In this document: piece after piece, positions 1-36,959 of the stretch | How positions within the stretch are numbered: position 1 is the stretch's first letter | Layout of the letters: each line of letters opens with the position of its first letter | NCBI GenBank assembly: GCA_035541455.1 | Contig: DATKNH010000012.1 | Coordinates: forward strand, 1-36,959 | DNA length: 36,959 nucleotides | Direction of reading: 5' to 3' | Source of the DNA: Syntrophorhabdales bacterium | GTDB lineage: Bacteria > Desulfobacterota > Syntrophorhabdia > Syntrophorhabdales > WCHB1-27 | The notes under the pieces: generated by a model | The model's database searches: none | What the model saw: the letters and a program-made list of their open reading frames with translations, nothing else | Told to the model about the DNA's origin: nothing | Program-made: the position numbers and the translations under genes

Positions 1-156
1 CAGGTAATGCGCAATTCCTCTCGCGTAGCAGGATTCAAAAAAAGTCATGACGCGGATTCTGAAACCTATCTTCCTGAAGAGAGCCGCCACTTGGCTCGGG
101 TAATATTCAATACCATTTGCGGCAATTTTCATTGATGCACATGACTCGAATCTCAT
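1..156 (-). CDS. Possible 5' end of an unidentified gene running off the left edge
   Basis: Reading the minus strand from an ATG at 156 (or 132), the frame stays open to the window edge and gives about 50 residues beginning MRFESCASMKIAANG. An in-frame stop lies a little upstream, near 190. I see no convincing ribosome binding site for either ATG, and the peptide matches no family I recognise. It could be the start of a real gene whose body lies outside the window, or chance. The 125 bases between it and the next gene show nothing clear. Confidence 0.2.
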   Translation of the reverse strand, partial: MRFESCASMKIAANGIEYYPSQVAALFRKIGFRIRVMTFFESCYARGIAHYL

Positions 157-281
157 GGCAAATGTGGAACCCGCATCAATGATCACTTAGCACGACATTC
201 CTTACTCTTGACTGATGCCGCGCAGCGAAATACGCGGACTGCCATGAAGGAGTCAGTAACTGGCTGCGCAGAACCGTCGTT

Positions 282-1127
282 CTACCAGAGCGATGCCACA
301 GCCGGTACTTTAGAACGATCCGTAAGTTTGATAGCGTTCTTGTTACACGCTGAGCGGCAGACGCCGCATCCATAGCACCAGCGTTGGTCGACAACCGTCT
401 TGTTGCTCGACGCACTGTGTGTCATGGCACCAAACTGACACACACGCATGCACTGTCTGCAGCCCGAGCAGTCTTCCGGGTTCACCTCAGCAACATATTC
501 TCCTCGGAACATAACCGGAACAGCCTCTGTCACGGTCGAGCGCATTGCGAGACAATCCGCACGATCACAGTTACAGACGCCTGCGATAAACGGCGTCTGG
601 AAGGTCCATACCGTGTGACAGAGACCCTCTTTCTCGTAGTCGCGCAGCGCTGAGATAGCCTCCTCTTTTGTGACCGTCTCAAACCCGGAGGTGTCCGGTC
701 CTGCGTAGAAGCTCTTATCCACGGTACGACAAAGGTCGGCAATCATCCCTCCGTTGGGCGCCATACTTACCCCGTAGCAATAGCGCTTCTCCTTGCCCAT
801 AAATCTGTGGCGACAGATGCAATCCATGCGGACAATGGAATTGACAAAACCGAAAATTTGTTCGATCTCCTCAATGGGGACCACCTGTCCAAAGTGCTGT
901 TTCTTCATTTTCCTGCTGACCATCCGGGCGACAATTGACCTCACGAGTCTCGGGGTCTTTGCGAGGCGATCGAAACTTTGAGCCTTGTGTGCAAGTTCTT
1001 CAGGATGCGTCACGAACTCTTCGATGAACTTCCGTCTGCGCACATCGCTCATCAAGTCTTCCGAATAGTTCTTTGCCTGCAAGTACCACTTCTTTCCTTC
1101 CCCATGTTCATGACAGAATTCGCACAT
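282..1127 (-). CDS. 4Fe-4S dicluster ferredoxin-type protein, cysteine-rich
   Basis: This 281-residue protein ends in two adjacent 4Fe-4S motifs, CSGCRQCMRVC and CYGCGVCRSAC, near residues 220-262. The first lacks the usual proline after the fourth cysteine, having Gln instead. More Cys/His groups lie upstream: MCEFCHEH at the very N-terminus, CICRHR in the middle, and CNCDRADC near residue 190. They suggest extra metal or cluster sites. No signal peptide or membrane segment is visible, so it is probably a cytoplasmic electron carrier or a subunit of a redox enzyme. The start is firm: AGGAGG lies seven bases before the ATG. The redox partner cannot be deduced, because the nearest same-strand gene (an exported hydrolase) is unrelated. 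The family is broad and the specific role is unknown. Confidence 0.8.
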   Translation of the reverse strand: MCEFCHEHGEGKKWYLQAKNYSEDLMSDVRRRKFIEEFVTHPEELAHKAQSFDRLAKTPRLVRSIVARMVSRKMKKQHFGQVVPIEEIEQIFGFVNSIVRMDCICRHRFMGKEKRYCYGVSMAPNGGMIADLCRTVDKSFYAGPDTSGFETVTKEEAISALRDYEKEGLCHTVWTFQTPFIAGVCNCDRADCLAMRSTVTEAVPVMFRGEYVAEVNPEDCSGCRQCMRVCQFGAMTHSASSNKTVVDQRWCYGCGVCRSACNKNAIKLTDRSKVPAVASLW

Positions 1128-1220
1128 GTGCTAACCTCCTGTGCAATCGGCAATGAAGGATCGAATTACTATATACACAAAGATTTCGATACAAATTGTC
1201 TTGTTCGCCGCGTCCGCTTA

Positions 1221-1313
1221 GCTGGCCAGGGAGGCCAGCAACTGACACGCCACTCTTCAAAAGAGTTGCCCACCAGGCAGGGCAAGGGCTCAGGCTTCAC
1301 CCTGAGTCCTTGC
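1221..1313. other. Three consecutive hairpins between two minus-strand genes
   Basis: Three inverted repeats lie in about 95 bases: CTGGCC/GGCCAG (1221-1237), ACTCTT/AAGAGT (1253-1267), and a 13-bp stem with one G-U-type mismatch around a six-base loop (1282-1294 with 1301-1313). They sit just 3' of the isochorismatase-like gene and upstream of the ferredoxin gene on the minus strand. No T-run follows the strong stem on the minus strand, so it is not a textbook intrinsic terminator. It may be a structured 3' UTR, a leader RNA or a processing site. Confidence 0.45.
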
Positions 1314-1323
1314 GACATCGCCC

Positions 1324-2100
1324 CTACTTCCCTGTCGGCGGCCCTGGTTCGAATGTTATCATATTTGAAAGGGTTACCGTTGCCGGGTAATTCGCGCTTC
1401 GAATCGACATGACGTGTAGCGTCATTGCCTGGTTCTCAGGGGTGTCGTCAATGACGCCGTCCATAGGGACAATGACCCGATACCCTCTGACGCAATAGCC
1501 GGATACGGCATACAAAACGCACACATGGGTTAGAGTGCCTGTCAGAATCACCGTGTCTACCTCTTTGGGGAATGTCTTCAAGAGATCGTCCATCGGCGTA
1601 TGAAAGAAAATGTCATGCGTCGATTTCGGCACAAAATATTCCTTCCCCTTGTACAACGGTTTAAGTTCATCGATAATCGGTCCGTAGAGCTTGAACGGTG
1701 AAGCCTTCTGCCTCTTCTCGTAAGGATTGGTGACACCCATCGAATACTGATAGACGACAATCATATCAAGTTTTCGGGCCAGTTCCAGAAGGCTTTTGAC
1801 GTTCTTGATGTTATTGTCACCTCGCCACATATTCTCTCTTTGCTTCGGACCTACGAAATATTCCTGCATGTCCACTATTTGAAAAATGGTTTTCGCGGGG
1901 TCCACGGTAACGGGCTTGGGCTCGTCGAATTTGAGGACCATTTTCATGTCTGAATAATTTGACCAGGTATCTCCCCCTTGGATCTTCACGCTCTTAGGGC
2001 TTTGTGCCAATGCATTCGTCACCGGCAGGATAGTAACGAACACTGCGGTGGCAAGCGCCAGCAGGAGCAGTTTTCTTGAGATCGTATTTACTTTTGCCAT
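1324..2100 (-). CDS. Exported isochorismatase-family cysteine hydrolase
   Basis: The protein has the isochorismatase-like fold signature. An Asp follows a hydrophobic strand (FQIVDMQEYF), a Lys sits in the middle (VPKSTHDIFF), and the cysteine is in GTLTHVCVLYAV, giving the Asp-Lys-Cys triad of cysteine hydrolases such as nicotinamidases. The N-terminus is a signal peptide: basic MAKVNTISRK, a hydrophobic stretch, then an ALAQS cleavage region. The mature enzyme should therefore be periplasmic, which is less common in this usually cytoplasmic family. I chose the ATG at 2100 because GGAGG lies six bases upstream. A longer reading to 2160 would bury the signal peptide. The substrate is unknown. 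It is followed 3' by the hairpin cluster and then the ferredoxin gene. Confidence 0.8.
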   Translation of the reverse strand: MAKVNTISRKLLLLALATAVFVTILPVTNALAQSPKSVKIQGGDTWSNYSDMKMVLKFDEPKPVTVDPAKTIFQIVDMQEYFVGPKQRENMWRGDNNIKNVKSLLELARKLDMIVVYQYSMGVTNPYEKRQKASPFKLYGPIIDELKPLYKGKEYFVPKSTHDIFFHTPMDDLLKTFPKEVDTVILTGTLTHVCVLYAVSGYCVRGYRVIVPMDGVIDDTPENQAMTLHVMSIRSANYPATVTLSNMITFEPGPPTGK

Positions 2101-2324
2101 GATATCCTCCACGTTGAAAGCTTTCAGTCCACGTAAAAGTGTAGTTGCACGCTGATCCAAAGCAAAGTCACAGCATGAAATATCACCCCCTCATCTAGCG
2201 TAAGACACTATTGACGAATTTCTGTTACATGTTTGAGATATCTGCATTCCGAGTGGGCTTCCCAGACAATTATCAGGAAATTCTTTGAGGTTTGTCAATG
2301 CATATCAGAGCGGATGCACAGTAC

Positions 2325-2894
2325 TCATGGCCGATCAAAGAATGGGTTCTTACCGGTTGCCGAGAGCGGGATTCCAAGTATGAGGTCTGAATCGAGAAGG
2401 CCGAGTTCCTTTGCGGCGGCGCCCACCGTGTACATGATCCGGTTGTCGATGCTCAGCTCCGCTGCCAACTTTACGGCAGAGCCAAGGGCAATGCCCAGGT
2501 CGATCGCCTGAAATATACACACCGGACCGCGAAAGTCCTCGCCCTGACGCGCTCCAGAACCGGCAAGCGCTGCGCAGGTCTGGTACCCGCACGCTCCGCA
2601 GTTGAAGGGAAGCTCCATCTTTTTGGGGTCCCTCTTGACGCCCACGAGGAGGACAGCCGCAGCACTCCTTACATTGCTCGCGTCCCTTTTAAAGATGGAA
2701 AGAGGCGTCGATTTCGTCTCGCCCTTTTTTTCCATCGCTGTAGCGAGCATTTCAAGATCAGCGCCCGTGACCGCGGCGGTTTGAAGACGATCGATACCAC
2801 GCGTTTTCGGCGCTGTCCTCATGGCCAGAGCCATCACCGCAATTCCTGCCTCGATGCCGTCGTGTTCCATTGCCTCGCTCCGTATGATTGCCAT
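2325..2894 (-). CDS. DUF2148 ferredoxin-domain protein
   Basis: The protein resembles the DUF2148 family of about 180-190 residues found in anaerobes. The visible marks are a cysteine motif, FNCGACGYQTCAAL, in the middle and a further Cys in GPVCIFQAIDLG, which together could hold an iron-sulfur cluster. The rest is Ala/Gly-rich, with AAVLLVGVKRD-type hydrophobic strands. The start at 2894 (MAIIRSEAMEHDG) is preferred over an ATG 51 bases upstream because a GAGGGGG ribosome site precedes it. No membrane segment is seen. Family members have no established biochemical function. Neighbouring genes do not suggest a pathway beyond general redox chemistry. Confidence 0.75.
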   Translation of the reverse strand: MAIIRSEAMEHDGIEAGIAVMALAMRTAPKTRGIDRLQTAAVTGADLEMLATAMEKKGETKSTPLSIFKRDASNVRSAAAVLLVGVKRDPKKMELPFNCGACGYQTCAALAGSGARQGEDFRGPVCIFQAIDLGIALGSAVKLAAELSIDNRIMYTVGAAAKELGLLDSDLILGIPLSATGKNPFFDRP

Positions 2895-3478
2895 CGAATG
2901 TATACCCCCTCTACCGGGATACCCTAAAGGAAGACATGTCCTCACTATTTATTAGCATAGGCAGCGCTTGGGCTCAAGAATAAGAGCTAACCGCCTCCTA
3001 CCCTCCCATCAATTTCTCTATGTTACCAGCTACCAAAGTCACGCGAAACATGCGTTTTGCGAGCTGTGTCCTTCCGAGTTCACATCTTCGAGCACGCTTG
3101 ATATGGAACCCTCCCCTCTCTATACTCATCAAACCTGAAGAAACCCCGTACCCCTGATCGCCAGTAATCGCTAATCCCATTTGGGACCTGCAGATGCTGG
3201 ATTTTATAGGGAGCCGCCCATGCATTCACAGGATCGTGCTAAAAGTTCGGAGCTTTACGCAAGTCTTTCTCCGGGTAGGTCGCTATAATAGATACATTCG
3301 GGCGTGTCCTTGGTAAGTTACGAAATGGCACGGCTGAAGAATTCAGGCGCTGCATGGAAAGGAGAATGGAGATGAAGCTGCTCGCTGTAAAGGTCCGGTG
3401 AGACAAGAGATGAAGAAACATTGCAACGAACACGGAGGGACACCATAGTATAAGTTACCACATGTAAAGGAGCAAACC
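2895..3478. other. 584-base stretch without a convincing gene
   Basis: Short open frames here on both strands lack ribosome sites and recognisable motifs. A perfect TATAAT lies at 3284-3289 on the plus strand, but the -35 position 17 bases upstream (AAGTCT) is poor. A tiny frame near 3371 (MKLLAVKVR) follows AAGGAGAATGGAG and might be a leader peptide for the downstream gene. I see no tRNA, terminator or repeat. Confidence 0.3.
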
Positions 3479-3811
3479 ATGAGTAAGGAACCTTCAGCAG
3501 TAGAGAAGATGATCGGCGATTTCGCGCCCAAGCTCGTTGAGCTTACGGACGGCGTGCTGTTTGGCGATGTCTGGGAGCGCCTGGAGCTATCAAAGCGTGA
3601 TCGAAGCCTCGTGACCGTGGCTGCGCTGATCGCATTGAATCGCCCCGAACAGTTGCGGTTTCACCTCGAGAAGGCGCTGGACAACGGACTTAGAACGGAA
3701 GAATTGATCGAGGTGATCACCCACCTGGCGTTCTATTCGGGCTGGCCGAACGCAATGAACGCCATCATGGTCGCAAAAGAGCTGTTCTCGAAAAGAGATT
3801 CTTCCGAGTAA
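3479..3811 (+). CDS. Carboxymuconolactone decarboxylase-family protein
   Basis: The 110-residue protein matches the small alpha-helical CMD fold: SKRDRSLVTVAALIALNRPEQLRFHLEKALDNG followed by EELIEVITHLAFYSGWPNAMNA is characteristic. It lacks the CxxC redox pair of the AhpD peroxidase branch, so it resembles the decarboxylase or uncharacterised branch. No signal peptide is present. AAAGGAG lies just upstream of the ATG, supporting the start. It appears monocistronic, with 120 bases before the next gene. The substrate is not evident, because family members act on lactones, quinone-like compounds or peroxides. Confidence 0.85.
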   Translation: MSKEPSAVEKMIGDFAPKLVELTDGVLFGDVWERLELSKRDRSLVTVAALIALNRPEQLRFHLEKALDNGLRTEELIEVITHLAFYSGWPNAMNAIMVAKELFSKRDSSE

Positions 3812-3934
3812 GGAGACTTCCCGGAAACACAGATTTTGCTCGACCTGCCCGGTGGTGGGTGTTACAATCGGAAAGCGTCACGCAGACAGGTGGCATAAGC
3901 TTCCGGAGTATCCCTTTTCCCGGAAGCTTGCCCG

Positions 3935-4663
3935 ATGACAGCAGAAAGAGGGCAGATGCATCTTAACTCCATGGCCATCCATCCTGACAAATATCCTCCC
4001 GGTGCCGCGTCCTATCCCTTCAACCTTGCCATATTCCGGCGTCCGGTCACGATATCCTTCGAGACCCCCATAACCATCTTTATCGGCGAAAATGGCTCGG
4101 GCAAGTCGACGCTTCTCGAGGCCCTGGCTCGCAAGTGCGGCATCCATATATGGCAGGAGACCGAACGGCGGCGCTTCGGGAACAACCCCTATGAAGACAA
4201 GTTCGACCAGTACATTTCCATTGCTTGGAACGGCGACCCCGTCCAGGGCTCGTTCTTCGGTTCGTCCATTTTTCTGGACTTTGCACGATTCCTGGACGAA
4301 TGGGCAGCCGCCTCTCCCGCCATACTCGACTATTTCGGCGGCCAATCACTCCTCACGCAGTCCCACGGCCAGTCCATGATGTCCTTCTTCAGGTCGCGCT
4401 ATAGTCGAAAGGGCGTGTACTTCCTGGATGAGCCAGAAACGGCCCTCTCCCCGAAGACCCAGCTCGACATGCTGAGTCTGCTTGAGACCATGGCGAGCGA
4501 CGGCCATGCCCAATTCTTCCTCGCCACCCACTCGCCTATCCTCCTCGCCTGTCGGGATGCGACTATCTACAGCTTTGACGGCAGCCGTATTGAGCCGATC
4601 CGGTACGAAAATACCGAGCACTACCGCATCTTTAGAGAGTTTATGAACAGGCCGAAGGCGTGA
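3935..4663 (+). CDS. Small AAA/ABC-type ATPase (COG3910-like)
   Basis: A 242-residue P-loop NTPase. The Walker A motif GENGSGKST lies near residue 51, a signature-like segment SHGQSMMSFF near 150, Walker B VYFLDEPE near 163 followed by ALS, and the switch histidine in LATHSP near 200. This order and spacing fit ABC-class ATPases of the predicted ATPase family COG3910, which are stand-alone and of unknown role. No transporter or nuclease partner is adjacent, so a defence role is not supported here. The exact start is uncertain: ATGs lie at 3935, 3956 and 3971, none with a strong ribosome site. The gene converges on serA. Confidence 0.8.
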   Translation: MTAERGQMHLNSMAIHPDKYPPGAASYPFNLAIFRRPVTISFETPITIFIGENGSGKSTLLEALARKCGIHIWQETERRRFGNNPYEDKFDQYISIAWNGDPVQGSFFGSSIFLDFARFLDEWAAASPAILDYFGGQSLLTQSHGQSMMSFFRSRYSRKGVYFLDEPETALSPKTQLDMLSLLETMASDGHAQFFLATHSPILLACRDATIYSFDGSRIEPIRYENTEHYRIFREFMNRPKA

Positions 4664-4743
4664 AACTGGAATACAGGTGTAGTGAAATGGGGACGCCGCT
4701 TTGAAGCAGTGATGCAATCAAACGATCTCTTCAGATTCTACTT

Positions 4744-6321
4744 CTAAACCTCAATCCTCTTTACCTCTATAACGTTGGGGACACCCTGCAACTCCGTGAT
4801 TACTTCATCGCTCACCTTCACGTCCACATCAAGCACTGCTATGGCGAGACCGCCGTCCGCTTTCCTGCCAACATGCATGCCGCCGATATTGATGCCCTTG
4901 TTCGCCAGCGCCGTACCTATGCTGCCCACGACCCCCGGTCTGTCCTGGTGATAGGTGAGCAGCATGTTGCCGGCTAGGTTTGCGACGACAGCGATCCCGT
5001 CCAATCTAACCAGTCTCGGCGCTTCCTTACCGAGCAGTGTTCCATAGACAACCTTTTCGACCTTCCCGTTGGTCAGCCTTATTCCTAGCAGGGATGTGTA
5101 GTCTTCGTGCTCCTTCTCCCTGATCTCCTTGATCTTTATGCCCCGGGACCTGGCTACAATCGGGGCGTTAACGTAGTTCACTCCTTCGACGTGTTGCGAG
5201 AGGATGTTCCTGACAATAGCCTGGGTCAGGATCTTTGTCTCTACCTCAGAGATATCTCCCATATATTCGACTTCTATGTTTTCTACGGGGAATTCACTGA
5301 TAGAGGAGACGAAGGTTGCAAGACGCTCCGAAAGGCCCAGGTACGGCGAAATCTGCCTCAGTGCAGCAATAGAGACAGGCGGCGCGTTCACGCTGTTTCG
5401 TATAACTCCGTTAAGCGCAAAGTCTACGATCTGGTCCGCGATGTCGATCGCAACTTTTTCCTGGGCCTCCTTTGTTGAGGCGCCGAGGTGGGGCGTGCAG
5501 ACCACCTTGTCCGTAAGCACAAGCGGGTGGTCCTTGGGCGGTGGTTCCTGCTCAAACACGTCGAGGCCCGCGCCTGAGACGTGGCCGCTCATCAAGGCAT
5601 CATATAAATCCATCTCGTTCACGATGCCCCCACGGGCTACGTTGAGGATGACCACGCCTTTCTTCGTCTTTGCGAGAGCATTCTTCTCGATCAGGTTTTT
5701 CGTCTCTCTGACCATCGGAAGATGGACAGTGATGAAATCGCTTTCTGCGAGCAGTGTGTCAAGACCCACCAACTCGATGCCTTTGGCTTCGGCGACTTCC
5801 TTCGTAACGAAAAGGTCGTACGCGATTACCCTCATGCCCAGCGCCACAGCCTTCTCGGCGACGATCATGCCAATATTGCCGATGCCAATGACACCCAGCG
5901 TCTTGTTGTAGACCTCGATGCCCATGAGGAGCTTCTTTTCCCATTTACCCTGCTTCATGGTTGCATCCGCAAGCGCTACCTTGCGTGCCACAGCAAACAT
6001 GAGCGCGACCGTGTGCTCCGCAGCCGCAAGGGCGTTTCCCTGTGGGGTATTCATAACCACAATACCCTTTTCAGTCGCTGCTTCCACGTCCACATTGTCA
6101 ACGCCGATTCCCGCCCTGCCGATTACTTTCAGCTTATCAGCGTTCGCAATGATATCGCGGGTCACCTTCGTGGCACTTCTTACGATCAATGCGTCGTACT
6201 CACCGATAATCGCAGCAAGCTCCTCTTTTTTGAGATCGGTTTTGACATCTACAGATAGACCTTTGGACTTCAGGATATCAACCGCCTCTCCGGACATCGC
6301 GTCTGCTATGAGGATCTTCAT
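4744..6321 (-). CDS. serA: D-3-phosphoglycerate dehydrogenase
   Basis: The enzyme oxidises 3-phosphoglycerate with NAD to 3-phosphohydroxypyruvate, the first step of serine synthesis. The 525-residue length is that of the long type with an ACT domain. The NAD loop GIGNIG is at residues 146-151. The catalytic Arg (NVARGG, R230), Glu (E259) and His (PHLGAS, H278) are all present. The intervening regulatory domain covers roughly 320-450, and the C-terminal ACT domain, expected to bind serine, begins around LLTYHQDRPGVVG. A strong AAGGAGG ribosome site precedes the ATG. It is divergent from the trpB2-ior genes, whose first enzyme uses serine, which hints at a shared purpose. It converges with the ATPase gene upstream. 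Confidence 0.97.
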   Translation of the reverse strand: MKILIADAMSGEAVDILKSKGLSVDVKTDLKKEELAAIIGEYDALIVRSATKVTRDIIANADKLKVIGRAGIGVDNVDVEAATEKGIVVMNTPQGNALAAAEHTVALMFAVARKVALADATMKQGKWEKKLLMGIEVYNKTLGVIGIGNIGMIVAEKAVALGMRVIAYDLFVTKEVAEAKGIELVGLDTLLAESDFITVHLPMVRETKNLIEKNALAKTKKGVVILNVARGGIVNEMDLYDALMSGHVSGAGLDVFEQEPPPKDHPLVLTDKVVCTPHLGASTKEAQEKVAIDIADQIVDFALNGVIRNSVNAPPVSIAALRQISPYLGLSERLATFVSSISEFPVENIEVEYMGDISEVETKILTQAIVRNILSQHVEGVNYVNAPIVARSRGIKIKEIREKEHEDYTSLLGIRLTNGKVEKVVYGTLLGKEAPRLVRLDGIAVVANLAGNMLLTYHQDRPGVVGSIGTALANKGINIGGMHVGRKADGGLAIAVLDVDVKVSDEVITELQGVPNVIEVKRIEV

Positions 6322-6531
6322 CGCCCCTCCTTAATCATACTCTTTTGGCGCGTCAGCGGCTTTTGCACGCCACTCTCAGTATATGCTGCACCCTTTCACG
6401 TACACAGGTCTTGCTTTTGCATGAACTTCTAACGATGGCCGCGTACCGCTTTTCACCTTTTGTCCTGTTATTGTAGAGCTTTGCAGGAAAGATTTCAAGA
6501 GAGTCATTAGCATCATTTCTTGAAATTCATC

Positions 6532-6560
6532 TTGACACCTCGAGAGGGCAATGGTACCGT
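6532..6560 (+). promoter_or_regulatory. Candidate sigma-70 promoter for trpB2
   Basis: A perfect TTGACA (6532-6537) is separated by 17 bases from TACCGT (6555-6560), which keeps the key T, A and final T of a -10 box. It would give a leader of roughly 125 bases before trpB2. The rest of the 369-base divergent region 6322-6690 holds palindromes listed separately and a weak TATACT on the minus strand near 6384 that might serve serA. Confidence 0.45.
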
Positions 6561-6567
6561 TAAAAAA

Positions 6568-6663
6568 ACAATTATGTGCAGCTATGCAACCATAGTTGTC
6601 CTTTATAACATACGATATTTACGTGTCCTCGACTCCTTGCCACGGCGCTGGTGTGAAGTCGAG
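6568..6663 (+). promoter_or_regulatory. Palindromes in the trpB2 leader
   Basis: Downstream of the candidate promoter are two inverted repeats. ACAATTATG (6568-6576) pairs with CATAGTTGT (6591-6599) with one mismatch and encloses a second palindrome, CTATG-CAAC-CATAG (6582-6595). CTCGACT (6628-6634) pairs with AGTCGAG (6657-6663). They could be repressor operators or a folded leader. I recognise no known riboswitch in them. Confidence 0.35.
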
Positions 6664-6690
6664 AGTCTATATAACCGATAAGGAGGAGCC

Positions 6691-8049
6691 ATGGAAACAA
6701 AGATCTTGTTGCCGGAAAGTGAAATCCCGACGAAATGGTACAACATACAGGCAGACCTGCCCAACCCGCTCCCACCTCCGCTCCACCCGGCAACAGGTCA
6801 ACCTGTGGGGCCGGACGATTTAGCCCCTGTCTTTCCCATGAATATAATCGAACAGGAAGTATCGACCCAGAGGTGGATAGACATACCCGAGCCTGTACTC
6901 GAGAAGCTCCTGATATGGAGGCCTACCCCACTGTACCGGGCCCATCGCCTGGAGCGCTTCCTCGGTACGCCTGCCCGGATCTACTACAAACACGAAGGCG
7001 TAAGCCCCGCCGGCAGCCACAAACCAAACACTGCTATTCCGCAGGCCTATTACAACAAGATCTTCGGCATCAAGAGGCTCACCACCGAAACGGGTGCGGG
7101 GCAATGGGGAAGCGCTCTATCGTTTGCCTGCAACCAGTTCGGGCTCGAACTGAAAGTCTACATGGTGCGGGTAAGCTATAACCAAAAACCGTATCGTCGC
7201 ATGCTGATGGAGACGTGGGGTGCCAAGTGCGTCCCCAGCCCCAGTCCGGACACCGCTGCGGGAAGGGGCTTTCTGGAACAGAACCAAGACCATCCGGGAA
7301 GTCTCGGGATCGCGATCAGCGAGGCGGTGGAAGACTGCGTTACCTCCAAAGACACGCGGTACTCTCTTGGCAGCGTCTTGAACCACGTGCTCATGCATCA
7401 GACCATCGTGGGTCTTGAGGCGCAGAAGCAGATGGCGATGGCGAAGGATTATCCCGACGTGGTGATCGGTTGCGTGGGTGGCGGCAGTAATTTTGCCGGG
7501 CTTGCTTTTCCGTTCGTGCGTGACAAGATCACAGAAGGAAAGAAGACCAGGGTGATCGGGTGTGAGCCCACGTCCTGCCCGACCATGACAAAAGGCCCGT
7601 ATGTTTATGATTTTGGCGACACGGCCGGTATGACGCCGCTTATGGCAATGCACTCGCTGGGCCACGGCTTCGTGCCCGCTCCCATCCATGCGGGGGGATT
7701 GCGTTACCACGGTGTGGCGCCTCTTCTGAGCAGGCTTATTGTCGACGGCTTCGTAGAAGGAAGGGCTTACGACCAGTCCCAGACGTTCGCGGCGGGACTT
7801 ACGTGGGCGCGCACAGAAGGATTCGTACCGGCACCGGAGACAAACCATGCGATTGCCGCCGTCATAGAGGAGGCGAAACGCGCAAAAGAGGAAGGCGAGC
7901 CTCGGGTGATCCTGCTCATCTGGAGCGGCCACGGTCTGATCGACTTATCGGCATACGACGCCTACCTTTCGGGAAGGCTGCAGGACTCACCGATGGAGGA
8001 TGACCAGGTTTCGCTTCTCTGCAGGGATTTGAAACGAGTAGGTCTGTAG
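6691..8049 (+). CDS. trpB: TrpB2-type tryptophan synthase beta chain
   Basis: A PLP enzyme expected to join indole and L-serine to give tryptophan. The Lys in GSHKPNTA (K111) is the cofactor lysine, and GCVGGGSN near residue 263 is the phosphate-binding loop. The 452-residue length and an N-terminal extension ([12 protein letters not shown]) mark the TrpB2 class rather than the shorter TrpB1. No trpA lies nearby, so the enzyme would depend on free indole or act as a serine- or indole-salvage enzyme. AAGGAGGAGCC lies directly before the ATG. It begins a plus-strand run: the aminotransferase starts 21 bases after its stop and iorA follows. Confidence 0.93.
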
Positions 8050-8070
8050 TCCGCGGAGGAGCCGATTCCA

Positions 8071-9195
8071 ATGCAGGCGAAGCTATCGGAAGGACACATG
8101 TGGCTGGGTCAGCGCGTACAGACCGTCAGGCCATCTGGTGTGCGTAAGATCTTCGACATGGTCCGCAAGGTGAAGGACCCGGTCAACATGAGTCTGGGCG
8201 AGCCAGATTTTGATGTGCCTGCGCCTATCAAGGAAGAGGCCGTAACGTGGACCCGGAGGGGATTCAACAAGTATACGCCCTCCGGCGGCATACCGGAGCT
8301 GCGCGAGAAGCTTAGTGCGCAGCTCAAGGCAAGAAGCGTCTTCTGTGAGGACGTGATCATCACGCCAGGCGTGACAGGCGGTATACTCCTCGCTATGATG
8401 GTCACCCTCAACCCAGGCGATGAAGTCATCATCCCCGACCCTTCTTTCGTCATGTATGAGTACCAGACCATCCTCCTCGGAGGCAGTCCCGTCTTCGTCG
8501 ATACCTATCCGGACTTCACGCTCAAGGAGGAGCTGCTCCAGCAGGCGATTACGCCAAAGACGAAGATCATCATCGTCAACAGCCCGGCCAACCCCACAGG
8601 TGCGGTCTGCTCGAGAGAGGAGCTGGAGATGGTTGCACGGGTCGCGCGGGAAAAGAACATCCTTCTCTTTTCGGACGATATCTACGAGCGTTTTTTCTAT
8701 GAGACGGGGAGTGCGCCGCCCTGTCTCGGCCAGCTGTGCGACAACGTCCTCACGTTTGGGGGGTTCTCGAAGACGTGGGGCATGACGGGGTGGCGTGTGG
8801 GCTACGTGGCAGGGCCGAGGGATATTATCGATGCCATGGTTACGATGCTGCAATACGTGTTCAGCGGGGTTCATTCGGTCGCTCAGAAAGCTGCGGTCTT
8901 CGCACTCGATTATCCAACAGACGAGATCATCGAGACCTATCGCAGGAAAAGGGATCTTATCTACGACGGGATAAAGGACAAGTTCCGCATAGTAAAACCA
9001 AAAGGCGCCTACTACATTTTTCCGGAAGTCCCCGACGGCGATGGCGACGCGTTCGTCGAGAGGGCACTCGCAAATAACCTGTTTATCATCCCTGGCAGCG
9101 TCTTTTCCAGAAAAAAATCGAACGTGCGCATATCCTTCGCTGCGGACGAGGCAACTGTCCTGAGGGGGATCGAGATATTGAGGAAGCTCGTGTAG
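8071..9195 (+). CDS. Class I/II PLP aminotransferase, probably for aromatic amino acids
   Basis: Fold-type I aminotransferase of 374 residues. Visible marks are NKYTPSGG (residues 66-73), the cofactor-contacting Asn in SPANPTGAV, SDDIYERF near 201-208, the Schiff-base lysine in GFSKTWGMTGWRVGY (K234), and a C-terminal VRISFA arginine that would bind the substrate carboxylate. GGAGGAG precedes the ATG at 8071. A second ATG 27 bases later is less likely. The substrate cannot be read from sequence, but its position between trpB2 and iorAB makes tryptophan, phenylalanine or tyrosine likely, with the product 2-oxo acid passed to the ferredoxin oxidoreductase. Confidence 0.9.
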   Translation: MQAKLSEGHMWLGQRVQTVRPSGVRKIFDMVRKVKDPVNMSLGEPDFDVPAPIKEEAVTWTRRGFNKYTPSGGIPELREKLSAQLKARSVFCEDVIITPGVTGGILLAMMVTLNPGDEVIIPDPSFVMYEYQTILLGGSPVFVDTYPDFTLKEELLQQAITPKTKIIIVNSPANPTGAVCSREELEMVARVAREKNILLFSDDIYERFFYETGSAPPCLGQLCDNVLTFGGFSKTWGMTGWRVGYVAGPRDIIDAMVTMLQYVFSGVHSVAQKAAVFALDYPTDEIIETYRRKRDLIYDGIKDKFRIVKPKGAYYIFPEVPDGDGDAFVERALANNLFIIPGSVFSRKKSNVRISFAADEATVLRGIEILRKLV

Positions 9196-9348
9196 AGGTG
9201 TGCTCGACCTTGTCCGTATTGCCACTGCAATCAACAACAAGATGTTGAGGAGACGCGGCGGCCACTATGCTCTTTATAGCAAACGCGCTTCTGCCGCGCC
9301 GTAGCAAAGGATCGATTCGCGGTCTTTGCCAAGAGGAGGGGTGCGACC

Positions 9349-11175
9349 ATGGAAAAACCGGTACAGAGAATGCTCATGGGGAACGAAGCGATAGGTAGAG
9401 GCCTCGTGGAAAACGGATGCTCTCTCGCAGCCTCGTATCCCGGAACTCCAGCGTCCGAGATTCTTGGCTCGGTTGTGCAGTTCGCACGTGAACTGGAGAT
9501 GCCTATCCACACCGAGTGGTCGATTAACGAGAAGGTCGCATACGAAGTCGCCCTCGCTCACAGTTGCACGGGTAAGAGAGGAGCTGTCTCCATGAAGCAG
9601 GTAGGACTCAATGTGGCAGCTGATCCCTTCACGCGCTCGGCCTATCTGGGCGTGACGGGCGGTTTTATCGTCGTAGTCGCTGACGACCCGGGCCCGCACA
9701 GCTCACAGACGGAGCAGGATAGCCGGTTCTTTGCCCACTTCGCGAAAGTGCCTGTGTTCGACCCTTCGAGCCCGCGAGAGGCGAAGGAAGCGGTAGCGAC
9801 GGCGTATGCTCTTTCTGAGCGATACGAGATTCCCGTAATGATCCGGCCGACTACCCGCATCTGCCATGCCCGCCAGAACGTTTCCTGCGTCAAGCCGATC
9901 GAGCTTGAGAGGAAGGCGCACTTCGAGAAGAACCCTTCGAGATGGGCGGCAACACCCCAATTCGTGACGGGTCTCCATCGTCTGTTGAACGAGAAAATAG
10001 ATAAGATCGCTCTGGAGAAACAATTCTATCCGGTCCTCCAAAAAGGTGGAGGCAAGAGCAATTCGTGTATTGTCGCGTCAGGCGTCGTTTACACCCACGT
10101 GTATGAGCTCATCGAGGATGGAGGCCTCTCTGACGTAGACCTCTATCAGGTGCTCCTCCCTTATCCCCTGAACAGACGCTTCATCGAGGACATACGTGCT
10201 CGCTACCAGAAAATCCTGGTCTTGGAAGAAAGCTACCCGGTCATAGAGATGCAGTTCGTAAACCCCCTTGTACAGGGGAGACGATCCATGTCGGTCCCCG
10301 GGGAAGGGGAGCTGACGCCGGACGTTGTCGAGTCTGTACTCCGCACGTTCGTAGGCATCGCCCGGAAACGAGAAGCGGAACCCGCGGCGAAGGGCAGGCG
10401 GCCGTCCCTCTGCGCCGGCTGCTCCCACCGGGCCGCGTTCTATGGGATCAAAGAAGCCTTTCGGGGCGGGATTTTCCCGAGCGACATCGGATGTTACACC
10501 CTCGGGATGAACCTTGGCGCTGTCGATACCTGCCACTGCATGGGAGCGTGCATCAGCCAGGCAGCTGGGTTCTACCATTCGTATCAGCAGGACGGAGGAG
10601 AGATCCCTCCCATCACAGTCACCATCGGGGACTCGACCTTTTTCCACGCCGGTATCCCTGCGCTGGTAAATGCGGTCGTTCAGAAGGCCCGCTTCATCCT
10701 GGTCGTTCTTGATAATGCCACAACCGCCATGACCGGACACCAGCCGACGCCACACCTTGGTATCCTTGCAGACGGAAGTCAGGGTAACCCCGTTTTCATC
10801 CCCGATATTGTGAAAGGGGCTGGGGTTCGTTTCCTGAGAGAGGCGGACCCGTGCGAGCTTGAAACGTTCGGGGAGACATTGAGAGAAGCAGAGGCCTTTT
10901 GCCGATCCCCGGAGGGCGGCGTGGCGGTGGTGATCGCAAGACACGGCTGCCTGCAGGACCGGAGAGCGGGAAGGGACGCGCAGCACCTCAACATGACCAT
11001 CGAAGAGTGTACTGGTTGCCGCTGGTGCATAGACGAGTTCGAGTGTCCCGCCCTTTTGTTCGATGAAGAAGAGGGGCGAGCAAGCATCAGCGAGGCCCTC
11101 TGCACGGGGTGCGGTGTCTGCGTGCATGTCTGTCCTTCGAATGCTATCGTCTCAAAGGATGGAGGTGCGCAATGA
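9349..11175 (+). CDS. iorA: Indolepyruvate:ferredoxin oxidoreductase, alpha subunit
   Basis: The 608-residue subunit oxidatively decarboxylates arylpyruvates to arylacetyl-CoA, reducing ferredoxin. The pyrimidine-binding part is N-terminal (SYPGTPASEI near residue 29, then EWSINEKVAYE). The thiamine-diphosphate domain follows, with GCYTLGMNLG near 383 and a GDSTFFHAG...LDN core near 425-455. The C-terminus carries two 4Fe-4S motifs (CTGCRWC...C and CTGCGVCVHVCP) after residue 550. This order is standard for IorA. AGAGGAGGGG precedes the ATG. It overlaps iorB by an ATGA-type junction, so the two subunits are translated together. Substrate range could include phenylpyruvate and hydroxyphenylpyruvate. 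Confidence 0.96.
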   Translation: MEKPVQRMLMGNEAIGRGLVENGCSLAASYPGTPASEILGSVVQFARELEMPIHTEWSINEKVAYEVALAHSCTGKRGAVSMKQVGLNVAADPFTRSAYLGVTGGFIVVVADDPGPHSSQTEQDSRFFAHFAKVPVFDPSSPREAKEAVATAYALSERYEIPVMIRPTTRICHARQNVSCVKPIELERKAHFEKNPSRWAATPQFVTGLHRLLNEKIDKIALEKQFYPVLQKGGGKSNSCIVASGVVYTHVYELIEDGGLSDVDLYQVLLPYPLNRRFIEDIRARYQKILVLEESYPVIEMQFVNPLVQGRRSMSVPGEGELTPDVVESVLRTFVGIARKREAEPAAKGRRPSLCAGCSHRAAFYGIKEAFRGGIFPSDIGCYTLGMNLGAVDTCHCMGACISQAAGFYHSYQQDGGEIPPITVTIGDSTFFHAGIPALVNAVVQKARFILVVLDNATTAMTGHQPTPHLGILADGSQGNPVFIPDIVKGAGVRFLREADPCELETFGETLREAEAFCRSPEGGVAVVIARHGCLQDRRAGRDAQHLNMTIEECTGCRWCIDEFECPALLFDEEEGRASISEALCTGCGVCVHVCPSNAIVSKDGGAQ

Positions 11176-11684
11176 GGCAGCAGATCGTGGTGAGCGGGAT
11201 CGGCGGCCAAGGCGTGCTCTTCGTGACCCGATTGTTCGCAGAGGTGGCCGTAGAGATGGGCCTCGAGGTGCTCACCTCGGAGATACACGGTATGGCTATG
11301 CGGGGAGGGACGGTCCTTGCGCACGTCAAGGTGGGTACGTTCAAGAGCCCTTTAATCCGCCGGGGAGAGGCGGATGTGGCGATCATCGTCAATGCGGAAA
11401 ATGTCTCTCTACACCGATCTTTCGTAAAAGAGAGCGGCGCAATCCTCGTGAACGCAGGGAACGCGGGTGACTACGTGCATGTCGATGCAGACAGGCTTGC
11501 TCGGAACAGCGGTTACCCTCCCGGGTCGAATCTCGTGCTCGTAGGGTATGGAGTCGGCAAGGGCCTCGTCTTCTGCGAGCCTGAGGCCGCCGAGAACGTG
11601 ATCCGAAGAATGTCTGGACCAGTCCAGGTGGAAGCTAATCTGGCAAGCTTCGCCCTCGGGAGAAAACAGGCGATGGAGAGATAA
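11172..11684 (+). CDS. iorB: Indolepyruvate:ferredoxin oxidoreductase, beta subunit
   Basis: The 170-residue gamma-type domain of 2-oxoacid:ferredoxin oxidoreductases is recognised from VVSGIGGQGVLF at the N-terminus and SEIHGMAMRGGTV near residues 36-48, which contribute to CoA and subunit contacts. I set the start at 11172, where the ATG overlaps the iorA stop and GGAGG lies six bases before it. A frame 63 bases longer would enter the iorA ferredoxin region. It forms the IorAB complex with the preceding gene. Confidence 0.95.
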   Translation: MRQQIVVSGIGGQGVLFVTRLFAEVAVEMGLEVLTSEIHGMAMRGGTVLAHVKVGTFKSPLIRRGEADVAIIVNAENVSLHRSFVKESGAILVNAGNAGDYVHVDADRLARNSGYPPGSNLVLVGYGVGKGLVFCEPEAAENVIRRMSGPVQVEANLASFALGRKQAMER

Positions 11685-11790
11685 GCACAATCACGCTTCG
11701 TCGGGTACGCGAGTCGGGCGAAAGGCTCCATGCAACGGTGTTCAGTTTAGCAAGATGTGATGAAAGGCAGTCGCAATACCCGCTTCGAAG

Positions 11791-11821
11791 GGAGCGTATC
11801 TGAATGATACGCTATTGCTCC
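11791..11821. terminator. Palindromic hairpin between convergent iorB and thioesterase genes
   Basis: AGCGTATC-TGAAT-GATACGCT is a perfect 8-bp stem (11793-11813), flanked by GGAGC at 11791 and GCTCC at 11817, which can extend it. It overlaps the stop codon of the minus-strand thioesterase gene. It sits where a bidirectional terminator is expected, but no clear T-run follows on either side, so termination is only suggested. Confidence 0.45.
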
Positions 11822-12246
11822 ACATATGGATCTATAGGCTTCCCCGTCCGGTAGGAGACGCTTTTCATCGTTGCAACCAATGTGCGTATCCCGTCTTTTT
11901 CGGTATAGACAGTGCACAAATAGGAAGCGGTTCGCCTGCTATGTGACAGGATTTTTCCTTCAACGACAAGCACCGTTCCCGGGTCGGGGCTCGCATGGTA
12001 GGTGATCGAACAGTCTAAGGCAACCGAGATGTTGTTGCTGTTATTACCCAATACCGAAAACGCAACGTCTGCGAGAGAATAGATAATGCCACCATGGGGC
12101 CGGCCGTACATGTTCAACATATCCTCTCGCAACCGCAGGTGCATCCGGACTGTATCGGAGGTCAATGTGTCCAAGACGATTCCCAGGAACTCGGCGTAGC
12201 TGTCCCTCTCAAACTGCTTCTTCACGACTTCGAGATGTTCTCTCAT
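11812..12246 (-). CDS. PaaI-like hotdog-fold acyl-CoA thioesterase
   Basis: A 144-residue hotdog thioesterase. The hallmark is N...G...HGG near residues 45-53 (MYGRPHGGIIYSLAD), followed by D60 and the central strands ISVALDCSITYHASPDPG and VVEGKILSHSRRTASY. Phenylacetyl-CoA thioesterase PaaI and relatives hydrolyse arylacetyl-CoAs, so a role in releasing excess arylacetyl-CoA made by IorAB is attractive, though the gene is convergent rather than co-transcribed. The ATG at 12246 has no strong ribosome site visible. Broad acyl-CoA specificity is the alternative. Confidence 0.88.
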   Translation of the reverse strand: MREHLEVVKKQFERDSYAEFLGIVLDTLTSDTVRMHLRLREDMLNMYGRPHGGIIYSLADVAFSVLGNNSNNISVALDCSITYHASPDPGTVLVVEGKILSHSRRTASYLCTVYTEKDGIRTLVATMKSVSYRTGKPIDPYVEQ

Positions 12247-12359
12247 GGCTGATTACGACCTCCGACAGTTTTAAGACCCGGAAGGATCACCAGTAAGAAG
12301 CATTCTATTATACAATACGTTGAAGAACCTGTGGGTCGGCTCGAAGAAGCGTAGCTTGC

Positions 12360-12917
12360 TCACTTATTAATTTTCGTAATCTTGGTCCCTTGCAAGCCGA
12401 GACCGGCCATAAGCCCTTTCGGGTCGAAGAAGAAGGCATAAGCGTCGGACTGGGCTGAAGTGGTTGAAATGCCAGTGGCCGCTCCCTTATCAACAACAAC
12501 TATATTGGGGGCGGTACCAAGTTCCCATCCCCCGCTCTTATCGAGATAGGCCAGCATTTTCTCTGTCATAAAGAACAATGCGTAGCCATACTTCTGGATC
12601 CCGGCCTGCAGACCATACGAGCCCGATACGGTGTTGTAATAACCAACAACCGCCCCGTCCCGAATGAGCTCGCCCTCACCATACTGCCCACCCACAATCA
12701 ACCCTGCCTTGACAATGTTGGGAAAAACCAGGATGGCTACTGCCGTTTTGCTCAACTCTTTCGCTTTGCTCGATTTTACGTAGAGTTTCTCGAGAGCCTT
12801 CCGGGAGTTATGGTCTATTTCTGCCGCGGATGCGGCTGCCGCGGGGTTGGGGCCGGCGACAAGAACAAACGCCAGGCACACGCATGCAACGATCGTGAAA
12901 TAAAGGCCTCTCATCAT
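12360..12917 (-). CDS. Exported YSC84-like lipid-binding protein
   Basis: A 185-residue protein with a signal peptide (MMRGLYFTIVACVCLAF through AAAASA) and a YSC84/SYLF-type domain. SRKALEKLYVKSSKAKEL is followed by AVAILVFPNIVKAGLIVGGQYGEGEL, then GYYNTVSGSYGLQAG and DAYAFFFDPKGLMAGLGLQG, as in the family. Related domains bind acidic lipids. Bacterial exported members are of unclear function and probably associate with the envelope. GGAGGAGGATACG precedes the ATG pair at 12917/12914, which fixes the start well downstream of a longer possible frame. It lies 19 bases behind the CpxP-like gene and is probably co-transcribed with it. Confidence 0.85.
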   Translation of the reverse strand: MMRGLYFTIVACVCLAFVLVAGPNPAAAASAAEIDHNSRKALEKLYVKSSKAKELSKTAVAILVFPNIVKAGLIVGGQYGEGELIRDGAVVGYYNTVSGSYGLQAGIQKYGYALFFMTEKMLAYLDKSGGWELGTAPNIVVVDKGAATGISTTSAQSDAYAFFFDPKGLMAGLGLQGTKITKINK

Positions 12918-12936
12918 CGTATCCTCCTCCGGTACT

Positions 12937-13455
12937 TTACTGCTTGTCCACTTTCGCAAGTGGTATTCTTGTGGCCAGTTCATACTCGAGAGCGGCATTG
13001 ATTTTGTTTTCGATCTGGTAGTAGCGCACCACCTTTGTACCGGGTAAGATCTTGCCGAACCTGGGCAGGTATGCCTTGTGCAGCTTAAGCCGCAGCGCCT
13101 CAACCGTTATATATTCATTAAGCAGTCGCTTCGCGGTGGCATCGGACATCTTTTCATACGTGTCCGCGTAGTCCTTGATCAGTTTGGCAGTGCGGACGCG
13201 CAGAAGGAACAGCTCATCCTGGTATCGCTCATAGAGCGGCCAGAAGGCTTTTGCTTCGGTCTCGGTGAGATGCATGTTCTCTGCGACGAGCAATTTCTTG
13301 TCCGCCTTGATCTTTTCGAGCAGGAGCTGCAGCTCGTCAGCCGGTTTGTCCTGTGCCGTCAACATGCTGGCAGAAGCCAGGAGCGCTGTGGTTAGTACGA
13401 TGACGACTGTTAAGAATAGGTGTCCGTTTCTGCTTACCGCCGTCCTTGATGTCAT
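12937..13455 (-). CDS. Periplasmic CpxP/Spy-like helical protein
   Basis: A signal peptide (residues 1-35, ending ASASMLTAQ) is followed by a charged, mostly helical body. LLLEKIKADKKLLVAENMHL and TETEAKAFWPLYERYQDEL are typical of small exported helical proteins that resemble the CpxP/Spy (LTXXQ) chaperone family, without the exact LTXXQ repeats. Homologues are usually annotated hypothetical. An AAAGGGG ribosome site supports the ATG at 13455 rather than one 33 bases upstream. It starts 136 bases from the divergent ino1 gene and runs into the YSC84-like gene, so the two may form an envelope-stress pair. Confidence 0.7.
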   Translation of the reverse strand: MTSRTAVSRNGHLFLTVVIVLTTALLASASMLTAQDKPADELQLLLEKIKADKKLLVAENMHLTETEAKAFWPLYERYQDELFLLRVRTAKLIKDYADTYEKMSDATAKRLLNEYITVEALRLKLHKAYLPRFGKILPGTKVVRYYQIENKINAALEYELATRIPLAKVDKQ

Positions 13456-13553
13456 CTGTTCACCCCTTTCATGCTTACTTGTAATCATTGATCATACAAC
13501 CCTGCATCAATAACATAATACCGGTGCAGATCAACTGTCTACCCGTGGACATC

Positions 13554-13582
13554 TTGACTTTCCAAAATCAGGATTCTATCTT
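13554..13582 (+). promoter_or_regulatory. Candidate sigma-70 promoter for the ino1-hpn gene run
   Basis: TTGACT (13554-13559), a 17-base spacer and TATCTT (13577-13582) form a good promoter. Transcription would begin around 13589, almost at the ino1 ATG (13591), so the message would be leaderless or nearly so. Consistent with this, no Shine-Dalgarno sequence is seen before ino1. Confidence 0.5.
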
Positions 13583-13590
13583 AACAAAAG

Positions 13591-14781
13591 ATGAAGCGAA
13601 TAAGGATCGCCATTGTCGGGGTCGGGAACTGCGCAAGTTCTCTGGTTCAGGGCATTACTTATTATGCAACCCTATCGAGGTCTGATGCTATCGGCCTCAT
13701 GCATTGGGAGATCGGCGGTTACAGGCCCTGGGAGATAGAGGTAGCAGCGGCGTTTGACATAGATAAGAGAAAGGTCGGCAGGGATGTCACCGAAGCAATT
13801 TTTGCAAAGCCCAATTGCACGACGCCATTCTGCAGGGATGTTAAAAGCAGCGGCACACGCGTTCTGATGGGGAGGGTCCTCGACGGCTATTCCGAGCATA
13901 TGGCCGCTTACGATGAGGCCTCTACTTTTGTGGTTGCAGAGGAACCTCAGCCGGATATGGCCGCTGTGGTCAATGCACTGAAGGAGGCCCGAACCGACAT
14001 TGTTTTAAACTATCTCCCGGTTGGATCAGAGCAGGCAACGCGCTTTTACGCGGAGTGTGCACTGGAAGCCGAGGCTGCCTTTATTAACAATATGCCGGTC
14101 TTCATCGCGAGCGATCCTGCTTGGGCGAAGCGTTTCGAGGAAAAAAAGTTGCCCTTGATGGGCGATGATATAAAGTCCCAACTCGGTGCCACGATCATTC
14201 ACCGTATGCTGGTCGATCTATGCAAGAAACGCGGGGTCAAACTGGAGCGCACGTATCAGATTAATACTGGCGGCAACACCGATTTTCTCAACATGCTCAA
14301 CCGGAAGCGGCTGATTTCGAAAAAGACTTCCAAGACGGAAGCGGTCCAGTCGGTCGCGGCGGAGCGATTCAGTGACGAGAGCATTCATGTGGGGCCCAGC
14401 GACTACGTGCCCTGGCAGAAAGACAATAAAGTCTGTTTTATACGGATCGAAGGCAAGCTGTTCGGAGGCGTCCCCATGAACCTCGACCTGCGCCTGTCGG
14501 TGGAGGATTCTCCCAACTCTGCCGGTATTGTGATTGACGCTGTACGCTGCTGCAAGCTTGCCCTTGAACGGCGGATAGGGGGTGTTCTCCATGCTCCGGC
14601 AGCCTATTTCATGAAACATCCTCCGGTCCAGTATTCGGATGACGAGGCCTTTCGTCTGACCGAAGCATTCATCAAGGGATGGCGCAAAGAGGGCGAGAAA
14701 AAGACCGGGCCGTCCAACTTCCTCAAGAATGCTATTAGCCGTTTCAGAGAAAGTAGCCTTCGTGGACAGACCGGCGTATGA
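13591..14781 (+). CDS. ino1: Inositol-3-phosphate synthase
   Basis: The enzyme converts glucose 6-phosphate to myo-inositol phosphate using NAD inside the reaction. The N-terminus IRIAIVGVGNCASSLVQG is the dinucleotide-binding start characteristic of the actinobacterial/archaeal-type enzyme. NTGGNTDFLNML and the ADD/GDDIKSQLGATIIHRM segment near residues 190-205 are conserved catalytic regions. The 396-residue length fits the short prokaryotic form. It opens a plus-strand run that leads, through nucleotidyltransferase, ligase, aminotransferase and dehydrogenase genes, into the hopanoid genes, so its inositol phosphate probably feeds a lipid headgroup. Inositol synthesis is unusual in proteobacteria. 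Confidence 0.95.
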   Translation: MKRIRIAIVGVGNCASSLVQGITYYATLSRSDAIGLMHWEIGGYRPWEIEVAAAFDIDKRKVGRDVTEAIFAKPNCTTPFCRDVKSSGTRVLMGRVLDGYSEHMAAYDEASTFVVAEEPQPDMAAVVNALKEARTDIVLNYLPVGSEQATRFYAECALEAEAAFINNMPVFIASDPAWAKRFEEKKLPLMGDDIKSQLGATIIHRMLVDLCKKRGVKLERTYQINTGGNTDFLNMLNRKRLISKKTSKTEAVQSVAAERFSDESIHVGPSDYVPWQKDNKVCFIRIEGKLFGGVPMNLDLRLSVEDSPNSAGIVIDAVRCCKLALERRIGGVLHAPAAYFMKHPPVQYSDDEAFRLTEAFIKGWRKEGEKKTGPSNFLKNAISRFRESSLRGQTGV

Positions 14782-14850
14782 CAGAGTGAGTACTTGGTTC
14801 GCAGGTGCTGTTTTTGAACATGGCTTGGTATACGTCCCACCCGGCACCAG

Positions 14851-15546
14851 ATGACTAGCAACACGTTTAGAAAATGCAAGGGAATCCTTTTCGACTACGG
14901 GGGCACGCTGGACTCTGACGGTGAACGCTGGCCTGACCGCTTCTACGCTCTTTACGAAAAGGCTGGTATGGAATTCCCCCGTGAAGAGATCAAGCGGGCT
15001 TTCTATCATGCTGAAGATCGTTGCTACGCTGATTCGAAGGTCAGAGCGCTAGGGCTTCGCGCATTGATGGCAGCCCACGTGCAGTGGCAGTTCGAGGCGC
15101 TGGGCGTCAAAGACAGAGAAAGGGAACGGGCTCTAGCCGATACGTTCTGCGCCGTATCGGAGAGATCGATGCTGCGCGCGGCCCGTCTTCTGAGGCGAGC
15201 AATGAGCAGGTACCGCCTCGGGATCGTCTCCAACTTTTACGGCAACCTCACTACGGTGCTGACAGAGGCAGGCCTGCTCGAGTTCTTTGCGGTAGTGGTC
15301 GACTCGAACGTGGTAGGAATTCAAAAGCCGGACCCTGAGATCTTTCGCCTCGCGCTTACACAGCTCGGACTGCTTGCTCACCAGGTTATTTTCGTGGGAG
15401 ACTCATTCGAGCGTGATGTGATACCCAGCAAGGAACTCGGTATGAGAACAGTGTGGCTCAAGGGGCCTGGCGCCGGTTTGGTCAGCGCCGGAGAGGCTGA
15501 CGCCCGGATATCGAGCCTCACTGATCTGGAAGCGCTCATTCTATGA
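14851..15546 (+). CDS. HAD-superfamily hydrolase
   Basis: A 231-residue haloacid dehalogenase-fold protein with a helical cap after motif I. Motif I is FDYGGTLDSDG (nucleophile Asp near residue 15). Motif II is in IVSNFYGN, motif III the Lys in GIQKPDPEIF, and motif IV is VGDSFERD. The second Asp of the usual DxDxT is replaced by Gly, so the general acid of standard phosphatases is missing. Activity may be altered, or the acid may come from elsewhere. In this place it could dephosphorylate inositol phosphate or a related cyclitol phosphate. No clear ribosome site precedes the ATG. Its stop overlaps the next gene by an ATGA junction. Confidence 0.85.
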   Translation: MTSNTFRKCKGILFDYGGTLDSDGERWPDRFYALYEKAGMEFPREEIKRAFYHAEDRCYADSKVRALGLRALMAAHVQWQFEALGVKDRERERALADTFCAVSERSMLRAARLLRRAMSRYRLGIVSNFYGNLTTVLTEAGLLEFFAVVVDSNVVGIQKPDPEIFRLALTQLGLLAHQVIFVGDSFERDVIPSKELGMRTVWLKGPGAGLVSAGEADARISSLTDLEALIL

Positions 15547-16259
15547 AGGCGGGGATCATCGCAGCCGGAACCGGGGAACGTATGACCCAGGGAGGGATCT
15601 TCACCCCGAAACCCATGATATGCGTGGGTGGCGAACCATTGATCGCGAGGGCGATCCGGGCGGCGGCGAGTGTGGGTGTCACATCGATCGCCTGCATCAT
15701 TAACGACCTTACGCCGGAGCTTGACCGGTATTTGCGCACAAAGACGTGGCCGGTTCCTCTCGAAATAGTAAAGAAGACAACGCCCAGTTCGATGGAGAGC
15801 CTTTTTACTTTGGCTCCGTTGCTCGCAATCGAGCCCTTCCTGCTCTTCACAGTCGATGCTGTCTTCCCCTTTGCGAGCCTCAAGCGGTTTCTTACGAAGG
15901 GCTCTTCTCTGCCGGATGCCCAGGGCGTACTGGCCCTTACTCGATTTGTCGACGATGAAAAACCGTTGCGGGTGAAGACTGACCGGAATCACAGGGTGAG
16001 CGCACTGGGAGACGCAGCCGGGACAAGCCGCTATGTAACGGCTGGCTTTTATTACTTTGAGCCATCAATCTTTTACCTGGTGGAGTCGGCGAGGGCGCGT
16101 GGCTTGAACGCCCTCAGGCAGTTCCTGGGACTCCTCCTGGATAGAGAATACAGGTTGTACGGCATCCCCGTCTCGAAGACCGTAGATGTGGATCACCCCG
16201 AAGATATCGAAACGGCAGAGCGCTACCTGACAGAGAACGCGAGGGGTGACGTCCCGTGA
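15543..16259 (+). CDS. Sugar/cyclitol-phosphate nucleotidyltransferase
   Basis: The N-terminus GIIAAGTGERM...PKPM is the nucleotide-binding signature of the NTP-transferase (GT-A) fold. FTVDAVF near residue 103 is in the place of the metal-binding Asp segment, and DVDHPEDIETAERYL at the end is typical of this family. The 238-residue length suits a stand-alone enzyme such as inositol-1-phosphate cytidylyltransferase or a GDP/UDP-sugar pyrophosphorylase. Coming two genes after ino1 and translationally coupled on both sides (ATGA, then GTGA), an inositol-phosphate substrate is a reasonable inference. MobA-like or glucose-1-phosphate activity is the alternative. Confidence 0.85.
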   Translation: MKAGIIAAGTGERMTQGGIFTPKPMICVGGEPLIARAIRAAASVGVTSIACIINDLTPELDRYLRTKTWPVPLEIVKKTTPSSMESLFTLAPLLAIEPFLLFTVDAVFPFASLKRFLTKGSSLPDAQGVLALTRFVDDEKPLRVKTDRNHRVSALGDAAGTSRYVTAGFYYFEPSIFYLVESARARGLNALRQFLGLLLDREYRLYGIPVSKTVDVDHPEDIETAERYLTENARGDVP

Positions 16260-17053
16260 CATTTGTCGGCGTGTACAGGGAAAAGGAATTCTCGCCGGGA
16301 AAAGTGAAGGAGGATGCGGCAATCCTGGATGCGACCCTGCAGGCGTTATCGCGCATGGGGCATAGATTCTACACGGTCGAAGCAGAAGGACTGAATGATG
16401 CTTTCAGCGACTCTCCCTTTATACTCTCCATGGCACAGTCGGCTCGCGCCATGGAGGTCCTCGAAGCACGCCAGATGCGGGGCGCAAAGATTCTCAACTC
16501 TGTCACATCGGTACGCAACTCTTACCGCAAGCCGCTGATCCGCCTTCTCCAGAACGCTGATCTTCCAATACCGCAAAGCGAGGTTGTCGCCACAGACAAC
16601 GCCGAACGCAGGATCCTCAGCCACGGCGTATACCCGTGCTGGCTCAAGCGGGGGGACGTGCATGCGATGGAGCCGGGCGATGTAAAGAGAATAGGATCCC
16701 CTGGAGAATTGACGGCAGCGCTTCCTCATTTCAGGGAGCGAAAGATCAACGAGGTTCTCGTACAGGAACATATCGAAGGCGATGTGGTCAAGTTTTACGG
16801 AGCAGGCAGAGAAAGCTATTTCAGCGCATTCCTCGAATCCACGGGTGAAGAGATCACCTCTGAAGTGGAAGACCTGCGCCGGATTGCCAGCAGAGCCGCG
16901 AAAGCAGTTGGACTCGAGATCTACGGCGGTGATGCCGTTGTTACGGCAAGGCGCGATGTCATCTTGATCGACGTTAATGACTGGCCCAGCTTTTCCAGGT
17001 GTCGCGATGCAGCTGCAACGGGTATCGCCGCCTACGTAGCTGGCATCTTATAA
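16256..17053 (+). CDS. ATP-grasp ligase-like protein
   Basis: The 265-residue protein shows the ATP-grasp pattern. A central substrate-binding part (NSYRKPLIRLLQNADLPIPQS) is followed by the nucleotide-binding segment VLVQEHIEGDVVKFYG and the C-terminal metal-binding DVNDWPSFS. Such enzymes join a carboxylate to an amine or similar nucleophile using ATP. It starts with a GTG that overlaps the previous stop, so it is translated with the nucleotidyltransferase. It might acylate the amino group of an amino-cyclitol or amino-sugar headgroup made by the neighbours, which is inference. The family is divergent and the exact substrate unknown. Confidence 0.75.
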   Translation: MTFVGVYREKEFSPGKVKEDAAILDATLQALSRMGHRFYTVEAEGLNDAFSDSPFILSMAQSARAMEVLEARQMRGAKILNSVTSVRNSYRKPLIRLLQNADLPIPQSEVVATDNAERRILSHGVYPCWLKRGDVHAMEPGDVKRIGSPGELTAALPHFRERKINEVLVQEHIEGDVVKFYGAGRESYFSAFLESTGEEITSEVEDLRRIASRAAKAVGLEIYGGDAVVTARRDVILIDVNDWPSFSRCRDAAATGIAAYVAGIL

Positions 17054-17063
17054 GGAGGGCTCG

Positions 17064-18410
17064 ATGGATCACTCAGTCCGTGGCGACTCTGAAATCACCG
17101 ACAAAGTTTCATCGAAGATATACGAGGAAGAGCTCCGCTATGTCTCTCCGGGGCTCCAGGAAGTGGCCCAGCTCTCGCGACTTGTTATCAAAGAAGGCAA
17201 GGGATGCTGGCTCACCGACGTGGATGGCAAGTCATATCTTGACTTGATGGCAGGCGTGGCCGTCTGCAGCCTGGGTCATTCGCACCAGCGATATATTGCC
17301 GCCATAAAGACGCAGTTGGACAAGGTCACGGCTGGCAGTTTCACCACGGAAAACCGGATGAGACTCCTCGGCCTCATCGCTTCACTGACGCCACCGGGGC
17401 TCACCAGAACCCAGCTCTACAGTGGAGGCGCCGAGGCAGTTGAGGCGGCTGTGCGTCTGGCAAAAGCCTGCACGAAGAGCTTCGAGGTGCTCGGCTTCTG
17501 GGGAGGATTTCATGGTAAGACCGGCGGCGTACTGGGTCTCATCGGAGACCCGTTCAAGAAGCACTGGGGGCCACTCCATCCCGGCTTGCACCTCGCGCCT
17601 TACGCTGACTGCTATCGATGTCCCTTTGACATGGCCTATCCCGGATGCGGCATCTTCTGTCTCGATTTCGTCCGAAAGGTGATTGAGAAGGATACGGCAG
17701 GAAGCATTGCTGCGATCCTGGTAGAGCCGATGCAGGGAACTGCCGGCAACGTGATTCCCCCTCCGGAATTTCTTCCCGGTCTGCTTCAGATCGCGCATGA
17801 GAATAATGCCCTTCTGATCGCCGACGAGATGATCACGGGATTCGGCCGCACAGGAAAAATGTTCGGATGCAACTACACGGGCGTGACGCCCGATATCCTG
17901 ACCATAGGAAAGGGTATGGGAAACGGCTTTCCCATCAGTGGGCTGGTCTCCACGGATAAGATCACCGCGAGTCTGCCCTTTGCAAAAGCGAGCTCTTCGT
18001 CGAGCAGTTACGGGGGTAATCCACTGGCCAGCACCGCATCTCTCGCCACCATACAGACTATCGTCGAGGAATCACTCGTTGAAAACTCGCAAAAGGTTGG
18101 AAGCCATCTATTGAAAGAGTTGCAGGGCCTGCAAGAGAAATATGAATTCATCGGTCATGTCCAGGGGCTCGGCCTCATGATCGGCGTTGAACTGGTGAAA
18201 AACAGGAAGACTAAAGAACCGCTCGAGCGGGAGGTGACCAGACAGATCTTCCTCGAGTTACTGAAGAGGGGCATGATAAGCATGAGCTATAAGGCGAACT
18301 TCCGCATTAACCCGCCCCTCATTCTGAAGAAAGAGGAGGCGGACACAGCATTACAGATCCTTGACGATACATTTTCTTTTGTGAAAGAGCATGTGCGGTG
18401 GAAGGGCTAG
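17064..18410 (+). CDS. Class III PLP aminotransferase
   Basis: A 448-residue fold-type I aminotransferase of the acetylornithine/4-aminobutyrate group. It shows SGGAEAVEAAVRLAK (residues 120-134), a cysteine-bearing insert DCYRCPFD...CGIFC common in this subgroup, the cofactor-binding Asp in ADEMITGFGRTG (D254), and the Schiff-base lysine in IGKGMGNGFP (K283). AAGGAGGGCTCG precedes the ATG. In this position, next to inositol synthase and a Gfo/Idh-type dehydrogenase, it could aminate a keto-cyclitol or keto-sugar, although cyclitol aminotransferases known to me are usually of the DegT type. An ordinary amino-acid substrate remains possible. Confidence 0.88.
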   Translation: MDHSVRGDSEITDKVSSKIYEEELRYVSPGLQEVAQLSRLVIKEGKGCWLTDVDGKSYLDLMAGVAVCSLGHSHQRYIAAIKTQLDKVTAGSFTTENRMRLLGLIASLTPPGLTRTQLYSGGAEAVEAAVRLAKACTKSFEVLGFWGGFHGKTGGVLGLIGDPFKKHWGPLHPGLHLAPYADCYRCPFDMAYPGCGIFCLDFVRKVIEKDTAGSIAAILVEPMQGTAGNVIPPPEFLPGLLQIAHENNALLIADEMITGFGRTGKMFGCNYTGVTPDILTIGKGMGNGFPISGLVSTDKITASLPFAKASSSSSSYGGNPLASTASLATIQTIVEESLVENSQKVGSHLLKELQGLQEKYEFIGHVQGLGLMIGVELVKNRKTKEPLEREVTRQIFLELLKRGMISMSYKANFRINPPLILKKEEADTALQILDDTFSFVKEHVRWKG

Positions 18411-18433
18411 GGTCATGGGGCAAGGAGGAGAAT

Positions 18434-18579
18434 CAAATCCCAAATCCCAATATCGAAATCCTAAACAATATCTAATGACCAAAATTCAAAGTGAATTCAG
18501 GTTTGGCATCCGTTTGGAACATTTGAAATTAGTAATTTGAGACTGTTTGGGATTTAGATATTCGACGTTGGAATTTGGA
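18434..18579. repeat. Large AT-rich imperfect palindrome
   Basis: Between the aminotransferase and the dehydrogenase, about 145 bases read as a long interrupted inverted repeat. The left arm, rich in CAAATCCCAAATCCCAA words, resembles the reverse complement of the right arm, rich in TTTGGGATTTAG and TTGGAATTTGG, around a short centre near 18492-18512. Pairing is imperfect, roughly seven bases in ten by eye. The composition differs sharply from the GC-rich genes. It looks like a dispersed intergenic repeat element rather than a terminator. Confidence 0.6.
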
Positions 18580-18620
18580 TGATACACATGAAACATAATG
18601 CTCGTGATAGGCGGCAGATC

Positions 18621-19652
18621 ATGCCTAAAGAGGGACGGGAGGCCAGGATTTTTCGCGGGGCGATTGTGGGATTTGGCAACGCTGCTCTCCACGCGCACCT
18701 TCCTGCCTGGCAGCACAGCAAGTATTTCAAAATTGTCGCTGTGGTGGAGCCTGACCCTGAAAGAGCGCGCCTGGCGAGCGGGCTTATTCCGGGAGCATCC
18801 ATCTACGCCGATATGGGACCCGCCATCGCACACGGCGATCTTGATTTTGTGGATATCTGCACACCTTCGTACACTCACGCCGGTCTGGCAGAGAAGGCTT
18901 TAGGTGCGGGCCTGCACGTGCTTTGCGAAAAGCCGCTCGTGACCTCATTCGAAAGCCTCGAGAGGATTGAGGCTGCGAAGCCATCAGGATGTGTCCTCTT
19001 TACCGTGAACAACTGGAAGCACGCACCTATCTGGATCAAGACCGAAGAGATCGTTTCCGAACAGAAACTAGGTCCTATACAATCCATCTCCCTTATCGTG
19101 CTTCGACCGCCCAATTCAGGCGGCGGGATTTCCGACTGGCGCAGACGAGCCGAAACTGCAGGCGGCGGGATCCTGCTGGATCATGGATGGCACCAGCTCT
19201 ATCTCGTCCGTTCGGTCATGACCGCGGTTCCGCTATCCGTCTCCGCAAAAATGGAGTATGCTGGCAGCATTGAAGAGACGGTTGATCTGTCCGTCCGGTT
19301 TCATGCTGCGGAGGCGAGAGTTCACCTCACATGGCGGGCGTCTTCGCGGCAAAACCGGGGAGAAATAACGGGCCCAAACGCCCGCATACTCATCAACGAT
19401 GACCATCTTGTGGCTCTTGCACGAGCATCTGCCGAAGTGAGACATAACTTCCCCGAGCCCCTCTCCGGAGGCTCCCACCACCCTGCGTGGATGGAAAAGG
19501 TGGTTGAAAATTTTCGGACCGAAATCATCGATGAGACGATCCGAGGCACCAACCTGGCGGAGGCCAGATGGTGTGCCCGAGTGATCCATTGCGCTTATCA
19601 GTCCAGCCGGGAAGGATCGCGTGATGTCCGGGTGGATGATTGTGCCCTATAA
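18621..19652 (+). CDS. Gfo/Idh/MocA-family dehydrogenase
   Basis: An NAD(P)-dependent oxidoreductase of about 343 residues. The Rossmann start is AIVGFGNAALHAHLPAW. The family hallmark EKPL is in LHVLCEKPLVTS. GGGILLDHGWHQ carries the conserved Asp/His region before the C-terminal sheet domain. Family members oxidise or reduce sugars and cyclitols, including inositol 2-dehydrogenases. I prefer the ATG at 18621 (AGGCGG seven bases before) over 18579, because the latter lies at the edge of the palindromic repeat. Next to inositol synthase and an aminotransferase, oxidation of a cyclitol to a ketone before amination is a sensible hypothesis. It overlaps the following membrane gene by about 29 bases. 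Confidence 0.88.
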   Translation: MPKEGREARIFRGAIVGFGNAALHAHLPAWQHSKYFKIVAVVEPDPERARLASGLIPGASIYADMGPAIAHGDLDFVDICTPSYTHAGLAEKALGAGLHVLCEKPLVTSFESLERIEAAKPSGCVLFTVNNWKHAPIWIKTEEIVSEQKLGPIQSISLIVLRPPNSGGGISDWRRRAETAGGGILLDHGWHQLYLVRSVMTAVPLSVSAKMEYAGSIEETVDLSVRFHAAEARVHLTWRASSRQNRGEITGPNARILINDDHLVALARASAEVRHNFPEPLSGGSHHPAWMEKVVENFRTEIIDETIRGTNLAEARWCARVIHCAYQSSREGSRDVRVDDCAL

Positions 19653-20661
19653 GAGATTCCACCTCTACGCCCTTATTTGCGGTTGTCTGCTGATCACGCT
19701 TCTGATTTATCGGATCGGGTCCGGCCAGCTGTGGGCCCAGTTGAAGCTTCTGGGATGGGCCCTGGCGCCGCTTATTCTGATTGAAGGCGTTGCGGATCTC
19801 TTTCACACACAAGCCTGGCGCCACTGCCTTTCTGACCCGCACCGGGCGCTTCCTTTTTTTCGTATATTCTGTATCCGCATGGCAGGCTATTCCATCAACT
19901 ATCTTACCCCTACAGCAGGCATGGGGGGAGAAGTGGCGAAGGGAGTTCTCCTTGCGTCGGACCGCACGGGATCGGAAAGCGCAACCGGGATCATCATCGA
20001 CAAGCTTTCCTATGCTTTGGCTCAACTTCTCTTTGTGGTCGGAGGGACGCTCGTGACACTGCCCGGCATGCGTATGCCTTACGGCATCTGGGTGGCGATG
20101 CTTACGGCCACGACGCTGCTGGGCGGGGGCATGCTGATCTTTCTTGTCATGCAGAAGTATGGCAAGCTCGGTGCCTTTTTGCGCTGGTGTGTCATCCATC
20201 GGCTGGGTGGTCGCCGTATGGAAAAGCTCGCTACGCACATAACCGGTGTGGACGATAAGCTTCGGCTCTTTTATCAGAGGCGTCCGGGTGATTTTATCTT
20301 TTCGATAGTCTGGCATATCGCGGGCATGGCATGCGGTATCGTCCAATGTTACTATTTTCTCCGGGTCCTGACCGACCAAGCTTCGTTGGGCCTGGCTGCT
20401 GGTCTCTGGTTTCTGGGAACATGGTTCAGTCTTCTCGGTTTTGCCCTGCCTATTGACCTCGGCGTCATGGAAGCCACCAGGGTTATTGCGTTTGTGATCT
20501 TTGGTCTGGAGTCTTCGCTGGGTCTCACGTACGGGATCACTCTCAGGCTCGAACAGATTTTCTGGGCCGGTGTGGGCCTTCTGATGTATGCGGTGCTGGC
20601 TTTTGAGATGCGGAAGAAGCACATTTCCGATTCCGGACAAAAGGGATATGGTATGACATGA
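19624..20661 (+). CDS. hpnL: HpnL-like integral membrane protein (UPF0104 / LPG-synthase membrane domain)
   Basis: About 345 residues with some seven or eight hydrophobic segments, matching the UPF0104 fold (the membrane part of lysylphosphatidylglycerol synthases). The family pattern YSINYLTPTAGMGGEVAKGVLL lies near residues 89-110, with LPIDLGVMEA...FGL toward the end. HpnL, a hopanoid-locus protein of unknown biochemistry, belongs to this family, and the neighbours support that name. It might flip or export a lipid intermediate. GGAAGGA precedes the ATG at 19624, and an immediately upstream GTG is an alternative. It overlaps the dehydrogenase gene, so the two halves of the locus are physically linked here. 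Confidence 0.75.
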   Translation: MSGWMIVPYKRFHLYALICGCLLITLLIYRIGSGQLWAQLKLLGWALAPLILIEGVADLFHTQAWRHCLSDPHRALPFFRIFCIRMAGYSINYLTPTAGMGGEVAKGVLLASDRTGSESATGIIIDKLSYALAQLLFVVGGTLVTLPGMRMPYGIWVAMLTATTLLGGGMLIFLVMQKYGKLGAFLRWCVIHRLGGRRMEKLATHITGVDDKLRLFYQRRPGDFIFSIVWHIAGMACGIVQCYYFLRVLTDQASLGLAAGLWFLGTWFSLLGFALPIDLGVMEATRVIAFVIFGLESSLGLTYGITLRLEQIFWAGVGLLMYAVLAFEMRKKHISDSGQKGYGMT

Positions 20662-20687
20662 CCCAATGCATTAAGAGGGAGGGGCGT

Positions 20688-22100
20688 ATGGACAGATCCA
20701 CTCAAACCCATTACAAAGAGGGACGGAAAGGTCTCAGGATCGCAGCCATTTGCGGATTAACTCTGGTCTGCCTGCTGTCAACCCTGTGGAAACCGTTGCC
20801 AAGCGTGGCGCAAGAAGGAGATAAACTGGTCCTGAGCGTCGAGCAGGCGATCCGGATGGCTCTCGCCAAGAGCCCCGAACTGGCGGGGATCAGGAGCGAA
20901 ATAGGAGGAGCGCGGAGCGAACTGGAGCAGGTGGATGCTGCCTATTACCCCCAGCTGGAAAGCATTACGCTGGTTGGGCCTGTCAAGGATGCCAACCGGC
21001 CGGTAGTGGTGAATGGGAGGATCACAGACCCTTCGCCTGAAATGAGTATCGGTGTTTACGGCAGCACAGATTTTGCCATGACCCAGCCCCTCTATACATT
21101 CGGAAAGCTCTCCAATAGAAGAGATGCGGCGGTCAAGGGGCTTGCAGCTCGGGAGTTGAAGCAAACACAAAAAGAGAATGAGATAGCACTGAGGGTGAAG
21201 GAACTCTATTATGCGCTTGTTCTGGCACGGGCGGGGGTCGAGGCGGCAACCGAGGCCCTTACCTATTTTGACGAGGCGCGGGCGCGCATGAAGCGGCTTC
21301 TGGACGCGGGCTCACCGAACGTGCTCGAAAGCGATCTCTACAGGATCGATGCGTACGCGGCCAACACGCTGCGCTCACGGGCCGAAGCCGAGAAAGGCTC
21401 TGGCATTGCTTACTTTGCGCTGAAATCGCTCATGCATCTGCCCTCCGATGCCGCATTCGAGCCCGCGGAGAAGATGCTCTCCCTTCAGGAAGGCCGGCTG
21501 GGGGAGCTTGATGCTTACATTGGAAAAGCGCTGGCTGACCGGCCTGAACTGAAGCAGCTCGAACAGGCCGTAGCCGCGCAGCGATCTATGGTTGAAGCGG
21601 CCCGGAGTGACCGCTACCCTTCTTTCTTTGCTGCGCTGGCCGGCTCTGTCGCGGGGGCTCCCGGCCGCGAGACGTTTCATAACGCTTATTTTCCTGATCA
21701 ATACAACCATGCTTATGTAGGAGTCGTGGGCGGGCTGAAATGGCACTTTGATTTCGGGATAGCCAAGGCAAAGATCGAAAAGGAGAAAGCGGAATATGAG
21801 AGGCTGCTTCACGCAAAAGGAACGGGAAGACTCAATATTCCCATAGAAGTCGTCAAATATTACGAAGAAGTGAGAGAATGGAAGGTGGCCGGCGAAGCTT
21901 ACGGAAACGCGGCGACTGCTTCAAGAAAATGGATTGTGGCTGCTCTCACCAATTTCGACATGGGTATAGGCACCGCCGACGATATGCTGCGGGGCATGGA
22001 AAAGTACGGTGAAAACCGGGGCAAATATATCCAGGCTGTCTTTGGCTACAACATGTCTCTGGCGATGCTCGAATACGCCACAGGAGTGAGAAGTTGGTAA
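20688..22100 (+). CDS. TolC-family outer-membrane efflux protein
   Basis: A 470-residue outer-membrane channel protein. A signal peptide (GLRIAAICGLTLVCLLS to about residue 43) is followed by paired coiled-coil repeats of the OEP type, beginning LSVEQAIRMALAKSPELAGIRSEI and repeated in the second half (ADRPELKQLEQAVAAQRSMVEAARSDRYPS). GGGAGGGG just upstream supports the ATG at 20688 over one 30 bases earlier. It lies between the HpnL-like gene and hpnN, so it may serve as the outer-membrane exit for the HpnN transporter. No periplasmic adaptor (MFP) gene is present, so the assembly would differ from classical RND pumps. Confidence 0.9.
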   Translation: MDRSTQTHYKEGRKGLRIAAICGLTLVCLLSTLWKPLPSVAQEGDKLVLSVEQAIRMALAKSPELAGIRSEIGGARSELEQVDAAYYPQLESITLVGPVKDANRPVVVNGRITDPSPEMSIGVYGSTDFAMTQPLYTFGKLSNRRDAAVKGLAARELKQTQKENEIALRVKELYYALVLARAGVEAATEALTYFDEARARMKRLLDAGSPNVLESDLYRIDAYAANTLRSRAEAEKGSGIAYFALKSLMHLPSDAAFEPAEKMLSLQEGRLGELDAYIGKALADRPELKQLEQAVAAQRSMVEAARSDRYPSFFAALAGSVAGAPGRETFHNAYFPDQYNHAYVGVVGGLKWHFDFGIAKAKIEKEKAEYERLLHAKGTGRLNIPIEVVKYYEEVREWKVAGEAYGNAATASRKWIVAALTNFDMGIGTADDMLRGMEKYGENRGKYIQAVFGYNMSLAMLEYATGVRSW

Positions 22101-22255
22101 CAAAGAGGGTAGCAAGGTTCCAGGCTAAAGGCCAAAGGAGCTACTGAGTGCTGGTAACAGGTTACAGAGGTTAGAAATTGAGACGAACGCGGAACTCCTA
22201 ACAGGTAACTCGTAACGGTGATTTGCTCAACACTTGACACAGAACACTGAACACT
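22101..22255. repeat. TAAC/GTTA-rich imperfect palindrome and 7-mer array before hpnN
   Basis: The gap between the TolC-like gene and hpnN is built of repeated words. GGTAACAGGTTACAG and GGTTAG on the left face CCTAACAGGTAACTCGTAAC on the right. It then ends in four degenerate heptamers in a row (CAACACT, TGACACA, GAACACT, GAACACT at 22228-22255) that abut the hpnN start codon. No ribosome site is visible for hpnN. It resembles a dispersed intergenic repeat that has inserted or expanded here. Confidence 0.5.
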
Positions 22256-25027
22256 ATGAATTTACTACAGCATGTGCTGAAGAAGATCCTGGAGAGTCAG
22301 ATTTCGCATCCGCGCCTCTTTCTCGCTGGCGCGTTGGTGCTGGCCGGGTTCTCAATCACCTACACAATAATGGACCTTCAGTTCTGGACGAGCCAGAGGG
22401 CTCTCATCTCCCAGGAGAATCGCCTCGTCCAATTGGCAGAGGAAGCCGACCAATTCTCAGACTTTGATACGTTTGTCGTTGCAATTCAGAATCTGAATAC
22501 GCGCCGATCAATCGAATTTCTTCGCGCGCTCGCATCGCGGCTCGAAGCTGATAATAAAAACTATGCTGAGGTCTTCTGGCGCATAAACCCCGAAAGCTTC
22601 AAACCCTGGGCGCTTCTCTATCTGAAGGAGAGGGACCTTTTATCGCTGAGGGACAACCTTCAGGAGCATGAAACCTTTCTGCGCAACCTTGCCCTTTCCC
22701 CGGGGTTAATTACGTTCTTTGACCAGCTCAATAACGAAATGGCGCAGCGAATGGTCGGAGAGCTTTTCACGGGATTCCTCGACAAGGACACAACGCAACG
22801 TGGCAAACCCATGGACCTTCAGTTTCTCATCAGTATACTGCGGGAATTAAAGGCGCGGCTTAACGGAGAGACCGCCTTCACATCACCCTGGGGCTCGTTT
22901 TTCACCAACAGCGGTATGGATGATGCCTCGGAAAAAGGTTATTTCTGGACGGAAGATAAAGGATACCTCCTTCTCTTCGTGACCCCCGGACAGGCAGCGA
23001 AAGGGTTCTCGAGATGGGAGGCTCCCCTTGCCAGGCTCAGAAAGACGATTGCCGAGGTAAAGGTCGATTTTCCCGGAATAGATGTGGGCGTGACAGGTCC
23101 GAAGGCTCTTGGCGAAGACGAAATGAGAGCAGCATTGCACGATATGAGCCTGGCCACGCTCCTCTCTCTTGGCGGTCTGGCAGTGCTTCTCATTACCTTC
23201 TGGCGCGGGATCCGCAGGCCGCTTATAGAAATGGTGGCCCTGCTCACGGCTCTCTCGCTCACCTTCGGCTTCACCACACTTTTCATCGGCCATCTGAATC
23301 TCCTCTCGGTGGTATTTGCGCCGATGCTCCTCGGCTTGGGCATCGATTACGGGGTTCACTGGTTCGCCCGCTTCAGAGAGGAACAGCGATGCAACGGTGC
23401 ATCAAAAGAAGAAGCGCTCAGGACGGCCATGGTAAGGCTTGGCCCGGGAATCCTGCTCGCAGGCTTTACCGCGGCCATCTCGTTCTTTCCCCTTGTGCTC
23501 ACCGGCTTCAAGGGACTGGGAGAACTCGGCCTGATCTGTGCGATTGGCCTGGTCATGGCTACGCTTGCAACAGTCGGCCTGCTGCCTGCGCTTATTGTGT
23601 TGTTTGACAAGGATGAAGGCAGAGATTGGGTTCTCTGCAAACAGCAGGTGCGACCATTTTTGAGGCTTGGGCGTGTGAGCGCCTATCTGCTCATCGTTGT
23701 GGCCGCAATTACAGCTCTTCTCTCCATCTGGGCGGGCCGAAAGGTAGAGTTCGATCTCAACACACTACGTCTTCAATCGAAGAAGGCCGAGTCAGTAATC
23801 TGGGAAACGAGACTCGTTGAGAGTTCGCGCCGCTCAAGCATGTACGGCGTCATTCTCGCCCATTCTCTCGACGAAATCGAAAGAAAAAGCCAGGCCCTTG
23901 AAACGCTGCCAACTGTCCGGGAGGTGCAAAGCGTGTTGGACCTGCTCCCTTCAGACCAGGATCAGAAGATAGGCACCTTGCGACAGATAAGCCCTCTGGT
24001 AACCGGAATCGGTCAGTTCTCCGCTGCAAACCACCCTGTGGATCTGGAGCAGCTAGACCAGGTGCTCGGGAGGATCCGATTCAAAATGCTTGATACGACT
24101 GGCTCGCAATGGGGCGTGAGCAAGCCGCTGCAGACGCAGATGCGAGAGGTGAGGAGGCTTATCGACGATGTCAGAAAGTCGCTGACCGGCACGGACGGTC
24201 TGAAATTGCAGCGTGAACTCAAAGCCTTTGAGAACGACCTGATGAATGACCTGGAAGAAAAGTTCGATGTTCTCCGCAAGGCCGCAGAAGGGAGGCGCAT
24301 GCGTATAGAAGACTTGCCGAAACAGCTTCGGGAACGGTATGTCGGCAAGAACCATCTGTACATCATCCGGGTCTTTCCTGCTCAGAATATCTGGGAGCCG
24401 GATCATCTCAAAACCTTTGTTCGTGACCTCAGGTCCGTGGATCCTGATGCCGTGGGCGATCCGGTCACCCTCAGCGTTTTCACGCAGGCGTTTCGCAATG
24501 CCTGTGTACAGGCGGCAGTTTACTCGGTCATCTTCATCTTCGTTCTTCTGATAGTGACCTTCAGGAGCCTGGTCGCTACGTTGCTTGCCCTTACCCCCCT
24601 TGTCGTGGGGACTGCATGGACGTTTGGCCTGATGTATCTCCTTGGGATAGACCTCAATCTGGCTAATAGTGTCTTCCTGCCGCTCATTTTGGGCGCAGGT
24701 GTCGAGTATGGCATCATCGTTGTTCAGCGCTGGAGGCAGGCAGGCAAAGACTTTTCCGGAGGACCATGCCCGTCGAGCACCGGAATAGGAGTAGTCCTCG
24801 CCGGCCTTTCAACGACGGTTGGCTTTGGCAGCCTTACTATCTCCGAACATCAAGGCGTGCACAGCCTGGGCCTGCTTACCTTCGTCGGCAGCCTGAGCGT
24901 GCTTGCCGCGGCAGTCCTTTTTCTGCCTGCTCTGCTACAGGTCATCCCCGATGGTGTGTTCCGAAAGAGTATTGCGTGGTGTGGTACTAGTCCTGCGGTT
25001 GATTGCAATGCCAAGGAGGAGAACTAG
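22256..25027 (+). CDS. hpnN: Hopanoid-locus RND/MMPL transporter HpnN
   Basis: A 923-residue inner-membrane transporter with the duplicated RND plan. One N-terminal helix (near residues 20-40) is followed by a large periplasmic loop, five or so helices around residues 300-460 containing GLGIDYGVHWFARF, a second periplasmic loop, and a second helical bundle around 765-910 with GAGVEYGIIVVQRW. HpnN is known to move hopanoids to the outer membrane. Flanking TolC-like and HpnM genes agree with this. The start is uncertain because the ATG directly follows a heptamer repeat without a ribosome site. The hpnM start codon follows its stop by two bases. Confidence 0.93.
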   Translation: MNLLQHVLKKILESQISHPRLFLAGALVLAGFSITYTIMDLQFWTSQRALISQENRLVQLAEEADQFSDFDTFVVAIQNLNTRRSIEFLRALASRLEADNKNYAEVFWRINPESFKPWALLYLKERDLLSLRDNLQEHETFLRNLALSPGLITFFDQLNNEMAQRMVGELFTGFLDKDTTQRGKPMDLQFLISILRELKARLNGETAFTSPWGSFFTNSGMDDASEKGYFWTEDKGYLLLFVTPGQAAKGFSRWEAPLARLRKTIAEVKVDFPGIDVGVTGPKALGEDEMRAALHDMSLATLLSLGGLAVLLITFWRGIRRPLIEMVALLTALSLTFGFTTLFIGHLNLLSVVFAPMLLGLGIDYGVHWFARFREEQRCNGASKEEALRTAMVRLGPGILLAGFTAAISFFPLVLTGFKGLGELGLICAIGLVMATLATVGLLPALIVLFDKDEGRDWVLCKQQVRPFLRLGRVSAYLLIVVAAITALLSIWAGRKVEFDLNTLRLQSKKAESVIWETRLVESSRRSSMYGVILAHSLDEIERKSQALETLPTVREVQSVLDLLPSDQDQKIGTLRQISPLVTGIGQFSAANHPVDLEQLDQVLGRIRFKMLDTTGSQWGVSKPLQTQMREVRRLIDDVRKSLTGTDGLKLQRELKAFENDLMNDLEEKFDVLRKAAEGRRMRIEDLPKQLRERYVGKNHLYIIRVFPAQNIWEPDHLKTFVRDLRSVDPDAVGDPVTLSVFTQAFRNACVQAAVYSVIFIFVLLIVTFRSLVATLLALTPLVVGTAWTFGLMYLLGIDLNLANSVFLPLILGAGVEYGIIVVQRWRQAGKDFSGGPCPSSTGIGVVLAGLSTTVGFGSLTISEHQGVHSLGLLTFVGSLSVLAAAVLFLPALLQVIPDGVFRKSIAWCGTSPAVDCNAKEEN

Positions 25028-25029
25028 AC

Positions 25030-25644
25030 GTGACTCTTAAAACAAGAATTATCATGATCCTCATCGCACCGATACTCGTGGTCTCTTTCCAACAGGGCTT
25101 CTGTCAGGACCCCGGCCCAACCGACACCGTGCGAAAGATGCTGGATGAGGTGATCTCGATCCAGACGGATAAAAACACACAGGGGCAGGAATACAGAGAA
25201 GCGCGACGAACAGCGATCAAGAAGGTCATAGTCGGCAATTTCAATTTCGAGGACATGGCGACGCAGGCCCTGGGGGCGTACTGGGGCGGTCTGAGCAGCG
25301 CGAACAGATCTGAGTTCAAACGATTATTTCAGGATCTTTTTCTTGATTCCTACTCGCGGTTGGTGCTCGATTTTCTGAAAAAAGAAAAGGTAGAGTATCT
25401 TACTCAGGATGCACAGAAGGACGAGGCGAAGGTGAGGACTCGCATATACAGGATGAATGAGGCGATCCCTGTTGACTACTCGTTGCTTCTGGCGAACGGA
25501 ACGTGGCTCGTTCGTGACGTGAGAATCGACGGGGTCAGCATCGTTGAGAACTATCGGAAGTCGTTCACGAGGCTGATAAAGCAGGAGTCTTTTGACGCTC
25601 TTCTGAAAAAGATGCGCCTGCAGCAGCAAGCTGTTGAGAAATAG
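25030..25644 (+). CDS. hpnM: HpnM, MlaC/Ttg2D-like periplasmic lipid-binding protein
   Basis: A 204-residue periplasmic protein of the MlaC (toluene tolerance Ttg2D) family. A signal peptide (IIMILIAPILVVSFQQGFCQ) precedes the domain, recognised by VRKMLDEVISIQ, then FNFEDMATQALGAYWGGLSSANRSEFKRLFQ and the late DGVSIVENYRKSF. MlaC proteins carry lipids between membranes, and HpnM would carry hopanoids or related lipids for HpnN. I place the start at the GTG at 25030, which has AAGGAGG ten bases upstream and avoids overlapping hpnN. An ATG at 25003 inside hpnN is less likely. Confidence 0.92.
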   Translation: MTLKTRIIMILIAPILVVSFQQGFCQDPGPTDTVRKMLDEVISIQTDKNTQGQEYREARRTAIKKVIVGNFNFEDMATQALGAYWGGLSSANRSEFKRLFQDLFLDSYSRLVLDFLKKEKVEYLTQDAQKDEAKVRTRIYRMNEAIPVDYSLLLANGTWLVRDVRIDGVSIVENYRKSFTRLIKQESFDALLKKMRLQQQAVEK

Positions 25645-25685
25645 CCCTGATGCTCACATTGGGCGGGATATCGTGAGTCACGATA

Positions 25686-26849
25686 ATGGGAATCTTCGCT
25701 GAGGTCGTCGAAGCTGCTCTCTCACTCATAATCTTGCTGGGATCTCTTTACGCACTCTTTTCCCTTTTCTGCATCGTGGAGTTTTTTCGGCAGTCGAAGG
25801 TTGCGCAGGCAGAACCCGAGCCTGCTTACCCGCCGCTTTCTGTCTTGAAGCCCATGAAGGGTGTCGATCCCGAGTGGCGCGACAACGTCGCGAGTTTTGT
25901 CACTCAGGACTATCCGGAATACGAGGTTCTTCTGGGTATTAACGATGCGCGGGATGAAGGGCTGACACTGGCGCGGGAGATGGCCGGATCATACGCACCG
26001 AAAGTGCGCGTCGTTATCCATGCGAGCAATCTCGGGAGCAATCCAAAAGTTTCAAATCTCCAGGGCCTTATCGCTGAAGCGCGCCATCTCCTGCTGCTCA
26101 TAAGCGATAGCGATATACGGGTTGGGCGCGGCTATCTGAAGCAGGTCGTACGTGAATACCTTGCAACGGAAAGGGTGGGCATCGTGACGTGCCTTTCCAA
26201 GATCACTCGTGCTCACACTGTGGGGGCAGCTCTTGAGTCCCTCACGACAACGGCTGATTTCATCCCCTCGGTCCTCACCGCGAGGAGGCTCGAGGGCGTG
26301 ACGTTCGCTCTCGGTCCTTCTATATTGCTCTCGAAGCAGGCCTTGGAGGAGATAGGAGGCTTGGCGGCATTTGCCGACCACCTGGCCGAGGACTATATGA
26401 TCGGCAACTGCCTGTGGAAAAGGAACTACAGGAACATACTCTCCAGTCATCTGATAGAGTACGTCGTGGGCAGAATGAGTGTCCGTGCGTACCTCGTGCA
26501 TCAGCTCAGATGGGCAAGAACCTACAGAGCGTGCAGGCCCGTCGGCTTTTTGGGGTATGGTATCACTCAAATTTTTCCGTTCGCTCTTCTTTTCCTTGCC
26601 CTGCACGGCGCTTCTGTAGTCTCTCTGTCGGCTATTGCCGTGGTTCTCGCCTTAAGATATGGTACTGCTCTCATGGTTGCCGGGATGGCCGGCTATAACC
26701 GTCAGTGGTTCCGATGGCTCTGGCTGCTGCCCGCAAAAGATATTCTCAGTTTCGGCATATGGCTATGGTGCTTCCTGGGTTCGCACATTTTCTGGAGGGG
26801 CCATCATTACAAGCTGCTGAAGGGCGGGCTGATGAAAAAAATGGATTGA
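25686..26849 (+). CDS. hpnI: HpnI, hopanoid glycosyltransferase (GT2, ceramide-glucosyltransferase-like)
   Basis: A 387-residue membrane-bound glycosyltransferase. An N-terminal helix precedes the GT2 domain: LSVLKPMKGVDPEWRDNVASF near residue 51, the metal-binding DSD at 141-143, the acceptor-site ED in LAEDYMIG near 237, and QLRWARTYR, the (Q/R)xxRW motif near 272. C-terminal helices follow from about 285. HpnI adds N-acetylglucosamine to bacteriohopanetetrol, the first step toward glucosaminyl and cyclitol-ether hopanoids. The usual next enzyme, the HpnK deacetylase, is not in the window. The ribosome site is weak. It is the last gene before a break containing a decayed minus-strand gene. 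Confidence 0.92.
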   Translation: MGIFAEVVEAALSLIILLGSLYALFSLFCIVEFFRQSKVAQAEPEPAYPPLSVLKPMKGVDPEWRDNVASFVTQDYPEYEVLLGINDARDEGLTLAREMAGSYAPKVRVVIHASNLGSNPKVSNLQGLIAEARHLLLLISDSDIRVGRGYLKQVVREYLATERVGIVTCLSKITRAHTVGAALESLTTTADFIPSVLTARRLEGVTFALGPSILLSKQALEEIGGLAAFADHLAEDYMIGNCLWKRNYRNILSSHLIEYVVGRMSVRAYLVHQLRWARTYRACRPVGFLGYGITQIFPFALLFLALHGASVVSLSAIAVVLALRYGTALMVAGMAGYNRQWFRWLWLLPAKDILSFGIWLWCFLGSHIFWRGHHYKLLKGGLMKKMD

Positions 26850-26858
26850 TACGATGGG

Positions 26859-27214
26859 TTAGTATTGGTCGAACGTCTCCATCTCAGTCTTTCCGCGCGG
26901 CACCTTTCTTTGTGATAGGTTGATGAACGATGAAGCAAGGCGCGCCTCGTTGAGCGGTAGCGGCAGACGTCTGAGCATCGACCGATAGCCATAGAAGTCG
27001 CGGTGCAACTCTTTTACCCTCTGTTCCAATTCTCCGGCAGAGCAGAACGCCGGCTTGATATGGCAGGAGATGCCGGGCCATCTGCCTGGGGCGTAATCCC
27101 GGCGAGATACGGCAGGGTGAGGCCTACAAGGTTCCTTTTCCTGGTTTTGTGCAGCGTAAGATCCGATCTGGATCGATAGTGGATCGGCTGAATAATGAGC
27201 AGCCTTTTACGCAT
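26859..27214 (-). pseudogene. Remnant of a B12-binding radical SAM gene (both ends kept, middle deleted)
   Basis: From ATG at 27214 the minus strand reads RLLIIQPIHYRSRSDLTLHK and then KRNLVGLTLPYLAGITP, a typical N-terminus of a cobalamin-binding radical SAM protein, and stops after 66 codons. In a second frame, ending at a TAA at 26859-26861, it reads ELEQRVKELHRDFYGYRSML, then RRLPLPLNEAR and NLSQRK, ending ETFDQY. That is the kind of C-terminus such proteins carry. The conserved middle, including the CxxxCxxC radical SAM motif, is absent. The simplest reading is one large internal deletion near 27070-27090 that fused the ends out of frame. The subfamily cannot be fixed. Confidence 0.7.
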
Positions 27215-27261
27215 ACCAATATCCTATCAACGATTTGCAGACAGTTCAATGTGCAACGAGA

Positions 27262-27289
27262 TTGACTTAAACAGTTTTTGTTCTTATCA
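27262..27289 (+). promoter_or_regulatory. Candidate internal sigma-70 promoter
   Basis: TTGACT (27262-27267), a 16-base spacer and TATCAT (27284-27289) lie about 40 bases before the GTG at 27330. It would start a second transcription unit for the downstream fusion gene and the core hopanoid genes, and it argues against a gene start at 27195 or 27249. Confidence 0.45.
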
Positions 27290-27329
27290 TTGTTCCGTTC
27301 CCGATTTTCATCATAGCGGGCGTATCGGC

Positions 27330-28547
27330 GTGACAGGAACCGCACTCATACTTGCGCCAAACGATGGAGGGCTGCAGCAGGTCTTCGGCCTGCCCGTGGT
27401 CCGGAGGCTTGTGCTGCTTATGCGGGGGGCCGGGATCGAAACAGTGCAGATCGTGAGCCGCAACGAATCAATACTCGCCACCCCTTCGGGCTTGATCTCG
27501 CCGGATGTGCGTCATGTTGTACGTGACGCGGAGGAGTTAGACGACGTTGTCAGCAAGATAATCGTCGGCCGGCATGAGAGGGTGCTGGTGGCGAGGGCTG
27601 ACCTCGTCGTGGATAGAAGATCGCTCTCTCTGCTTGTCCAGGCCGCAGAAAGGAGTGCGGATGAGGAGTGCATCTACGTTTTGAGGTCCGATGAAGGGTC
27701 CCATCTGGAAGGGATCTACGCGGCAGGCAACGATGCGCTTGCTTCCGTTGCACACGCCATCTGGTCGTCCGAGACATCTGATTCAGCAATCCTAGAAAAA
27801 GCGGAGTGGTTAGCTGCAGCGCCTGGTCTGCCTTGCATCGCGGGCGGGGAGCACACCTCAGTGAGGAGAGCAGAGGAGCGATTGATTGCCGCTCTTCCGC
27901 TGGCAACAGCAGACAGGGACGGTTTCATGGCCCGCCACCTGGATCGCCACTTTTCCCGCCGCATCAGTCGCAAACTCGCCCGCACAGGGGTGACACCCAA
28001 TCAGATCACCCTTTTCAACGTTGCAATCGGTTTTGCAGGCGCGTTCTTTCTTGCAAGAGGCAGCTACTGGTCGCAACTCGGCGGCTCGCTCCTCTTCCTG
28101 CTTTGCGTGGTACTCGACGGCGTGGACGGCGAAGTGGCCCGGTTAAAACTGAAGGAGTCTGTTTTTGGTCACTATTTAGATGTCATTACCGACAACCTGG
28201 TTCACGTTGCTATCTTTGTTGGCATAGCCGTCGGGCTCTGCTACCAGACCGGGAATAGGGGCTATCTTTATGCACTCGGATTCCTTCTTGGCGGCTTTGG
28301 CCTCTGTGCGTGTGTTGTCCGCAGGACCTTAAACCGTTGTCCCGACAGGGCACGGTCGGGAACGACGAGCAAACTTATCGGTCTCCTGGCAAATCGTGAT
28401 TTTGCCTACCTTGTTGTCGCATTCGCTATAGTCGGCCATCTAAACTGGTTCTTGCTGGCCGCCGCAGCCGGGACCTATGTCTTTGCCGCAACCCTGTGGG
28501 TTCTTGATAAGAGCAGTGCCGCCCAACCAGTGTCGCCTTGCCCTTGA
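27330..28547 (+). CDS. Nucleotidyltransferase-like / CDP-alcohol phosphatidyltransferase fusion
   Basis: The C-terminal half carries the complete CDP-alcohol phosphatidyltransferase signature DG-x2-AR-x8-G-x3-D-x3-D (around nucleotides 28128-28196), with several membrane helices. The N-terminal half starts TALILAPNDGGLQQVFGLPV and resembles a nucleotidyltransferase fold, but lacks the GxG...R...PK nucleotide signature and seems degenerate. The plan recalls the bifunctional inositol-1-phosphate cytidylyltransferase/di-inositol-phosphate phosphate synthase of some archaea and thermophiles. An active stand-alone nucleotidyltransferase (15543-16259) could supply the missing activity. Product candidates are a phosphatidylinositol phosphate-type lipid or a phosphodiester-linked cyclitol. 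The start at GTG 27330 is chosen from the promoter position. The frame is open upstream to 27195. Confidence 0.82.
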   Translation: MTGTALILAPNDGGLQQVFGLPVVRRLVLLMRGAGIETVQIVSRNESILATPSGLISPDVRHVVRDAEELDDVVSKIIVGRHERVLVARADLVVDRRSLSLLVQAAERSADEECIYVLRSDEGSHLEGIYAAGNDALASVAHAIWSSETSDSAILEKAEWLAAAPGLPCIAGGEHTSVRRAEERLIAALPLATADRDGFMARHLDRHFSRRISRKLARTGVTPNQITLFNVAIGFAGAFFLARGSYWSQLGGSLLFLLCVVLDGVDGEVARLKLKESVFGHYLDVITDNLVHVAIFVGIAVGLCYQTGNRGYLYALGFLLGGFGLCACVVRRTLNRCPDRARSGTTSKLIGLLANRDFAYLVVAFAIVGHLNWFLLAAAAGTYVFAATLWVLDKSSAAQPVSPCP

Positions 28548-28659
28548 CAAACCCCTGTTTTGTGCAGAAAATGAGAGTAGGGTCGCGGATTGCCACGAGC
28601 CGTGTTACAATCGGTTATACGCTGGATGACTAAGTAATCCACTTCACGGACAGCGAACG

Positions 28660-30081
28660 GTGCGGACGCTATTGCTGAATCCTCCCTCATGCAGGGGTTT
28701 TGACGGCGGCGCTGGTTCACGTTATCAGGCTCGCCGTGAGGTCAAGTCCTTCTGGTATCCCACGTGGCTGGCCTATGCTGCCGGGCTCACAGAGGGAAGC
28801 CGGCTTCTCGATGCCTCTGCCGAGGACATGGATGCAGCCCAGGTCGTGCGTGAGGCTCGCGGCTACGAGCTCATCATAATCCACACGAGCACCCCGACTT
28901 TTACAACTGACGCAGGGATCGCGGAAAAGCTTAAGAGTCACTATCCCGGTATTGTTGTTGGGTTTGTCGGACCGCACGTCACTGCCCTCCCCGAGGTTGC
29001 TCTCCAGACTTCAAGAGCCATCGATTTCGTCGCACTTGGCGAATTCGATTATACCGTGGCTGAGATTGCCGAGGGGCGTCCCCTCAGCGAAGTCCGTGGT
29101 GTAGCCTTTCGCGCAAACGGGACGGTCCGCCGGACGACTTCGAGGCCGGCCATTGAGGACCTTGATGCACTTCCCTTTGTGACCAGTGTTTACGCACGGG
29201 ACCTTAACCCCGAGCATTACTTTATAGGCTATTTGCAGCATCCGTATGTCTCGCTGTATGCTGGCCGGGGCTGTCGGTCGCGATGTACGTTCTGCCTGTG
29301 GCCTCAGACAATATCTGGCCACACCTACCGTGTGAGAAGCCCTGAGAACGTGTGCGAAGAAGTGGCACTGGCGAAGCAGCTCCTGCCGAACGTCAGAGAG
29401 TTTTTTTTCGATGATGACACTTTTACCGACAATCCTCATCTTGATGAAATTGCGCAAAGACTGGGTCGTCTCAATATCACGTGGTCCTGTAATGCCCGCG
29501 CTGCTGTTTCCAGGGAAACCCTTGCGTTACTCAGGGAAAATGGCTTACGCCTTCTTGTGGTGGGCTTTGAGTCCGGCAATCAAAAAATCCTAAATGGTAT
29601 CAGGAAGGGAATCCGTGTTGAGCAGGAATGGGAATTCGTAAAGGCGGCAAAAGAACTCGGCATCCTTATACACGGAACCTTCATCCTGGGATTGCCGGGC
29701 GAGACAGCCGGGACAATCGAAGAGACTATCAGGTTTGCGAAAGAGATAGATCCGTACAGTGTTCAAGTTTCTTTGGCAGCTCCTTACCCCGGCACCGAGC
29801 TTTACGAGCAGGCCAAGCGAAGCGGCTGGCTCGCGCAGGACGAAACGTGTCTCGTGCGGGAAGGCATCCAGAATGCGGTCCTTACTTATGAAGGCCTTGA
29901 TGCGGAGGCGATCTACGGTGCGGTGGAGCGCTTCTATCGCTCCTTCTACCTGCGCCCTGGTCCCGTATTGCGCATTTTGCGGGAGATGCTGCACGACAGG
30001 AGAGTCTTTGCCAGGAGAATGAGAGAAGGCAAGGAATTTTTTTCATTTATGGCCAGGCGAAAAGAGGTTGTCAAATGCTGA
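28660..30081 (+). CDS. hpnJ: HpnJ, B12-binding-type radical SAM enzyme of cyclitol-ether hopanoids
   Basis: A 473-residue protein with an N-terminal cobalamin-binding-like domain (LIIIHTSTPTF near residue 71) and a radical SAM core with CRSRCTFC (C205, C209, C212). The N-terminal GFDGGAGSRYQARR...KSFWYPTW is a strong hallmark of HpnJ, which rearranges the glucosamine of glucosaminyl-bacteriohopanetetrol into the cyclopentane cyclitol ether. The start codon is GTG, with no clear ribosome site. It overlaps the squalene-hopene cyclase gene by seven bases. Its presence predicts a cyclitol-ether hopanoid, provided an HpnK deacetylase is encoded elsewhere. Confidence 0.93.
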   Translation: MRTLLLNPPSCRGFDGGAGSRYQARREVKSFWYPTWLAYAAGLTEGSRLLDASAEDMDAAQVVREARGYELIIIHTSTPTFTTDAGIAEKLKSHYPGIVVGFVGPHVTALPEVALQTSRAIDFVALGEFDYTVAEIAEGRPLSEVRGVAFRANGTVRRTTSRPAIEDLDALPFVTSVYARDLNPEHYFIGYLQHPYVSLYAGRGCRSRCTFCLWPQTISGHTYRVRSPENVCEEVALAKQLLPNVREFFFDDDTFTDNPHLDEIAQRLGRLNITWSCNARAAVSRETLALLRENGLRLLVVGFESGNQKILNGIRKGIRVEQEWEFVKAAKELGILIHGTFILGLPGETAGTIEETIRFAKEIDPYSVQVSLAAPYPGTELYEQAKRSGWLAQDETCLVREGIQNAVLTYEGLDAEAIYGAVERFYRSFYLRPGPVLRILREMLHDRRVFARRMREGKEFFSFMARRKEVVKC

Positions 30082-32039
30082 TGAGCAGCGTATCAGGTTC
30101 CCTGCCCGTTTCTCGCACCGGCGATCTGCTTGACCGGGTCACACGGGCGATAGGGAGAACCCACGCCTACTATCGTAGCGAGCAGCATCCCTCCGGTTAC
30201 TGGTGGTACGAGCTGGAATCAAACGTGACGATTACAGCAGAATACCTGATGCTCATGCACTTCGCCGGCGTCAAAGACACGGAGAAGGATAGAAAAATGG
30301 CCCGCTATCTGCTGCGAAAGCAGAGAGCTGACGGCACATGGGCGATACATTACGGCGGGAAAGGAGATTTGAGCACAACGGTCGAAGCATATTTCGCACT
30401 CAAGCTTGCCGGATTCTCCGCTGACCATCCTGCCTTGAGAGAGGCGCAGCAATTCATTCTTGCACAAGGTGGCGCCGAGCGTTCAAGGGTCTTCACGAAG
30501 ATCTTTCTCGCGCTTTTCGGCCAGATGGACTGGGAGGCCACGCCCTCGGTACCTGTCGAAATAATGCTTCTGCCTCAATGGTCTCCCCTCAATATCTACG
30601 ATATATCTGCATGGGCAAGAGCCACGGTTGTGCCTCTCTCGATACTTCTCGACCTCAGGCCGGTGAAGCCACTTCCGGAACAGATCGGGATCCGCGAGCT
30701 ATACAGAAATCCCTCTGACCGCCGTCCGCCTCTCACCACCGGGCAGACGCCATTCTTGTCCTGGAAAAAATTCTTTCTCGCCCTCGATGGCCTGATCAAG
30801 GCGGTCGTAGCGAGCCGCGTGAGGCCGCTCAGGAAACGGGCTCTGCACAAGGCTGAAACCTGGGTGATCGAGCATCAGGAGGAGAGCGGCGACTGGCTGG
30901 GCATACAGCCCGCTATGGTTAATTCCCTGCTGGCGCTCATCAGTCTTGGCCGCGAAGCTGGTAACGGACGGTCCAATCATGCTGTGCGGAAAGGCTTTGA
31001 AGCCCTCAAGAGGTTTACTATCGAGACTGAGGATGAACTTCTGCTTCAGTCCTGCGTGTCGCCGGTCTGGGATACAGCTCTGACTGGACTAGCTTTGCTT
31101 GACTCCGGTATGGGCAGGTGTGACCCGGTGCTCACAAACGCGTGCACGTGGCTTTCCTCGAAACAGTCATTCAGAAAAGGCGACTGGAGCGTAAAGAGGC
31201 CAAGCCTGGAGCCGGGGGGGTGGGCCTTCGAATTCGAAAATAGCTGGCAACCAGATGTTGACGACACAGCGGTGGTCATGATGTTTCTGAATCGTTGCGG
31301 GGAGGGAGGCATTGCTGCAATTCAGGAGCTCAAGCTCGGCCTGCGCTGGCTGCTCGGCATGCAGGGGAAAGACGGCGGCTGGGGAGCTTTCGATGCCGAC
31401 AACAACACGGAGATTGCCAACCAGGTACCGTTTGCAGACCTGGAGGCAATGCTTGATCCCAGTACCGCTGACGTCACGGGGAGAGCACTGAAGCTGCTTG
31501 GCATGCTCGGCTATAAACCCCACGACAACGAGGTGCGTCGCGCGCTTGCATTTATCAGAAAGACGCAAGAGGAGGACGGGTTGTGGTGGGGAAGATGGGG
31601 CGTGAACTATGCTTACGGGACGTGGTCCGTGCTGGAGGGGCTTCGCTCCATAGGGGAAGAGATGGACAAACCTTACGTGAGAAAGGCAGTTGCCACCCTA
31701 AAGCACCACCAGAACGAAGACGGCGGGTGGGGGGAGTGCTGTGAGTCTTACGAGGACCCGAGCCTGCGGCTGCAGGGAAAGAGTACGCCATCGCAAACGG
31801 CATGGGTGATCATGGCGCTGCTTGCAGCGGGAGAAGGAACGTCAGAAGAGGTGGCTCACGGGGTATCTTTCCTGCTCGAAAGACAGAAGACGGACGGAAC
31901 ATGGGATGAGCCCGAATACACCGCCACAGGGTTTCCGAAGTATTTCATGATAAATTACCACAACTACAGGAACTGCTTTCCTCTTATGGCACTCGGCAAG
32001 TTCGTGTCGTCCCTACATGGTGAGAAAGGCATACAGTGA
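30075..32039 (+). CDS. shc: Squalene-hopene cyclase
   Basis: The 654-residue enzyme cyclises squalene to hopene, the founding step of hopanoid synthesis, at the inner-membrane surface. The protonating motif DVDDTAVV lies near residue 394, as in characterised cyclases. QW-type repeats are visible at QRADGTWAIHYGG (near 90), KDGGWGAFDADNN (near 434), EEDGLWWGRWGVNY (near 498) and NEDGGWGECCESY (near 546). Length is normal. The ATG overlaps hpnJ and its stop overlaps the hpnA GTG start, so the three are coupled. Squalene-forming genes (hpnCDE) are not in the window. Confidence 0.97.
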   Translation: MLMSSVSGSLPVSRTGDLLDRVTRAIGRTHAYYRSEQHPSGYWWYELESNVTITAEYLMLMHFAGVKDTEKDRKMARYLLRKQRADGTWAIHYGGKGDLSTTVEAYFALKLAGFSADHPALREAQQFILAQGGAERSRVFTKIFLALFGQMDWEATPSVPVEIMLLPQWSPLNIYDISAWARATVVPLSILLDLRPVKPLPEQIGIRELYRNPSDRRPPLTTGQTPFLSWKKFFLALDGLIKAVVASRVRPLRKRALHKAETWVIEHQEESGDWLGIQPAMVNSLLALISLGREAGNGRSNHAVRKGFEALKRFTIETEDELLLQSCVSPVWDTALTGLALLDSGMGRCDPVLTNACTWLSSKQSFRKGDWSVKRPSLEPGGWAFEFENSWQPDVDDTAVVMMFLNRCGEGGIAAIQELKLGLRWLLGMQGKDGGWGAFDADNNTEIANQVPFADLEAMLDPSTADVTGRALKLLGMLGYKPHDNEVRRALAFIRKTQEEDGLWWGRWGVNYAYGTWSVLEGLRSIGEEMDKPYVRKAVATLKHHQNEDGGWGECCESYEDPSLRLQGKSTPSQTAWVIMALLAAGEGTSEEVAHGVSFLLERQKTDGTWDEPEYTATGFPKYFMINYHNYRNCFPLMALGKFVSSLHGEKGIQ

Positions 32040-33058
32040 AGGCTCTCGTGACAGGTGCCACCGGGTTCGTGGGATTCCACGTGGCGAAGGCCTTGCAGGA
32101 AAAAGGTGTCGAAGTCCGGGCACTCGTGAGGGCAAGCAGCGATACTTCCGACCTTGCACCACTCGGTGTGGAGTTAGTCACGGGGGACATAAGAGACTAC
32201 GATTCCGTGCGCAGGGCGCTTCAAGGCTGCGGAGAGTTGTATCATGTGGCCGCTGATTACAGGCTCTGGGTGCCTGACCCGGAGGCCATGTACGAAACAA
32301 ACGTCCAAGGCACCGTGAACGTGATGCAGGCCGCTCTTGAAGCGGGCACGGGAAAGGTTGTCTACACGAGTTCAGCAGGGACGCTCGTCCCTAAACGGAG
32401 TCGTGGCAAGTGCAACGAGGAAACACCAGTTTGTCTCTCCGACATGGTGGGCCATTACAAAAGGTCTAAGTTCCTCGCTGAGAGGCACGTCTACGAGTTC
32501 ATCAGCAGGGGTCTGCCCATTGTGATTGTCAACCCTACCACTCCGATCGGGCCCATGGACAGAAAGCCCACACCCACCGGCAAGGTGATTGTAGACTTTC
32601 TCAGTGGCAGGATGCCGGCGTTCATAGACACAGGCCTGAACTTTGTCGACGTTGAGGAAGTAGGGCTGGGGCACTGGCTCGCGTCGCAGTACGGGAAATC
32701 CGGCGAGCACTATATCCTGGGTAACCGCAATATGAGTCTGGGTGAATTCCTGGCGATACTGGGCCGAATAGGCGAGCGCAAGCCTCCGCGTGTAAAACTC
32801 CCTTACGTGCCGGTACTTCTCGCTGCTTATGTTGACGAAGCTGTCTCCACGTGGATAAGGCACACACAGCCGACAATCCCTCTTACAGGCGTTAAGATGG
32901 CCAAGAGCTACATGTATTTCGACTGCTCAAAGGCTGTCCACAGTCTGGGAGTGCCGCAGATGCCGGTGGAACGCGCGATGCAGAAATCGATCGACTGGTA
33001 TCTCGAAAGAGGCTACGTGAGGAATCGGCCTTCGTCGGGAGGTCGGCATGTCTGCTAG
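32036..33058 (+). CDS. hpnA: HpnA, hopanoid-associated NAD-dependent sugar epimerase/dehydratase-like protein
   Basis: A 340-residue short-chain dehydrogenase/reductase of the extended type. The NAD loop GATGFVG is at residues 7-13, the catalytic YxxxK at Y141-K145, the Ser/Thr of TSSAGT near 111, and NPTTPIGPMDRKPTPTGK near residue 170 is characteristic of HpnA. HpnA occurs in hopanoid loci, but its substrate is not settled. The GTG start overlaps the cyclase stop, and it overlaps the DUF116 gene by 11 bases. Confidence 0.94.
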   Translation: MKALVTGATGFVGFHVAKALQEKGVEVRALVRASSDTSDLAPLGVELVTGDIRDYDSVRRALQGCGELYHVAADYRLWVPDPEAMYETNVQGTVNVMQAALEAGTGKVVYTSSAGTLVPKRSRGKCNEETPVCLSDMVGHYKRSKFLAERHVYEFISRGLPIVIVNPTTPIGPMDRKPTPTGKVIVDFLSGRMPAFIDTGLNFVDVEEVGLGHWLASQYGKSGEHYILGNRNMSLGEFLAILGRIGERKPPRVKLPYVPVLLAAYVDEAVSTWIRHTQPTIPLTGVKMAKSYMYFDCSKAVHSLGVPQMPVERAMQKSIDWYLERGYVRNRPSSGGRHVC

Positions 33059-33875
33059 ACGCGAAGGCAGTCTGGTCGAACCCATGGATAGGAAACTGGG
33101 CGATGAGTGGACAGGCTGGAGTGGTGAGACAGAATCGGCTGAACTCGACGCAACAGAGCGCGCCACCACGTTTCTCGTTCTTGGAGGCGCTATACTTTTT
33201 CTCCTTCTTGTACTGCTCAATACAGGCTGGTATCTGGTAAAGCCAAGAATCGGGCAGTTCAGCTCCCTTGCCCCCGGCCTGTTAGAGCGTTGCGTCGAGG
33301 GATTCTCCGTTCTCATTTTGCTGGTCGTGGCAACCGAGGTCATCTCCGTTGCTCGATTTGAGAAGTCATTACTTCCCTACCTGTGGACCGAGAGGTTCCT
33401 CCTTGCACTGCTTCCGAGAAGCGTCTGGCTGGGAGGCAAGTTCGGCATGAGCAGGGACAGGATCTCGAACTCCTTCATCAAGGCGCACAACGTCGTTTTA
33501 AAAGCGAATGCCGACAGGCTGAATGCGCGGAGGCTCTTAATTCTTTTGCCGCGATGCCTGGAAAAAGGGACCAGGAAAGAGGTACTTGACAGAATTGACC
33601 CGCTTTCTGCAAAAACGGTGACGGCGTCGGGCGGCGAAGAGGCACGGAAGGCAATACGGGAGCACCGGCCCAGCCTGATATTGGCAGTCGCCTGTGAGAG
33701 GGACTTGATCAGCGGCCTCAGAGACGTGGCCGGCAAGATACCAGTCCTTGCCATACCGAACAGGCGGCCCCAGGGGCCGTGCAAGAATACCCAGCTGGCA
33801 ATAGACGAACTGGATGAGGCGCTCCGTTTTATTGCGGAAAGGAAAGAGACGAAGCGAGTCGATTGCGTCTCGTAG
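33048..33875 (+). CDS. DUF116 membrane-anchored protein
   Basis: The 275-residue protein has two N-terminal membrane segments (ATTFLVLGGAILFLLLVLL near 40-58 and FSVLILLVVATEVIS near 88-103). A cytoplasmic domain with DUF116 features follows: RRLLILLPRCLEKGT near 165, AVACERDLISGL near 217 and IPNRRPQGPCKNT near 237. The three separated cysteines (in PRC, ACE and GPC) could bind a metal or cluster. DUF116 has no established function. Coupling between hpnA and hpnH suggests a part in hopanoid side-chain chemistry, perhaps an electron-transfer or maturation role for a radical SAM enzyme. This is inference. Confidence 0.8.
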   Translation: MSARREGSLVEPMDRKLGDEWTGWSGETESAELDATERATTFLVLGGAILFLLLVLLNTGWYLVKPRIGQFSSLAPGLLERCVEGFSVLILLVVATEVISVARFEKSLLPYLWTERFLLALLPRSVWLGGKFGMSRDRISNSFIKAHNVVLKANADRLNARRLLILLPRCLEKGTRKEVLDRIDPLSAKTVTASGGEEARKAIREHRPSLILAVACERDLISGLRDVAGKIPVLAIPNRRPQGPCKNTQLAIDELDEALRFIAERKETKRVDCVS

Positions 33876-33887
33876 CGACATCCTCTC

Positions 33888-34892
33888 ATGCGCTTTCCAG
33901 CTGGTCTTTATAAATCACTTGTATCCTGCACCATCAAGAACAGCCTCAGAGGGATCAAGAGGTTTCCTCTGGTACTGATGCTGGAGCCCACGCACCGCTG
34001 CAACCTTGCGTGCGCAGGATGTGACAGGATCAGGCTTAATGCCGAGACTCATGCTCCCGATCTCTCCCTGGATGAATGCATTGACGCCGCTGTCCGGTCA
34101 GGTGCCCCGGTGGTCACTGTCACCGGAGGCGAACCACTGCTATACGGACAACTGAGAGCCCTTATAGCAGAACTTCTCCGGTTGAAGCGGTACGTGTACC
34201 TTTGCACGAACGGTCTCCTGGCCGGCTCTCTCCTGCGGCAACTTACCCCGCATCCCGGCCTGAGCCTCAATTTCCATTTCGACGGTATGGAAGAAACGCA
34301 CGATCGTGTGACCGGGCAGAAGGGGACATTCAGAACGGCTATTGAAGCTATCAAGAGGGCGAAAGAAGAAGGCTTCAGGGTGTGCACCAATACATCCGTA
34401 TATAAATACACCGGCATGGAGGAACTGGAACAACTCTTTGACTTGCTCACCCGGATCGGCGTGGATGGAATCTTGATTTCTCCGGCGTTCAGCTACCAGA
34501 GCGTAAAAGAGGAAATATTCCTGAGCAGGGAAGAGGCCACCGAAAGATTCAGGGCCATGGAATACATGTTTCCCAGGTATCCATTCATGGGTACGCCGAT
34601 GTACATTGATTTTTTGCAAGGCAAGAAGAGGCTGCTTTGCACGCCCTGGGGCAATCCGACACGGAACCCTCTTGGCTGGAAGTCGCCGTGCTATCTGGTG
34701 ACCGACACGTATTACGAGTCCTTCGCGGAATTGATGGCGAAAACTGACTGGGACACCTACGAGTCGGGCCGAGACTCGAGGTGCCGGGACTGCATGGTCC
34801 ACAGCGGCTATGAAGCGAGCGTCATGCGGCAAGCGTTTTCCAATCCGTACGAGCTCCTCAAGCTCCTCCTCTGGAATCTCGGGGGCACTTGA
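33888..34892 (+). CDS. hpnH: HpnH, radical SAM adenosylhopane synthase
   Basis: A 334-residue radical SAM enzyme that joins the 5'-deoxyadenosyl radical to hopene, making adenosylhopane, the start of the C35 side chain. The cluster motif CNLACAGC (C38, C42, C45) follows MLEPTHR. TVTGGEPLLY near 85 and LNFHFDGMEETHD near 130 are conserved radical SAM/HpnH elements. Further cysteines occur late (LLCTPWGNPTRNP, SPCYLVTD, SRCRDCMVHSGYE), the last resembling an auxiliary-site region. The ribosome site is weak. It overlaps the next gene by one base (TGATG). Confidence 0.94.
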   Translation: MRFPAGLYKSLVSCTIKNSLRGIKRFPLVLMLEPTHRCNLACAGCDRIRLNAETHAPDLSLDECIDAAVRSGAPVVTVTGGEPLLYGQLRALIAELLRLKRYVYLCTNGLLAGSLLRQLTPHPGLSLNFHFDGMEETHDRVTGQKGTFRTAIEAIKRAKEEGFRVCTNTSVYKYTGMEELEQLFDLLTRIGVDGILISPAFSYQSVKEEIFLSREEATERFRAMEYMFPRYPFMGTPMYIDFLQGKKRLLCTPWGNPTRNPLGWKSPCYLVTDTYYESFAELMAKTDWDTYESGRDSRCRDCMVHSGYEASVMRQAFSNPYELLKLLLWNLGGT

Positions 34893-35754
34893 TGGAATCA
34901 ATCCCCTCACAGATTTTCAATACGATCATCATGAGGCCTTACTTCGTTATCTTCTTCCTGACCTATCTTCTCGGGTGCTCTATGAACATGGGGATCAAGA
35001 GGACCCTGCTCTTCTGTATCACAGGCTATGGCCTGGCATGGCTTTCGGAATTCTCCTCGATCCACAGCGGCATACCGTACGGACTTTATTATTACATCGA
35101 GGAGACAAAGGGAAAGGAGCTTTGGGCGCTGGGTGTTCCTTTTATGGATTCGATGAGCTTCGTATTTCTTGTCTGGGCGAGCTACTCCCTGGCGCTGATA
35201 GCGACCTCACCCGTTGTGCGCTCAGGAGTGACAATCTATCTTTTCGAGACGAAGAAGATCAGAAACTCCATGCGGGTAAGACTTCTCGGGGCCGTCTTCT
35301 TTGTCTGCCTCGATGTCATTATAGATCCCGTGGCGCTGAGAGGCAACAGATGGTTCCTCGGACAGATCTATGGGTATCCGCAGCCGGGCGTCTATTTTGG
35401 TGTACCCGTGTCGAACTTCGTCGGATGGTTCGTAGTGGGATTTGTCTTGATCTCGGCGCTTCAAACCATAGACAGGCTCATGGAGATGAAAAAGCTCAAA
35501 GGTTGGTACGGCCGGAGACACCCGTGGAGATATCTGATTGGCCCTTCCCTTCACTTCGGTGTGTTTTTTTCAATCTGTCCATCACCTTCTTCATCGGAGA
35601 GTATGCGTTGGCGTGGGTTGGCGCGTCTATCGTCTTCCTCCAAGCGTCTTTTCTTTATTTCTTGCTGAAGGCGAAACTCTCACGCGGGCTCTCGGAGAGC
35701 GCCCTGAAAGCACATCTAGTGGATTTCCCCGGCGTCGCCTGCCCACCAGGATGA
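34892..35754 (+). CDS. DUF422 / CruF-like membrane protein, frameshifted at a T7 run
   Basis: A polytopic membrane protein of the carotenoid-biosynthesis (DUF422) family. Marks are GVPFMDSMSFVFLVW, then DVIIDPVALRGNRW and YFGVPVSNFVGWFVVGF. Frame 1 from ATG 34892 (overlapping the hpnH stop) loses sense after FGVFF at a run of seven T (35564-35570). Moving back one base restores a hydrophobic helix, SITFFIGEYALAWVGASIVF, and a normal end at 35754, about 287 residues in all, which suits the family. Either one T is missing in the sequence or the gene is truly broken or slips. CruF hydrates a terminal double bond of carotenoids. In this locus a polyprenoid or hopanoid substrate is possible. Confidence 0.75.
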
Positions 35755-35775
35755 CGCCGAAGCGCGCCTTTAAGA

Positions 35776-36510
35776 CTAGAGTATCTTGGCGAGAGTTTCG
35801 ACTGTACGCCAGAGATTCTCTGATGCGACTCTCGAGCGCCTTCCGAGGCGTATTGCTACCGGGATCAGCCACGGCTTGCCGAGCAGCAAGAAGATGGCCC
35901 TGAGAGATCGATAGTTGCCCGAGGCGTCGTTCACTCGCAGCAGGGCGCGTGGGATATCCTCGTCAGCACGGTCTGTGATCGAACGCACCGCAAGAAACGG
36001 GAGTTGTCTCTGACGGGTAAGTTTCGCAAGAGGAAAAGTTTCCATATCACACACAGGAAAGGCGATCTCCGGCGGCAATAGGCCTTTTACTGTTTCCTTC
36101 TCCATCCATCTCTCGAGTGTCAGGAAATGCCCGGCCCGTATCGTGGTGTTGCCGCGAAGTTTGTCGACCAATGCGCATGCATCAGGAATTTGAATCGTTT
36201 TCAGCACGCCTCCGGACACGAGAGAGATGCTTGTGGCCATGATAAGGTCACCTATGTCGGCGTTCTCGTAAAGAGCACCGCCAAACCCTATAGAAAGGAC
36301 GAGTGCAGGGTCGAACACCTGAAGAACCCATTCAAGTGCCTCTTCTGCGTTGCGTGTCCCCATGCCGGTCGCTACAAGCAGGATTTTATGGGAGAGGTAT
36401 GTTGCGCGGATAACGCGAAACGCACCCTCTTGCGAGTACCTTTGCGGTTTTAGGTGCTTGAGTATCGCCTTCGATTCGTGCGGGAAGGCGCAAACCACTG
36501 CGATCTTCAC
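35776..36510 (-). CDS. hpnG: HpnG-like nucleoside phosphorylase-family protein
   Basis: A 244-residue member of the MTA/SAH nucleosidase-phosphorylase family. MKIAVVCAFPHESKAI starts the fold, GMGTRNAEEAL near 50 and LSIGFGGAL near 73 contact phosphate and base, and CDMETFPLAKL near 153 carries the conserved Asp/Glu pair. HpnG removes adenine from adenosylhopane after HpnH, giving the phosphoribosyl hopane that becomes bacteriohopanetetrol. The start is GTG (36510), with GGGAG 11 bases upstream. Unlike every other hpn gene here it lies on the minus strand, convergent with the DUF422 gene, so it has its own promoter. A general MTA nucleosidase is the alternative. Confidence 0.85.
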   Translation of the reverse strand: MKIAVVCAFPHESKAILKHLKPQRYSQEGAFRVIRATYLSHKILLVATGMGTRNAEEALEWVLQVFDPALVLSIGFGGALYENADIGDLIMATSISLVSGGVLKTIQIPDACALVDKLRGNTTIRAGHFLTLERWMEKETVKGLLPPEIAFPVCDMETFPLAKLTRQRQLPFLAVRSITDRADEDIPRALLRVNDASGNYRSLRAIFLLLGKPWLIPVAIRLGRRSRVASENLWRTVETLAKIL

Positions 36511-36652
36511 GATTGCTCATCTCCCGATCGGCACTGTACTCTTGATGCGGATATCCTATAACAGCCAGCCGTTAATTTCAGAAAATTTGCTGGATTGAAT
36601 ACCGGCCAGTCGGCACCCGGCGCAAGCCGCCGACGTGGGCCGACGGAGGCGT

Positions 36653-36796
36653 CTAGAAATACATCCCAACACTGATGATGTTCGCGTTAATCGACCGGTT
36701 TAGGAGGACGTGTCGCCACTCAAACAGTATCCACCGGCTATGCAATATCACATTCTCTGATCCACGGTAAACGGTGAATCCAGGTAACCTGTGAAT
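36653..36796 (-). pseudogene. Orphan C-terminal fragment of an outer-membrane beta-barrel protein
   Basis: Between in-frame stops (36797-36799 and 36653-36655), the minus strand encodes 47 residues ending WILFEWRHVLLNRSINANI and then ISVGMYF. Alternating hydrophobic/polar residues and the terminal Phe are the signature of a last beta-strand. The N...N pattern recalls lipid A deacylase/acyloxyacyl hydrolase-type barrels, but weakly. There is no start codon context or ribosome site and no upstream body, so it is probably a relic. Between it and hpnG, 36511-36652 shows a GTCGGC/GCCGAC hairpin near 36610-36635 and nothing else. Confidence 0.45.
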
Positions 36797-36818
36797 CTAC
36801 CGACCCTTCTCAGCCAAT

Positions 36819-36959
36819 CTAGAAATTAAAGGTCAACCACCCACCAGCGCCGAAGTAGTCTTTCATCTGGGCTTCGAAATTGATGCTGAACTGATCCTTC
36901 ACCGGGATGCGGATGCCGAGACGGGAGCCGAAGGACTTGTCCGCGCTGATGTTGCTGCC
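36819..36959 (-). CDS. 3' end of an outer-membrane beta-barrel protein (partial)
   Basis: The minus strand from the window edge reads 46 codons to a TAG at 36819-36821, ending QMKDYFGAGGWLTFNF. Amphipathic strands (SRLGIRIPVKDQFSINFEA) and the C-terminal Phe, needed for recognition by the Bam insertion machinery, point to an outer-membrane barrel protein such as an opacity-type or porin-like protein. The body lies outside the window, so the family cannot be named. Confidence 0.65.
   Translation of the reverse strand, partial: GSNISADKSFGSRLGIRIPVKDQFSINFEAQMKDYFGAGGWLTFNF

Follow-up and report, generated by a model that had tools for sequence, protein, structure and literature searches.

A CDP-alcohol phosphotransferase family with a degenerate nucleotidyltransferase domain is associated with bacterial hopanoid genes

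Results

A hopanoid gene cluster preceded by an ino1 cassette

The window, i.e. the whole stretch of 36,959 nucleotides analysed here (contig DATKNH010000012.1 of a Syntrophorhabdales bacterium), was found by profile searches to hold a hopanoid gene cluster preceded by an ino1/nucleotidyltransferase (NTase) cassette (Table 1). The hopanoid genes run in the order HpnL, a TolC-family protein, HpnN, HpnM, HpnI, a CDP-alcohol phosphotransferase (CDP-AP), HpnJ, squalene-hopene cyclase (SHC), HpnA, a DUF116 protein and an HpnH-type radical SAM protein. On their 5' side lie ino1, a HAD phosphatase, a stand-alone NTase, an ATP-grasp protein, a class III aminotransferase and a Gfo/Idh dehydrogenase. 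The closest named relatives are MAGs of the Syntrophobacterales/Syntrophorhabdales type. A housekeeping ino1 adjoins a canonical PIP synthase (L004) on contig C20 of the same genome, hence the ino1 of the window is an extra, cluster-borne copy. An Rfam search of the window returned no RNA, and no phosphonate genes were recognised in it. A reading of the ATP-grasp protein as an inositol-phosphate kinase was tried, and the protein gave no match in the PDB at E values up to 0.05. Relatives also have the DUF116 gene (33048-33875) in this place, with HpnA on one side and the HpnH-type gene on the other, and an HpnG-like PNP_UDP_1 phosphorylase at the end of the cluster (35776-36510, minus strand) is conserved near HpnH in relatives.

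Table 1. Features of the window discussed in the text.
Feature	Position	Strand	Basis
ino1, inositol-1-phosphate synthase, second copy, cluster-borne	13591..14781	+	profile match
HAD-family phosphatase, cassette	14851..15546	+	profile match
Stand-alone intact NTase, IPCT/MurU-like, proposed trans partner	15543..16259	+	profiles, structure, residues
ATP-grasp (RimK-like) protein, cassette	16256..17053	+	profile match
Class III aminotransferase, cassette	17064..18410	+	profile match
Gfo/Idh/MocA-type dehydrogenase, cassette	18579..19652	+	profile match
HpnL-like flippase-domain membrane protein	19621..20661	+	TIGR03476, 5.7e-26
TolC-family outer-membrane protein	20658..22100	+	profile match
HpnN hopanoid RND transporter	22256..25027	+	TIGR03480, 5.5e-158
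HpnM	25003..25644	+	TIGR03481, 1.4e-18
HpnI glycosyltransferase, directly upstream of CDP-AP	25686..26849	+	TIGR03472, 2.7e-91
Pseudo-NTase/CDP-AP fusion, 405 aa, GTG start	27330..28547	+	PF01066, model, orthologs
N-terminal degenerate NTase domain, about residues 1-193	27330..27908	+	AlphaFold/Foldseek; lacks GxGxR..PK loop
C-terminal class I CDP-AP membrane domain, about residues 199-397	27924..28520	+	PF01066, model
CDP-AP signature DGVDGEVARLKLKESVFGHYLDVITD	28116..28193	+	aspartates and key glycines invariant in alignment A3
RDFA, fourth residue Ala at the second Arg position of PIP-synthase RxxR	28395..28406	+	alignment
HpnJ radical SAM enzyme, directly downstream of CDP-AP	28660..30081	+	TIGR03471, 693 bits, cut-off 577.6
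Squalene-hopene cyclase (SHC)	30075..32039	+	TIGR01507, 783 bits, cut-off 431.1
HpnA	32036..33058	+	TIGR03466, 443 bits, cut-off 367.65
HpnH-type radical SAM protein	33888..34892	+	Radical_SAM and DUF3463

A complete CDP-AP domain joined to a degenerate NTase domain

The open reading frame of the fusion protein spans 27195-28547 on the plus strand. Its orthologs start at the residue matching the GTG at 27330, so the start proposed in a preliminary description of this DNA is right. That description had called the C-terminal signature perfect, and indeed DGVDGEVARx8GxxxDxxxD is complete and belongs to class I CDP-alcohol phosphotransferases, DG(x)2AR(x)8G(x)3D(x)3D with an upstream Asp; the domain matches Pfam PF01066 (E=8.9e-10, 39.6 bits against a cut-off of 22). 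The protein has about six transmembrane helices. The best structural matches of its AlphaFold model (pLDDT 93.1, pTM 0.89) found with Foldseek are AF2299 of Archaeoglobus fulgidus (E=5e-12) and IPCT-DIPPS (9e-11).

The N-terminal half has the NTase (GT-A-like) fold, with Foldseek matches to KdsB, RmlA and GlmU besides AF2299 and 4MND. In Pfam it reaches only NTP_transf_3 below threshold (16.8 bits against a cut-off of 27). The GxGxR...PK nucleotide-binding loop is absent from it, as the preliminary description had noticed. Of an NTase domain it still has the first strand, the helix 'GxPLxxRxxL' and the closing AExxL, and R26 is invariant in an alignment of 49 homologs.

A scan of genome contigs with the window protein as single query returned no relatives; with an alignment as query it returned 367 relatives. 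The 80 loci obtained are spread over Desulfobacterota, Binatota, Rokubacteria, Nitrospirota, Nitrospinota, Elusimicrobiota, Alphaproteobacteria, Chloroflexota and others. Of about 80 homologs, drawn from many phyla, nearly all lack the loop. Among the CDP-AP frames of 80 loci only three Nitrospira proteins keep it, and one further loop-intact protein occurs in genome G143. AF2299, compared using a sequence that matches the PDB letter for letter, likewise lacks the loop in its N-domain. We rejected a recent relic or pseudogene, since the orthologs examined have the same loss and the reading frame is intact. As judged from these alignments, the N-domain appears to be an ancient NTase pseudoenzyme whose loss of the loop is not local.

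The acceptor site differs from that of PIP synthases

Two arginines of PIP synthases, R153 and R191 in the R. salmoninarum enzyme, have been proposed to bind inositol phosphate (PMC4634129). We located them, via their 38-residue spacing and the PDB chain sequence, as the second Arg of ERxER and as the QR in TM6. The R153 column of the alignment holds A, I, S or T in 49/49 fusion homologs, and at the TM6 (R191) position no conserved basic residue was found across the same 49 proteins. L004 retains both arginines, as do further PIP synthases of relatives, and Arg occupies both positions in AF2299 (TRDFR, LRR). The loss of both makes an inositol-phosphate acceptor unlikely, and hence also the synthesis of PIP or di-myo-inositol phosphate. 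We rejected the latter product on this ground, and for the same reason the fusion protein is unlikely to be an IPCT/DIPPS or a PIP synthase; as regards substrate, the split of a bifunctional inositol-phosphate enzyme put forward in the preliminary description is thus not supported. Furthermore, the N-terminal cytidylyltransferase loop of a bifunctional IPCT/DIPPS is gone, and the IPCT/DIPPS model NF041135 scores 79 bits on the CDP-AP part, far below its cut-off of 580. A phosphatidylglycerophosphate synthase was also rejected, because PgsA-type sequences separate at 100/100 in two trees. The tree neighbours of the family are AF2299, DIPPS and PIP synthases.

A stand-alone NTase is a very probable partner

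The stand-alone NTase, whose presence near ino1 was rightly pointed out in the preliminary description, retains G9, G11, R13, P22-K23-P24, D105 and D215/D217, all invariant in 11 homologs. The NCBIfam models Arch_glmU (59.5 bits), IPCT/DIPPS (57.7) and MurU (46.7) all match below cut-off in a near tie, and the leading structural matches are MurU and then the T. maritima IPCT.

We scored co-occurrence in 395 genomes of the phylum, counting the fusion protein at E<=1e-20. It is present in 65 of these and the NTase in 29, all 29 of which carry both (p=3e-26, a value that overstates independence because the genomes are related). The two genes lie on one contig within 15 kb in 21 of the 29. HAD, ATP-grasp, aminotransferase and Gfo/Idh genes accompany the NTase: of 81 loci, 30 contain three or more of the five cassette genes, and 27/29 NTase genomes carry the cassette aminotransferase with an identity of 50% or higher. 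This aminotransferase may be an HpnO-type enzyme within the cassette. An ordinary HpnO that simply follows SHC was rejected, since at the same identity threshold the gene is nearly confined to cassette genomes; 44 SHC genomes are without both the aminotransferase and the NTase.

In Nitrospira, three contigs (L110, L121 and L137) have a separate NTase followed by a CDP-AP with the dead domain; three others (L120:9929-11365, L140:9356-10786 and L142:9356-10777) encode NTase and CDP-AP as one protein, which has lost most of the dead domain. The fused NTase is 82-89% identical to the separate NTase of the relatives, the fusions have at least two different junctions, and they are nested inside the degenerate clade. 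Hence the intact Nitrospira fusions are later joinings of a separate NTase gene, and a direct fusion made with most of the dead domain lost implies that NTase and transferase probably act together. Together with the 29/29 co-occurrence, this makes the stand-alone NTase very probably the partner of the fusion protein. The preliminary description had proposed a split into an active partner and a relic or regulatory domain; the partnership is thus supported, but a recent split is not, as most members of the family have the dead domain and the intact fusions arose within the degenerate clade.

Four genomes of the same order (G016, G017, G018 and G024) have the transferase in hpn clusters and no ortholog of the window NTase, so this NTase is not obligatory. 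At L186 and sister loci, PEP mutase, phosphonopyruvate decarboxylase, an NTase and aminoethylphosphonate transaminase precede the transferase. The transferase thus resembles a module that can be supplied by more than one kind of activating enzyme. The phosphonate cassette (L186:1281-8416, also L185, L188 and L189) closes with the pseudo-NTase CDP-AP together with an HpnL-like protein, and the genomes with these four cassettes have SHC.

The family follows squalene-hopene cyclase

Hopanoids are bacterial analogues of sterols and serve as geological biomarkers. Scored by TIGR01507, SHC is present in 69 of the 395 genomes of the phylum overall. It was found in 38/42 genomes with a strong match to the fusion protein compared with 2/23 with a weak match, the divide (about 1e-28) having been set after inspection of the list. 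The strong matches with no SHC detected are in G014, G080, G286 and G386, some of which are incomplete genomes. Strong matches occur in 16 families, 14 of them with SHC. In other groups, SHC was found in 48 of 49 genomes holding loci, 47 of them above the curated cut-off; these genomes had been picked blind to their genome-wide SHC status. Among 100 Elusimicrobiota genomes SHC occurs in seven, including all five with strong matches (p=2.8e-7), and two genomes with weak matches are not among the carriers. Kinship among genomes inflates the p-values for SHC; the pattern nonetheless recurs in distant phyla.

The transferase is also directly linked to hpn genes in many loci, as it is in the window between HpnI and HpnJ. 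By both co-occurrence with SHC and location in hpn clusters it is a hopanoid-associated gene. The family is nearly restricted to hopanoid-making bacteria of about ten phyla, and this is the strongest association of the gene; the preliminary description had not made the connection.

Discussion

The two-domain architecture is already known from AF2299 (PDB 4O6M/4O6N/4Q7C), the best match to the fusion protein in both sequence and structure. The shared plan is a cytosolic NTase-like domain without the GxGxR..PK loop followed by a CDP-AP of six transmembrane helices. AF2299 uses CDP-glycerol (PMC4634129); it differs in its arginines at both inositol-phosphate positions and in being archaeal, with no hopanoid context. 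The archaeal bifunctional IPCT-DIPPS (PDB 4MND, NF041135) has the same domain order and CDP-AP core, but its N-domain is catalytically intact whereas that of the window protein is dead and the PIP-synthase-type acceptor residues are lost. In Bacteroides vulgatus and Prevotella, an alternative cluster that brings together ino1, NTase, CDP-AP, a HAD hydrolase and a lysylphosphatidylglycerol-synthase-like protein has been proposed to make inositol lipids through CDP-inositol, a pathway that is itself unconfirmed (PMC9246714); the window adds the ATP-grasp, aminotransferase and Gfo/Idh genes and a full hopanoid cluster. CpgD of Caulobacter, which makes CDP-glycerate for a sphingolipid (PMC12275187), is a stand-alone IPCT-like cytidylyltransferase activating a small membrane-lipid headgroup, like the role proposed here for the window NTase. 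CMP-activated 2-aminoethylphosphonate is used in PntC phosphonyl tailoring pathways (PMC6697681); homologs of the window CDP-AP occur in such cassettes, although the window itself has no recognised phosphonate genes.

We think there is about an even chance that the fusion protein is a headgroup transferase placing a CDP-activated polar group on a hopanoid. It would be a membrane CDP-alcohol phosphotransferase of the AF2299/IPCT-DIPPS/PIP-synthase branch, predicted to be active, while the cluster's stand-alone NTase, acting in trans, would activate a small polar group with CDP. The membrane domain would then move the phospho-headgroup from the CDP carrier to a phosphate-free alcohol, most likely a hydroxyl of bacteriohopanepolyol. 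The product would be a phosphodiester-linked hopanoid, for which proteins of the HpnL/HpnN type could act as flippases or exporters. Whereas fold, motif losses, co-occurrence and gene fusion are computational findings, we infer this reaction, its acceptor and the headgroup; our guess as to the identity of the headgroup here is that it probably derives from inositol phosphate via the dedicated ino1 and is perhaps further oxidised (Gfo/Idh) and aminated (aminotransferase). In other genomes, members of the transferase family stand beside an aminoethylphosphonate pathway instead. Three to four additional transmembrane helices are usual in known CDP-APs whose acceptor is a lipid (PMC4634129), and the approximately six helices of the fusion protein count against a lipid acceptor such as a hopanoid. 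We found no phosphate-linked hopanoid in the largely open-access literature searched. The wider proposition, to which we give slightly less than even weight, is that about ten phyla make undescribed phosphodiester- or phosphonate-linked hopanoids by a Kennedy-like route, in which a free cytidylyltransferase activates the headgroup and the pseudo-NTase/CDP-AP transfers it to bacteriohopanepolyol.

Much of the cassette could also belong to a Kennedy-type route to an inositol phospholipid, in which the NTase would make CDP-inositol and the fusion protein would move phosphoinositol onto diacylglycerol, as proposed for Bacteroides vulgatus. The ino1, NTase, HAD, CDP-AP and flippase-like genes are parts of that predicted alternative cluster (PMC9246714), the window has its own second ino1, and the absence of the phosphate-binding arginines is consistent with a neutral acceptor. 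We nevertheless regard this route as unlikely, as it leaves unexplained the near-confinement to SHC genomes and the position between HpnI and HpnJ, and the genome already has an ino1 and a canonical PIP synthase (L004). Both arginines are likewise missing from eukaryotic PI synthases (PMC4634129), so that a eukaryote-like enzyme might be considered, with CDP-diacylglycerol as donor, inositol or amino-inositol freed by the HAD phosphatase as acceptor and the NTase serving another step; such a phosphatase is present in the cassette and some carriers lack the window-type NTase. This seems quite improbable, since the NTase-CDP-AP fusions and the 29/29 co-occurrence indicate a CDP-activated small donor, and the hopanoid association is not accounted for. 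Least credible, and in our view very improbable indeed, is a split IPCT/DIPPS whose NTase would form CDP-inositol for the CDP-AP to join with inositol-1-phosphate into the solute di-myo-inositol phosphate. AF2299 and IPCT-DIPPS are the closest solved relatives and the cluster holds ino1 and an IPCT-like NTase, but the acceptor arginines that housekeeping PIP synthases of relatives and AF2299 retain are absent from all 49 homologs aligned, and linkage to hopanoid and flippase genes is ill-suited to a soluble osmolyte.

The tie of the family to hopanoids was not found in this largely open-access literature, where hopanoids and CDP-alcohol phosphatidyltransferases appear together only in general lipid reviews. 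If a transferase family that follows SHC across phyla is indeed a headgroup transferase, it would add a missing headgroup step to hopanoid biosynthesis and imply phosphorus-containing hopanoids that may go unnoticed in routine hopanoid analyses.

As to the dead domain, we infer that it probably supports the membrane domain structurally and may also serve the working enzyme as a docking site. A pairing with the active NTase resembling that of GMPPA with GMPPB, by which the CDP-alcohol would be channelled to the membrane site, would be compatible with the headgroup-transferase reading, and we advance it as a doubtful possibility. It would fit the retention of the dead domain over deep time, with R26 invariant and the AExxL end conserved, and the encoding of the partner NTase close by; GMPPA/GMPPB complexes are also among the structural neighbours of the stand-alone NTase. 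Against it, the three Nitrospira fusions shed most of the dead domain once the active NTase was joined directly, a loss that also fits a plain structural role. The family offers a clean case of an NTase pseudoenzyme kept for very long beside a living counterpart, in which natural gene fusions reveal a possible replacement for the dead domain.

Some loci show further arrangements of the gene. Radical SAM genes adjoin the CDP-AP in L197 and in L068, which belongs to the cultured carrier Desulfoferrobacter suflitae DRH4, and an 800-aa protein (P0001, L039:2446-4848) is a radical SAM/pseudo-NTase/CDP-AP fusion. Two paralogous pseudo-NTase CDP-APs (L197:2983-4179 and 11501-12781) lie in one hopanoid cluster of genome G065, and three Elusimicrobiota genomes have two CDP-AP copies each.
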